This document shows, in pieces, positions 1-64,000 of a stretch of DNA of 64,000 nt. Source of the DNA: Arachis hypogaea (lineage: Eukaryota; Streptophyta; Magnoliopsida; Fabales; Fabaceae); the NCBI RefSeq assembly GCF_003086295.3, contig NC_092038.1, positions 97,247,837 to 97,311,836 of the forward strand. Reading direction: 5' to 3'. The number at the start of each line of letters is the position of its first letter. Positions within the stretch are counted from its first letter, which is position 1. A program made the position numbers and the translations under genes. The notes under the pieces were generated by a model. That model was not told the DNA's origin. It made no database searches and worked only from the letters and a program-made list of their open reading frames with translations.

Positions 1-1
1 T

Positions 2-859
2 CTATGGCAGACAGAAAGGCAAAGAATCATTGGAGCTGCTATCTTTGACCATAAGATAGTGGTCAGAGGAAAAATCATTCATACCCATTCTGACAGGATC
101 AGGGAGGTATTCAAGATCCCTCAACTGAAAGATGACCCAGACTCCTTTAATAGGAGAATGATAAGGGTCAATAAAGGGCTGGATAAGGTTCTGGAGGACA
201 TATGCATCCCTGGAGCCAAATGGACTACCAGTACAACTGGCATCCCAGTCCAACTCAAAAGAGAAGATCTAAAACCAGTAGCCAGAGGCTGGCTGGACTT
301 TATTTGTCGTTCCATCTTGCCCACCAGCAACCATTCTGAAGTTACCATCAAAAGAGCTGTCATGATTCACTGCATCATGTTGGGAAAAGAAGTGGAAGTC
401 CATCAGCTGATCTCCTGTGAGCTATATAAAATAGCAAACAGGAATTCTAAGGACGCCAAATTGGCTTATCCAAGCCTAGTTTCTATGCTTTGCAAAGAGG
501 CTGGAGTAAAGATGGGAATAACTGAATATATCCCAATTGAAAAGCCCATTACTGGAATATCAATGGTCAGGCAACAGCAACAAGAGGATCCTGTCAGAAG
601 GAGAGCACAAGAAGCCCTCCCAGAACTGCCCCAATATGAATATTGGGAACAACTTGAGGCTTCTGTTTCCAGATTGCAAGAAGCTATGGATCAAATAAAG
701 GAAGAACAGAATAATCAAGGTAGCATGATCTGCAAACTGCTCAAGGAACAAGAGGAGCAAGGGCGTGATCTAAGGGAACTGAAGCGCCAAAAATTAATCC
801 TTGAACCACACCCCAAAGAGTCAGAGGAGCATCCACTCCTCAAAACAACAGGTTGCTGA
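2..859 (+). CDS. ORF2 accessory protein of element A, 5'-partial (putative plant transposon protein domain)
   Basis: The frame is open from base 2, so the true start lies to the left. A GTG at 59 is only a codon inside the frame. The product is homologous along its whole length to the intact 374-residue ORF2 at 30025-31149. Shared blocks include MVRGK or VVRGK, LKPVARGWL, PTSN.SEVTI and NYWEQL or EYWEQL, followed by a C-terminal coiled coil rich in E, Q and R. By eye about half the residues match. This resembles the plant 'putative transposon protein' family (Pfam Transposase_32-like, from memory). There is no transmembrane segment, and the function is unknown. The frame has no internal stop. 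Confidence 0.75.
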   Translation, partial: LWQTERQRIIGAAIFDHKIVVRGKIIHTHSDRIREVFKIPQLKDDPDSFNRRMIRVNKGLDKVLEDICIPGAKWTTSTTGIPVQLKREDLKPVARGWLDFICRSILPTSNHSEVTIKRAVMIHCIMLGKEVEVHQLISCELYKIANRNSKDAKLAYPSLVSMLCKEAGVKMGITEYIPIEKPITGISMVRQQQQEDPVRRRAQEALPELPQYEYWEQLEASVSRLQEAMDQIKEEQNNQGSMICKLLKEQEEQGRDLRELKRQKLILEPHPKESEEHPLLKTTGC

Positions 860-1861
860 GTTCCAATTTCTCTGTTCCAACTTAGTAGAGATTATTCCTT
901 TTAGAAATTGACCTTAGAAGATATTTAGCAGTAATTAGGATGTCTATTTTGATTTTATTTCCAATTAAGCTATAATTTATTTTTCTCATCATCATTAGGC
1001 ATGAATAAAGTAGTAGATTCTTTTAGAATAAAGAAGTAATTTATATTTTTCGAGTTCTTAATAATAAAATTTATAATTAATTATATGTGGTGGCAATACT
1101 TTTTGTTCTCTGAATGAATGCTTGAACAGTGCATAATATGTACTTTGAATTTGATGAATATTGGCTCCTGAAAGGATGAGGAACACGAAAAATATTGTTG
1201 ATGATCTGAAAAATCATGAAATTGATTCTTGAAGCAAGAAAAAGCAGTTCAAAAAAAAAAAAAAAAAAAAACAATATTCACAAGCCATGAGCACTAGCCA
1301 AGAGTAAAAAGGATCCAAGGCTTTTAGCATCAATGGATAGGAGGGCCCAAGGAAATAAAATCCAGGCCTAAGCGGCTAAACCAAGCTGTCCCTAACCATG
1401 TGCTTGTGTCATGAAGGTCCAAGTGAAAAGCTTGAGACTGAGTGGTTAAAGTCGTGATCCAAAGCTAAAGAGTGTGCTTAAGAGCTCTGGACACCACTAA
1501 CTGGGGACTTTAGCAAAGCTGAGTCACAATCTGAAAAGGTTCACCCAGTTATGTGTCTGTGGCATTTGTGTATCTGGTGGTAATACTGGAAGACAAAGTG
1601 CTTAGGGCCACAGCCAAGACTCATAAAATGACTGTGTTCAAGAATCAACATACTACACTAGGAGAATCAACAATACTATCTGAATTCCGAGTTCCTAAGG
1701 ATGCCAATCATTCTGAAAATTTAAAGATACAGGGAGATGCCAAAACTGTTCAGAGACAAAAAGCTACAAGCCCCGCTCATCTAATAAGAATCTGAGCCTC
1801 ATTTAGAACTCGAGAATATTATTGTTTCTTTATCTCTATTAGAACCTACTTTATTCATCTA
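860..1861 (+). other. Conserved non-coding region between ORF2 and PPT (element A)
   Basis: No credible gene is present. The segment is clearly alignable with 31150-32028 of element E, for example around 1517-1562 (AAAGCTGAGTCACAATCTGA and the 12-mer ATGTGTCTGTGG at 1551-1562). It contains a run of 21 A at 1251-1271, where element E carries a mixed A/G purine tract. The small frame at 1553-1795 falls in this conserved stretch but is not preserved in E, so I do not call it. Confidence 0.7.
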
Positions 1862-1899
1862 GTTGCTTGAGGACAAGCAACAGTTTAAGTTTGGTGTTG
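1862..1899 (+). promoter_or_regulatory. Hairpin plus polypurine-tract region before the 3' LTR (element A)
   Basis: GTTGCTTGAGGACAAGCAAC at 1862-1881 is a perfect 8-bp stem with an AGGA loop. It is followed by TTTAAGTTTGGTGTTG directly before the LTR start TGATGAGCGG at 1900. The position next to the LTR is where plus-strand priming takes place. The same hairpin and motif precede the LTRs at 32067 and 60372. Confidence 0.65.
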
Positions 1900-3512
1900 T
1901 GATGAGCGGATATTTTGTACGCTTTTTGGGGGTAATTTCATGTAGATTTTAGCATGTTTTAGTTAGTTTTTAGTAGAATAATATTAGTTTTTAGGCAAAA
2001 ATCATATTTCTGGACTTTACTATGAGTTTGTGTGTTTTTCTGTGATTTCAGGTATTTTCTGACTGAAATTGAGGGAGCTGAGCAAAAATCTGACTTAGGC
2101 TGAAAAAGGACTGCTGATGCTGTTGGATCCTGACCTCCCTGCACTCGAAATGGATTTTCTGGAGCTACAGGAGTCCAATTGACGCGCTCTCAACGGCGTT
2201 GGAAAGTAGACATCCAGGGCTTTCCAGCAATATATAATAGTCCATACTTTGAGCGAGGATAGAGGACGTAACATGGCGTTAAACGCCAAGTTCATGCTGC
2301 TGTCTGGAGTTAAACGCCAGAAAAACGTCATTATCCGGAGTTGGACGCCCAAAACACGTCACAACCTGAAGTTTGACGCCAAGAAAGGCCTCCACACGTG
2401 AAAAGCTTTAGTCTCAGCCCCAGCACACACCAAGTGGGCCCCAGAAGTGGATTTCTGCACCAATTATCTTAGTTTATTCATTTCCTGTAAACCTAGGGTA
2501 CTAGTTTACTATTTAAACAACTTTTACAGACTTATCTTGTACCACATGACATTTTCAGATCTGAATTACATACTTTGTGACGGCATGAGTCTCTAAACTC
2601 CATTGTTGGGGGTGAGGAGCTCTGCAGCGTCTCGATGATTTAATACAATTCCTTTGTTTTCCATTCAAACACGCTTGTTCTTATCTAAGATGTTTATTCG
2701 CGCTTAACTGTGGAGAAGGTGATGATCCGTGACACTCATCACCTTCCTCAACCCATGAACGTGTGCCTGACAACCACCTCCATTCTACATCAGATTGAAT
2801 GAATATCTCTTAGATTCCCCAACAGAATCTTCGTGGTATAAGCCGGATTGATGGCGGCATTCATGAGAATCCGGAAAGTCTAAACCTTGTCTGTGGTATT
2901 CCGAGTAGGATTCCGGGATTGAATGACTGTGACGTGCTTCAAACTTTAACCTGCTGGGCGTTAGTGACAGACGCAAAAGAGTGATTCTATTCCAGTAGGA
3001 GCGGGAACCAACCGGTGATTAGCCGTACTGTGACAGAGTGCGTGCATAGTTTTCACTGCGAGGATGGGAAGTAGCCATTGACAACGGTGACACCCTACAT
3101 AGAGCTTGCCATGGAAGGAACCTGCGTGTGAGAAGAGGATTTCAAGGAAGAGTTGAAGTCAGAGGGCAAAGCATCTCCAAAACTCCAACATATTCCCCAG
3201 TACTGAAAATCAAGTAACTCTATTATTTTAACTTACAATTTTATGAAATTTGCAGTTTGGCTTTTTACAAATAAATCCAAATAATCCTATTGATATCCTG
3301 ACTAAGACTAATAAAATAAATATTGATTGCTTCAAACCAATAATCTCTGTGGATTCGACCCTTACTCACGTAAGGTATTACTTGGACGACCCAGTACACT
3401 TGCTGGTTAGTTGAACGGAATTGTGCTCTGAGCAAGTAATCAGTTAGTTAAATTAGTTCTCCTTGGCACATGCCAAGGAGTCATTAATTAAAGATCACAA
3501 TTTCGTCCACCA
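1900..3512 (+). repeat. 3' LTR of element A (about 1.6 kb)
   Basis: It begins TGATGAGCGG and ends at about 3512 with ...TTTCGTCCACCA, giving TG...CA termini. It is homologous to the LTRs at 20848-22576 (minus) and 32067-33777. A palindrome array occupies 2272-2383, and a TATA-like TATTTAAA lies at 2510-2517. The U5 side carries the phrase about an ACCCAGTACACTTGCTGGTT tail common to this LTR family. Confidence 0.8.
2272..2383 (+). repeat. Palindrome array, 31-bp phased (element A LTR)
   Basis: There are four copies of the GGCGTTAAACGCC-type palindrome, with core positions 2276, 2307, 2338 and 2369, each exactly 31 bp apart. The first is perfect; the others have one to three substitutions. 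The array ends about 129 bp before the TATA-like box at 2510. Confidence 0.85.
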
Positions 3513-5473
3513 CTTACGCTCTCATACTAACATCACGATGACTTCACCCATACTTCCAAGCCCACACCATTAAAGTTCGGACCAACTAGCCCATAAAAGG
3601 GATCTTGCAGAAAACAGACCTGGCGGGCAGAATCCTGCAATGGGCAGTTGAGTTATCCGAATTTGATCTCTAATACGAAGCTCGGACGGCCATCAAATCA
3701 TAATACCTGGCCGACTTCATCGTGGAATTCACAGACACACTGGAAATCCCCACAAAATGGAATCTCTACGTGGACGGTTCCTCAAATAAAACGGGAAGCA
3801 ATGCGGGTGTGATAATTGAAAGCGACCAGGGAACCCAAATCGAACTCTCCCTCAAATTCGGGTTCCCTGCCTCAAACAATCAAGTGGAATATGAGGCACT
3901 ACTAGCTGGTTTGAAGCTGGCTAGGGAGGTTGGAGCTCAAAAGCTTATCATCTTCAGCGACTCACAAGTAGTTACATCACAAATAGCAGGAAGCTACCAA
4001 GCCAAAGACCCCATCATGAAAAAGTACTTGGACAAAATGAGAGAGCAGGTCGGACAATTCAGAGAATATGAGGTCCGTTATATACCCTGAGAACAGAATG
4101 CCCGAGCCGATGCACTCTCAAAACTAGCCAGCACCAAACTAGAGGGCAATAATAGAAGCCTTATCCAAGAAATTCTACAGAATCCATCAATCTCAGAAGA
4201 AGAAAAAGTCCTGGCCATAAAAGGTCGCGATCAAGGATGGATGACTCCCATAATTAACTACCTCAAAACTGAAGCACTCCCCACAGAAGAAAAAGAGGCA
4301 AAAAGGTTGAAACGGGAGGCACAATATTACACTATCATAAATAATACTCTATACAAAAGAGGAATTTCAATACCACTACTAAAATGTGTGCCGACTTCCA
4401 ACGCAAAGGAAGTCTTAGAAGAAGTACACAGTGGCATTTATGGTAATCACCTCAGTGCGCAGGCACTTACCAAAAAAGTACTTCAGGCAGGATTTTATTG
4501 GCCAACTCTACAAAAGGAACCCATAGAATTTGTAAAGACATGTTCATCATGTCAGAAGCATGCCAACTTTCACATCGCTCCACCAGAGGAACTCATCAGT
4601 GTGACCTCACCTTGGCTATTCACAAAATGGGAACTCGATCTTCTCGGACCCTTTCCTCAAGGATCGGGACAAGTCAAATTCCTCATAGTGGGAATAGACT
4701 ACTTCACAAAGTGGATTGAGGTAGAACCCATAGCTAACGCCACTGCTCAAAGAAGTCAAAAATTCTTATATAGAAACATCGTCACAATGTATGGGGTTCC
4801 ATACTCCATCACCACAGACAATGGTACTCAGTTCACAGATGCAGGCTTCAGAAAGCTAGCAACCGACTTGAATATAAGACAACAATTCACCTCTGTTGAA
4901 CATCCCCAAGCCAATGGGCAAGCTGAAGATGCCAACAAAGTCATACTGGCTGGGCTGAAACAGAGATTACAGGATGCAAAGGGAGCCTGGGCCGAGGAGC
5001 TCCCACAGGTCTTATGGGCATATCGAACAACGCCACATTCCACCACAAAGGAATCACCCTTCCGATTAGCATATGGAATGGAGGCAATGATCCCAGTAGA
5101 GATTGAAGAAAGGTCACCTAGAGTGATCCACTATAGCAAAGAAGCCAACTCCCAACTTCAAAGGGAAGAGCTCGACCTACTTCCAGAAGTCCGAGAAAGA
5201 GCTCGGATAAGGGAAGAGGCATTAAAACGACGAATGGCTTCCTGATACAATCAAAAGGTAATACGGCAGGCCTTTGTTGAGAACGACCTCATTCTAATCC
5301 GAAACGACATCGGAACAACTTGACCTGGAGAAGGAAAGCTGGCAGTAAACTAGAAAGGACCCTACCGAGTTATAGAAGTGCTGGGAAAGGGCTACTACAG
5401 GCTTTCCGAACTCGACGGGCGAGAGCTTCCTAGGTCATGGCACGCCTGTAACCTAAGAAGGTACTATAGTTAG
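3513..5473 (+). pseudogene. pol: pol remnant: archaeal RNase H and integrase (element B)
   Basis: At 3722-4160 there is a plant Tat-type second RNase H, with YVDGSSNKTG, an NNQ.EYEALLAGL block and SDSQVV. At 4241-5245 there is integrase: a zinc-binding HHCC region (HSGIYGNH ... CSSCQKH) and a core with D in ELDLLGP, D in TTDNGTQF and E in NGQAE. The C-terminal tail ends in YRLSELDGREL and RRYYS at 5473. In-frame stops are at 3671, 3701, 4088, 5243, 5321 and 5351. Each fits CAA, CAG or CGA changed by C-to-T, or TGG by G-to-A, when compared with elements C, F and G. No frameshift is needed from 3722 to 5473. Confidence 0.9.
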
Positions 5474-7195
5474 GGATGATAAAGGACCTTGAGACAAGGC
5501 GCACTCTTTTTCCTGAAAAGATTTTTTAACGAGGCGCCAAGCCAAGACCTATAAATCACCCGACTTAGGAAATTAACCCCCCGCATGTGCATATTTTCAT
5601 TTTTTTAAATAAAATATGTTTAGATCTTCTACAAATGCTCAAGTCGCATTATTTTGAAACATTCATTGTCCGATTATAAAACTACAGATTGACAAAAAGT
5701 GAAAATCAAATTCACTGCGCGATCGCGATAAAGGCCAAAGTTGAAAACCAAATTCATTAAAAGGTCGACCAAACGAGGGTTAAAACCCAAACTCTACAAA
5801 ATCGGCAAAGATAAAAACAGAATAATGTAAGAAGTTATAGAAAGTGATCCATAGAAAGGACCTGACGAGGTCCTAATAAAATGGATTGCTATAAAATAAC
5901 TTAAAGACTGGCCGGCATAAAGAAGTCGGACCAGTCACAATAACCTAAGTTATTAGTAAAGCCCTGGAAAGAGGTCTGGCCAGCCCTATAAAAGAGGATT
6001 ACTATAACTTAGAAGAGCCCGACATGATGAAGTCGAACTCCCACAAATAAGTCACAAAGGTAATCCCTGAAAGAGACCTGAACAAGGTCCAAGAAAGAGG
6101 ATTACCAAGTAACCCGACAGGGACCGACATGTCAAAGTCGGCCCAAAATATAAAGTTACAAAGATAATCCCTGAAAGAGACCTGAACAAGGTTCAAGAAA
6201 GAGGATTACCAAGTAACTCGATAGGGACCGACATGACAAAGTCGGCCCAAAATATAAAGTTACAAAGATAATCCCTGAAAGAGACCTAAACAAGGTCCAA
6301 GAAAGAGGATTACCAAGTAACTCGACCGGGACCGACATGACAAAGTCGGCCCAAAATATAAAGTTACAAAGATAATCCCTGAAAGAGACCTGAACAAGGT
6401 CTAAGAAAGAGGATTACCAAGTAAATCGACAAGGACCGTCATGACAAAGTCGGCTCAAAATATAAAGTTACAAAGATAATCCCTGAAAGAGACCTGAACA
6501 AGGTCCAGGAAAGAGGATTACCAAGTAACTCAACCGGGACTGACATGACAAAGTCAGCCCAAAATATAAAGTTACAAAGATAATCCATGAAAGAGACCTG
6601 AACAAGGTCCATGAAAGAGGATTACCAAGTAACTCGACAGGGCCCGACATGACAAAGTCGGCCTAAAATATAAAGTTACAAAGGTAATCCCTGAAAGAGA
6701 CCTGAACAAAGGTCCAAGAAAGAGGATTACAAAGTAACTCGACGTGGCCCGGCGAGACGAAGCCGGCCCGGAACATAACTCTACAAAAGTAACCCCTAAA
6801 AGAGGGTCACTAACAACTCTTTGGACAAAATCAACGTAACAAAATCTGCAACCACAGCAAACCAAAGGACAAAACAAATTGCTAAAAATAGCATCAAAGA
6901 AATCAAGCCAATCCAGAAAGATCAGTCAAAGGAAAAGTTCTAAAACACTACCAAGACCTAGAAAAGTTACTAAGCCAAGTGCAAGCAAGCCTAACATAAA
7001 AACTGCTAGTTAAGATAAAGGCAAACTTCAGAGGCCACCAGAAGCAACCCCAAAAGTTCGGAAACTACTCTTTTTTAATAAAGTTGCTAAACAAAGCAAC
7101 TAAAAGGGTATCAACAATCATCAAAATATCATTTACAAAATAAAGCGTTTTAAAAGCCCACAAGCCGGGCTATCTACAACGAGCAAGAAGAAAAT
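5474..7195 (+). repeat. 3' untranslated region with seven 104-bp tandem repeats (element B)
   Basis: The phrase AATCCCTGAAAGAGACCTGA recurs, with units starting at 6061, 6165, 6269, 6373, 6477, 6581 and 6685, every interval exactly 104 bp. Divergent half-units flank the array at about 5940 and 6788. The open frames on the minus strand here only reflect the repeat. The stretches 5474-5930 and 6800-7195 hold no gene that I can see. Tat-lineage elements are known for variable, tandem-repeat-rich 3' regions. Confidence 0.9.
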
Positions 7196-9029
7196 TTAGT
7201 TAACATCCGAAGGCTTCTCAGCAGCATCAACTCGGGGTGTAGGAGGACGAGTCTGAAGAGGCACCGCATCTAACGTCCCATCATCCCCGTTCAAGATTTG
7301 GCAATCCGGTTCCCCCTCTGGGCGATTGATCTCAGCAGTGGAAGTCGGAGAAGTCGGCACAACAGAGGTCTTGGTAGTGGGCAGTGAAGGACGATCATCA
7401 TCATCATCATTAGGATCGTCAGGAACAATCTTACCATCCCTAACACTGCTTACAAGATGACTTTGAAGTTCGATATAATTGGCCCAGATAGATTCCAAGC
7501 TACTCATGAGCTCCATCATCTCTCTATAGGTTGTAACATAGCTATCCTTATCTTTTAACGCCGTATCCTCAGCCAGCAGCCGCCAAACCAATAGCCCGAG
7601 CCTTTTCCCCCCTTCAACTCCTTTTCCATCTCGGCCACTTTCACCTCGAGCTCCTCCTTCAAACCATTTTGCCTCCTCTATAAAGGCCTTGGTAGCATGG
7701 ATAGGAAGATCTTGAGCAGTCCGATATAAAGCCGCTCCCATGTGTGCCAGTGTAATACCACTCCGAGTAATGAAGTCTAAATGATGAAGAATGGATACAT
7801 CGTCAGTAGGCATGACACCATAGGGAGCAATCTGTTGATCCACAAACCCGACAGCATCAAAGTCGAGAGCACCTAGATTAAAAGGCTCGACAGTTCGAGG
7901 TCTTTTTGGAGGAGGAGCGGCGGAAGGAGAGGAGGTACCAGCAGAAGCTTGTTAAGGATCAACCAAACGAACTCAAGGAGTGGGGATAACCTTCCTCGGC
8001 CCAAGAGAACTTGTAACCAAAGGCTTAGACAAAACCTGAGAAGATCTCTCCCCAGCCGCCTTGGCTAAGGCATTCTAAGCTGTAGTAGCCTTCCTTGCCC
8101 TTTTAAAGGCCTTCATGGATTCATTATTTTTAATCATCTCTACAAACAAAAAACCAAGCTACGAGTCAGAAAAAGATCCCATAAGAGACAAACTCGACAA
8201 AGCGATAAAACAAAACCAAATGAAAATATGGACCACTACCCAGCTCAGCTCGGAGGAGAGAAGGGTTAGCTAAAAATTTCTTTGTGTCAAGATGAGGAGG
8301 CTGCCCCCAGTTTTCTTCCAGCACAGTCACAAAAGCTCATTCGGCCTCATCTAACATCTCCCATGAATATCGTGATACCACTACATTCTTTTGCCACTCT
8401 AAAGGATAGATGGGCTCATCATTTTCATCCAGGAAAAAGGGTCGAGCTCCTTCAATAGCTCGGACCCTAAAAAAGTAACTTTTGAAATCGCGAAAAGATT
8501 CATCAAACATGGAGAAAACCTTTTTCCCTTGGGAAGCTCGGAAGGAAACCCAAGCAGCCTTCTTTTTAACTACACCAGGCATGGTCAAGACGAAAAGATA
8601 AAAGAAGAGAGATTGTGAAGCAGGGATACCAAACTCACGACGCAACAGCTGAAAGATTTTTATAAAACCCCTAGAATTGGGGTGAAGTTGGGATGGAGCT
8701 ACATTACAGGACCATAACAGGTCGATCTCAAAGGAGGTAAAAGGAAGGGTAATATTCATTTGACTAAAAAAGAAGTCGTAGGCATAGAAAAAAGGACGCT
8801 CTCTAGCAACTCGGGTAGAAAAACGGACCCTTTCCTCAGAAGTTGGAGACACGAGCTCATAATTCTTCTCATCACTACCGTTGCCATAAATCCTGTGAAA
8901 TTACCTAAGTTATTGACAGAACTCTAAATCAACCAATGAGACACACAGAAGGACCATAGAATCCACCCAATCGGCCATACCTTCGGGAACTTGGGAAGAT
9001 GTCTCAACAATATTTTTACGAGAAGACAT
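7196..9029 (-). pseudogene. Antisense accessory gene of element B (gypsy-type transposon domain, coiled coil), broken
   Basis: It is read opposite to pol. The ATG is at 9029, just after a TAG splice-acceptor-like sequence. The N-terminal part (8337-9029) carries PSQLHPN..GFIKIFQLL, WVSFR..QGKKVFSMFDESFRDFK and PFFLDENDEP. These resemble the plant 'putative gypsy type transposon' domain (Pfam PF04195, from memory). The C-terminal part (7196-7843) has the FVDQQIAPYGV block and an acidic tail. Stops include a TGA right after the DEAE block and several changes around 8900. Homologues are 11497-13410 and 41237-43101. The function is unknown. Confidence 0.75.
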
Positions 9030-9828
9030 GATGTCAACTAGTCCTACAAGAAGAAAAGAAGATTGGATTACTTGAAAAATATCTCGGTACACTAATCAAA
9101 CAACTCGAGCATAAATGGAGGCAACTTAAAACTAAAGTACATAGGTGTCAGAAAGCGAGCCAGAACAACAAAGGAAACCCCAGGACCCACTCCAAAAAAG
9201 ATCCAGGGGCATCCTAGGGGGCAGATTAAAGACTCAGAAAAATCTACAAGCCTACAGAAAGATAAAGCCTCTATTTCAACAAAAAATGACGCTCCATAAG
9301 GCCATAAACCAAATAAAGTCATTTCAGTCCATTAGTAAAGGGAACTACCAAAACAGCAAGAACATGCCAAGCAAAAAAAATATCAAAGACTCAATCTTTC
9401 TTCAAAAATCAAAATAAACCGTTTTACACAGAAACAGGCAACAACATGCAAAACCTTCAACTGTCAAGGGAACACCAGAGAAGAAACAGCCAGAAATCGC
9501 AGCAACAAAAAAGTATAGAAAGGCGAAAAGGTTCAAACTTTCCAAAAATTCACTCAAGGAAAAACCTACTGTACTAGGAAAATAGAACAATGCAAGCAAA
9601 AGAGAAGATGAAGCAACCTGAAAAAAGGAGAAGCATACGGAGGGAAGATTGAAGACGAAGTTGTCATCGAAAGCAAAGAGAGCACCTATGGTAACCAAGC
9701 GATGTCATAAAAAGAAACGCGAATGAGCGGAACAACAGGCGAAAATAGAAAAGTGAGAAAGAGAAGGGGAAGTTACAGAGAAGAGGAAAAACTGTTTCTG
9801 TGTGCAAAGTCCAAAATAAAAGCAAGAG
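9030..9828 (-). other. 5' leader and promoter-side region of the antisense gene (element B)
   Basis: No gene is seen. Read on the minus strand this is pyrimidine-rich and ends in a splice-acceptor-like tract before the ATG at 9029. It corresponds to the 5'-UTR intron region of the homologous gene in element C (10600-11496). Element C inserted at 9828, so this leader is cut from its upstream part, which lies at 20419-20605. Confidence 0.5.
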
Positions 9829-10358
9829 TGTTCCGAGGGTTACCTGAAACTAGAGGTCGATCTCGGATGAGATCTTCTGTGCTGGTCGGAGTTGCGGAGT
9901 CTGATCTTGATGATGGTGATCGGAGTCGCTGTGTCTGACTCGTTGAACTTGGTGATGATGCTGATCCTTCGTCCCCGGAGGGTGGGGGGTACCTGCAAGG
10001 GACTCCGATGCTTAAGTTAGCAAGGGTATTAAGCAGGTATTGAGTAGAATCACAGTATGAGTTATACCTGGGTGCTCCAGTGTATTTATAATGGTGAGAT
10101 GTGACCTTCTTTGGATAAGATACATTAGTTATCTTATCTTATCTTATCTTTTGTCGAGGTCAGCTTATCTCTCATTATCTCTATAGACTTGGGCCGCCTT
10201 TGGATCGGGGTCGTATTCCTTGAGTTGGGCCCTTCTTTGGGCTTTCCTGTCGATTTGGCCGAGTTCTTTATGAAGAAGTCGGTCCGCTTGACCTAAAGAG
10301 GTCGGTCGCTTTGCTACTGAACATCCCGGCTCGGACAGCTCGACATAGGGTATGAACA
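9829..10358 (-). repeat. 3' LTR of element C (530 bp)
   Basis: It pairs with 19884-20418. On the plus strand it starts TGTTCCGAGGG and ends GGGTATGAACA. It carries four TTATC units at 10129-10148 and TGTATTTATA at 10081-10090, which is TATAAATACA on the coding strand. The TSD AAGAG abuts it at 9824-9828. Confidence 0.95.
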
Positions 10359-11496
10359 GTGCCCCTGCTTGAGCTCGGTCTTCTTTTTTGAGGTCGAGTC
10401 CTTAACTTCGGTCCTTCTCTAGTGAAGTCGAACTCAAGCATTTTGTCGATTCCTTTGTAGAAGCTTTTTGAATGTGAAACATTTTTCTCTAAAAGTGCGC
10501 GCTTTTATATCAGCGCTTTGGGAACGTGCGAGGGTTTCATACCTTCATTAATTGGTATTAATTGCCCCGTTTTTCCTTGTGGCCTTTTATTTTGAATTTG
10601 CGATCAAAAAACAGTTTCCCTTCTTAGCTCTTCTTCGTAACTTCTCCCTTCGTTCTCTCGCTTTCTGTCTTTCGCCCACATTTTACTTTTCTTGCGTTGC
10701 GGCGTCGTTCAGTGATCGGTGATTCCGTCTCTCCATCTCCAACTTTCTGAAGCTTCCTGCTTTTTTCCCAGGTTGGTTCCATTTTCTTTTCGTTTTGCTT
10801 TGTCTTTAATTCTCTGGTAAATTGTTGATATTTGCTTGAATGTCGAAAAAGTTTGAATCTTTCTTATGATCTTGTGTTTTCTTGTCGCTGTAATGTGTTT
10901 TTTCTTCTTCGCGTATTCCTGGTGTTTCTTCTTTGCGGTTTCCCAGGGTTTTGCATGTTCTATTGTTACTTCTGGCTGTTATTTTTGGAAAAACTGTCTC
11001 TTGCTCCTTAATTTCAAAAGATCCTTGTTGTTGTACCTTTATGGGAGATAATGATACTTATAGTTTGCTTTTTGCTTGGAGTGCATTTTCTTGACTTCCT
11101 CTTGATACTTTTTAGGGTTTTTGCTTGAGTCTGCAAAAGGTGGTGTTTTTGACGATTTTCTGCTTGCTGTTGTTGACAATGCTCTTTACTGGTAGACTGT
11201 AGAAAGATAGTGGCTTTGATGATTTTTGTGTTTCTACTTTCCTTTTTCGAAATGCTTTGTTTCTTTGAAGTCTTCTTTTCTTGTTTGAGAGATGCTGGGA
11301 TGTGAGCTGTAGATTTTTCCTGAAAACCTTGCTTTGTTACTGCCTCCAAAGGATGCCCCAGGACTTTGGTTTGAGTCTTGGGGTTTTCCTTTTCTGTTTG
11401 TTTGCCTGTGTCGTATTAATCTAGTTGTTTTGTCCTTCGTCTGAGATGTTTTTAGTAATCCCATCTTCTTTTCTTATTGTAGGATTAGTTGGCCTC
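10359..11496 (+). other. Upstream region and probable 5'-UTR intron of the antisense gene (element C)
   Basis: This lies between the 3' LTR and the antisense ATG at 11497. A C/T-rich leader covers about 10600-10770. It is followed by a donor-like CCCAG/GTTGG near 10770 and an acceptor-like TTATTGTAG ending near 11482, which suggests a 5'-UTR intron of about 0.7 kb. The small open frames inside are not conserved in element G. The stretch next to the LTR (AAGCAGGGGCAC on the minus strand) is the likely PPT of element C. Confidence 0.5.
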
Positions 11497-13410
11497 ATGT
11501 CTTCTCGTAATAACATTGTAGAGATGTCTTCCAGAGTTCCCGAGGGGATCTCCGATTGGCTGGACTCCCTTGTCTTGATGTGTGTCTCTGTTATGGATGC
11601 TGAATTTTGCGTAAAGCTGAGGAAGCATCATAGGATCTGTGGTAATAATGCCCGGGAGAGGGATTATGAGCTTGTCGCTCCTGATTCTGATGAAAGGGTT
11701 TGTTTTCCTACCTTCATCGAGGGAGAGCGTCCCTTCTTCTATGCCTATGAATATTTCTTCAGTTAGTTGGACATTACTTTTCCTTTTTCTGCTTTCGAGA
11801 CCGACCTGTTGTGGTCGTGTAACATTGCCCCATCCCAGCTTCACCCGAATTCCTGGGGTTTCGTCAAGATCTTTCAGCTACTTTGCCAAGAGTTAGGCGT
11901 AACACCTTCTCAGACTCTTTTCCTTTATCTGTTTGTTTCTGCCAAGCCTAGTGGTTCTTCCAAAAAGAAAGCTTCCTGGGTTTCTTTCAGGTTTGCCCAG
12001 GGCCATAAAGTTTTCGCCATGTATGACGAGTCCTTTAAGGATTTTAAGAATTACTTCTTTAGAGTTCGTGCTGTCGAGGGGGCCCGCCCCTTTTTTCTTG
12101 ATGAAAATGATGAGCCTTCTTTCCCTCTAGAGTGGCAGAAGGATGTGAGAGTGTCTCGGTATACATGGAAGATGCTTGATGAGGTTGAGCGTGCTTTTGT
12201 TGTTGTTCTTGAGGATTTATGGAGGGAACCACCCCATCTTGATACAAAAAGGTTTTTGAATGACCCGTCCTTGGTTCGGACTATTTTGGGTACTTGTCTG
12301 ACTTGTTTCTATACTTGTTTTCTTAGTTTTGCTTCCTCTTCTTGTGATTGTAACCCTTTACTATGGCTGATTCTGTATTTGCAGAGATGTCAAAAAACAA
12401 TGACTCCATGAAGGCCTTCAAAAAGGCAAAGAAGGCAGTTGCTGCTCAAAAACATCTCGACCAAGGTGGCCGGAGAGGGATCTTCTCAGGTTCCAGTGAA
12501 ACCTCCTGTGCCGAGTTCTCCCGGGCCGAGGAAAGCAATTCCTATTCCTCAGGTTTGTCTGGTCGATCCTCCACAGACTTCTGCTGCTGCTTCTGGTGCT
12601 CCTCCTAGTAAGAAGCAAAAAACAATTGAGCCTTTCAACCTTGATGCTCCTGACTTTGATGCGGTTGAGTTTGTAGATCAACAAATCAGTCCTTATGGTG
12701 TCCTCCCTATGGATGACGTGTCACTTCTTCATTATTTTGATTATATAACTCGAAGTAGTATCAAGATGGCACACATGGGAGCGGCCCTGTATCGAACTGC
12801 TCAAAGTCTTCCTCTCCATGCCACCAAAGCTTTTATGGAGGAGGCCAAACGGGAGTTTGATCGGATAAAAGGCTTGAAGGAGGAGCTTGAAGTGAAGGTG
12901 GCCAAGTTAGAAAAAGATTTGGAGAATGAGAAGGCGAGTTCCCTCTCGTTGGCTGCCTCTGTGAGGCTGGCTGAAGACACGGCACTGAGGCATAAAGATA
13001 GCTTTGTAACATCTTATCGGGAGGGAATGCGTCTGAAGGAGGAGTTGAAGAATGTCCGAGCTGATTACTCCGAGCTCCAGGGTCATCTTGTTGGCAGTGT
13101 AACTGTTGCCTATGAGAACCTGAAGGAGCAGGTTCGGGTTATTGCTCCTGAGGCCGATCTTACGCTCTTCAGCCTGGACAATGTTGTGAGGGATGGTAAG
13201 ATTGTCCCTGATGACCAAGATGATGATGATGTTGAACCTCCCCCAGTGCCTTCTATCAAGGTGTCGACCTCCTCGGTTCCTCTAGTTATGTCTGATCCGG
13301 ATTGTCAGATTCTGAACCGGGATGATGGAACTGTAGATGCTGTGCCTATTCAGACTCGCCCTCCTTCTCCCCGTACTGATGCTGCCGGGAAGGCTCTTGA
13401 TCTTTGCTGA
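11497..13410 (+). pseudogene. Antisense accessory gene of element C (gypsy-type transposon domain plus coiled coil)
   Basis: The start MSSRNNIVEMSSRVPEG is shared with elements B and G. Exon 1 (11497-12289) has APSQLHPNSWGFVKIFQLL and ARPFFLDENDEPSFPLEWQ. A 95-bp intron, 12290-12384, has GT and CAG ends. Splicing at these sites keeps frame into EMSKNNDSMKAF, and element G has the equivalent 94-bp intron. Exon 2 contains FVDQQISPYGVLPMDD, a coiled coil (about 12840-13130) and an acidic tail (DDQDDDD). Damage: a TAG at 11764-11766 where the homologue in B has CAA or CAG, and a one-base frameshift near 12450. The role is unknown. It is opposite to the genomic RNA, so it must be transcribed from the other strand if used. 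Confidence 0.8.
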
Positions 13411-14855
13411 TCTTCTTTTTAAGTATTTGTGTAAATATCCCGGTTTGTGGGCTTTTGAACTGTTTTATTGTTTTGTTTAACTGCTAATGCTTTTTAGTTG
13501 CCTGCCTGGCAACTTTTACTTTGAAAAACAAAAGTAGCTTTCTGAGGTAGATTTTGGTGGCCTCTTGAAGCTTTATTATACTATGATTTTATTGCGCTTT
13601 AACATGGTATCTCTTCTGGTTTCTGAGAGTGTTGGAATCTTGCTGCTTGACCTCTTTGGATTGCTTTTGTACTTATTGTTTGTAACTTGGATCCTTTGAG
13701 GCCGTGACTGTATGGGTCCGACTTGTTTCTCGGTTTGCTCGCTTTTGCTTGTATTTTTAGCGCCCCATAACCGATTTCTTTGTGTTGATCCCCTTCTAAG
13801 TTATTTTTGTAATCCTCTTTCTTGGTCTTTTGTTAGGTCTCTTTCAGGGATTACTTTTATAACTTGTATTGTAGGAGACCGACTTGGTTAGGTCGATCTC
13901 TTCTAAGTTATTTTTGTAATCCTCTTTCTTGGACCTTTGTTAGGTCTCTTTCAGGGATTACTTTTATAACTTGTCTTGTAGGAGACCGACTTCGTTAGGT
14001 CGACCTCTTCTGAGTTATTTTTGTAATCCTCTTTCTTGGACCTTTGTTAGGTCTCTTTCAGGGATTACTTTTATAACTTGTCTTGTAGGAGACCGACTTC
14101 GTTAGGTCGATCTCTTTTAAGTTATTTTGTGGACCTTTGTTAGGTCTCTTTCAGGGATTACTTTTATAACTTGTCTTGTAGGAGACTGACTTCGTTAGGT
14201 CGATCTCTTCTAAGTTATTTTTGTAATCCTCTTTCTTGGACCTTTGTCAGGTCTCTTTCAGGGATTACTTTTATAACTTGTCTTGTAGGAGACCGACTTC
14301 GTTAGGTCGATCTCTTCTAAGTTATAGCAATTCCTCTTTAATAGGGTTGGCCAGACCTCTTTCCAGGGATTTGCTGATAACTTGGGTTGACTTGGTCCGA
14401 TTTTTTTGTGTCGGCCACTCGTTTTAAGTTATTATATAGCAATCCATAAGACCTCGTCAGGTTCTTTTTGGGATCACTTTCGATAACTTATTGCATTATT
14501 CTATGTTCATCTTTGCCGATTTGTAGATGGTGGTTTCTGTCCTGGTTTGATCGTCCTTTAGGTGAATCGCGTTTTCACCTTTGTCGGATGATCATTCTTA
14601 TCGAGATTGTACAGTGAATCTGTTCTTTACTTTCTGTCGATCTGTTGCTTTATAATCGGACGATGAATGCTTCAGTTTAATGCGTCTCGAGAATTTGTAG
14701 AATATCTGAAATGTATTTTATTCAAAGAAAGTGCAAATATATACATGCGAGAGTTTTTCGTACCCTTAAGTCGGATTAAATCTTAGTCTTGATGCCTCAT
14801 TAAAAAACCATTTCAGGAAAAAGAGTGCATCTTGTGATGAGATCTTTTACCTTTC
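13411..14855 (-). repeat. 3' untranslated region with 107-bp tandem repeats (element C)
   Basis: GTAATCCTCTTTCTTGG-type units begin at 13809, 13916, 14023, 14129 (13 bp deleted inside) and 14223, so the period is 107 bp. They are the reverse complement of the 104-bp family in element B, with which they share the GGGATTACTTTTATAACTT block. Flanks 13411-13790 and 14340-14855 contain no gene that I recognise. Confidence 0.88.
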
Positions 14856-16754
14856 CTAGCTATAGTACCTTCTTAGGTTACAGGCATGCCATGATCTGGG
14901 GAGTTCTCATCCCTCGAGTTCGGACAGTCTGTAGTAGCCCTTCCCAAGTACTTCTTTGACTCGGTAGAGTCCTTTCCAGTTGGCTGTCAGCTTTCCTTCT
15001 CCGGGTCGAGTTGTTCCAATATCATTTCGGATTAAGATGAGATTGTTCTCAGCGAAACCTCTTAGCACTACCTTTTGATTATACCTGGAAGCCATTCGCC
15101 GCTTTAGTGCTTCTTCTCTGATCCGAGCTCTTTCTTGGATTTTCGGAAGTAGGTCGAGCTCTTCTCTTTGAAGTTGAAAGTTGGTTTGTTCATTGTAGTG
15201 GACTACTTGGGGAGACCCTTCCTCGAATTCTATTGGAATCATTGCCTCCACTCCGTATGCTAATCGAAATGGTGATTCGTTCATAGTAGAATGGGGGGTT
15301 GTTCGATACGCCCATAGGACTTGTGGAAGTTCTTCGGCCCAAGCTCCCTTTGCTTCTTGCAGTCTCCATTTCAACCCGGCCAAAATGACTTTGTTGGCCG
15401 CTTCGGCTTGTCGATTGGCTTGGGGATGTTTGACGAAGGTGAACTGGTGTTTTATATTCAAGTCGGCCACTAGTTTTCTGAAGCCTGCTTCTATGAATTA
15501 GGTGCCATTATCTGTGGTGATGGAGTATGGGACCCCGAACCTTGTAATGATGTTCCTATATAGGAATTTCCGGCTTCTTTGAGCAGTGGCGTTGGCTAGG
15601 GGTTCTGCCTCGATCCATTTTGTGAAATAGTCTACCCCTACTCTGAGGAATTTGACTTGTCCCGATCTTCGGGGAAAGGGTCCGAGAAGATCGAGTACCC
15701 ACTTTGCAAATGGCCAGGGTGAGGTCACGCTGATGAGCTTTTCCGGCGGGGCGATGTGAAAGTTAGCATGCTTCGACATAGTGGACATGTCTTTACAAAT
15801 TCTGTAGCTTCCTTTCGTAGAGTTGGCCAATAGAATCCCGCCTGGAGTACCTTTTTGGTGAGAGCTTGCGCTCTGAGATGATTGCCACAAATGCCGTTGT
15901 GTACTTCCTCCAAGATTCCTTTTGTATTGGAGGTCGGTACACATTTTAACAATGGTATTGAGATCCCTCTTTTGTATAGGGTGTTGTTTATGATAGTATA
16001 GTACTGTGCCTCCCTTTTTAACCTCTTTGCCTCCTTTTCATCTGTGGGGAGCGCTTCTGTTTTTAGGTAGTTAATTACGGGAGTCATCCATCCTTGATCC
16101 CGACCTGTTATGGCTAGGACTTTTTCTTCTTCCGATATTGAGGGGTTCTGCAGTATTTCCTGGATAAGGCTTCTATTGTTGCCCCCTGGTTTGCTACTGG
16201 CTAGTTTTGAGAGTGCGTCAGCTCGTGCGTTTTGCTCGCGGGGTATGTGGTAGATCCTATATTCCCCGAGTTGTCCGAGCTGTTCCTTAGTTTTATCCAA
16301 ATATTTTTTCATGGTAGGGTCTTTGGCTTGGGTGCTCCCTGTTATTTATGAGGTAACGACTTGTGAATCGCTGTAGATGTTTAGTTTCTGAGCTCCAACC
16401 TCCCTATCCAGCTTCAAACCAGCTAATAACGCTTCGTATTCCGCCTGGTTGTTTGAGGCTGGGAATCTGAATTTGAGGGAAAGCTCAAGTTGGGTTCCTT
16501 GGTTGCTTTCGATTATCACACCTGCACCGCTTCCAGTTTTATTCGAGGAACTGTCCACGTATATATTCCACTCCATAGGGATCTCCGGGGTGTTTGTGAA
16601 TTCTGCAATGAAGTCGGCTAGGTATTGTGACTTAATGGCTGTCCACGCCTCGTATTGGAGGTCGAACTCGGACAATTCGATTGCCCATTGTAGGATTTTT
16701 CCTGCTAGATCTGTTTTCTGTAATATTCCCTTTATGGGCAGGTTGGTCCGAACC
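14856..16754 (-). pseudogene. pol: pol remnant: archaeal RNase H and integrase (element C)
   Basis: Integrase C-terminal and core regions lie at 14856-15944. The core reads LDLLGPF, TTDNGT and QAEAANK, and N.QAE has lost its usual G (NRQAE). The HHCC region and second RNase H lie at 15725-16675 (YVDSSSNKTG, NNQAEYEALLAGL, SDSQVV, NARADALSKLAS). Breaks: TAA at 15498-15500 and 16346-16348, both explained by C-to-T; a one-base frameshift in the zinc region near 15775; and TGA at 14907-14909 near the C terminus. Upstream, the RT-linked RNase H is missing because of a deletion at 16754-16781. Confidence 0.9.
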
Positions 16755-16781
16755 TTAATGGTATGAGCTTAATGGTATGAG
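16754..16781. repeat. 14-bp tandem duplication at a deletion junction
   Basis: CTTAATGGTATGAG occurs twice in direct succession. In elements G and F about 50 codons of RT-linked RNase H separate the sequences that meet here. The duplication sits exactly at the join, as filler DNA would. Confidence 0.8.
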
Positions 16782-17941
16782 GCTATTGCCCGACTTCCTA
16801 CTGCGAGGTATAATATGAGTGGTTCTCCTTCTCATGGTCGAGATAGGATAGGTGGACGTCCCAAGAATTCTTTGAAGTCTCGGAAGGCTTGCTCGCATTC
16901 CGTTGTCCACTCGAAGTTTTTTCCCTTCTTTAAAGTAGCGTATAAAGGGAGGGATCTTATCGTTGACCCTGCTAGGAATCTGGACAAGGCCGCCAATCTC
17001 CCATTGAGTTGTTGTACTTCTTTGACGCAGGTTGGGCTCTTCATGTTGAGTATGGCCTGGCATTTATCTGAATTTGCCTCGATTCCTCTTTGTGTGAGCA
17101 TAAAGCCCAAGAACTTACCTGCTTCCACTGTGAAGGTGCATTTAGTCGGGTTAAGTCGCATGCCATGCTTCCGTATGGTGTCGAACACTTGAACCAAGTC
17201 GGTCAGTAATGTCTCTTCACTTTGTGTCTTTATCAACATGTCATCCACGTAGACCTCCATGATTTTTCCGGTGTGGTCTGAGAATACCTTATTCATTAGC
17301 CTTTGATAAGTAGCTCCCGCGTTCTTAAGGCTGAAAGGCATTACGATGTAGCAATAGTTTGTTTTGGGTGTTAGAAACGAGATTTTTTCTTGATCTGATG
17401 GATACATTGGGATTTGGTTGTACCCCGAGTATGTGTCCATAAACGAGAGATACTTATATCCCGATGAGGCGTCTACTAGAGCATCGATGCTTGGGAGTGG
17501 ATAATGATCTTTTGGGCAGGCTTTGTTGAGGTAGGTGTAGTCGATGCACAATCGCCACTTCCCATTTGACTTTTTCACCAAGACGACGTTTGCTAGCCAT
17601 TGTGGGTACTTAACTTCTCTTATGAATCCTGCCTCTAGCAGTGCTTGCACCTGTTCTGCCACAGCCTGAGACCGTTCTGGTCTGAGTTTTCTTCGTCTTT
17701 GTTGTACCTACCAGGATCTCGGATAGACTGCCAACTTGTGGCTTATCAGTTCGGGATCTATGCCTGGCATGTTGGCGGCTTTCCATGCGAAGAGATCAAC
17801 ATTATCTCGTAGGAACTGTATGAGTGATTCCTTTTCGTCTCCTTTCAGGATTGTGCCAATATTAGTTGTCTTATCCGAGGTGTCTCCGATATGAACTTTC
17901 TCTACTTCACCTTCGGGATGTGGACGGAGTTCTTCTCGCCT
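16782..17941 (-). pseudogene. pol: Reverse transcriptase remnant (element C)
   Basis: The main open part is 16832-17662. Motifs in order: GFIREVKYPQWLANVV, LCIDYTYLNKACPKD, YLSFMDTYSGYNQI, the VMPFSLKNAGATYQR block, catalytic EVYVDDM, and LGFMLTQRGIEAN. The fold and the YVDD box are intact. A stop lies upstream of 17662 in the linker to the protease. The closest copies in the window are 38328-39422 and 46629-47726. Confidence 0.92.
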
Positions 17942-19848
17942 CTAAACTCCACCAAGTTCGATTGTGTGGAACTCTTCTCCTTCGCCTCTGAGGTTTAGAC
18001 TTTTGTTATAACAGCGACGCACCATCCTTTGATCTGCTTTTATTGTAGCTATCCCTTCTGCAGTTGGAAATTTCATACATAGATGTGGATTTGAAACTAT
18101 TGCACCGAGTTGGTTTAACATTGTCCGACCTATTAAAGCATTGTAGGCTGAGCTTACGTTGACCACGATATAGTCTATCTTGAGTGTTCTGGATTGGTTC
18201 CCCTTTCCGAAGGTTGTGTGTAGCGATACGTATCCCAGTGATTGTACTGGGGTATCCCTAAGTCCGAACAGGCTGTTCGGGTATGCTCTTAGCTCTTTTT
18301 CTTCTAAGCCGAGCTTGTCGAAGGCAGTTTTGAATAAGATGTCGGCGGAGCTTCCTTGGTCAATTAATGTACGATGGAGGTTGGCGTTTGCCAGTATGAT
18401 AGTGATGACCATGGGATCGTCGTGTCCTGAGATGATTCCGGATGCGTCTTCTTTGGTAAACGTAACTGCTGGGATGTCTGGCACCTCCTTCTTTCCTTCG
18501 ACATGGTATAATTCTTTGAGGTGTCGCTTGCAGGATGATTTGGAGATTCTTCCTCCCGCAAATCCGCCGTGTATCACGTGGACGTGTCTTTCCGGTGTGC
18601 GAGGTGATCGCTCAGACCGTCTGACATCTTCATCCCTTCTTCTTTTTCTTGGCTCTTCATTCTGGTTGGCCAAAAACCGATCTAATTTTCCTTCTCTTAC
18701 TAATTTTTCTATCACATTTTTCAAGTCAAAGCATTCGTTGGTTGAATGTCCTCGGACTCGATGATACTCACAGTATTCGTTCCGATTTCCTCCTCCTCTT
18801 TTGCCTTTGAGTGGCCGAGCTAGGGGTATTTTTCCGTATGGCAGACTTCTTTGTAAACATCTACCAAGGATACCCTAAAAGGGGTGTAGTTATAATATTT
18901 TTATATTTTCTCCCCGGAGCGATCTTCCTTTTTCTCTGATTCTTTATCTTTGTCTCGGTAGGCGAAACCGAACCTCGAGGCATCCCCAAGTCATGAATTC
19001 TCCTCCACGTTGATGTACTTCTGCGCCCGTTCTTGTACTTCGTCCAGGGATGCAGGATATTTCTTAGATATAGATTGGCTAAAAGGTCCTTCTCGTAGGC
19101 CATTTATGAGGCCCATAATGGCAGCTTCTGTTGGTAGACTTTGTATGTCCATGCATGTTTTGTTGAATCTTTCCACATAGTTATGAAGACTTTCTAGATC
19201 TCCTTGCTTGATCCCTAGTATGCTGGGGGCGTGTTTACCCTTATCTTTTTGTATGGAAAATCTGGCCAGGAATTTTTTGGCCAGGTCGTCGAAGCTCGAG
19301 ATGGACATTAGAGGTAGGCTGTCGAACCATCTAATGGCTGTCTTGGTAAGAGTTGTTGGAAAGGCTTTGCAGTGAACTGCATCCGAGGCGTCAGTGAGGT
19401 ACATTCTACTTCTGAAATTACTGAGGTGATGGTTGGGGTCTGAAGTGTCATCGTACAGAGTCATATCGGGAAGTTTGAAGTCCTTTGGGATTTTGGTCTT
19501 CATGATTTCCCTGGTGAATGGATCTTGATCCTTGCGAGAGCTATCTTCTGGAGTGGATCGAGTAGCTTTGGTTTTGAGATCGGCTTCGAGTTTTAGAAGA
19601 TTCTCTTCTAATTCCCGGCGTCGCCATATCTCCCGATGTAGATCCTCTTCTTTTTCGCGTTGATGTTGGGCTTCTTTCTCGAGTTGCTTTAATCGATCTT
19701 GAAGTGCCTCTATGGCTCCTGCATTTGGAGAATCCTTTTCGCTGTTAAGTTGAGGAGTATCCTTTGGTGTAGTGTCCGCGTTTTTGTGCGGCATTCTATC
19801 CTCTAGATTTGATTCGTGGTCGTTGTCATGGTCGTCCGCCATGGTCAT
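17942..19848 (-). pseudogene. gag: gag and aspartic protease (element C)
   Basis: The start MTMADDHDNDH is at 19848, just inside the PBS. Residues 30-110 form a coiled coil (EALQDRLKQLEKE). A retrotransposon gag domain follows, with W-F-D-S-L and FDDLAKKFLARFS. A zinc knuckle of the type C-X2-H-X4-H-X4-C (CEYHRVRGHSTNEC) lies near 18740, and a protease with LIDQGSSADILF at about 18330. TGA at 18991-18993 fits CGA to TGA when compared with element F. A second stop lies at about 18890. The protease ends in TAG next to 17942. Confidence 0.88.
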
Positions 19849-19864
19849 GGGATGACTTCCAGGT

Positions 19865-19882
19865 TCCCCGGCAACGGCGCCA
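19865..19882 (-). promoter_or_regulatory. Primer-binding site, tRNA-Asp type (element C)
   Basis: On the minus strand it reads TGGCGCCGTTGCCGGGGA, one base inside the 5' LTR. This complements the 3' end of plant tRNA-Asp(GTC), including CCA, and is the classic PBS of Athila and Tat elements. Confidence 0.92.
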
Positions 19883-19883
19883 A

Positions 19884-20418
19884 TGTTCCGAGGGTTACCT
19901 GAAACTAGAGGTCGATCTCGGATGAGATCTTCTGTGCTGGTCGAAGCTGCAGAGTCTGATCTTGATGATGGTGATCGGAGTCACTGTGTCCGACTCGTTG
20001 GACTTGGTGATGATGCTGATCCTTCGTCCCCGGAGGGTGGGGGTACCTGCAAGGGACTCCGATGCTTAAGTTAGCAAGGGTATTAAGCAGGTATTGAGTA
20101 GAATCAGAGTATGAGTTATACCTGGGTGCTCTAGTGTATTTATAATGGTGAGATGTGACCTTCTTTGGATAAGATAAGTTAGTTATCTTATCTTATCTTA
20201 TCTTTTGTCGAGGTCAGCTTATCTTCCATGGAACCGCCCTTATCTCTATAGACTTGGGCTACCTTTGGATCGGGGTCGTATTCCTTGAGTTGGGCCCTTC
20301 TTTGGGCTTTCGTGTCGGCCGAGTTCTTTACGAAGAAGTCGGTCCGCTTGACCTAAAGAGGTCGGTCACTTTGGTACTGAACATCCCGGCTCAGACAACT
20401 CGACCCAGGGTATGAACA
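19884..20418 (-). repeat. 5' LTR of element C (535 bp)
   Basis: It pairs with 9829-10358. It has four TTATC units at 20183-20202 and TGTATTTATA at 20135-20144, which is TATAAATACA on the coding strand. The TSD AAGAG follows at 20419-20423. Confidence 0.95.
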
Positions 20419-20605
20419 AAGAGAAATGGGGCATTAAAAACTAATTAATGAGGGCATTAAAACCCTCGTGCATTCCCAAAAGCTAGGACGCTAATACAAA
20501 AGCGTGCGCTTTCAGAGGAAACGTTCCGCATTCAAAAAGGAACTCTACAAAAGATAAAATCAACAAAATGCCCGAGTTTGGCTTCACCCGATAAGGACAT
20601 ATTTT
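20419..20605 (+). mobile_element. Element B, right part after the element C insertion
   Basis: The sequence continues element B. It aligns with the reverse complement of about 10400-10570 of element C (CCCTCGTGCATTCCC, AAAGCGTGCGCTTT, the CAACAAAATGCCCGAG block). Similarity stops near 20605, about 60 bp before the expected 3' LTR, and unrelated FIDEL-like sequence follows. The junction is therefore a truncation or recombination point. Confidence 0.7.
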
Positions 20606-20847
20606 AAGAAAAGAAAGATATGCAAGACACCAAACTTAAAAATTTTTAATGTTTAGACAATATGATTTTGAAAATGCATATGAAGAACAACATAAAACAC
20701 AAAACACGAAAATCATGAGATCAGACAAAGGAAATCATAAAGAACAACTCGAAGATCACAGAAGAACACAATGCATGAATTTTTGAAAACTTAAGAAAGT
20801 TAAAAACATGCAATTGACACAAAACTTAGGAATTGACACCAAAAACT

Positions 20848-22576
20848 TGGTGAACGAAATTGTGATAACACTTTTCACAACTCCGCACAACTAACCAGTA
20901 AGTGCACTGGGTCATCCAAGTAATACCTTACGTGAGTAAGGGTAGATCCCATGGAGATTGATGGTTTAAAGCAAGCTATGGTCATCTTGTAAATCTCAGT
21001 CAAGCAAATTCAAATGGTTATGAGGTATTGATAATTAAAAGATAGATAAGACGGAAAATAACATAGAGATACTTATGTAATTCATTGGTGGGAATTTCAG
21101 ATAAGCGTTTGGAAATGCTTTGTTGCTTCTGAACCTCTGCTTTCCTATTGTCTTCATCCAATCATGCGTCCTCCCTTCCATGGTAAGCTGTATGATCCTC
21201 ACAGTGAAAATGGTCCGGCTATGGTCTATGTACGACTAATCAACTGTAAGATTTCTCGTCTCGGATGAAAAATACCAGGCACAGCTACCGCAGGGCTAAT
21301 CATCTGTTGGTTCTCACTTGTGTCGGAATAAGATCCATTGATCCTTTTGCACACTATCACTGCGCCCAACATTTGCGAGTTTGAAGCTCCTCACAGTCAT
21401 CCCTTCCGAGATCCTACTTGGAATACCACAGACAAGGTTTAGACTTTCCGGATCTAAAGAATGCTGTCTATTGATTCTAGCCTATACCACGAAGATCCTA
21501 ATCATGGGTCGGATGCTCTATTGTCAGGAGAGACGATGTGAATCCGTGGATTAGAGACCCAAGAGAGTATACTCCGGCTAGCGTCTAATGACTACATTGA
21601 ACATCATGTAGACCGCTTTGTGGATGTCAAGCACGTGGATCTTGGCTCGTGGATCTTGGCTAAGCGAGTACTAAAGATAGTGGGTGATTGTCACGGGTCA
21701 CCCCTTTAGTCTGACTTAACTGAATTAAGTACAAGAGTATATCTTGGAGAAGAAGTAGGCGTGAATTGAAGGAAAAACAATAGTACTTGCATTAATTCAT
21801 GAGGAATAGTAGAGCTCCTCCCTTTAATCTATGAGGTGTAGAAACTCCACTGTTGAAAATACATAAGAGAAAAAGGTCTAGGCATGGCTGAATGGCCAGC
21901 CTCCCCAAAGATGATCATAAAGCTCAAGGGTTCCCAAGAAGATCCTAATACAATAGTAAAAGTGCTATTTATACTAAACTAGTAAACTAGGTTTACAGAA
22001 AATGAGTAGATAGTACAGAAATCCACTTATGGGGCCCACTTGGTGTGTGCTTAGGCTGAGCTTTGAAGCTTTCACGTGCATAGGCCATCCTTGGAGTTAA
22101 ACGCCAGCTTGGGTGCCAGTTTGGGCATTTAACTCCAGCTTTGGTGCCAGTTCTGGCATTTTACGCCAGAAAAGGGTCTCTAGTGTGCGTTTGGACGCCA
22201 GTTTGGGCCATCAAGTCTCAGGCAAAGTATGGACTATTAAACATTGCTAGAAAGCCCAAGATGTTTACTTTCCAATGCAATTAAGAGTGCACCAATTACG
22301 CTTCTGCAGCTCTAGAAAATCCACTTCGAGTGCACAAAGGTCAGAATCCAGCAGCATTTGTAGTCCTTTCTCAGCCTTTGAATCAGATTTTTGCTCAGGT
22401 CCCTCAATTTCAGCCAAAAAATATCTAAAATCACAGAAAAATACACAAACTCATAGTAAAGTCTAGAAATGTGAATTTTGCATAAAAACTAACAAAAATA
22501 TACTAAAAAGTAACTAAAACATACTAGAAACTACGTAGAAATAATGCCAAAAAGCGTATAAATTATCCGCTCATCA
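20848..22576 (-). repeat. LTR of element D (about 1.73 kb)
   Basis: On the minus strand it begins TGATGAGCGGATAATTTATA and ends TTTCGTTCACCA. The TATA box is TATAAATAG (plus-strand 21965-21973). It shares the AAGCACACACCAAGTGGGCC block and the GTCATCCAAGTAATACC block with the LTRs of A and E. Confidence 0.85.
22091..22201 (-). repeat. Palindrome array, 31-bp phased (element D LTR)
   Basis: Degenerate GGCGTTTAACGCC-type palindromes have core positions at 22094, 22125, 22156 and 22187, all exactly 31 bp apart. The array ends about 117 bp upstream of the TATA box on the minus strand. Confidence 0.8.
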
Positions 22577-24470
22577 GAAGAGAAGGGGTAAAAACTGGGA
22601 AGTTCTTGGTAGATTCGGGCTAATTAGTCATGTTAATTAGCTCCGTCGTGTTTTCAGACAGTAATACATTTCACAGTAGATAGAGAAGCCAAAGAAAGTA
22701 GATAAACAGAAAAGCAGAGAAAGCAGAAAATAGAGCACAAGCAAAGAAATAGAAGAAATAAAGCACAACATAGAGAATATGAAATAAGGAATAATGCGCA
22801 CATAAGAATGATGCATGTCTAACCCTAGTGTAAGTAATGAGCTCATTTGTCAGTTTTTACCCGCTCTCGATGTAACCGAGAGAAGCTGAACTCGGTATGA
22901 CTTTCCTGTTGGTAACACCTATTGCATGCAGGAAATCACCCTTCTGTCATGCAGGGTGACATTTAGCCTGTGTTTGCCGACACACCCTCTATACGTAGGA
23001 AATCACCCTACTGCCTTACAGGAATGGAACAGGTGGTCACGATACCTCCGTAAGCAAGAAATAGCCCATTTGCCATACAGGAATATATTATGGATCAGTA
23101 TAGCAGGAAAGCATTCTTGATTTACTCACAAAAGAGATGAACAATTAAAGAGAAGAACAAACCATAGTTGATTTACTCTTGATTCTCTTTCTCTTTGCCT
23201 CTTTGCTATACTCTTGTTTCTCTTTTTAATGTTTGCATTTATAGCTTATGTCAATTTCGGTATGACTAATCAGCCTATTCGAAGCATAGGTTTATTAAGT
23301 CTATGCTGAACCAGGTTGACTTTTTATATAATACTTAACCCTAATGCAAATCAAACACTAACTATATTTCTCCTAGATTGCTTCTCTAACCGAGATTTGT
23401 CTTTGCCGTTAAAGCTTTACCGATTTTTTCTTCGGGTTTTATCTTTTCTCTAACATTTTATCTTTCTTTTCTCTTCTCCTCACTAATATATTCTTACCAC
23501 TCCCCAGGTGTTTTAGAAAGGTAATTATGAAATTTTAAGCTTAAAATTGTCTTCCTAAAAGGCTTTTGGGAAAAATTACCTTTTTGCTATTATTTTATTA
23601 TTTTAAATAAAATAACATTATTAATAAAATAATAATATTTAATATTTTATTATTATTTAATTTTTAATAATATTTTATTATATATTTTCGAAATTACAAG
23701 TTGACCCAAAAAAAACTTTATCAAAATTATATTTTAACTTCTTAACTTTTGATATTTATACTTTAACCGCTTAAATTTTTAGTATTTATACTTTCTCCCT
23801 TAAAACATAAAAATATTTACACTTTGACCCCAAAATGGATCAAAGGGTTCTTCTTGAGTGTTCTTAGTGAAACTCAAAGTGTTCTTCGTAAATTCTTTAG
23901 ATTCTTTCTTTAATTCTGACCCGTTTTTCAATCTTTTCGGTAATCAATTTTTTCTAAAATTCAAATTAAAATTGCATCCACCAAAGCACCATGATTTCCA
24001 CTTGATTTCATCACAAATTCATCTCCAATTTAAGGGTTAGGATTTGGTTTTCCAGATACGCCCTTGAACAACATTTCAAGCTTAAATATCATCAAATTTC
24101 ATCAAATTTTCACCAAAATTTCACCAAGAATCATTTATATAAACAATCAATTTCAAGCATAACCAAACCATATAACAATCATACAAGTCAAACAAAATTA
24201 ATCAAGATTAATTTCACAAAACCCTACCTTGATTCGCTGCTCCTAATTCGGCTATCCTTCAAAGTGTTCCTAGAGCACTTTTTCCTCCTAAATCACATCA
24301 AGAACAACTTTAAATCCATGAAACCCTAACTGATCGAACCTTCAATTACATGTTAGGATGAGATTCCTCACCTTAATCTTGCTGTAAAATGAAGTTCCTT
24401 AGCCCTCAAGTCAAGCTAAGCATGATATCTATGGAAGAACATAAAGAAAACACATGTTTATGCATGGTTT
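22577..24470. other. Unassigned AT-rich DNA, no gene seen
   Basis: No significant reading frame is present. At 22926-23085 a degenerate spaced repeat (GCAGGAAATCACCCT, GTAGGAAATCACCCT, GCAAGAAATAGCCC) occurs three times at roughly 60-75 bp intervals. At 23580-23690 there is a nearly pure A/T block with internal inverted repeats. Read on the minus strand, the right part could be the 3' untranslated region or LTR of the Tekay/Del-like fragment at 24478, but I cannot show termini. Confidence 0.4.
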
Positions 24471-24477
24471 CTTAAAA

Positions 24478-24738
24478 CTAAAGCAAAGAGGAAGGGAGAA
24501 CAGCCATATCACCTGAGTTCCAACCTTGATAAATATATTTCTTAAGTTGTGAGACATGAAAAACATCATGAAGGTTTGACAGATAAGGAGAAAGGGCCAC
24601 TTGGTATACTACTGGGCCGATTCTTTTGAGTAGTTGGAAAGGTCTTGCGTTTCGAAGATTAAGCTTTTCAGTCCTAAGGGCTCTACCTACTCCAATAGTC
24701 GGGGTTAATTTTAGGAAAACATGATCACCTTTACCTGC
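24478..24738 (-). pseudogene. pol: Integrase C-terminal fragment, Tekay/Del-like
   Basis: GKGDHVFLKLTP, GVGRALRTEKL, RNARPFQLLKRIG, VVYQVALSPYLSNLHDVFHVSQLKKYI is the standard tail of chromovirus (Tekay/Del) integrase before the chromodomain. No chromodomain or upstream core is present. The frame continues upstream to 24873, but that part is unrelated LTR-like DNA, so the junction is near 24738. Confidence 0.85.
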
Positions 24739-25370
24739 GAAGCTAAGGCCAGCCAGGGTATATATATTTGTGTGTATATATATATAAGCTAAGTACAAAA
24801 CATAACCTAAAATATAATTTTCGCTTGCACAGAGGATCTCCAGATGCTCAACGAGGTGCCTCTCGACCTGCATCTGAAAAATAGCTGAATATGTATCGAA
24901 TGAGAACCAAGGGTTCTCAGTATGTTAAAGGTGCGAACATAGATAATATATAAGGCCTTGGGAAAGCCATATGCATCCCTAGAATTCTGACACACAGATT
25001 TTAACTTAAAGATTATACTCAACCAGAAATTCGGTACTCTATCTGAGGAATTCTAATTCTAATCAAACTCTTCACTTCTTGTTTCCTTCAAACCTCCTAA
25101 TCACCGGGTGGAACAACTCTCATCACGCCTCTACCATATGAGGGGTCTTTCAGATACATATACATATACATATAATACAAACAAGGAAAACACAATAGAA
25201 TACAAATACAGTAAGAAGGGAAAATAGCAGATAAGCACAGTTAAACAAATAGGAAAACCAAAACAATGCACACTTAAGCAAAACATCCAAATGCATACCA
25301 TGAATGCTGGCCGATGAGTCTTATCTGTCAGTTGTATAGCCAAACCCGACATGTTCGGTAGTGAACTAAT
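24739..25370 (-). repeat. LTR-like fragment with microsatellites
   Basis: On the minus strand this holds the phrases CCGAACATGTCGGGTTTGGC, CAGATGCAGGTCGAGAGGC and CTGGCCTTAGCTTCGCAG, which I recall from peanut gypsy LTRs. There is a TA/TG microsatellite at 24758-24787 and an ACATAT repeat at 25155-25178. No gene is present. Confidence 0.45.
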
Positions 25371-25960
25371 GCATGAGCATCTTCTCTATATTTTCTATTT
25401 ATTTTAGATACAAAAAAATTGAGTTTTAATTGAATTTTTAGTGTTTGGAACCTCTTAGGATGCTAATTTGATTTTCTTTGGTGTTTTAATTATTTCAGGT
25501 AAAGTTCGGATCAGTTTGGCAAAGTTAGTTTGGAAGAAAAGAGAAGAGTTGAAAGTTGCCAAGCTGGCGCTAAACACGGACTTGGGCATTTAGTGGTAGC
25601 AGCTCATAAGCACGTTAGAGCTCTCTGCCCACTAAGGCGCTAAACCTCAAGCATGGCGTTTAGCGTGAGCAGGCCAAAATGGATAGAAGCATTTCTGCCT
25701 CCTAGGACACTAAACGCCGAATTTGGCGTTTAACGCCAATGATCCGGATCACATTCTCACTAATGAAGCATCTTTAGTTGGACTTGAATTTTACTTATTC
25801 TATTTTATTTTATTTTAGTTGGTTTTAATTACAAACAAAATATTTTAGGTTTAGAATTTTTTATCTTATTTTAGTTTCAAATCAAATTAGGTTAGATATA
25901 AAAGGGAAAAGATTCAGTCCTTCTAAGGATCTTCTCTCTTCCTCACTATTAAAAATCCAA
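25371..25960 (+). repeat. Truncated LTR-like segment with palindromes and TATA box
   Basis: GCGCTAAAC or GCGTTTA-type motifs occur in pairs at 25567/25586, 25635/25654 and 25706/25726, that is 19, 19 and 20 bp apart, not 31. A strong TATA box, TATAAAAG, lies at 25897-25904, about 158 bp after the last palindrome. This is probably the U3-R end of a related but distinct LTR. No termini were found. Confidence 0.5.
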
Positions 25961-26048
25961 AAATATTTTTAATTTGTGTCTTTTCAAGTCAATAATACAG
26001 AGAATTGAAGATTCAGAACATACAGCAGAGGAATTGCACAGAAAAAGC

Positions 26049-26192
26049 TGGGCATTCAAAATGCCCAGTGAAGAAGACAGACTGGCGTTTAAACGCCAGC
26101 CAGGGTGCCTGGCTGGGCGTTTAACGCCCAAAAGGGTAGAGTTTTGGGCGTTAAACGCCAGAATGTGCACCATTCTGGACGTTTAACGCCAG
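26049..26192 (+). repeat. Palindrome array in the gag leader (element E)
   Basis: A degenerate palindrome (TGGGCATTC ... ATGCCCA) at 26049 is followed by GGCGTTTAAACGCC-type copies with cores at 26085, 26117, 26148 and 26179 (32, 31 and 31 bp apart). The first strong copy is the perfect 18-mer CTGGCGTTTAAACGCCAG. Confidence 0.85.
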
Positions 26193-26878
26193 GATGGCAG
26201 AAGAGGGAAGATTTTGTTTTCAAATCAATTTTTTTTTCAAGTTTTCAAAGTTTTTCAAAATCAAATCTTTTTCAAATCATATCTTTTCAATCAAATCTTT
26301 TTCAAAATCAATTTCTTTCCATTTTTAAAAATACTTGCTATCAATTAATGATTTGATTCAACATTTCAAATATGTTGCCTTTTCTGTTGAGAAAGGTTTA
26401 ATGATTGAATCATATCTTTTCTTGATTAGGCAAGTTATTAATTTTTAAAATCAAATCCTTTTAAAATGTTTTTCAAATCATATCTTCTCAATCACATCTT
26501 TTTAAAACTAATCATATCTTCTTAACCATATCTTTTTCAAAATAGTTTTCAATCATATCTTTTTTAATTTCTAATTTCAAAATCTTTTTCAAAAATCACT
26601 TGATCTCTGTCCCACTCTTGGTTTTCGAAAATTAATTAGTGTTTTTCAAAATGTTTTCAAAATTTCTTACTTAATTTTCGAATACTACTTCCCTTCTTCT
26701 CACATCTTTCTATTTATGGACTAACACTATTCCTTAATGCACAATTCGAACTCCATCTCTCTTGATAAGTTCGAATTTTTTACCTCTGTCTTCCATTTTT
26801 CTTTTCCTCTGACACCTCAAGGAATCTCTATACTGTGACATAGAGGATTCCACATTTTCTTGTTGTCTTCTCTTTCTT
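26193..26878 (+). other. AT-rich gag leader with degenerate TCAAATCATATCTTTT repeats
   Basis: Variants of TCAAATCATATCTTTT or TCAAATCTTTTTCAAA recur about a dozen times over 26215-26600. There is no gene. The end, CTGTGACATAGAGGATTCC before the ATG at 26879, is familiar from peanut elements of this group. Confidence 0.6.
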
Positions 26879-29218
26879 ATGAGCAGGAGCAAGGACAAAA
26901 GCATTCTTGTTGAGGCTGATCCTGAACCTAAAAGGACCTTGAAGCGAAAGCTAAGAGAAGCTAAGGCACAACTCTCTGTAGAGGACCTAACAGAAATCTT
27001 CAAAGAAGAAGAACCCATGGCAGCCGAAAACAACAACAATGCCAACAATGCAAGGAAGGTGCTGGGTGACTTTACTGCACCTACTCCCGATTTCTATGGG
27101 AGAAGCATCTCTATCCCTGCCATTGGAGCAAACAACTTTGAGCTTAAGCCTCAATTAGTTTCTCTAATGCAACAGAATTGCAAGTTCCATGGACTTCCAT
27201 TGGAAGATCCTCATAAGTTTTTAGCTGAATTCTTGCAAATCTGTGACACTGTCAAGACTAATGGGGTTGACCCTGAGGTCTACAGACTTATGCTATTCCC
27301 TTTTGCTGTAAGAGACAGAGCTAGAACATGGTTGGACTCACAACCTAAAGAAAGCCTGAACTCTTGGGAAACGCTAGTCAATGCCTTCTTGGCAAAGTTC
27401 TTTCCACCTCAAAAATTGAGTAAGCTTATAGTGGAAGTCCAAACCTTCAGACAGAAGGAAGGAGAATCCCTCTATGAAGCTTGGGAAAGATACAAACAAT
27501 TAATCAGAAAGTGTCCCACTGATATGCTTTCTGAATGGAGCATCATAGGTATTTTCTATGATGGTCTCTCTGAACTATCCAAGATGTCTTTGGATAGCTC
27601 TGCTAGAGGATCTCTTCATCTGAAGAAGACGCCTACAGAAGCTCAAGAGCTGATTGAAATGGTTGCAAATAACCAATTCATGTACACTTCTGAAAGGAAT
27701 CCTGTGAACAATGGGACTAGTCAGAAGAAAGGAGTTCTTGAGATTGACACTCTGAATGCCATATTGGCTCAGAACAAAATATTGACTCAACAAGTCAATA
27801 TGATTTCTCAAAGTATGTCTGGAATGCAAAATGCACCAAGCAGTACTAAGGAAGCTTCATCTGAAGAAGAAGCTTATGATCCTGAGAACCCTTCAATGGA
27901 AGAGGTGAATTACATGGGAGAACCATATGGAAACACCTATAATCCTTCATGGAGAAATCATCCAAATTTCTCATGGAAGGATCAACAGAGACCTCAACAA
28001 GGTTTCAACAATAATAATGGTGGAAGAAACATGTTTAGCAATAGCAAGCCTTTTCCATCATCTTCTCAGCAACAGACAGAGAGTTCTAAGCAGAACCACT
28101 CTGACTTAGCAACCATGGTCTCTGATCTGATCAAAACCACTCAAAGTTTCATGACTGAAACAAGGTCCTCCATTAGAAATCTGGAGGCACAAGTGGGTCA
28201 GCTGAGCAAGAAAATTACTGAACTCCCTCCTAGTACTCTTCCAAGCAATACAGAAGAAAATCCAAAAGGAGAGTGCAAAGCCATCAACATGGCCGAATTT
28301 GGAAAGGAAAGAGAGGCAGTGAACGCCACTGAGGAAGACCTCAGTGGACGTCCACTGGCCTCCAATGAGTTCCCCAATGAGGAACCATGGGAATCTGAGG
28401 CTCAAAATGAGACCATAGAGATTCCATTGAACTTACTTCTGCCATTCATGAGCTCTGATGAGTATTCTTCCTCTGAAGAGGATGAGTATGTCACTGAAGA
28501 GCAAGTTGCTAAATACCTTGGAGCAATCATGAAGCTAAATGACAAGTTATTTGGAAATGAGACTTGGGAGGATGAACCCCCTTTGCTCACCAAAGAATTG
28601 GATGACTTGTCTAGGCAGAAATTACCTCAAAAGAGACAGGATCCTGGGAAGTTTTCAATACCTTGTACCATAGGCACCATGACCTTCAAGAAGGCCTTGT
28701 GTGACTTAGGGTCAAGTGTAAACCTCATGCCTCTCTCTATAATGGAGAAGCTAAGGATCTTTGAGGTGCAAGCTGCAAAAATCTCACTAGAGATGGCAGA
28801 CAACTCAAGAAAACAAGCTTATGGACTTGTAGAGGATGTTCTGGTAAAGGTTGAAGACCATTACATCCCTGCTGATTTCATAGTCCTAGAGACTAGGAAG
28901 TGCATGGATGAATCTATTATCCTTGGCAGACCCTTCCTAGCCACAGCAAAGGCTGTGATTGATGTTGATAGAGGAGAATTGATCATTCAAGTGAATAAAG
29001 AATCCTTGGTGTTTAAAGCTCAAGGATATCCCTCCGTCACCATGGAGAGGAAGCATGAAGAGCTTCTCTCAAAACAGAGTCAAACAGAGCCCCCACAGTC
29101 AAACTCTAAGTTTGGTGTTGGAAGGCCACAACCAAACTCTAAGTTTGGTGTTGAACCCCCACATTCAAACTCTAAGTTTGGTGTTGGGAGGTTCCAACAT
29201 TGCTCTGAGCACCTGTGA
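26879..29218 (+). CDS. gag: Gag-protease polyprotein of element E, intact (779 residues)
   Basis: The start MSRSKDKS matches the start position of the gags at 50845 and 55924. The gag core (about residues 85-270) has NNFELKPQL, RTWLDSQPKESL, FLAKFFPPQK, QTFRQKEGESLYEAWERYK. The conserved YNPSWRNHPNFSW follows at about residue 360, but the usual CCHC zinc knuckle is absent. An acidic stretch precedes the aspartic protease (about 595-720), whose active site is CDLGSSVNLMP and which ends in IILGRPFLATA. The C-terminus carries three 11-codon repeats of NSKFGV. There is no stop or frameshift. Without RT or integrase, movement would depend on another element. Confidence 0.92.
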   Translation: MSRSKDKSILVEADPEPKRTLKRKLREAKAQLSVEDLTEIFKEEEPMAAENNNNANNARKVLGDFTAPTPDFYGRSISIPAIGANNFELKPQLVSLMQQNCKFHGLPLEDPHKFLAEFLQICDTVKTNGVDPEVYRLMLFPFAVRDRARTWLDSQPKESLNSWETLVNAFLAKFFPPQKLSKLIVEVQTFRQKEGESLYEAWERYKQLIRKCPTDMLSEWSIIGIFYDGLSELSKMSLDSSARGSLHLKKTPTEAQELIEMVANNQFMYTSERNPVNNGTSQKKGVLEIDTLNAILAQNKILTQQVNMISQSMSGMQNAPSSTKEASSEEEAYDPENPSMEEVNYMGEPYGNTYNPSWRNHPNFSWKDQQRPQQGFNNNNGGRNMFSNSKPFPSSSQQQTESSKQNHSDLATMVSDLIKTTQSFMTETRSSIRNLEAQVGQLSKKITELPPSTLPSNTEENPKGECKAINMAEFGKEREAVNATEEDLSGRPLASNEFPNEEPWESEAQNETIEIPLNLLLPFMSSDEYSSSEEDEYVTEEQVAKYLGAIMKLNDKLFGNETWEDEPPLLTKELDDLSRQKLPQKRQDPGKFSIPCTIGTMTFKKALCDLGSSVNLMPLSIMEKLRIFEVQAAKISLEMADNSRKQAYGLVEDVLVKVEDHYIPADFIVLETRKCMDESIILGRPFLATAKAVIDVDRGELIIQVNKESLVFKAQGYPSVTMERKHEELLSKQSQTEPPQSNSKFGVGRPQPNSKFGVEPPHSNSKFGVGRFQHCSEHL

Positions 29219-29237
29219 GGCTCCATGAGAGTCCACT

Positions 29238-29284
29238 GTCAAGCTACTGACATTAAAGAAGCGCTTGTTGGGAGGCAACCCAAT
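29238..29284 (+). promoter_or_regulatory. Conserved post-gag element with hairpin (element E)
   Basis: Just after the gag stop, about 46 nt match 58799-58845 of element I with few changes. The right part, GTTGGGAGGCAACCCAAT, folds GTTGGG against CCCAAT (five pairs plus one wobble); in I the last pair is perfect. The role is unknown. Confidence 0.6.
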
Positions 29285-29422
29285 GTTATATTTTATCTAT
29301 TCTCCTTTGTTATTTTATGTTTTTTGTAGGTTGATGATCATGAGAAGTCACAAAATCAATGAAAAAAGCAAAAACAGAATGAAAAACAGAAAAAAAACAG
29401 CACACCCTGGAGGAAGACCCTG

Positions 29423-29593
29423 CTGGCGTTTAAACGCCAGTGAGGCTAGCAGATGGGCGTTTAACGCCCAGTCTGGCACCATTCTGGGCGTTTAACGCCA
29501 GAAAGAGGCACCAGACTTGCGTTAAACGCCAGAAAAGGGCAAGCTCTTGGCGTTAAACGCCAGAAATGGGCACTAGCCCGGCGTTTAACGCCA
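29423..29593 (+). repeat. Palindrome array, six copies exactly 31 bp apart (element E, between gag and ORF2)
   Basis: Core GCG positions are 29426, 29457, 29488, 29519, 29550 and 29581, all intervals 31 bp. The first copy is a perfect 18-bp palindrome, CTGGCGTTTAAACGCCAG; most others are GGCGTTTAACGCC or GGCGTTAAACGCC. The spacers differ in sequence, but their length is fixed. Confidence 0.93.
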
Positions 29594-29822
29594 AAATTGG
29601 CTCAAAACGCATTTTTGCATGACATTTGGTGCAGGGATGACTTTTCCTTGACACCTAAGGATCTGTGGACCCCACAGGATCCCCACCTACCCTACCACTC
29701 TCTCTCTTCTTCACCACTCACATCCATCCTTCATAAAACCCCACCTACCTCACCCTTCAAATTCAAACCACTTCACCTCCCAAACCCACCCATACATGAC
29801 CGAACCATGAGCCCCCCACTCC

Positions 29823-30024
29823 TATATAAACCCATCTTCACTCCTTCATTTTCACACAACCTAAACACCACTTTTCCCCTTTTTTTTGGCCGAACACAAA
29901 GCCATTCCCTTCTTTCTCATTTCTTCTTCTTCTACTCTCTTCTTTCTTCTTTTGCTCGAGGACGAGCAAACCTTTTAAGTTTGGTGTGGTAAAAGCATTG
30001 CTTTTTATTTTTCCATAACCATTT
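29823..30024 (+). promoter_or_regulatory. Candidate internal promoter and leader of ORF2 (element E)
   Basis: TATATAAA at 29823-29830 lies 195 bp before the ORF2 ATG. The leader is rich in C and T. At 29951-29970 there is the hairpin TTTGCTCG-AGGA-CGAGCAAA, followed by TTTTAAGTTTGGTGT, the same pair of motifs found before the 3' LTR. The palindrome array ends 230 bp upstream of the TATA box. Confidence 0.55.
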
Positions 30025-31149
30025 ATGGCATCCAAGGCCGGAGAAACCTCTAGAAAGAGGAAAAGGAAGGCAAAAGCTTCCACCTCCGAGTCATGGGAGA
30101 TGGAGAGATTCATCTCAAGGGTGCATCAAGACCACTTCTATGAAGTTGTGGCCTTGAAGAAGGTGATCCCCGAGGTCCCTTTCAAACTCAAAAAGAGTGA
30201 ATATCCGGAGATCCGACATGAGATCCGAAGAAGAGGTTGGGAAGTTCTTACCAACCCCATTCAACAAGTCAGAATTTTAATGGTTCAAGAGTTCTATGCC
30301 AATGCATGGATCACCAAGAACCATGATCAAAGTGTGAACCCGGATCCAAAGAATTGGCTTACTATGGTTCGGGGGAAATACTTGGATTTTAGTCCAGAAA
30401 ATGTAAGGTTGGCATTCAACTTGCCCATGATGCAAGGAGATGAACATCCTTACACTAGAAGGGTCAACTTTGATCAAAGGTTGGACCAAGTCCTCACAGT
30501 CATATGTGAAGAGGGTGCCCAATGGAAGAGAGATTCAAGAGGGAAGCCGGTTCAATTGAGAAGGCATGACCTCAAACCCGTGGCTAGAGGATGGTTAGAG
30601 TTTATCCAACGCTCAATCATTCCCACTAGCAACCGGTCTGAAGTTACTATAGACCGGGCTATCATGATTCATAGCATCATGATTGGAGAAGAAATAGAAG
30701 TTCATGAGGTTATATCCCAAGAACTTTATAAGGTGGCAGACAAGTCCTCTACCTTGGCAAGGTTAGCCTTTCCTCATCTCATTTGTCACCTCTATTATTC
30801 AGTTAGAGTTGACATAGAGGGAGACATCACCATTGATGAGGACAAGCCCATCACTAAGAAGAGGATGGAGCACACAAGAGATCCCACTCATCATGAGATC
30901 CTTGAGATTCCTCAAGGGATGCACTTTCCTCCACAAAACTATTGGGAGCAACTAAACACCTCCCTAGGAGAATTGAGTTCCAACATGGGACAACTAAGGG
31001 TGGAGCACCAAGAACACTCCATCCTCCTCCATGAAATTAGAGAAGATCAAAGAATCATGAGAGAGGAGCAACAAAGACAAGGAAGAGACATTGAGGAGCT
31101 CAAGCACTCCATAGGATCTTCAAGAGGAAGAACAAGCCGCCATCACTAA
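30025..31149 (+). CDS. ORF2 accessory protein of element E, intact (374 residues)
   Basis: The N-terminus is basic and nuclear-signal-like (SRKRKRKAKAS). The central domain has MVQEFYANAW, TMVRGKYLDFSPENVRLAFNLP, LKPVARGWLEF and PTSNRSEVTIDRAIMIH, as in the plant 'putative transposon protein' family (Pfam Transposase_32-like, from memory). The last 90 residues form a coiled coil (LSSNMGQLRVEHQEHSILL). There is no signal peptide or membrane segment, so I see no support for an envelope protein. The homologue in element A is at 2-859. The frame is intact. The function is unknown. Confidence 0.85.
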   Translation: MASKAGETSRKRKRKAKASTSESWEMERFISRVHQDHFYEVVALKKVIPEVPFKLKKSEYPEIRHEIRRRGWEVLTNPIQQVRILMVQEFYANAWITKNHDQSVNPDPKNWLTMVRGKYLDFSPENVRLAFNLPMMQGDEHPYTRRVNFDQRLDQVLTVICEEGAQWKRDSRGKPVQLRRHDLKPVARGWLEFIQRSIIPTSNRSEVTIDRAIMIHSIMIGEEIEVHEVISQELYKVADKSSTLARLAFPHLICHLYYSVRVDIEGDITIDEDKPITKKRMEHTRDPTHHEILEIPQGMHFPPQNYWEQLNTSLGELSSNMGQLRVEHQEHSILLHEIREDQRIMREEQQRQGRDIEELKHSIGSSRGRTSRHH

Positions 31150-32028
31150 GGTGGACCCGTTCTTTAATTTCCTTGTTCTTTATTTTTCTGTTTTTCGAAT
31201 TTTATGCTTATGTTTATCTATGTTTGTGTCTTGTGATCATTAGTGTCTTAGTGTCTATGCCTTAAAGTTATGAATGTCCTATGAATCCATCACCTTTCTT
31301 GAATGAAAAATGGTCTTAATTGAAAAAGAGAAGAATTGCATGAATTTTGAATTTTATAACAGTTTAATTATTTTGATGTGGTGGCAATATTTTTGTTTTC
31401 TGAATGTATGCTTAAACAGTGCATATGTCTTTTGAATTTGTGGTTCATGAATATTAGCTCTTGAAAGAATGATGAAAAAGGAGAAATGTTACTGAGGATC
31501 TGAAAAATCATAAAAATGATTCTTGAAGCAAGAAAAAGCAGTGAATACAAAAAAAAAATATTTCGAAAAAAAAAGAAGAAAGAAAAAGAAAGAGAAAAAG
31601 AAAGAAAAAGAAAGAAATAAAGTTGTGATCCAAGGCAAAAAGAGTGTGCTTAAGAACCTTGGACACCTCTAGTTGGGGACTCTAGCAAAGCTGAGTCACA
31701 ATCTGAAAAGGTTCACCCAATTATGTGTCTGTGGCATGTATGTATCCGGTGGTAATACTGGAAGACAGAGTGCTTTGGGCCACGGCCAAAACTCAATAAG
31801 TAGCTGTATTCAAGAATCATCATACTTAACTAGGAGAATCAATGACACTATCTGGATTCTAAGTGCCTAAAGAAGCCAATCATTCTGAATTTCAAAGGAT
31901 AGAGTGAGATGCCAAAACTGTTCAGAGGCAAAAAGCTAAAAGCCCCGCTCATCTAATTAATAATGATCTTCATAGATGATTTTGGAATTCATTGCATATT
32001 CTCTTCTTTTAATCTTATTTGATTTTCA
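31150..32028 (+). other. Conserved 3' non-coding region with purine tract (element E)
   Basis: The region is clearly alignable with 860-1861 of element A. It contains an A/G-only tract at about 31550-31617 and the 12-mer ATGTGTCTGTGG at 31723-31734. No gene is present. Confidence 0.7.
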
Positions 32029-32066
32029 GTTGCTTGAGGACAAGCAACAATTTAAGTTTGGTGTTG
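32029..32066 (+). promoter_or_regulatory. Hairpin plus PPT region before the 3' LTR (element E)
   Basis: GTTGCTTG-AGGA-CAAGCAAC is at 32029-32048, then TTTAAGTTTGGTGTTG up to the LTR start at 32067. It is identical in form to 1862-1899. Confidence 0.65.
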
Positions 32067-33777
32067 TGATGAGCGGATAATTTGTACGGTTTTTGGCATT
32101 GTTTTTAGTATGTTTTTAGTATGATCTAGTTAGTTTTTAGTATATTTTTATTAGTTTTTAGTTAAAATTCACTTTTCTGGACTTTACTATGAGTTTGTGT
32201 ATTTTTCTGTGATTTCAGGTATTTTCTGGCTGAAATTGAGGGACCTGAGCAAAAATCTGATTCAGAGACTAAAAAGGACTGCAGATGCTGTTGGATTCTG
32301 ACCTCCCTGCACTCGAAGTGGATTTTCTGGAGCTACAGAAGCCCAATTGGCGCGCTCGCAACGGCGTTGGAAAGTAGACATCCTGGGCTTTCCAGAAATA
32401 TATGATAGTCCATACTTTGCCCAAGATTTGATGGCCCAAATTGGCGTTCAAAATCACCTTCAGATTTTCCAGCGTTAAACGCCGGAACTGGCACAAGAAT
32501 GGGAGTTAAACGCCCAAACTGGCACCAAAACTGGCGTTTAACTCCAAGAAGAGTCTCTACATGAAAATGTTTCATTGCTCAGCCCAAGCACACACCAAGT
32601 GGGCCCGGAAGTGGATTTTTATGTCATTTACTCATCTCTGTAAACCTTAGGCTACTAGTTCTCTATAAGTAGGACCTTTTACTATTGTATTATAGAGCTT
32701 TTGATCATGTTTTTATGATTGAACCCTCTTTGGGAGGCTGGCCATTCGGCCATGCCTAGACCTTATTCTTATGTATTTTCAACGGTGGAGTTTCTACACA
32801 CCATAGATTAAGGTGTGGAGCTCTGCTGTACCTCGAGTATTAATGCAATTACTATTGTTCTTCTATTCAATTCCGCTTGTTCTTGTTCTAAGATATCACT
32901 TGTTCTTCAACTTGATGAATGTGATGATCCGTGACACTCATCATCATTCTCACCTATGAACGTGTGACTGACAACCACCTCCGTTCTACCTTAGATTGGG
33001 TGAATATCTCTTGGATTCCTGATACACGATGCATGGTTGATCGCCTGACAACCGAGCGCTCGCCTGACAACCGAGCCAGCCATTCCGTGAGATCAGAGTC
33101 TTCGTGGTATAGGCTAGAACTGATGGCGGCATTCAAGAGAATCCGGAAGGTCTAACCTTGTCTGTGGTATTCTGAGTAGGATTCAATGATTGAATGACTG
33201 TGACGAGCTTCAAACTCCTGAAGGCGGGGCGTTAGTGACAGACGCAAAAGAATCATTGGATTCTATTCCGACCTGATTGAGAACCGACAAATGGATAGCC
33301 GTGCCGTGACAGGGTGCGTTGAACATTTCCACTGAGAGGAGGGGAGGTAGCCACTGACAACGGTGAAACCCTTGCATAAGCTTGCCATGGAAAGGAGTAA
33401 GAAGGATTGGATGAAGATAGTAGGAAAGCAGAGAGACGGAAGGGACCAAGCATCTTCATACGCTTATCTGAAATTCCCACCAATGAATTGCATAAGTATC
33501 TCTATCTTTATCTTTATGTTTTATTCGTATATCACCCATATCCATTTGAGTTTGCCTGACTAAGATTTACAAGGTGACCATAGCTTGCTTCATACCAACA
33601 ATCTCTGTGGGATCGACCCTTACTCGCGTAAGGTTTATTACTTGGACGACCCAGTACACTTGCTGGTTAGTTGTGCGAAGTTGTGTTTATGCCATGGTAT
33701 TGAACACCAAGTTTTTGGATTCATTACCGGGGATTATTTGATTTGTGAAAAGTATTGATCACAATTTCGCGCTATCA
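32067..33777 (+). repeat. 3' LTR of element E (about 1.7 kb)
   Basis: It begins TGATGAGCGGATAATTTG and ends near ATTTCGCGCTATCA. Palindrome cores are at 32444, 32472, 32503 and 32534 (28, 31 and 31 bp), and TATAAGTAG at 32664. Unlike the LTRs of A and D, it carries an inserted segment near 33690-33745 that looks like an LTR end plus a decayed PBS. Confidence 0.8.
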
Positions 33778-35100
33778 GAGACCAATCTTAGAGGCAACCA
33801 AACTTCAATAATTCTCAGGGCAATTTTAATCAGAATAATTTCAATAATCGTCAGTTTCAGGCCTCTCAGCCACAGCAAGCACCCTCTCAGCCTCAAAATA
33901 TTCCTGACTTAGTCTCTATAGTTGCAGAACTCTCCAAGAACACTCATAGTTTCATGTAGGAGACCAGAGCCTCACTTCAGAAATTGTAAATACAAGTGAG
34001 TGGGTTGAGTAAGTAAGTACCTGAGAGGCCCCCTAACACTCTTCCTAGTGACACAGTGCCTAATCCAAGAGAAGAGTGCAAGGCCATCAAAGTGGCAAGT
34101 GAACCAGTGACAGAGGAGTAAGTACAAGTTGCTAAGGAATCAGAGGAAATAGAAGCTCTAGAAAGGAGACGGAACCATAGTACATGCCCCACCCAAGGCA
34201 CCTGAGCACAAGGCGAATATGCCATACCCTCAAAAACTCCAAAAGGAGACCAAGGACAAGGAGTTTTCAAAGTTCTTGAAAATTTTTAGAAAGTTGCAAA
34301 TCAATATTCCTTTTGTTGAGGTTTTGGAGAAAATGCCCCCTATGTCAAGTTCATGAAAGGCTTACTCTCTAAGAAGAAGACCTTAAAGAAAGATGAAACA
34401 GTGGTCCTGACCAAGGAATGGAGTGAAATAATTCAGAAAAAATTACCAAGGAAGATGCCAGATTATGGAGCTTTCAGATTGCATGCACTATTAGGAGTAT
34501 CACCTTTAACAAAGCCCTATGTGATCTTGGTACAAGTATTGATTTAATGCCCTTGTCTGTGATGAAAAAGCTACAAATTTAAGAGGCATAACCCACAAAG
34601 ATAGCCTTACAAATGGCAGACAAGTCTCTGAAATATGCACATAGAATAGTAAAAAATGTCTTGGCTAAGGTTAGAATATTCTTTCCCCTGCAGATTTTGT
34701 GATTCTTGACTTGAGAAAGGATAAAAATAACTCTATAATCCTGGGAATACCATTCCTAGCTACCGGGAGAGCTCTGATCAATATAGAGAAAGGGGAATTG
34801 GTTCTGAGGATGCATGACGATTACTTGGTATTCAAGGTTTTTTTACCCTTACATCACTCTGATGAGGGAGGTACTTACATGAAGAGTGAGCTCACTAACC
34901 TAAGACTCCAAGGATTCCTGATTGAAGTAAAGCAGAGTTCACAATTCAAACCTTTTTTGGTGGGAACCAATACAATTCTACCCGACATCAAATATAAGTT
35001 TGGTGTTGGGTGTGCATCATCCACCAAGGAGGAAGGTCCCAGGAAGAAGGTACCAAAGGGATGTAGGTATAAGAAGATGCCCACTGATGATTTTTTATAA
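33778..35100 (+). pseudogene. gag: gag C-terminal and protease remnant, Athila-like
   Basis: 33780-34010 holds a Q/N-rich gag segment and a L.K..HSFM block similar to 28130-28160. 34490-35100 is an aspartic protease remnant ([11 protein letters not shown], then a frameshift, then SIILGIPFLATGRALI). Stops occur at 33957 and 34581, and several frameshifts are present. The end has TATAAGTTTGGTGTTGGG at 34990, coding for KFGVG as in element E. It is older than its neighbours. Confidence 0.8.
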
Positions 35101-35259
35101 GGAATGAAGGTGGTATTTAGTAAAAGTCCAATTTTGCTTCATACTGTGAACATGATCTTCTCTCTTAAGCATATAGAGTTAATTCATGAGAGCACAGGAA
35201 AAAGATTCACAGTAAGAGGGGAAGAGATAAGGGCCTATGACTACCCCTCTATTTAGCAG
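35101..35259. other. Short non-coding tail of the gag-protease relic
   Basis: No gene. The stretch resembles the post-protease spacer seen at 58681-58800 (CTCTTAAGCATATAGAGTT against CTCTCGAGCACATTGAAAT). Confidence 0.4.
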
Positions 35260-35700
35260 AGCTGATCATCAAGCTAGTAGGTGTGGTGGTGGTTGTTGTG
35301 GTTCTATATAAGGTTCATATGGCTCATAAGGTGGTTGGTATGGTGGATAAGGATTAGGATCATATGGAGGTGTTTGGTGGTAGTGCGCTTGTGAGTATGA
35401 TGGTTGAGGGCTATATTGAGGAGGGGGTTCATAGGTATATGGTGGTGGTTGTTGATAATCACAAGGAGGTCCACCATAGCCATTAGATTGGTATGCATCA
35501 TGGAATGATTCTTGCTTATAGCACATTTGGGAAGGTTGTTGCCATGAAGGTTGATCAAATCCTTGAGGCTCTTCTCATCTTTGATTGTTCCATCCTTGAT
35601 GTATGTTGTCATTGAAATTTCCATTCCCTACAACATAGTTAGAACCAAATTTATAGCCAAAGTGGTGAGAATTCATAGTAGCAAGAGCAAATAAAGACAA
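35260..35700 (-). pseudogene. Proline/tyrosine-rich gag fragment, FIDEL-like
   Basis: On the minus strand a frame rich in P, Y and Q (YEPPPQYSP, YDPNPYPPYQP, YEPYEPYIEP) follows QGFDQPSWQQPSQMCY. I recall similar blocks in peanut gag-like proteins. One stop interrupts the upstream part near 35573. The ends are lost on both sides, and element F begins at 35760. Confidence 0.6.
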
Positions 35701-35759
35701 AAACTAACAAGGAACAAGAAAAACAAGATGCTACAACTAAGCAAAACTAGCAAACAAAC

Positions 35760-36296
35760 TGTTCATACCCTGGGTCGAGCTGTCCAACCCGGGATGTGTG
35801 ACGACAAATCGACCAACCTCTTCAGGTCAGAACTATCCGACCTCTTCTCCAAGAGCTCAGCCAAATCTCTACAGAGGCCCGAAGAAGGCCCAAACAGAGG
35901 AACACGACCCAAATCCAAAGGCAGTCCAAGCCTATAGAGATAAGGGCGGTTCCTTTAGAGATAAGATGGCTTCACTCAAAGATAAGATAAGATAAGATAA
36001 ACTATCTTATCTCCCGAAATATCACTCTACAAACATTATAAATACACTGGAGCACCCAGGTATAACTCATACTCTGATTCTACATAAAACCTGCTTAATA
36101 ACCTTGCTAACTTAAGCATCGGAGTCCCTTGCAGGTAACACCACCCTTCGGTGACAAAGGATCAATAACATTGCCAGTCCAACAAAGTCGGACACAACAA
36201 CTCCGGCCGCCACGCAAAAGCCGGACCTGTCATCTCCGATCAGTACAGAAGATCTTGTCCGAGATCGACCTACAGTTTCAGGTAACCCTCGGAACA
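35760..36296 (+). repeat. 5' LTR of element F (537 bp)
   Basis: It begins TGTTCATACCCTGGG and ends CCCTCGGAACA. A perfect (GATAA)4 lies at 35981-36000, followed by an inverted TATCTTATC. TATAAATA is at 36037-36044. Confidence 0.95.
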
Positions 36297-36297
36297 T

Positions 36298-36315
36298 TGG
36301 CGCCGTTGCCGGGGA
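36298..36315 (+). promoter_or_regulatory. Primer-binding site, tRNA-Asp type (element F)
   Basis: TGGCGCCGTTGCCGGGGA, one base after the LTR, identical to the PBS of elements C and H. Confidence 0.93.
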
Positions 36316-36337
36316 CCTAGAAGTCATCCAAATAACC

Positions 36338-37610
36338 ATGGCAGATAACCTGAACAACGACTACAACTCTAACATGGAGAACAGAACACCATATAAGAAC
36401 ATGGAGGTTACACTAGACAATACTTCTCAGCTTAACAAAAATAAGGACTTCCCAAGCACGGGACCCATGGAAGCACTTCAGAATCGCCTAAAACAGCTCG
36501 AAAAGGAGGTCGAATATCAGCGGGAAGCCGAGAAAGACCTACGAAGGGAAGTCAGGTGACGCCGTGAATTAGAAGACAAGCTCCAAAAGCTTGAAGCTGA
36601 TATCAAAACTAGAATTACTTGATCCAGCCACGAGGATAATTCCCACAAGGACCAAGACCAATTCACCAAAGAGATCATGAAGGCCAAAATCCCAAAAAAC
36701 TTCAAACCTCCCGATATAACTTTATATGATGGCACATCAGATCCCAGCCATCATCTCGGCAACTTCTGAAGCAGAATGTATCCCACCGATCCCTCAGACA
36801 CAACTCGGTGCAAAGCTTTCTCGACCACCTTAACAAAGGCAGCAATTAAATGGTTCAATAATCTGCCCCCCAGGTCCATCTCAAGCTTTGATGACTTAGC
36901 CAAAAAGTGTCTAGCCAGATTCTCCATCCAGAAGGACAAAACTAAACATGCCCCAAGTCTAATAGGGATCAAGCAAGGAAATCGGGAAAAGTCTTCGTAA
37001 CTACATGGAAAGATTCAACAAAGCATGTCTGGAGATTCAGAGTCTGCCAACCGAAGCAGCCATTATGGGTCTCATCAATGGCCTACAGGAGGGACTTTTT
37101 AGTCAATCCATATCAAAGAAATATCCCACATCTCTGAATGAAGTACAAGAACGAGCAGAAAAATACATCAACATGGAGAAAAACTCTCGACTAGGAAAAA
37201 TCCCAAAATCCGGATTCTCCAACTCCTCCCGAGATAAAGACAAAGATTCCAAGAAAAAATATGATCCGCATGGAGAAAAGATTAAAAAATACCATAATTA
37301 CACCCCTCTCCGAGTGTCTCTTGTGGATGTTTACAGAGAAGTATGCCACACGGAGAAGATTCCACCACCCCGTCCACTTAAAAGCAAAAAGGGAGGAGGA
37401 AATCGTATGGAATATTGCGAATACCATCGAATCTATGGACATCCCACCAACGAGTGCTTCGACTTGAAGAATGTCATAGAGAAATTGGTAAGGGAGGGGA
37501 GACTAGATCGGTACCTAGCCGGTAAGACAGATGAGCCCAGATAGAGAAGAAGAGACGAAGAGGTTGGTCGCTCAGAACAACCACCTCGTACCCCGGAGAA
37601 GCATGTTCAC
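36338..37610 (+). pseudogene. gag: gag (element F)
   Basis: The start MADNLNNDYNSNMENR is 22 bp after the PBS. A coiled coil is followed by the gag domain with W-F-N-N-L and FDDLAKKCLARFS, then the knuckle CEYHRIYGHPTNEC near 37420. TGA codons at 36557, 36620 and 36767 all replace arginine codons of the homologue, fitting CGA to TGA. One extra A near 36985 shifts the frame, and a TAG lies at 37542. Confidence 0.88.
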
Positions 37611-38255
37611 ATGATACACGGGAGATTCATGGGAGGAGGAATCTCTAAATCATCTCGCAAAAGACACCTCAAAGACGTATACCACGTCAGGGGAGGAGAA
37701 GAGGCACCCGACGTCCCTACTATCACCTTTACAAAAGAGGACCCAGCTGGCGTCATCTCGGGACATGACGATCCTATGGTCATCACTATCATGTTGGCCA
37801 ATGCTAATCTACACCGAACACTGGTGGACCTAGGAAGCTCGACCAACATTTTATTCAAGACAGCCTTCGACAAACTCGGCCTAGAAGGAAAAGAGCTCAG
37901 AGCATATCCGGACAGCTTATTTCGACTCGGAGACACCCCAATCCAACCACTTGGTTACATCTCGCTACACACAACTTTTAGAAAATGGAACCGGTCTAGG
38001 ACCTTCAACATAGACTACATAGTGGTCGGCGTGAAGTCAGCCTACAATGCCTTAATAGGTCGGACAACTCTAAACCAGCTCGGAGCAGCAGTCTCAACTC
38101 TACACCTATGCATGAAGTTCCAAACTGTAAAACGGATCGCTACGATAAAAGAAGACCAGAAGACGGCCCGCCGTTCTTACAAAGAAAGTCTAAACCTCTG
38201 GGGCAAAGGAGAAGAAATCCACACCATCGAACTCGGAAGAGTTCTAGGCCGATAA
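37611..38255 (+). pseudogene. pro: Aspartic protease (element F)
   Basis: KEDPAGVISGHDDPMVI is followed by the active site LVDLGSSTNILF and the flap-end motif ALIGRTTLNQLGA. The frame itself is open, but it is cut off from gag by the stop at 37542 and from RT by a stop at 38253. It is the best protease copy of the three Tat elements. Confidence 0.85.
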
Positions 38256-39763
38256 GAATTCCGTCCAAAACCAGAAGGCGAGATAGAAAAAGTCCATATT
38301 GGAGATGTCCCGGACAAAACAACCAACGTGGGCGCAATCCTTAAAGAAGATATAAAAAAGCCCCTCATACAATTCTTAAAGGATAACGTCGATCTCTTCG
38401 CATGGAAAGCCACAGACATGCCGGGCATAGACCCCAAGCAAATGTGCCACAAACTGGCAGTATATCTAAGGTCTCGGCCAGTACAGCAAAGGCGTAGAAA
38501 GCTCGGACCAGAAAGATCCCAAGCTGTCGAAGAACAGGTACAAGCCCTAATGGAGGAAGGATTCATTAGGGAGGTCAAATACCCATTATGGCTAGCCAAC
38601 GTGGTCTTATTAAAAAAATCAAATGGGAAGTGGCGGATGTGCACCGACTACACTGATCTCAACAAAGTCTGCCCAAAAGATCCATATCCTCTCCCAAATA
38701 TCGACGCTCTAGTGGACTTCTCCTCCAGTTACAAATACCTCTCCTTTATGGACGCTTATTCAGGATATAATCAAATCCCAATGTATCCACCTGATCAAGA
38801 AAAAAAATTATTTTTAACTCCCAAAGCAAATTACTGTTACATCGTCATGCCCTTCGGACTCAAAAACACAAGAGCTACCTACCAAAGGTTAATGAACAAA
38901 GTCTTCACAAAACACATCGGAAAACTAATAGAGGTATATGTAGATGACATGTTAGTAAAAACACAAAGCGATGAGTCGCTATTGTCTGACCTCGCCCAAG
39001 TATTCAATACCATAAGAAAGCATGGCATGCGACTTAATCCTGCAAAGTGCACCTTTGCAGTAGAGGCTAACAAGTTCTTGGGTTTTATGCTCACACAAAG
39101 GGGAATCGAGGCAAACCCAGATAAATGCCAAGCTATACTCGACATGAAGAGTCCAACATGTGTTAAAGAGGTACAACAACTCAATGGAAGATTGGTAGCC
39201 TTGTCCAGATTCCTAGCGGGATCCGTAATAAGATCCCTCCCCTTCTACGCCACCCTACGGAAGGGAAGGAGGTTTGAATGGACGGGGAAGTGCGAGCAAA
39301 CCTTCCAGGATTTCAAAAGATTCCTAGGAAAACCACCTATTCTAACCCGGCTACGGGAAGGAGAACCGCTTGTATTGTACCTCGTGGTAGGAAATCGTGC
39401 AGTAGCTTCGGCACTGATCTGAGAAGATGACAGTGGACAACAACCTATATACTTCATCCGTAAAGCACTACAAGGGTCCGAACTGAACTATCAAAAAATA
39501 AAAAAAAAATTGCCTATACTCTCATACTAACATCTCAACGACTTTGCTCATATTTCCATTTCACACCATAAGGATTCAGACCAACCAGCCCATAAAAAGC
39601 ATTTTACAGAAAATAGACTTAGCAGGAAGAATCTTGCAATGGACAGTCGAGTTGTCCGAATTCGACCTTCAGTATGAAGCTCAGATAGCCATCTAATCAT
39701 AGTATCTGGATGACTTCATTGCAGAGTTTATGGACACCCCAGAAATCCCTACAAAATGGAATC
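38256..39763 (+). pseudogene. pol: Reverse transcriptase and RNase H start (element F)
   Basis: 38328-39422 is an uninterrupted RT: GFIREVKYPLWLANVV, MCTDYTDLNKVCPKD, LSFMDAYSGYNQI, MPFGLKN, EVYVDDM, LGFMLTQRGIEANPDKC. TGA at 39420-39422 replaces an arginine codon of element G. An expanded A-tract near 39500 then shifts the frame. The sequence ends at 39763 against the LTR of G. Confidence 0.92.
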
Positions 39764-40306
39764 TATTCCGAGGGTTACCTGAAACTGTAGGTCGATCTTG
39801 GATGAGATCTTCTGTACTGGTCGGTGCTAACGTGTTCGGCTGGTGGGAGACGGCCGGAGCTGTTGTGTCCGACTTGTTGGACTTGGTGGTGGTGCTGATT
39901 CCTTTGTCCCCGGAGGGTGGGGGGTACCTGCAAGGGACTCCGATGCTTAAGTTAGCAAGGGTATTAAGCAGGTATTGAGTAGAATCAGAGTATGAGTTAT
40001 ACCTGGGTGCTCTAGTGTATTTATAATGGTGAGATATGACCTTTTGGATAAGATAAGTTAGTTATCTTATCTTATCTTTTATCTTTGAGTTGAGGTCAGC
40101 GTATCTTTCAACAGAACCGCCTTTATCTCTATAGGCTTAGGCCGCCTTAGGATTTGGGTCGTGCTCCTCTATTTGGGCCCTTTACTGGGCTCTTCTGTAG
40201 ATTTGGCCGAGCTCTTTAAGAAGAGATCGGATAGTCTGACCTGAAGAGGTCGGTCACTTTATCTTCAATCATCCCGGGTCGGATAGCTCGACCCAGGGTA
40301 TGAACA
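39764..40306 (-). repeat. 3' LTR of element G (543 bp)
   Basis: It is homologous to the LTRs of C and F. The terminal TG (plus-strand left end) is mutated to TA at 39764-39765. Three TTATC units lie at 40062-40076. Confidence 0.93.
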
Positions 40307-41236
40307 GTGCCCCTGCTTGAGCTCGGTTCTTCCTTTGGAGGTCGAGTCCTTGACTTCGGTCCTTCTTCAGTGAAGTCGAACTCAAGCATTTTGTCGATTC
40401 CTTTCTTTGTAGAGTCTTTTTTTTTAATGTAGAACGTTTTCCTCTAAAAGCGCGTGCTTTTGTATTAGCCCTTTTTTGGGAACGCAAGCAGTTTTAACAT
40501 CCGCATTTAATTGGCATTCATTGCCCCCATTCTCTCTTGGCTTTATTTTGAATTTTCTCGATCAAAAACGGTTTTTCTTCTTCATTTCTTCTTCGTAACT
40601 TCTCCCTTTACTCTCTCATTTTCTGTTTCTCTCATTTGCTCTCTGTCTTTCGTTTGCGCCTCTGCTTTCTTGCGTTGCGGTGTCACTTGGCGATTTTTTG
40701 GGCAGCCTTTGTTTCTGTGCTTCCATTATTTTCTTCGCAGCTTCTTTCATCTCCAGGTTAGTCCCATTTTATGTTTCCTCATTTATTTTTGACTTTGCAA
40801 TGGAGTTTTCCTTTTGATCTTCCTTTTGGAGAAAGTTTGGATCTTTCTGTTTTTATCATGCTTGACTTGTTGCATGCTCTAGATTTTTCCCCTTTTTTGG
40901 TGTGAATCTCTTCTTTGTTTGCTTGAATCTTTTTCTTTTGCATGTTGCCGCCGTTTCTGCCTGTGCTTTTGCTGATGATTTTTTACTTGATTTCAAAAAA
41001 GTTTGCACCTTTGCTGTTTTTCTTCTTGGTCCTTTTGGTGTTCTGATAAACTGTAGCAGTAGTGTTTTTCACTGATAAACTATAGGAGCGATACTTTTTC
41101 TGATAAACTGTAGAAGGGTGGTGTTTTTGCGTTTTTTTGCTTCTTTTGTTTCTTTCGGGATTTTATTTTCTTTTTGATGAGTGCCGGGATATAGGCTGTA
41201 GAAACAACATGAAAACCTTGCCTGTTTACTGCCTCC
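40307..41236 (+). other. Upstream region of the antisense gene (element G)
   Basis: Same layout as 10359-11496: C/T-rich leader around 40560-40760 with a donor-like CCAG/GTTAG near 40755. The ATG follows at 41237. No other gene is seen. Confidence 0.5.
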
Positions 41237-43101
41237 ATGTCTTCTCGCAATAATGTTGTAGAGATGCCTTCCCGGGTTCCTGAGGGCATGGCTGATTGGG
41301 TGGACTCAATGGTCCTTATGTGTGTCTCCTTGGTTGATTCCGAGTTTTGCGCGCAGCTTAGGCAGTTTCATAGGGTCTGTAGTAATCCAGGTGATGAGAA
41401 GAACTATGAACTTGTCCCTCCCTCCTCCGAAGAGAGAGTCTACCTCTCTACTCGGGTTGTTGACGATCGCCCTTTCTTCTATGTTTATGACTTTTTCTTT
41501 GGTCCTCTAGGTATTACCCTTCCTTTTACTCAATTTGAAACCGACCTGTTATGGTCTTGTAATGTTGCCCCCTCTCAACTTCACCCTAATTCCTGGGGTT
41601 TCATAAAGATTTTTCAATTGTTGTGCAATGGTTTTGGTATCCCTGCTTCCCAATCTCTCTTTTTCTATCTGTTTGTCTTGACTAAGCCCGGAGTGGTAAA
41701 AAAGAAGGCAGCTTGGGTCTCCTTTCGCTCTACCCAGGGAAAGAAGGTCTTTTCCATGTTTGACGAGTCATTTCGTGATTTTAAAAACTACTTTTTCAAG
41801 GTCCGAGCTGTTGAAGGGGCTCGGCCTTTCTTTCTGGATGAAAATGACGAGCCTGCTTTTCCCTTGGAATGGCAAAAGGATGTGAGGGTGTTTCGATATA
41901 CGTGGGAAATGTTGGATGAGGCTGAGTGAGCCTTTGTGACTGTCTTGGAAGAACACTGGGGGCAACCTCCCCATCTCGACACAAAGAAATTTCTAACCAA
42001 TCCCTCTCTTTTTCAAACTGAGCTGGGTATTTTGTGTTTCCTTTCTTATCTGTTTATATTGCTTGTAGCTGTCTTTCCAACTTGTCCGACTTGTAGCTTA
42101 ACTTTCTGTTTTATTTATAGAGGCAATGAAGAATAACGAATCTATGAAAGCTTTTAAGAGCGCGCAGAAGGCGACTGCTGCCAGAAAGATTGCTGCCAAG
42201 GCGGCTGGGGAGGGGTCCTCCCAAGTGCGCGAGAAGCCATCAGTGCCGAGTTCCCCCGGGGTGAAGAAGGTGATCCCAACACCTCGGGTCCGCTTGGTGG
42301 ATCCTCACCCTACTTCTGCCGCTCCATCTGCTGCCCCTCCAAGTAAGAAGCAAAAGGCGGCTGAGCCCTTCGACCTCAATGCCCCTGATTTCATTGCCAT
42401 TGAGTTTGTAGATCAACAAATCGGGCCCTATGGTATCATCTCCATGGACGATGTGTCCATTCTCCATCATCTGGAGTTTATGGCCCGAAATCATGTAAAG
42501 ATGGCATATATGTCGGCTGCTATACATCGAACTGCTCAATCTGGAGTTTGACCAGATGAAGGGGCTGAAGGAGGAGCTTAAATTAAAGGTGACCAAGTTG
42601 GAGAAGGATCTAGAGAATGAAAAGGCGAGGTCCCTTTCACTGGTGGCTTCTTTGAGATTGGCCAAGGACACAGCCTTGATGCATAAGGAGAGTTACGTTA
42701 CGACTTATCGGGAGGTGATGCGCCTGAGGGAGGAGTTGAACAATGCCCAGGAAGATTATTCTTAGCTCCAACGTCATCTCGTTGGCAGCGTGACCGCTGC
42801 TTACGAGAACTTAAAGGAGCAAGTTTGGGTCATTGCTCCCGAGGCCGATCTCACCCCTTTCAGCCTGGACAATGTTGTCAGGAATGGCAAACTTGTCCCT
42901 GATGACGATGGTGATGATGATGCTGATCCTCCTCCTGTGTCCTCTGCCAAAGTGTCGACCTCTTCTGTTCCTCCGGTTGTACCTGATTCGGATTGCCAGG
43001 TTCTGAACCGGGAGGATGGAACTATAGATGCCGTGTCTATTCAGACTCGTCCTCCTTCTCCTTGTCCTGATGATGCCAAGAAGGCTCCTGATGCTTGCTG
43101 A
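41237..43101 (+). pseudogene. Antisense accessory gene of element G
   Basis: Exon 1 is 41237-42026, starting MSSRNNVVEMPSRVPEG, with PSQLHPNSWGFIKIFQLL and ARPFFLDENDEPAFP. A 94-bp intron, 42027-42120 (GT...AG), is at the same site as in element C. Exon 2 has FVDQQIGPYGIISMDD, a coiled coil and an acidic tail DDDGDDDADPP. Breaks: TGA at 41927-41929 at the same position as in element B, a deletion of roughly 55-60 bp near 42540, and TAG at 42763-42765. Confidence 0.8.
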
Positions 43102-44632
43102 TCTCTTTCTAGATATTTATGTAGTTGGCCCGGCTTGTGGGCTTTTTTAAAACTTTGTTTGTTTTGCTGACGGTTTCTAGTTGCTTGTTTTAGCAACTTT
43201 ATTTTGAAAAACAAAAAGTAGCTCGCTATCTTTAGCAGGTGTTGATGGCCGCTGTTCCGGGGCCTTATAACTTTTGCGGAGTAATAGAGGTAGTTTTTTG
43301 TCTTGGCATCTTTTCAGTTTTCTACTGATGTTTGAAATCTTGTATCTCGACCTCCTCGGATTGCTTTGTTTTATTGTTTGTAGCTTGGATCCTTTGAGGT
43401 TGTGACCTATGGGTCCAACTTGTTTCTTGGTGGTTCTGCTGATCCCCCTTTCAGTTATTTCTGTAATCCTCTTTTTTGGACCTTTGTCAGGTCTCTTTTG
43501 GGGATTACTTTTATCACTTATTTGTAGGAGATCAACTTTGTTAGGTCAACCTCTTTCCAAGTTATTTTTGTAATCCTCTTTCTAGGACCTTTGTCAGGTC
43601 TCTTTCAGGGATTACTTTGATAACTTTTTAGTGGTAGGAGTCCGACTTGGTTATGTCGGTCTCCTTTAAGTTATTTTTTGTAGTCCTCTTTCTTGGATCT
43701 TTGTCAGATCTCTTTCAGGGACTACTTGTATAACTTTTTAGTGATAGGAGTCCGACTTGGTTATGTCGGTCTCCTTTAAGTTATTTTTTGTAGTCCTCTT
43801 TCTTGGATCTTTGTCAGATCTCTTTCAGGGGCTACTTGTATAACTTTATAGTGATAGGAGTCCGACTTGGTTATGTCGGTCTCCTTTAAGTTATATTTTG
43901 TAGTCCTCTTTGTTGGATCTTTGTCAGATCTCTTTCAGGGCTACTTGTATAACTTTATAGTGATAGGAGTCCGACTTGGTTATGTCGGTCTCCTTTAAGT
44001 TATTTTTTGTAGTCCTCTTTGTTGGATCTTTGTCAGATCTTTTTCAGGGACTACATGTATAACTTTTTGTTTTGGGCTGACTTTGTTATGTCAGGCCCTT
44101 CTAAGTTAAAGTAATCCTCTTTAATAGGGTTGGCCAGACCTCTTTCCAGGGTTTACTTATAACTTGGGTTGACTTGGTTCATTCGACCAGTCCTTAAGTT
44201 ATTATTTTAGCGATCCGTAAGACCTCGTCAGGTTCATTTTTAGATCACTTTTGATAACTTCTTACATTATTCTGTGTTCATCTTCGCCGATTTGTAGAAA
44301 GTGGTTGGCATCTTTAGATCGTCCTTTGGGTGAATCGCGTTTTCACCTTTATCGGACGATTTATCTTTATCGTGGTCGTGCAGTGAAATTGTTTTTCACT
44401 TTCTGCTGACCTGTCGCTTTATAATCAGACGATGAATACTTCAGATTAATGCATCTTGGATTCTTTGTAGAATATCTAAATAGACTTTATTCAAAGAAAA
44501 ATTGCAAATATATACATGTGGGAATTTTCTTATCCCTTTAAGTCGGGCAAGACCTAGATCTCAACATGGTGCCTCATTAAAAAACATTTTCAGGAAAAAG
44601 AGCACATCCACTAGTGAGACCCGTTGCCTTTT
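43102..44632 (-). repeat. 3' untranslated region with 107- to 110-bp tandem repeats (element G)
   Basis: Units begin at 43463, 43570, 43680, 43790, 43900 and 44009, so intervals are 107, 110, 110, 110 and 109 bp. They belong to the same family as those in B and C, but the unit differs (TAGTCCTC in place of TAATCCTC, TTATGTCGGTCTCC). The rest of the stretch holds no gene. Confidence 0.88.
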
Positions 44633-46620
44633 CTAGCTGTAGTACCTTCTTAGGTTGCAGGCGTGCCATGATCTGGGAAGCTCTCATCCATCGAGTTCGG
44701 ACAGTCGGTAGTAGCCCTTCCTAAGTACTTCTATGACTCGGTAGGGTCCTTTCCAGTTTGCTGCCAGCTTCCCTTCTCCGGGCTGAGTTGTTCCAATGTT
44801 GTTTCGGTTTAAGATGAGATCGTTCTCAGCAAAACTTCTTGGTACTACACTTTGATTATATCTGGAAGCCATTCGACGTTTTAGAGCTTCTTCTCTGATC
44901 CGAGCTCTTTCCTGGATTTCAGGTAGTAGGTCGAGTTCTTCCATCTGAAGTTGGGAGTTTGCTCCCTCATTATAATGGACTACTCTATGCAATCCTTCTT
45001 TAATTTCTACTGGAATCATTGCCTCCATTCTGTACGCTAATCGGAAAGGGGATTCCATTGTGGTGGAATGTGGCGTCATTCGATATGCCCATAGAACCTG
45101 TGGAAGTTCCTCTGCCCAGGCTCCCTTTGCATCTTGCAGTCTTCGTTTTAATCCTGCCAATATGACTTTGTTGGCGGCTTCGGCCTGTCTATTGGCTTGT
45201 GGATGTTCGACAGAGGTGTACTGGTGCTTTATATTCAAGTCGGCTACTAATTTCTGAAGCCTGCGTCTGTGAATTGGGTGCCATTGTCTGTGGTTATTGA
45301 ATATGGGACTCCGAACCTCATGACAATGTTTCTATATAAGAATTTTCGGCTTCTTTGGGCGGTGGCATTGTCTAGGGGTTCTGCCTCGATCCATTTTGTA
45401 AAGTAATTTACCCTACTATGAGGAATTTAACTTGCCCTGATCCGTGGGGAAAAGGACCGAGAAGGTCGAGTCCCCATTTTGTGAACGGCCAAGGCGAAGT
45501 CACGCTAATGAGTTCTTATAGCGGGGTGATGTGGAAGTTGGCATGTTTCTGACATGGTGGACATGTCTTTACAAATTCTGTAGATTCTTTCTGTAAGGTT
45601 GGCCAATAAAACCCTGCCCGAAGAATCTTTTTAGCGAGAGCCCGTGCTCCGAGATGATTGCCACAGATGCCGCTGTGTACCTCTTCTAACACTTCCCTGG
45701 TGTGGGAGGTCGGCACGCATTTTAGTAATGGTACCGAGATCCCTCTTTTGTACAGGATGTTGTTTATGATGGTGTAGTACTGTGCCTCCCTTTTTAGCCT
45801 CTTTGCTTCCTTTTCTTCTTTGGGGAGCGTTCCTGTTTTGCGGTAGTTGATTATGGGGATCATCCATCCTTGGTCTTGGCCTGTTATGGTTAGGACTTTT
45901 TCTGCTTCCGAGATTGATGGGTTCTGTAACATTTCCTGGATGAGGTTTCTATTGTTGCCCCCTGGTTTGGTGCTGGCTAGTTTTGAGAGTGCGTCAGCTC
46001 GGGCATTTTGCTCACGCGGTATGTGGCAGATCTTGTATTCCTCGATTTGTCCGAGCTGTTCCTTCGTCTTATCCAAATACTTTTTCATGGTGGGATCTTT
46101 GGCTTGGTAGCTTCCTGTTATTTGTGATGTGACCACTTGCAAATCGCTGTAAATGTTAAGTTTTCGAGCTCTAACCTCTTTAGCCAGCTTCAAACTGGCT
46201 AATAATGCTTCATATTCTGCCTGGTTGTTAGAGGATGGGAACCCGAACTTGAGGGAGAGCTCAACTTGGGTTCCTTGGTCGCCTTCTATTATCACGCCTG
46301 CGCCGCTTCCAGTTTTATTTGAAGAACCGTCCACGTAAAGATTCCATTATGTGGGGGTTTCTAGGGCCTCTGTGAATTCTGCGATAAAGTCGGCCAGATA
46401 CTGTGATTTGATGGCCGTCCGAGCTTCATATTGGAGGTCAAACTCTAACAACTCGATTGCCCATTGTAGAATTCTGCCTGCCAGATCTATTTTCTGCAAT
46501 ATTCCTTTTAAGGGCTGGTTAGTTCGAACTTTAATGGTGTGGGCCTGGAAGTAAGGGCAGAGTCGACGAGATGTTAGGACGAGAGTATAGGCAAATTTTT
46601 CTATTTTCTGATAGTTCAGC
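44633..46620 (-). pseudogene. pol: Archaeal RNase H and integrase remnant (element G)
   Basis: The second RNase H is at about 45990-46334 (DGSSNKTGSGAG, NNQAEYEALLASL). The integrase zinc region (HSGICGNHLG ... CPPCQKH) is near 45560, and the core and C-terminus run to 44633 (VKHPQ-like VEHPQANRQAEAANK, YRLSELDG). Stops and frameshifts lie between 45240 and 45515. A TGA at 44684 near the C-terminus replaces CGA. Confidence 0.9.
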
Positions 46621-46628
46621 TCGGATCC

Positions 46629-47726
46629 CTATAGTGCTTTGCTAATGAAGTAGACGGGTTGTTGTCCATTTTCGTCTTCTCTGACCAGTGCTGACGCTAC
46701 TACTCTGCTTCCTACTGCGAGATATAATATCAGTGGTTCTCCTTTTCGTGGTCGGGATAGGATAGGTGGCTGTCCTAAGAACTTCTTAAAGTCTTGGAAG
46801 GCTTGTTCGCATTCTGTCGTCCATTCGAACTGTTTTCCCTTTCTTAAAGTAGCATAGAAGGGGAGGGATCTTATCGCGGCTCCTGCTAAGAATCGGGATA
46901 GGGCAGCCAATCTCCCGTTGAGTTGTTGTACTTCTTTGACACAAGTTGGGCTCTTCATATTGAGTATGGCCTGGCATTTATCTGGATTTGCTTCAATTCC
47001 TTTTTGTGTGAGCATAAAACCTAAGAATTTGCCTGTTTCTACCTCAAAGGTACATTTTGCTGGATTGAGCCGCATATCATGCTTCCTAATGGTGTCGAAC
47101 ACTTGGGCTAGGTCGGACAATAATGTCTCTTCACTTTGTGTTTTAATTAGCATGTCGTCGACGTAGACTTTCATGATCTTTTCGATGTGATCTGGGAAGA
47201 CTTTATTCATTAGCCTTTGGTAAGTAGCTCCTGCGTTCTTGAGACCGAAAGGCATTACAATATAGCAGTAGTTTGCTTTTGGTGTTAGGAACGAGGTCTT
47301 TTCTTGATCTGGTGGATACACGGGGATTTGATTGTATCCCGAGTATGCATCCATAAACGAGAGATATTTGTATCCAGAGGAAGCATCTATCAGAGCGTCA
47401 ATACTTGGGAGTGGATATGAATCCTTTGGACAAGCTTTATTGAGATCGGTGTAATCGGTGCACATTCGCCACTTCCCATTTGATTTTTTCACAAAGACAA
47501 CGTTGGCTAGCCATAGTGGGTATTTGACTTCTCTTATGAATCCTGCTTCCAGGAGTGCTTGTACTTGCTCTTTCACAGCTTGGGATCGTTCTGGCCCAAG
47601 TTTTCTTTGTCTCTGCTGCACCGGCCGAGATCCTGGGTAGACCGCCAACTTGTGACACATTAGCTTAGGGTCGATACCTGGCATGTCCGCAACTTTCCAT
47701 GCGAAGAGGTCGACGTTATCTCGCAA
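46629..47726 (-). pseudogene. pol: Reverse transcriptase domain (element G), open over 365 codons
   Basis: AGFIREVKYPLWLANVV, MCTDYTDLNKACPKD, LSFMDAYSGYNQI, MPFGLKNAGATYQR, KVYVDDM, then the RT-linked RNase H start REDENGQQPVYFISKAL. It ends at TAG 46629-46631, where element F keeps a glutamine codon. This is the longest clean Tat RT in the window. It is not a complete gene, because both its upstream and downstream partners are damaged. Confidence 0.92.
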
Positions 47727-48296
47727 GAATTGTATTAGTAATTCTTTTAAATCTCCTTTTAGGATTGTGCCGATATTAGTTGTTTTTTTCCGAGGTGTCC
47801 CCGATCTGAATCCTTTCTATCTTGCCCTCTAGCTGGGGACGAAGTTCTTCTCATCGTTAAACTTCGCCTAGCTCGATTGTGTGAAATTCTTCTCCTTTGC
47901 CTCTGAGATTTAGGCTTTCGTTATAACAGCGACGTGCCATCTTCTGGTCTACTTTTATTGTGGCTATCCCTTTTGGAGTTGGGAATTTCATACATAGGTG
48001 TGGGGTCGAGACTATTGCGCCGAGTTGGTTGAGTGTTGTCCGACCTATGAGAGCATTGTAAGTTGAACTTACATCGACTATGATGTAGTCTATTTTGAGA
48101 GTACTGGATTGGTTTCCTTTTTCGAAGGTTGTATGTAGCGGTATGTATCCTAGTGGTCATACCGGGGTATCTCCTAACCCGAACAGACTGTTTGGATATG
48201 CCTTAAGTTCTTTTTTCTTCTAAGCCGAGTTTATCAAAGGCTGTCTTGAATAAGATGTCTGCTAAACTCCCTTGGTCTATTAAGGTGCGGTGTAGG
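47727..48296 (-). pseudogene. pro: Protease remnant (element G), cut by element H
   Basis: The minus strand keeps the block after the active site (LNQLGAIV-type, MKFPT-type sequence) but with shifted frames at about 47790 and 48215. The homologous DNA stops at GTAGG (48292-48296), directly before the element H LTR. The active site itself lies to the right of element H, outside the window. Confidence 0.75.
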
Positions 48297-50557
48297 TGAT
48301 GCCAGGGCATTTTGGCCAGTTTCACTGACCTTTTCTTTACTGTTTTTAGGTATTTTCATGCATTTTCTTAGGACATAAGTTAGTTTTGGGCAGATATTCA
48401 CTCAGACCTTGATTCAAGCATACATTGTGCATTTTACATTATTTCATGAGGATTTTGCATGATTTTAATGACAAAATTGTATATTGCATTACCCATGACG
48501 TGTATTAGAACTTTGATGCACTCTATTGCTTGATTTCAGGACCAAAGGGAGCAAGGAATGGGAGGTAACTTGCGAAGTTAAGGAGAAAAGTGATTGCCAA
48601 AAACACTCTCAAAAGCCATCAATGCCTACGTTAAAGAGTCATGTTAACTAAGTTAACGTGAACTCTAACGTGGAGAAGAGAAGTTGAGCCAACGTTAGTG
48701 ACACTTAACATTGTCACTAACGTTGGCAATTGCTCACAAATGGCCACGTTAGAAGCCACGTTAACCTAGTTAACGTGGCCTCTAATGTTAAAGGGGGAAG
48801 AGAAGCCAACGTTAGTGACACTCAACATTGTCACTAACGTTGGCCTAAGGTGCAAAGAGCCACGTTAACTCCCACATTAACTTGGTTAACGTGGGAGCTA
48901 ACGTAAGAGATGGAGAGTTGTCGACAACGTTAGTGACACTCAACATTGTCACTAACGTTGGAGCAACCACACAAACCCCAAGAGCCACATTAACCTCCAC
49001 GTTAACTTGGTTAACGTGGAAGCCAACGATGAGGAATGAAGAATGATCCAACGTTAGTGACACTCAACATTGTCACTAACGTTGGGATGGCTAAGAATGG
49101 CCCCGTTAGAAGCCACGTTAACCTAGTTAACGTGGACTCTAACGTGAGACCTAGGGGCACACTTGAACGTTAGTGACAATGTTGAGTGTCACTAACGTTC
49201 TCGAAGGTTGGCAAAAGCCACGTTAGAAGCCACGTTAACCTAGTTAACGTGAGCTATAACGTGAAGCAAGAAGGGGCACACTTGAATGTTAGTGACAATG
49301 TTGAGTGTCACTAACGTTCTCGAAGGCTAGCAAGGCAAAGTTAAAAGCCACGTTAACCCAGTTAACGTGGGCTCTAACGTGAGGCAAAGGGGTGCATGGC
49401 AACGTTAGTGACAATGTTAAGTGTCACTAACGTTCTCGAACTTGTATTTTCACTAATTGTTAAACACCCCTAACGTCTTGAGCTAAAGTCTCTGCCCACT
49501 TCACACTTTCTCTCTGCAAGTAAGCCAAGCCCAATTGAAGAAAGGAACTGCTTCAAGCTCAAAGATCCAGAGGCCCAAGACTTGAAGAGCTAACTAGAAG
49601 CTGAGAAGAGTAGTATATATAGGAGTAGTTTTGAAATAGAGAAGAGCTTTTTGGGGGAGAGGAGCTAGGAAAGAGAACTACTCTTTGTATTTACTTTCTT
49701 TACAATTCTAGTTTTATCATGTATTCTCCATCTTTGATTTTGATTTCTAGAGCTATGAACAACTAAACCCCTTTCATTGGGTTAGGGAGCTCTGTTGTAA
49801 TTTGATGGATCAATACTAATTTTCTTATTCTTCTTCTATCTTTCCTTTTGATTTTACTTGAAAGCCTTCGATCTTCATCCAATTGGATAGTGATCTTGGA
49901 AAAGAAGCTATTCAAACATGGATCTCTTCGGATCCTTGAAAGAGGAATGAAGAGATTAGTTAGAAATGTTTTCTCATGCTGGACCAAATTGAGTGTAGAT
50001 GGGTATGTGGCTATAACCCTCTAAGCATTTGATTTGGGAAGTGCATGTGGTATAATCAGTGACCACACTTCATCTCTTCTCATGAGCAATTGACCAAGGA
50101 ATTGGCTATTGATCAAGATTTGAGAGATTGAATTGCAAGAAATTGTGATTCAATCACTTAAGATTGCCAAGGAGATCAATGAGTGCATTGATTGAGGAAG
50201 AGATGAAAATGAAATTGATCCGGAGAATGCAACATCTCCTAAGCCCAATGAACTCCCCATTTATGATCTTACCCATTCTCTTTATTTTCTGCAGTTTACT
50301 TTTATGAGCAATTCCCCCATTCCCATTTACAATTCTGCTATTTACTTTCAGTCATTTACTTTCCTGCTATTTTAATTTCTGCAATTATCAACTCTATTCA
50401 TGGATTCGCTCAACTAGATCATTCCTCTAATTAAAGTTGCTTGATCAATCAATCCCTGTGGGATTCGACCTCACTCTATTGTGAGTTTTTACTTGACGAC
50501 AAATTCGGTACACTTGCTGAATGGGAATTTGTTGAGAGACAAGTTTTACCTTGATCA
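48297..50557 (+). repeat. 5' LTR of element H (2.26 kb)
   Basis: It begins TGATGCCAGGGC and ends ACCTTGATCA, seven bases before the PBS. It contains alternating palindromes at 48640-49434 and the TATA box TATATATAGG at 49614. U5 shows the TCAATCCCTGTGGGATTCGA phrase shared with element I. Confidence 0.88.
48640..49434 (+). repeat. Two alternating palindromes, seven cycles of about 118 bp (element H LTR)
   Basis: Palindrome 1 is AACGTTAGTGACA ... TGTCACTAACGTT, starting at 48691, 48808, 48926, 49050, 49166, 49285 and 49401. Palindrome 2 is CCACGTTAAC ... GTTAACGTGG, lying between them. The centre of palindrome 1 reads CTCAACAT or CTTAACAT in the first four copies and the reverse complement ATGTTGAG or ATGTTAAG in the last three. 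Confidence 0.92.
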
Positions 50558-50563
50558 AGTTTA

Positions 50564-50581
50564 TGGCGCCGTTGCCGGGGA
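50564..50581 (+). promoter_or_regulatory. Primer-binding site, tRNA-Asp type (element H)
   Basis: A perfect TGGCGCCGTTGCCGGGGA, six bases after the LTR. Confidence 0.93.
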
Positions 50582-50844
50582 TTGATTGTGCATCGACAAT
50601 GATTACATTAGAGGATCACTAGATTGAGCATTTGTATTTTGTTTGATTTAATTTTCTGTTTGGTTAATTTGCTTTTCGTCTTAGTTTAAGTCTTCCCCTC
50701 CCCTGTTTCTTAGTTTTTCTTTGCTATTTACAATTCAGTTCACTAACCCACTAACTGTTTGATATATTGCATCACTGACACTAACAAGTAATTCTAACAA
50801 GATACTTTCTGCATTGCTTTTCTTGCTTGTACTCTGTTGGTTGT

Positions 50845-52442
50845 ATGACAGGGAGAAGAAGCGGAGCTTCAACTTCCTTTGATTCTGAACCTGAGAGAAC
50901 CTTCTTAAGATTAAGAAGGGAGGCAAAAGAAAAACGTGTAGTGGGTGCTGAAGAAGAGGAGGAACACTGTGAAGAATACTTTGAAACAAGCATGGAAGAC
51001 CATCGTGAGGAAGAGGTGCACAACCATGGTGGAGGAGGTAGAGCAAATCCTGGTGGGGAAGATAGAAGAGTCTTGGGCTCTTACATTAACCCAAACCCAG
51101 GGAACTGCGGAAGTAGCATCCAAAAACCAACCATCCATGCCAACAACTTTGAACTAAAGCCACAGCTCATCACCCTTGTTCAGAACAATTGCTCGTTCGG
51201 AGGAGGTGTCCAAGAAGACCCCAACCAACACTTAAACACCTTCCTGAGAATATGTGACACAGTGAAGTCCAATGGCGTTCAACCTAACGCCTATAGACTG
51301 TTGTTGTTCCCATTCTCTCTTAGAGACAAGGCAACCAAGTGGTTGGAGTCTTTTCCAAAGGAGAGCTTGACAACTTGGGATGTTGTTATGAACAAATTCT
51401 TAGCAAGATTTTACCCCCCTCAACGAGTCAATCGGCTGAGAGCCGAGGTCCAAACTTTCAGGCAACAAGATGGTGAGACTCTATATGAAGCATGGGAGAG
51501 GTTTAAAGACCTAACAAGGAGATGTCCATCTGATATGTTCAATGAATGGGTGCAGCTGCACATCTTCTATGAAGGACTGTCATATGAATCAAAGAAGGCT
51601 GTAGACCATTCATCCGGAGGTTCTTTGAACAAGAAGAAGACCATTGAGGAAGCCATAGATGTCATTGAAACTGTAGTTGAGAATGATTACGTCTATGCTT
51701 CCGAAAGAGGGAACACTAGAGGGGTAATGGAGCTGAACAATGTAGATGCTCTGCTGGCTCAAAATAAGCTCATCACCAAGCAGCTAGCTGACCTCACCAA
51801 GAAGATGGAGAGAAGTTAAGTAGCAGCGATCACCACTTCAATTCAAGAGGAAGCAAGTGAAGAGGAAGAAGGCACTTAGGAGCAAGCCAACTACATTGGG
51901 AATTCACAAAGACACAACCATGATCCATACTCCAAGACCTACAACCCTGGATGGAGGAATCACCCAAACTTTGGGTGGGGTAATCAACAAGACCGAGGCC
52001 AAGATCAGAGACGTCACAACCCCAACAACAATACAGCCCATTCCTTATTTAATGACCAAATCTCTAAAATTGAAACCCTGCTTGAGAGCATATGTAGAGA
52101 CATCCAAGACAGTAAAGCATTCCGAGAGGAAGTGCAGTCAAATATGCGGAACCAAGATGCTGCCATTGAGAAGCTTGAAACACAAGTTGGTTACCTATTC
52201 AATCGGACTTCTGGCAACAACAGAAGTAAAAAGGAGGAGTGTCAAGCTATCACTCTTAGGGTGGGAAGGAACTGAAGGGATTTGACCACAAGAAACTAGA
52301 AGAAGAGTCAATTGATGAAGGAGAAAGGCAAGATGGAGATCAGAGCCCAACTTCTAAAAGTCAAAAAGAAGAAGGGAAGCTGAAGCCGGAAGTCCCGAGA
52401 GTTCCATACCCTTAGCAATTGAAGAAAAAGGGGGATGACAAC
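50845..52442 (+). pseudogene. gag: gag (element H)
   Basis: I place the start at ATG 50845 (MTGRRSGAS), because the upstream TTG at 50827 is not a likely start and 50845 matches the gag start of element I. The core has NNFELKPQLITLVQNNCSF, KWLESFPKESL, FLARFYPPQR, LYEAWERFK. YNPGWRNHPNFGW follows at 51940, with an acidic linker where a zinc knuckle would be expected. Stops at 51817, 51877 and 52413 replace glutamine codons. A one-base deletion near 52265 shifts the frame. Confidence 0.88.
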
Positions 52443-53670
52443 TAATTTTTGAGATTTTTAGAAATCTTCAAAAAGCTAACCGAAGCTGAAGCAATAGAAC
52501 AAATGCCTCTCTATGCCAAGTTCTTAAAGGAGCTCATGACTAAGAAGAGAAGCTGGAAGAACAACGAAACTGTGATACTAACCGAAGAATGCAGTGCTAT
52601 CATTCAGCACAAATTACCCCAGAAATTGAAGGATCCAGGGAGTTTTCAGATCCCTTGTGTCATAGGTGAGATCACGGTGGAGAAGGCTCTTTGTGACCTA
52701 GGAGCCAGCATCAATTTGATGTCAGTAGCTATGATGAGGAAGATAAAGATCGAAGAGGCTAAACCAACAAAGATGGCCCTACAATTGGCAGACCGATCAT
52801 TCAAGTTCCCTCACGGCATAGTAGAGGATTTGTTGGTAAAGGTGGGAGAGTTCATATTCCCAGCAGATTTTGTGGTCCTAGATATGCAAGAGGAACCCAA
52901 GGCTTCCATTATCCTGGGGAGGCCCTTCTTGGCCACTGCAGGAGCTGTCATTGACGTCCAAAAAGGTGACCTCACCTTGAGATTACACAATGAAGAGATG
53001 ACCTTCAACGTATTCAAGGCCATGAGTTACCCACCAGAGCAATTCGGGGAATGCATGAGGTTAGATGCGCTTGAGGAAGAAGTACATGAGGACTTTGAGG
53101 AAGAAGAACATGAAGAGCCAGAGAGGGTAGTAGGGGAGGAATATGAATCAAGTGAAGAGGTTGCAGCAACAGAAATTCATACACAAGAAGCGCCCAAGGT
53201 GGAAAATCAAAAGTCAGAGGCACCAAAGCTTGAGCTCAAAGCACTGCTACCTACTCTCAAATATGCATATTTAGGGAAAAACGGAAGTTACCCAGTAATC
53301 ATAAGCTCATCCCTCAACCAGAATCAAGAGGATGAACTACTCCAAGTACTGCGGAGACACAAGGATGCCATTGGACGGACTCTTGCTGACCTGAAAGGAA
53401 TAAGCTCAGCCATATGCATGCACAAGATACTGCTAGAAGAAGGTGCCAAACCATCCATTCAGTCTCAAAGGAGGTTGAACCCAATTATGAAAGAGGTGGT
53501 GCAGAAAGAGGTTATGAAGTTATGGCAGGGAAGGGTGATATACCCTATCTCAGACAGCCCATGGGTCAGCCCTGTACATGTTGTCCCAAAGAAGGGAGGA
53601 ATAACTATAGTTCCGAATGAGAGGAACGAATTAATTCCTACAAGGACCGTTACTGGATGGCGGATGTGCA
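52443..53670 (+). pseudogene. pol: Protease and RT N-terminal part (element H)
   Basis: TAA at 52443 is followed by an open frame. The protease has CDLGASINLMS and IILGRPFLATA. After an acidic linker comes the Athila-type RT start: RRLNPIMKEVV, GRVIYPISDSPWVSPVHVV, TRTVTGWRMC. Usual variants have a residue other than R in the GVIYPISDS block. The homologous frame stops at 53670, where element I begins; codons beyond that point belong to the LTR. Confidence 0.92.
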
Positions 53671-55710
53671 TGATGACAAGTCATCATATACCCATTTTTC
53701 AAGCTAATTTCACTTGTTTTATTAGTCTTTATGCACTTTCTTGCATCTCAAGTAAGTGATTTGGAATGAAAATGCATAACTTCTTTGAATCAAACAACCA
53801 CCATTAAATTGATGCTAACTCATGAGGTTTAAGTAAAATTTAATTGATTTTTAATTGATTTATAAGCCTTGTGAATTTAGTGATACTTTGATTGGTTGTT
53901 TTGATTATTTGAAGGTGAAGAAAAGGAGGAAAAAGGAAGCGTGGCTTAAGAAAGCGTGACTCAAGAGATAAGAAACGTGGCGCATGGAAGGGAGGAAGCA
54001 AACATTGCCCTCCACAAGGGCACACTGCCCTCCAGGAGGGCAACATAATGAAACAAGCTTTGAGAAGCAACACTGCCCTGCCCACAACAAGGGCGGAGCA
54101 CAATTTGATGCCAAGGATCAAGGAGAGCAAAAACTCTGCCCTGCCCTCCTCAAGAGCAATATCGGGCTCCAATCAAGAATAATGCAAAGGAAATTGCTTC
54201 CTAGTGCTTCCTATGGGTTTCGAACCCAAGGACAAGGAGGGAAGGAGTAGCGTTCAAACAAAAAGAAAACAAGCTTGCTTTCATTCTCCATGAATCGAAC
54301 ACGGCACCATGAGGATGTAAGGAACTAGGCATGACTTTGGTGCCAAGAAAACCAAGGAAAAGAAGCAGCATGCGCCTCCACCAAGTTTCGAACTTGGAAC
54401 TTCACTTTTGGAAACATTGCCCTGCCCTCCGCGAGGGTAGGGCAGCATTTTGTGGTGCACAGCCAGCACACCAGATTGGCACGCACCAAGCACTCTCGGC
54501 AGCAGCAGCACGCACGGGCAGCAGAATCTGGCGCACCAAAAAAACTCTGCCCTGCCCTCCACAAGCGCAGGGCAGTATCCTGCAGCATCACACGCACCAA
54601 CACGCACGCACAAGGGCCGCACGCACCATTTCCTGCCCTGCCCTCCACAAGGGCAGGGCAGCCTCCTGGAAGCCATTTTTCTCATGGGCTAAAAATTGAA
54701 TTAAAAATCCAATTTAATTCATTTCTTCACCAAATCAAAAGCCCATCCAAATCCCAAGGTGCAAGAATAGAAAGTGTATAAATAGGAGAAAGTTTGATGT
54801 AATTAGGACCTTTGTTTTGGAGCTTTGAACTTTTATTTTCTTTGGAGCTTTGAACCTTTTCTTTTATTTTTGACTTACTGAACCTTCTCTTGGAGACTTC
54901 ACTGAGAGCTAGGCACTGAGATTTCAGAGAATTGGGGAGGAGAATTGATCTCTCTTCTTCCTTGTTCTTGCTTGAGCATTTTTACTTTTCTTGTTTGAGT
55001 CTTGGGTGTGAAGAATTGAGGAATTTCTGTCTCAATCTCCATTCAAGATCTCTTTAATTTCTCTTATGCATAATTGAGTTCAATTACATTTCCTTTACTG
55101 CTTCTTCCTTAATTTCTTGTTAATTGCTTTGTGAACTTGGATCTGGGAAGGCAATTGAGATCTAGACTTTGCTATCTAGTCTCTGGAGTCCTGAGATCCC
55201 ATTTTCCCTTTTGGTTCTTCTGTGAACCCCTGCTGCAATTTAATTTCCATTTCTGTTTGAGATCTAGTCTATTTCAATTCATCTCTTGTTTAATTAATTG
55301 TTGCAATTTAATTTCCCTCGTTTGAATTTTGAAATCCCAATCCTCAAATCCCTTTTTCATTCAAGCAATTTATATTTCTTGCACTTTAAGTTTCTGCAAT
55401 TTACATTTCTTGCACTTTAAGTTTCAGTCATTTAATTTCTTGTTCTTTAAGATTCAGCATCTTTTACTTTCCTGCTCTTTAATTTACTGCAATTCTCCCC
55501 TCTCCCCTTTACATTCCAAGCAACTTAGTTTCTGTTAAAGATAAACCACTCAACTAAAACTTGATTCGCTTTACTAAATCAACCACTAAACTAAAATTGC
55601 CCAATCCTTCAATCCCTGTGGGATCGACATCACTCCCGTGAGTTTTATTACTTGATTCGACCCGGAACACTTGCCGATGAGTTTTGTGTTGGATCGTTTT
55701 CCACACATCA
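53671..55710 (+). repeat. 5' LTR of element I (2040 bp)
   Basis: It begins with the near-palindrome TGATGACAAGTCATCA and ends CCACACATCA. Palindromes lie at 54005-54660 and TATAAATAGG at 54777-54786. Open frames on both strands in the GC-rich part only reflect the palindromes. Confidence 0.96.
54005..54660 (+). repeat. GC-rich palindromes in the element I LTR
   Basis: Arms TGCCCTGCCCT and AGGGCAGGGCA around a 5-base loop (CCACA or CCGCG) occur at 54418-54444, 54548-54574 and 54634-54660. Shorter forms lie at 54006, 54026 and 54137. The last ends 116 bp before the TATA box. The same set is in the 3' LTR near 61119-61361. Confidence 0.88.
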
Positions 55711-55716
55711 AGTTTT

Positions 55717-55734
55717 TGGTGCCGTTGCCGGGGA
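55717..55734 (+). promoter_or_regulatory. Primer-binding site (element I), one mismatch
   Basis: TGGTGCCGTTGCCGGGGA differs from the tRNA-Asp PBS of elements C, F and H by one C-to-T. Confidence 0.9.
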
Positions 55735-55923
55735 TTGAAATAGATTGACAATGATTAAGTGAAGTGGAGGTCTAGATCAAGCATTCTTTCTTTTCTGTTT
55801 CTTTAAGTTTTTACTAACACACTAACTGTTTGAATTTTTGCTTAAACTAACTAAAACTTCATTCTAGCAATAGATTGAAGTTTCACTGGTTTTCTGGATC
55901 TGTGTGTTTATTGTTGTGTTTGT

Positions 55924-58680
55924 ATGTCAGGTACAGGAAGATCTTCCCCTATCCTCTCTGAAATTGACCAAAGAACTCTTCGAAGAATAAGAAGAGCTGA
56001 AAGAGGGAAGAACATCATTGGAGAGGAAGAATCTGAGGAGGAATTTCAAGAGATGGAAGGAGATCCATCAAATCCCAATCAACCAGAAGGGGGAGCTAAC
56101 AATAACCCACAACAAAGAAGAGTACTGGCTTCCTACACATTTGCAAATGCTAGACACTGTGGGAGTAGCATTCTTACTCCTAATGTCAATGCAAACAACT
56201 TCGAACTAAAGCCACAACTCATCACTTTGGTCCAAAACAACTGCTCTTTTGGAGGAGGGCCATTGGAGGACCCAAATCAACACTTATCTACCTTCTTGAG
56301 AATTTGTGACACTGTCAAAACCAATGGTGTGCCTCCTGACAGCTACAAGTTACTGCTCTTCCCATTCTCTCTCAGGGACAAAGTCACTCAATGGCTAGAA
56401 ACATTTCCAAAGGAGATCATCAACACTTGGGATGATTTGGTGAGCAATTTTCTTGCCAAATTTTATCCCTCTTAAAGGATCATAAGATTGAAGACTGAGG
56501 TGCAGACATTCACTCAAATGGATGCTGAAAATTTATATGAAGCATGGGAAAGATATAAGGCACTGCTGAGGAAATGTCCACCAGAGATGTTCACTGAGTG
56601 GGACAAGCTGCAGAACTTCTATGAGGGACTTACTCTGAAGGCTCAAGAAGCACTTGATCATTCAGCCGGAGGCTTATTACAACTCATGAAAACTACAGAG
56701 GAAGCTCAAAATCTCATTGATATGGTGGCTAACAACCAATATTTCTTTGCTCACCAAAGGCAACGCCAACCATCACAAAGGAGAGGAGTAATAGAGTTGG
56801 AAGGAGTGGATTCAATCTTAGCTCAAAACAAAATGATGCAGCAGCAGATTCAGCAACAATTTGAGCAAATGGCCAAGAGAATTGATGGCCTGCAAGTTGC
56901 GTCAGTGAGTGCCACAAGCCAACCATCAACTACTTGGGGGCAAAATGAAGAAATTCAAGAGGAGCAACAGCAAGAGCAAGTCCAATACATGTACAACTAA
57001 AATCCTGGAACAAATGAAGTCTATGGTGATACTTACAATCCTTCTTGGAAAAACCATCCCAACCTCAGATGGGGAGACAACCACAATCAAACTCAGCAGC
57101 CATTGCAAAGGAACTCAAATCAAAATAATTGGAAAAACACAAACCAAAACAACCAGCCAAACACTAACCAAAATACATATAGAAAACCACAAAACACTTA
57201 TCCCAACTCTAACCATTATCCACCCAATAACCACCCAACTAACCAAAACACCTACCATCATCCAGCAACACCCCACAACCAACCAATCTCACAAGACTCT
57301 CAGAGAATTACTAATCTAGAGATGCTCATGGAGAAGATGATGAAGAACCAAGAATTGACCACAAAGAACCAAGAAGCCTCCATGAAGAACCTAGAGAGGC
57401 AGATTGGGCAAATCTCTAAGCAGATTTCTATTGAAAAACCATCAAGCTCACTACCAAGTGACACCATTCCTAATCCAAAAGAGGAGTGCAAGGCAATACA
57501 GTTAAGGAGTGGAAAAATCCTGCTGAAAGATGAAGAAGCCACCAAAAAGCCCAAGGAAAGTGACAAGAAACAAGTTGAAAAAGAGGCAGCCAATGATGAA
57601 GATGCAACAGCAAGCACGCAGCCTCATAATTAACCTCAAGAAAAAGAAAACAGACCATAAAATCTGAAGAAAGAAAAGAAGACCATGGAAGAACCAAACC
57701 CAAGACAACAGCAAGTGGAGAAGAGTCTTACACCATCACTACCCTATGCACAGAGATTCCAAAAAGAAGCAAAGGATCAACATTTCCACAAATTCCTTGA
57801 GACTTTCAAGAAGCTGGAAATCAACATACCTTTGGCTGAGGCACTGGAACAAATGCCCTTGTATGCCAAATTCTTAAAAGAACTCATCAACAAGAAAAGG
57901 AGTTGGAATGAGAAAGAGACTGTGCTGCTCACTGAAGAATGCAGTGCACTAATCAGGAAGGGGCTCCCTCCCAAACTTGAAGATCCAGGAAGTTTCTTCC
58001 TACCTTGCACCATTGGAAATCTATTCATCGACAAGGGGATGTGTGACTTAGGAGCAAGCATAAATTTGATTCCATCCTCTTTAGTAAAGAAGCTGGGCAT
58101 AGGAAAAATGAAGCCAACACAAATGTCCTTAGAACTGGTGGATCAATCAGTGGTACATCCCAAAGGAGTGATTGAAAACCTTTTAGTTAAGGTCGACAAG
58201 TTCATTTTTCCTATAGACTTTGTGATCCTGGATTCAGCAGAAAAAGAGAATGACTCCATAATACTTGGTCGACCATTTTTAGCCACTGCTAGAGCCATCA
58301 TAGATGTAGGGGAGGGAGAGCTAACCCTCAGGATGTATGAGGAAAGCATCACCTTGAAGGTGTTGCCAGAACCACAAACTGATGAAGAGACAAGCAAAAC
58401 AAGTAGTGACTGTTTTCCAGGGCATACAACCATCAACACAGTAGAACAGAAGGATGAGCAGGTACAAAGAGGAGAAGGAATTCAAAAAGAAGCTGGGATA
58501 ATAAACAATAAGGGAAATGTCACAACTAAAGCCACTGTTAAGGAAGAAAGACTGACAAGGAAAAGGAAGAAAAACAAGAAGAAAGTTTACAAAGGGTGGA
58601 AGAACAAAAAAATCCCAACTGAAGGATTTTCCAAAGGTGACAAGGTGCAATTAGTATATCAACAGTTGGGAGACTGTTAA
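55924..58680 (+). pseudogene. gag: Gag-protease of element I: one frame with four TAA codons
   Basis: The start is MSGTGRSSPILSEIDQRT. The gag core (NNFELKPQLITLVQNNCSF, QWLETFPKEI, LYEAWERYK) is followed by YNPSWKNHPNLRW, a Q/N-rich stretch and the protease (CDLGASINLIPSS, IILGRPFLATARAII). All 919 codons are in one frame without any frameshift. TAA codons lie at 56473, 56998, 57631 and 57658, each at a site where glutamine CAA is plausible. No zinc knuckle is visible. The C-terminus is lysine-rich (RKRKKNKKKVYK). Confidence 0.9.
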
Positions 58681-60334
58681 CCAAGTACTCTCTCTCGAGC
58701 ACATTGAAATAGAGCATCAAGGCACATAAAGGAGGCTGACAGTGAGAGGGGACAAGCTCCGACATTCCAACCATCAACCACCCTAAGGGTGGATCAATGT
58801 CAAGCTAATGACAATAAAAGAGCGCTTGTTGGGAGGCAACCCAACCTGAGGTAGTTTTCTTTTCATAGCTTTCTCAATAAAAATGTTGAATAATTGGTAT
58901 GGATTGCAAGAAGCTAAGTTTGGTGTTGCACACCAAAACAACTTAAAGGAGAATGAAAGATTCTAAGTTTGGTGTTCCACAAAAATCTCATTTAAAAACA
59001 CATTCTCACCTCTTACATAATACTAGCTCTGAGCAATCAAACAAATTATCCAACTATTTAACTGCTTTCTAGCTTTAATTCCATAACCTTTAGCAAGAAC
59101 ACAAGGTTTCACATATGGTTAACTTGTTGCATCAGAGGTAGTGGCAAACAATTAAGTTTGATATTCCCACACCAAAATAAATCCAAGAGCCACACTCAAT
59201 TTATGCATACTAACCATGCAATTAAGGGCTTGAGAAGCAAGCAACTTTGAGAATTATGCAGGACATGAGTCAACAATTAAAGATATTGTGCATCTTAACT
59301 CAAAGAAAACACAACAGAAGGAAGAATCAAAGGGCTGCAACTTCAAAGGTTGTACCTAAACTTAATCCTTGCTGTTGTGAATTGTTTTGAACATGGGAAC
59401 CATTATGTATCCTGCTAAAGTGTTTATCTAGTTGCAAGTGAAGTTGTTTGATTAAGTATGCTAAATCTGAATTTTGCTTGTCATCCATCACTTAGCTGAA
59501 TTTTGTTTTGTTTCCCATATGCTTGAATAAAAGAGAATTGTTTGAATTGGAAAGTAAATATCCAATGTTGCATAAGTTAGAATGGAAGTTAATGGTGGTG
59601 TATGTGTTTGATTAAATGCATAACTCATGAAATAATTGCTGCATAGTATCATTTTCATTGAAGTGTGAGCTAGCTTGCTGTTATAAAGGTTCCTATCAAT
59701 AAAGAAAAAACCCTTGAGAACAAAAGAAAATAAAACAGAAAGAAAAGGAAGAAGAAAAAGCCAATGTGGCAAGAAAAACAAAGAATAAGGGCTGGACACC
59801 AATAGCTTGGACCCTAGGACATATGCCTGTGGTGTTCTTGTACTAGGATATGCTTGGATAAGTAAATTCTGAGGGGTATTTCAAAACCCGGTCACTTAGA
59901 TCAACTGATTTGGGATGGCCAATTGAAAGTCCACAATAAAGAGCAACTTAGATACAGAACATTTAGTTATCCAAAGAGATGCTGGGCATCAATGATCCTA
60001 GGAGGAAATAGTGAGTCATGTGTCTGTGGTGGAAAGATGTTGAGTAAAAATAAAGCCAAAGGCTACTACTGCAACATTAGACACCAAGCCTCCAAAAGAA
60101 TAATAAGCTTGTTAAGCAACATGAGAAAAGAAAAGTTAGCAAGGGAGCAAAGAAAGAATAAACCTTATAAGAGCAAGTTTAGTAAGCCTTTGAGGAAAGA
60201 TGTATATTATGTAACAGCAACAATAATTGAGTTATCATTGTCTGCATCAAAACTCCATAAACCAAGTTCTGCTATATGCCTAATAAGGATATGTTTTCTC
60301 TTCTTGTTCATTTCATTTTCTCTTAGTTTTGATG
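58681..60334 (+). other. 3' non-coding region of element I
   Basis: The conserved post-gag element is at 58799-58845. AAGTTTGGTGTT motifs lie at about 58917 and 58963, and ATGTGTCTGTGG at 60019-60030. The frame at 59923-60360 is not supported by any domain, and I do not call it. Confidence 0.65.
58799..58845 (+). promoter_or_regulatory. Conserved post-gag element with hairpin (element I)
   Basis: It matches 29238-29284 of element E. GTTGGG-AGGCAA-CCCAAC gives a perfect 6-bp stem. Confidence 0.6.
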
Positions 60335-60371
60335 CTTGCTTGGGGACAAGCAAGATTTAAGTTTGGTGTTG
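60335..60371 (+). promoter_or_regulatory. Hairpin plus PPT region before the 3' LTR (element I)
   Basis: CTTGCTTG-GGGA-CAAGCAAG is at 60335-60354, then ATTTAAGTTTGGTGTTG up to the LTR start at 60372. The stem differs from those of A and E by a paired change. Confidence 0.65.
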
Positions 60372-62411
60372 TGATGACAAGTCATCATATACCCATTTTT
60401 CAAGCTAATTTCACTTGTTTTATTAGTCTTTATGCACTTTCTTGCATTTCAAGTAAGTGATTTGGAATGAAAATGCATAACTTCTTTGAATCAAACAACC
60501 ACCATTAAATTGATGCTAACTCATGAGGTTTAAGCAAAATTTAATTGATTTTTAATTAATTTATAAGCCTTGTGAATTTAGTGATACTTTGATTGGTTGT
60601 TTTGATTATTTGAAGGTGAAGAAAAGGAGGAAAAAGGAAGCGTGGCTTAAGAAAGCGTGACTCAAGAGATAAGAAACGTGGCGCATGGAAGGGAAAAAGC
60701 AAACATTGCCCTCCACAAGGGCACACTGCCCTCCAGGAGGGCAACATAATGAAACAAGCTTTGAGAAGCAACACTGGCCTGCCCACAACAAGGGCGGAGC
60801 ACAATTTGATGCCAAGGATCAAGGAGAGCAAAAACTCTGCCCTGCCCTCCTCAAGAGCAATATCGGGCTCCCATCAAGAATAATGCAAAGGAAATTGCTT
60901 CCTAGTGCTTCCTATGGGTTTCGAACCCAAGGACAAGGAGGGAAGGAGTAGCGTTCAAACAAAAAGAAAACAAGCTTGCTTTCATTCTCCATGAATCGAA
61001 CACGGCACCATGAGGAAGTAAGGAACTAGGCGTGACTTTGGTGCCAAGAAAACCAAGGAAAAGAAGCAGCATGCACCTCCACCAAGTTTCGAACTTGGAA
61101 CTTCACTTTTGGAAACATTGCCCTGCCCTCCGCAAGGGCAGGGCAGCATTTTGTGGTGCACAGCCAGCGCACCAGATTGGCACGCACCAAGGACTCTCGG
61201 CAGCAGCAGCACGCACGGGCAGCAAAATCTGGCGCACCAAAAAAACTCTGCCCTGCCCTCCACAAGGGCAGGGCAGCATCCTGCAGCATCACACACACCA
61301 ACACGCACGCACAAGGGCCGCACGCACCATTTCATGCCCTGCCCTCCACAAGGGCAAGGCAGCCTCCTGGAAGCCATTTTTCTCATGGGCTAAAAATTGA
61401 ATTAAAAATCCAATTTACTTCATTTCTTCACCAAATCAAAAGCCCATCCAAATCCCAAGATCCAAGAATAGAAAGTGTATAAATAGGAGATAGTTTGATG
61501 TAATTAGGACCTTTGTTTTGGAGCTTTGAACTTTTATTTTCTTTAGAGCTTTGAACCTTTTCTTTTATTTTTTACTTACTGAACCTTCTCTTGGAGACTT
61601 CACTGAGAGCTAGGCACTGAGATTTCAGAGAATTGGGGAGGAGAATTGATCTCTCTTCTTCCTTGTTCTTGCTTGAGCATTTTTACTTTTCTTGTTTGAG
61701 ACTTGGGTGTGAAGAATTGAGGAATTTCTGTCTCAATCTCCATTCAAGATCTCTTTAATTTCTCTTCTTCATAATTGAGTTCAATTACATTTCCTTTACT
61801 ACTTCTTCTTTAATTTCTTGTTAATTGCTTTGTGAACTTGGATCTGGGAAGGCAATTGAGATCAAGACTTTGCTATCTAGTCTCTGGAGTCCTGAGATCC
61901 CATTTTCCCTTTTGGTTCTTCTGTGAACCCCTGCTGCAATTTAATTTCCATTTCTGTTTGAGATCTAGTATATTTCAATTCATCTCTTGTTTAATTAATT
62001 GTTGCAATTTAATTTCCCTCGTTTGAATTCTGAAATCCCAATCCTCAAATCCCTTTTTCATTTAAGCAATTTATATTTCTTGCACTTTAAGTTACTGCAA
62101 TTTACATTTCTTGCACTTTAAGTTTCAGTCATTTAATTTCTTGTTCTTTAAGATTCAGCATCTTTTACTTTCCTGCTCTTCAATTTACTGCAATTCTCCC
62201 CTCTCCCCTTTAAATTCCAAGCAACTTAGTTTCTGTTAAAGATAAACCACTCAACCAATACTTGATTCGCTTGACTAAATCAACCACTAAACTAAAATTG
62301 CTCAATCCTTCAATCCTTGTTGGATCGACCTCACTCCCGTGAATTTTATTACTTGATGCGACCCGGTACACTTGCCGGTGAGTTTTGTGTTGGATCGTTT
62401 TCCACACATCA
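60372..62411 (+). repeat. 3' LTR of element I (2040 bp)
   Basis: It is the same length as 53671-55710, with the TATA box TATAAATAGG at 61478-61487. The TSD GTGCA follows at 62412-62416. Confidence 0.96.
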
Positions 62412-62416
62412 GTGCA

Positions 62417-63561
62417 TAGACTACAGAAAACTCAATGAAGCTACATGAAAAGATCATTTCCCGCTTCCATTCATGGACCAAATGTTGGAACGACTTGCAG
62501 GCCATGCATTTTATTGTTTTCTTGACGGCTATTCAGGATATAACCAAATAGTGGTTGATCCTAGAGACCAAGAGAAAACCTCCTTCACATGCCCATATGG
62601 AGTGTTTGCTTATAGGCGCATGCCATTTGGGCTATGTAATGCACCTGCAACGTTCCAACGCTGCATGCTTTCTATCTTCTCAGACATGATAGAGAAATTC
62701 ATTGAAGTTTTTATGGATGATTTTTCAGTATTTGGAGATTCTTTTCCTAGTTGCCTACATCACCTAGCCCTGGTATTGAAGAGATGTCAAGAGACCAATC
62801 TGGTTTTGAACTGGGAAAAATGTCACTTCATGGTGACAGGAGGAATAGTCCTTGGTCATAAGGTTTCTAACCAGGGTATTGAGGTGGATAGAGCTAAAGT
62901 GGAAATTATTGAAAAACTTCCTCCACACGGTGATGTCAAGGCAATTAGGAGCTTTTTAGGACATGCAGGTTTTTACAGAAGGTTTATTAAGGATTTTTCA
63001 AAGATAGCAAAGCCCTTAAGCAATCTCCTTGTAGCTGACACACCATTTGTCTTCGATGAAACATGCATGTTGGCTTTTGAGAACTTGAAAATGAGGCTAT
63101 CCTCTGCACCTATCATCTCCCCACCTGATTGGAACTTACCTTTTGAACTAATGTGTGATGCATCTGATTATGCAATAGGGGCAGTGTTAGGACAGAGGAA
63201 AGATAGCTTAGTCCATGTGATATACTATGCCAACAAGGTCCTTAATGATGCTCAAAGAAATTATACCACAACCGAAAAGGAACTGCTGGCAATAGTCTTC
63301 GCATTTGACGAGTTTAGATCATACCTCATTGGTGCAAAAGTGATTGTTTTCACAGATCACACAGCACTTAAATATTTGTTTGCTAAGCAGGAATTAAAAC
63401 CAAGACTAATAAGATGGATCTTATTGTTGTAGGAATTTGATATTGAAATCAGAGACAAGAAAGGAGTGGAAAACAAGGTAGTAGATCACCTCTCCAGAAT
63501 CCCTCAGGATGAAGGTGGGGCACATGATACTCAAGTGAACGAGCTCTTCCCTGATGAGTAG
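62417..63561 (+). pseudogene. pol: RT and RNase H of element H (Athila type)
   Basis: DYRKLNEAT is followed by TGA at 62446 (arginine site). Then come [30 protein letters not shown], the catalytic region [11 protein letters not shown] (FMDD form), [13 protein letters not shown] and [16 protein letters not shown]. RNase H follows with [27 protein letters not shown] and [13 protein letters not shown] codons at 63430 and 63559 replace glutamine codons. The FMDD catalytic box is typical of plant Athila RT. Confidence 0.95.
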
Positions 63562-64000
63562 TTGATGATAGTTCACAAGGCTCCATGGTTTGCAGACATA
63601 GCCAACTTCAAGGCAACTGGGGCTTTACCACCAGAGATACATAAACATCAGAAAAGAAAGCTCATGAATGATGCAAAATACTTTGTCTGGGATGAGCCAT
63701 ATCTCTTCAAGAAGTGTTCAGATGGAGTCCTCAGAAGATGTGTTTCGGAAGAAGAAGGACGAGAGGTGCTATGGAATTGCCACAGCTCAAGTTATGGAGG
63801 CCACTTTGGAGGGGCAGAACTGCAGCAAAGGTTCTATAAAGTGGGTTCTTTTGGCCAACCCTTTTCAAGGATGCCAAAGAACTGGTAAAAAGCTGCAACG
63901 AATGCCAAAGAGCGGGAAATTTGCCCAAAAGAAATGCCATGCCACAAAATTTCATTCTAGAGCTGGAACTGTTTGATGTGTGGGGAATAGATTTCATGGG
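63562..64000 (+). pseudogene. pol: Integrase N-terminal part of element H, right edge
   Basis: PWFADIANF, then the zinc-binding region NCHSSSYGGHFGG with the [12 protein letters not shown] pair in another frame. A single-base shift lies near 63812, and a TAA at 63837 replaces a glutamine codon. The sequence ends in the core entry DVWGIDFMG at the window edge. Confidence 0.9.

Follow-up and report, generated by a model that had tools for sequence, protein, structure and literature searches.

A 64-kb window of peanut DNA (the whole stretch that was analyzed) contains five arrays of short palindromes spaced by 31 bp, which are located in three LTRs, in a leader and between two open reading frames of a single retrotransposon family, FIDEL. 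We propose, with modest confidence, that these arrays are cis-regulatory platforms, in which dyads bound by a dimeric protein would enhance the LTR promoters and an internal promoter of the downstream ORF2, and that their period derives from a tandem repeat.

Palindrome arrays and their 31-bp period

The following arrays and clusters of sites were identified in the window:

2275..2380, + strand, U3 array of FIDEL LTR copy A, four sites
22093..22198, - strand, U3 array of FIDEL LTR copy C, four sites, the most distal a relic
25566..25739, + strand, looser cluster of GGCGCTAAAC/GGCGTTTAACGCC sites with irregular spacing, before TATAAA at 25897
26084..26190, + strand, leader array, four palindromes, with spacers that are themselves inverted repeats
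29425..29592, + strand, internal array, six palindromes in 31-bp steps, between the gag ORF and ORF2
32443..32545, + strand, U3 array of FIDEL LTR copy B, four sites, first step 28 bp

The motif, intact or decayed, is present wherever the original prediction had placed it, and the predicted 31-bp period is borne out: 15 of the 17 adjacent steps are exactly 31 bp, the remaining two being 28 and 32 bp. From core to core, the steps are 31, 31, 31, 31 and 31 in the internal array (29426-29581), 31, 31 and 31 in LTR copies A (2276-2369) and C (22094-22187), 28, 31 and 31 in LTR copy B (32444-32534), and 32, 31 and 31 in the leader array (26085-26179). The first sites of the internal and leader arrays (29425 and 26084) are 14-bp even palindromes, and the centre-based steps there are 30.5 and 31.5 bp. 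LTR sites 32443 and 2368 are decayed (3 mismatches of 12 each), and site 22186 is a relic; a perfect site at 25725 lies outside the regular arrays, in the looser cluster.

When palindromes were placed at random in the same spans (20,000 trials), exact 31-bp steps numbered 0.4 on average and 4 at most. Matches to GGCGTTTAACGCC with up to two mismatches amount to 32 on both strands, compared with 0.40 expected from 100 dinucleotide shuffles. A motif-blind scan for 13-bp dyads with at least five of six complementary pairs and at least five G+C yielded 209 dyads, among which the top lag is 31 (9 pairs), followed by 62 (5 pairs). TRF reported period 31 at 22100, 29425 and 29488, as well as in two AT-rich arrays without the palindrome. 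The latter, at 55364-55494 and 62061-62195, have a period of 31 (and about 16).

Palindrome pairs 16-20 bp apart had no matches in the viral contig and genome contig collections. Neither these two collections nor the plasmid collection revealed a second copy of the internal array, and the internal region had no match among the plasmids. In the open-licence literature we found no 31-bp tandem repeats in the U3 of plant retrotransposons, although an earlier mention is possible and the original FIDEL description lies outside that scope. Array sequence strings searched in the same literature returned nothing on peanut by title among the matches listed; with 'peanut' added to the strings, the FIDEL primer paper ranks first.

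Several other repeats occur in the window. A palindrome array of CCACGTTAACctaGTTAACGTGG and AACGTTAGTGACA...TGTCACTAACGTT at 48621-49440, upstream of TGGCGCC at 50564 and a gag ORF at 50785, has the same design in a different element, and one stretch of it folds at z -8.6. Tandem arrays with 104-110-bp units are found in other Ty3 elements (6049-6743, 13793-14325 and 43447-44068), the last two sitting between a minus-strand reverse transcriptase ORF and a plus-strand PF04195 ORF. A 2-kb repeat is present at 53671-55710 and 60372-62411 in the same orientation, 6.7 kb apart and with 97.6% identity.

The FIDEL element and its promoter-like sites

The LTR copies, ORFs and TATA-like sites of the element are as follows:

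1900..3450, + strand, FIDEL LTR copy A, right end approximate
2510, TATA-like site of LTR A, TATTTAAA
20845..22576, - strand, FIDEL LTR copy C, far end approximate
21973, - strand, TATA-like site of LTR C, TATAAATA
26813..29218, + strand, gag-containing ORF (PF03732), stop to stop, upstream of the internal array
29822..29830, + strand, internal TATA word CTATATAAA, 230 bp past the internal array
30025..31149, + strand, ORF2, 374 aa, PF20167, starting at the first ATG after the internal TATA
32067..33705, + strand, FIDEL LTR copy B, starting with TGATGAGCGGATA, right end approximate
32664..32671, + strand, TATA-like site of LTR B, TATAAGTA, 119 bp past the array

The three LTR copies begin with TGATGAGCGGATA and are alignable over about 1.6 kb. 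In all three, the array ends 119-130 bp ahead of the TATA-like site. The gag ORF carries PF03732 plus a sub-threshold Ty3_capsid match, and a scan of three ORFs, from gag up to LTR B, gave no reverse transcriptase. The C-terminal end of this ORF is encoded by a 33-bp tandem repeat in three copies (29093-29191). Downstream, the internal array is followed by CTATATAAA and then by the first ATG, which is the ORF2 start. Words of the CTATATAAA type occur twice on the + strand of the window and not at all on the - strand; less strict TATA words number 32 on the window + strand, and this frequency makes the internal TATA suggestive only. The leader array lies after TATAAA at 25897. From their order, gag, ORF2 and LTR B probably form one element, of which only the link between ORF2 and an LTR recurs in two copies.

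The segment 31560-33790 comprises the FIDEL 3' internal region, LTR B and then a stretch resembling a primer-binding site, as in LTR-internal-LTR chains. This last stretch, at 33712, is a putative, degenerate primer-binding site. In addition, CTCGAGGACGAGCAAACCTTTTAAGTTTGGTGTGG (29955-29989, before ORF2) resembles 32034-32066 and 1867-1899, directly before LTRs; thus, an LTR-adjacent block recurs inside the element.

The published primers and amplicon sizes (PMC3496627) confirm the predicted assignment to FIDEL. Seven of the eight primers match with three or fewer mismatches, three of them exactly, and 200 shuffled primers reached 4-7 mismatches at best; primer 496F has no match in the window (best 5 mismatches). 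The FIDEL412 amplicon (183 bp published) corresponds to 32362-32544 in LTR B, where it spans the array and has one primer inside it. FIDEL274 (161 bp published) is 161 bp in copies A and B, with 4 mismatches in one primer in B, and FIDEL197 (167 bp published) is 163 and 168 bp in the window. Because FIDEL274 falls between ORF2 and the LTR, within the internal region of both A and B, it links ORF2 to FIDEL. The accessible part of the published account of this family makes no mention of palindromes, in contrast to the arrays described here (PMC3496627).

All four FIDEL amplicons were reported to be elevated under stress, except FIDEL274 in fungus samples, and FIDEL412 in cDNA had the highest drought ratio, 1.74-fold (PMC3496627). 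Since FIDEL412 was measured in cDNA and crosses the array, the array is present in RNA that rises under stress. This does not demonstrate that the array drives transcription, because U3 is also contained in the 3' end of the element RNA. Induction of FIDEL by stress was modest, and the amplicon leaves a causal role of the array undemonstrated.

Preservation of palindromes and CpG

For the comparison of palindromes with spacers we used a set of 20 units, each a palindrome plus the 18 following bases. The five stretches after the last palindromes are included; the opening sites 29425 and 32443 are excluded, because the spacer behind each has a length other than 18 bases. In this set, palindromes hold 1.46 bits per column and spacers 0.51. 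Between LTR copies A and B, matches were counted at 40/52 palindrome positions (0.77), 15/36 spacer positions (0.42) and 189/226 flank positions (0.84); between A and C, the respective values are 36/52 (0.69), 25/54 (0.46) and 180/227 (0.79). The excess of palindromes over spacers was reached by 5 of 5000 permutations in A-B and by 76 of 5000 in A-C. Between B and C, palindromes (38/52) are kept no better than spacers (28/36), with flanks at 183/226. Hence, the dyads are preferentially preserved in two of the three copy comparisons. Flanks score slightly higher than palindromes in each comparison, a difference short of significance (830, 449 and 703 of 5000 permutations for A-B, A-C and B-C). 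Taken as a whole, the array ranks lowest in conservation among the four LTR stretches measured in A-B (0.63 vs 0.86 just upstream) and A-C (0.58 vs 0.81), but not in B-C (0.79 vs 0.70 for the stretch after it).

CpG dinucleotides are concentrated in the palindromes, which hold 34 of the 39 array CpGs and have a density of 118 per kb, compared with 17 in spacers and 22 in the window. The CpG observed/expected ratio is 1.01 in the internal array and 0.08 in the preceding 600 bp; in the array of LTR copy C it is only 0.58. Together with the period and the FIDEL identity, the better preservation of the palindromes agrees with a recurring dyad that a dimeric protein could recognise.

Proposed mechanism and related repeat designs

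In the proposed mechanism, the 13-15-bp dyad (GGCGTTWAACGCC) with its 31-bp period would serve as the DNA-binding site of a protein that binds as a dimer, and several dyads in a row near each promoter would raise local occupancy. The U3 arrays would drive the whole element, and the internal array ahead of the TATA at 29822 would drive ORF2. The period would have arisen as a tandem 31-bp unit, whose spacers drifted later while the dyads were kept in elements still moving.

The closest published design is the palindromic RM of Sireviruses (Bousios 2010, PMC2829016), and by analogy the FIDEL arrays may work in the same way. As in FIDEL, the RM consists of many-copy boxes located a few hundred bp into the LTR upstream of the TATA, it forms CpG-rich clusters, and additional copies lie ahead of the 3' ORF, here before ORF2 (PMC2829016). 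Its authors proposed a regulatory role, suggested an internal ENV promoter and called the palindromic RM Sirevirus-specific (PMC2829016). Of the Sirevirus traits, FIDEL shows at least eight palindromic boxes per element (14 from the leader to LTR B, if this is one element) and clusters in the LTR before the TATA and before the 3' ORF. However, Sireviruses are Ty1/copia elements with mostly a CGG-CCG core and with ENV as the 3' ORF, whereas FIDEL has a Ty3-type gag, GGC-GCC arms and a PF20167 ORF in the corresponding place; a fixed 31-bp step, present in the FIDEL arrays, is unmentioned in the accessible part of the Sirevirus paper (PMC2829016). A CGG-CCG core in a Ty1/copia host is not found here. 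Membership in the Sirevirus RM class was rejected, as both the core motif and the host differ, and therefore the element is not filed under Sirevirus.

Another Ty1/copia element, Tnt1, carries BII repeats with a length of 31 bp. The BII box is repeated in the U3 of a plant LTR element, as here, is said to bind defence-induced factors and is known in an extra-repeat variant (PMC3316501, PMC2923131).

ORF2 protein and its predicted similarity to VANC

The first alternative concerns the identity and the task of the binding protein. The modeled ORF2 protein has a basic N-terminus and a long C-terminal helix; its domain model is a candidate match to VANC21, with the DNA-bound VANC structure 9lnj as the sole fold hit. 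By sequence, ORF2 matches PF20167 alone at E up to 1, with no DUF1985, and DUF1985 was also absent over 32 ORF2 relatives among the matches listed (25 of 32 families). The named relatives belong to Arachis and Stylosanthes, then to Glycine and Trifolium. No ORF2 relative was confirmed in viral contigs (3 pattern stretches) or genome contigs (20), as all of these stretches failed tblastn.

In the VANDAL/VANC anti-silencing system, a short motif is likewise tandem-repeated in the noncoding DNA of a transposon that encodes its own protein (PMC5735166, PMC10398659). The FIDEL arrays share this trait of a target motif tandem-repeated in noncoding regions, in the anatomical sense only. VANDAL is a DNA transposon whose motif is not described as palindromic in the accessible parts of these papers (PMC5735166, PMC10398659), whereas here the dyads belong to an LTR retrotransposon. 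The likeness of ORF2 to VANC is one of predicted fold, without a sequence-level match, and binding of ORF2 to the arrays is putative.

By analogy with VANC21 and VANDAL21, it is conceivable, although we find it rather doubtful, that the ORF2 protein binds the dyad arrays in the LTR, the leader and the inter-ORF DNA and lifts silencing or activates the element. We would equally tentatively regard FIDEL as an LTR retrotransposon with VANC-like self-recognition, in which a PF20167 protein of VANC21 fold, dimerising via its C-terminal helix, may read its own arrays and shield or activate the element.

Spacers and the origin of the period

The spacers had been predicted to vary in sequence and to be constant in length. 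Length is mostly kept (15/17), and the claim about sequence is only half true, as the spacers have significant similarity and a weak dyad of their own. Pairwise spacer identity over the 20 units is 0.38, compared with 0.26 after letter shuffling (sd 0.007; reached in none of 2000 shuffles). For the 15 internal spacers by themselves the values are 0.39 vs 0.26, and for their middle positions 5-15 they are 0.365 vs 0.253; GGCA stands at position 7 or 8 in 8 of these 15 spacers, none of the eight being in the leader array or LTR A. No clear likeness was found in the middle part of LTR spacers from different slots of different copies (0.279 vs 0.260; 620 of 2000 shuffles reach it). The weak dyad around the spacer's own centre comprises 51 of 143 pairs in 16 spacers vs 32.7 expected (sd 4.8; 0 of 3000 shuffles), or 68 pairs vs 46.5 with the best of three axes. 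It is strongest in the leader array (19 vs 9.9, 3 spacers), and weaker in the internal array (20 vs 14.4, 5 spacers) and the LTR arrays (29 vs 22.2, 8 spacers). Each 31-bp unit of the tandem repeat thus has two dyads, a strong one and, about 15.5 bp away, a weak one. The relatedness of the spacers means that some part of the period, at least, comes down from a tandem-repeat ancestor. Spacer identity inside one array is only 0.47, and therefore the units are not recent identical tandem duplicates, in agreement with the original prediction.

The gap rate in the FIDEL LTR copies outside the array is 0.014-0.071 per substitution. Under a star model, the chance that at least 15 of 17 lengths stay unchanged is 0.54, 0.098, 0.014 and <0.001 at gap/substitution ratios of 0.014, 0.03, 0.045 and 0.071, respectively. 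Spacer-length constraint was dropped as evidence, as this probability swings from 0.54 to <0.001 with the assumed gap rate; constant length is by itself no proof of constraint, because rare gaps can preserve it. In the array of long AACGTT/GTTAAC palindromes at 48621-49440 the steps vary from 116 to 124; thus, array lengths in this window can drift.

As the spacers are related, a decayed minisatellite yields much of the pattern, and a passive origin has to be weighed, in which ancestral duplication of a 31-bp unit was followed by spread through inter-element template switching and by drift without any role. The relatedness of the spacers across and within arrays, a low indel rate able to keep their length and the lack of palindrome preference in B-C are all in line with it. 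However, A-B and A-C show palindromes far better kept than spacers, and one design is found in LTR, leader and inter-ORF DNA alike. Nor does the passive origin account for the CpG retention in the palindromes or for the fact that the kept part is the palindrome. We consider this origin unlikely. The original interpretation of the arrays as a protein platform is partly supported: the period, the FIDEL identity and the better preservation of palindromes (in information content, A-B and A-C) stand, and the related spacers, the length argument and the B-C comparison speak against it.

RNA folding and nucleosome phasing

The palindromes could also act as hairpins in RNA or single strands, forming stems by which the element RNA dimerises or is packaged, or giving rise to small RNAs that host silencing would use. 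A maize Sirevirus study reportedly dealt with LTR palindromes and small RNAs. All three array places would fall in genomic RNA, and strong folds are predicted for the internal array (z -9.1) and the leader array (z -8.9), in which the spacers pair beyond the palindromes (z -4.4; 0 of 300 shuffles). The LTR arrays, however, fold at z -2.6 to -3.7, hardly above the array-free stretch 29600-29749 (z -2.75), and spacers add little in arrays other than the leader array (their contribution is equalled in 17-47 of 300 shuffles). Most of the folding can be put down to the palindromes themselves; with spacers shuffled, a clear excess is left only in the leader array. No Rfam family was found in the window. 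Finally, compensatory change was absent from 20 palindromes, a set that excludes the two of 14 bp: of their 120 dyad pair cells, 25 are altered in one partner and none in both partners, which in this small sample favours a DNA site over a maintained RNA stem. We regard the hairpin explanation as quite improbable.

Positioning of a nucleosome by dyads along one helical face agrees with 31 bp being 2.95 turns at 10.5 bp and with the 155 bp covered by six cores, but we know of no nucleosome signal of this palindrome-array kind and give this explanation hardly any credence.

Implications for plant retrotransposons

Even apart from any self-recognition, the arrays place a palindromic repeat design in a Ty3-type peanut family and thereby widen a feature reported as Sirevirus-specific. 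The window also joins an ORF with a predicted VANC21-like fold with regular dyad arrays in the control regions of the same element, which makes self-recognition readily accessible to a sequence-specific test. In plant LTR elements, accessory ORFs have been described as function-unknown (PMC11728184, PMC7264820), and according to a 2026 sunflower paper, whether Tork and Athila ORFs modulate the epigenetic state of their elements is still to be investigated (PMC12844716). If self-recognition by ORF2 is true, plant Ty3 retrotransposons would possess counterparts of VANC in their PF20167/Athila-type accessory ORFs, and the targets of PF20167/Athila-type proteins would be marked by tandem arrays.
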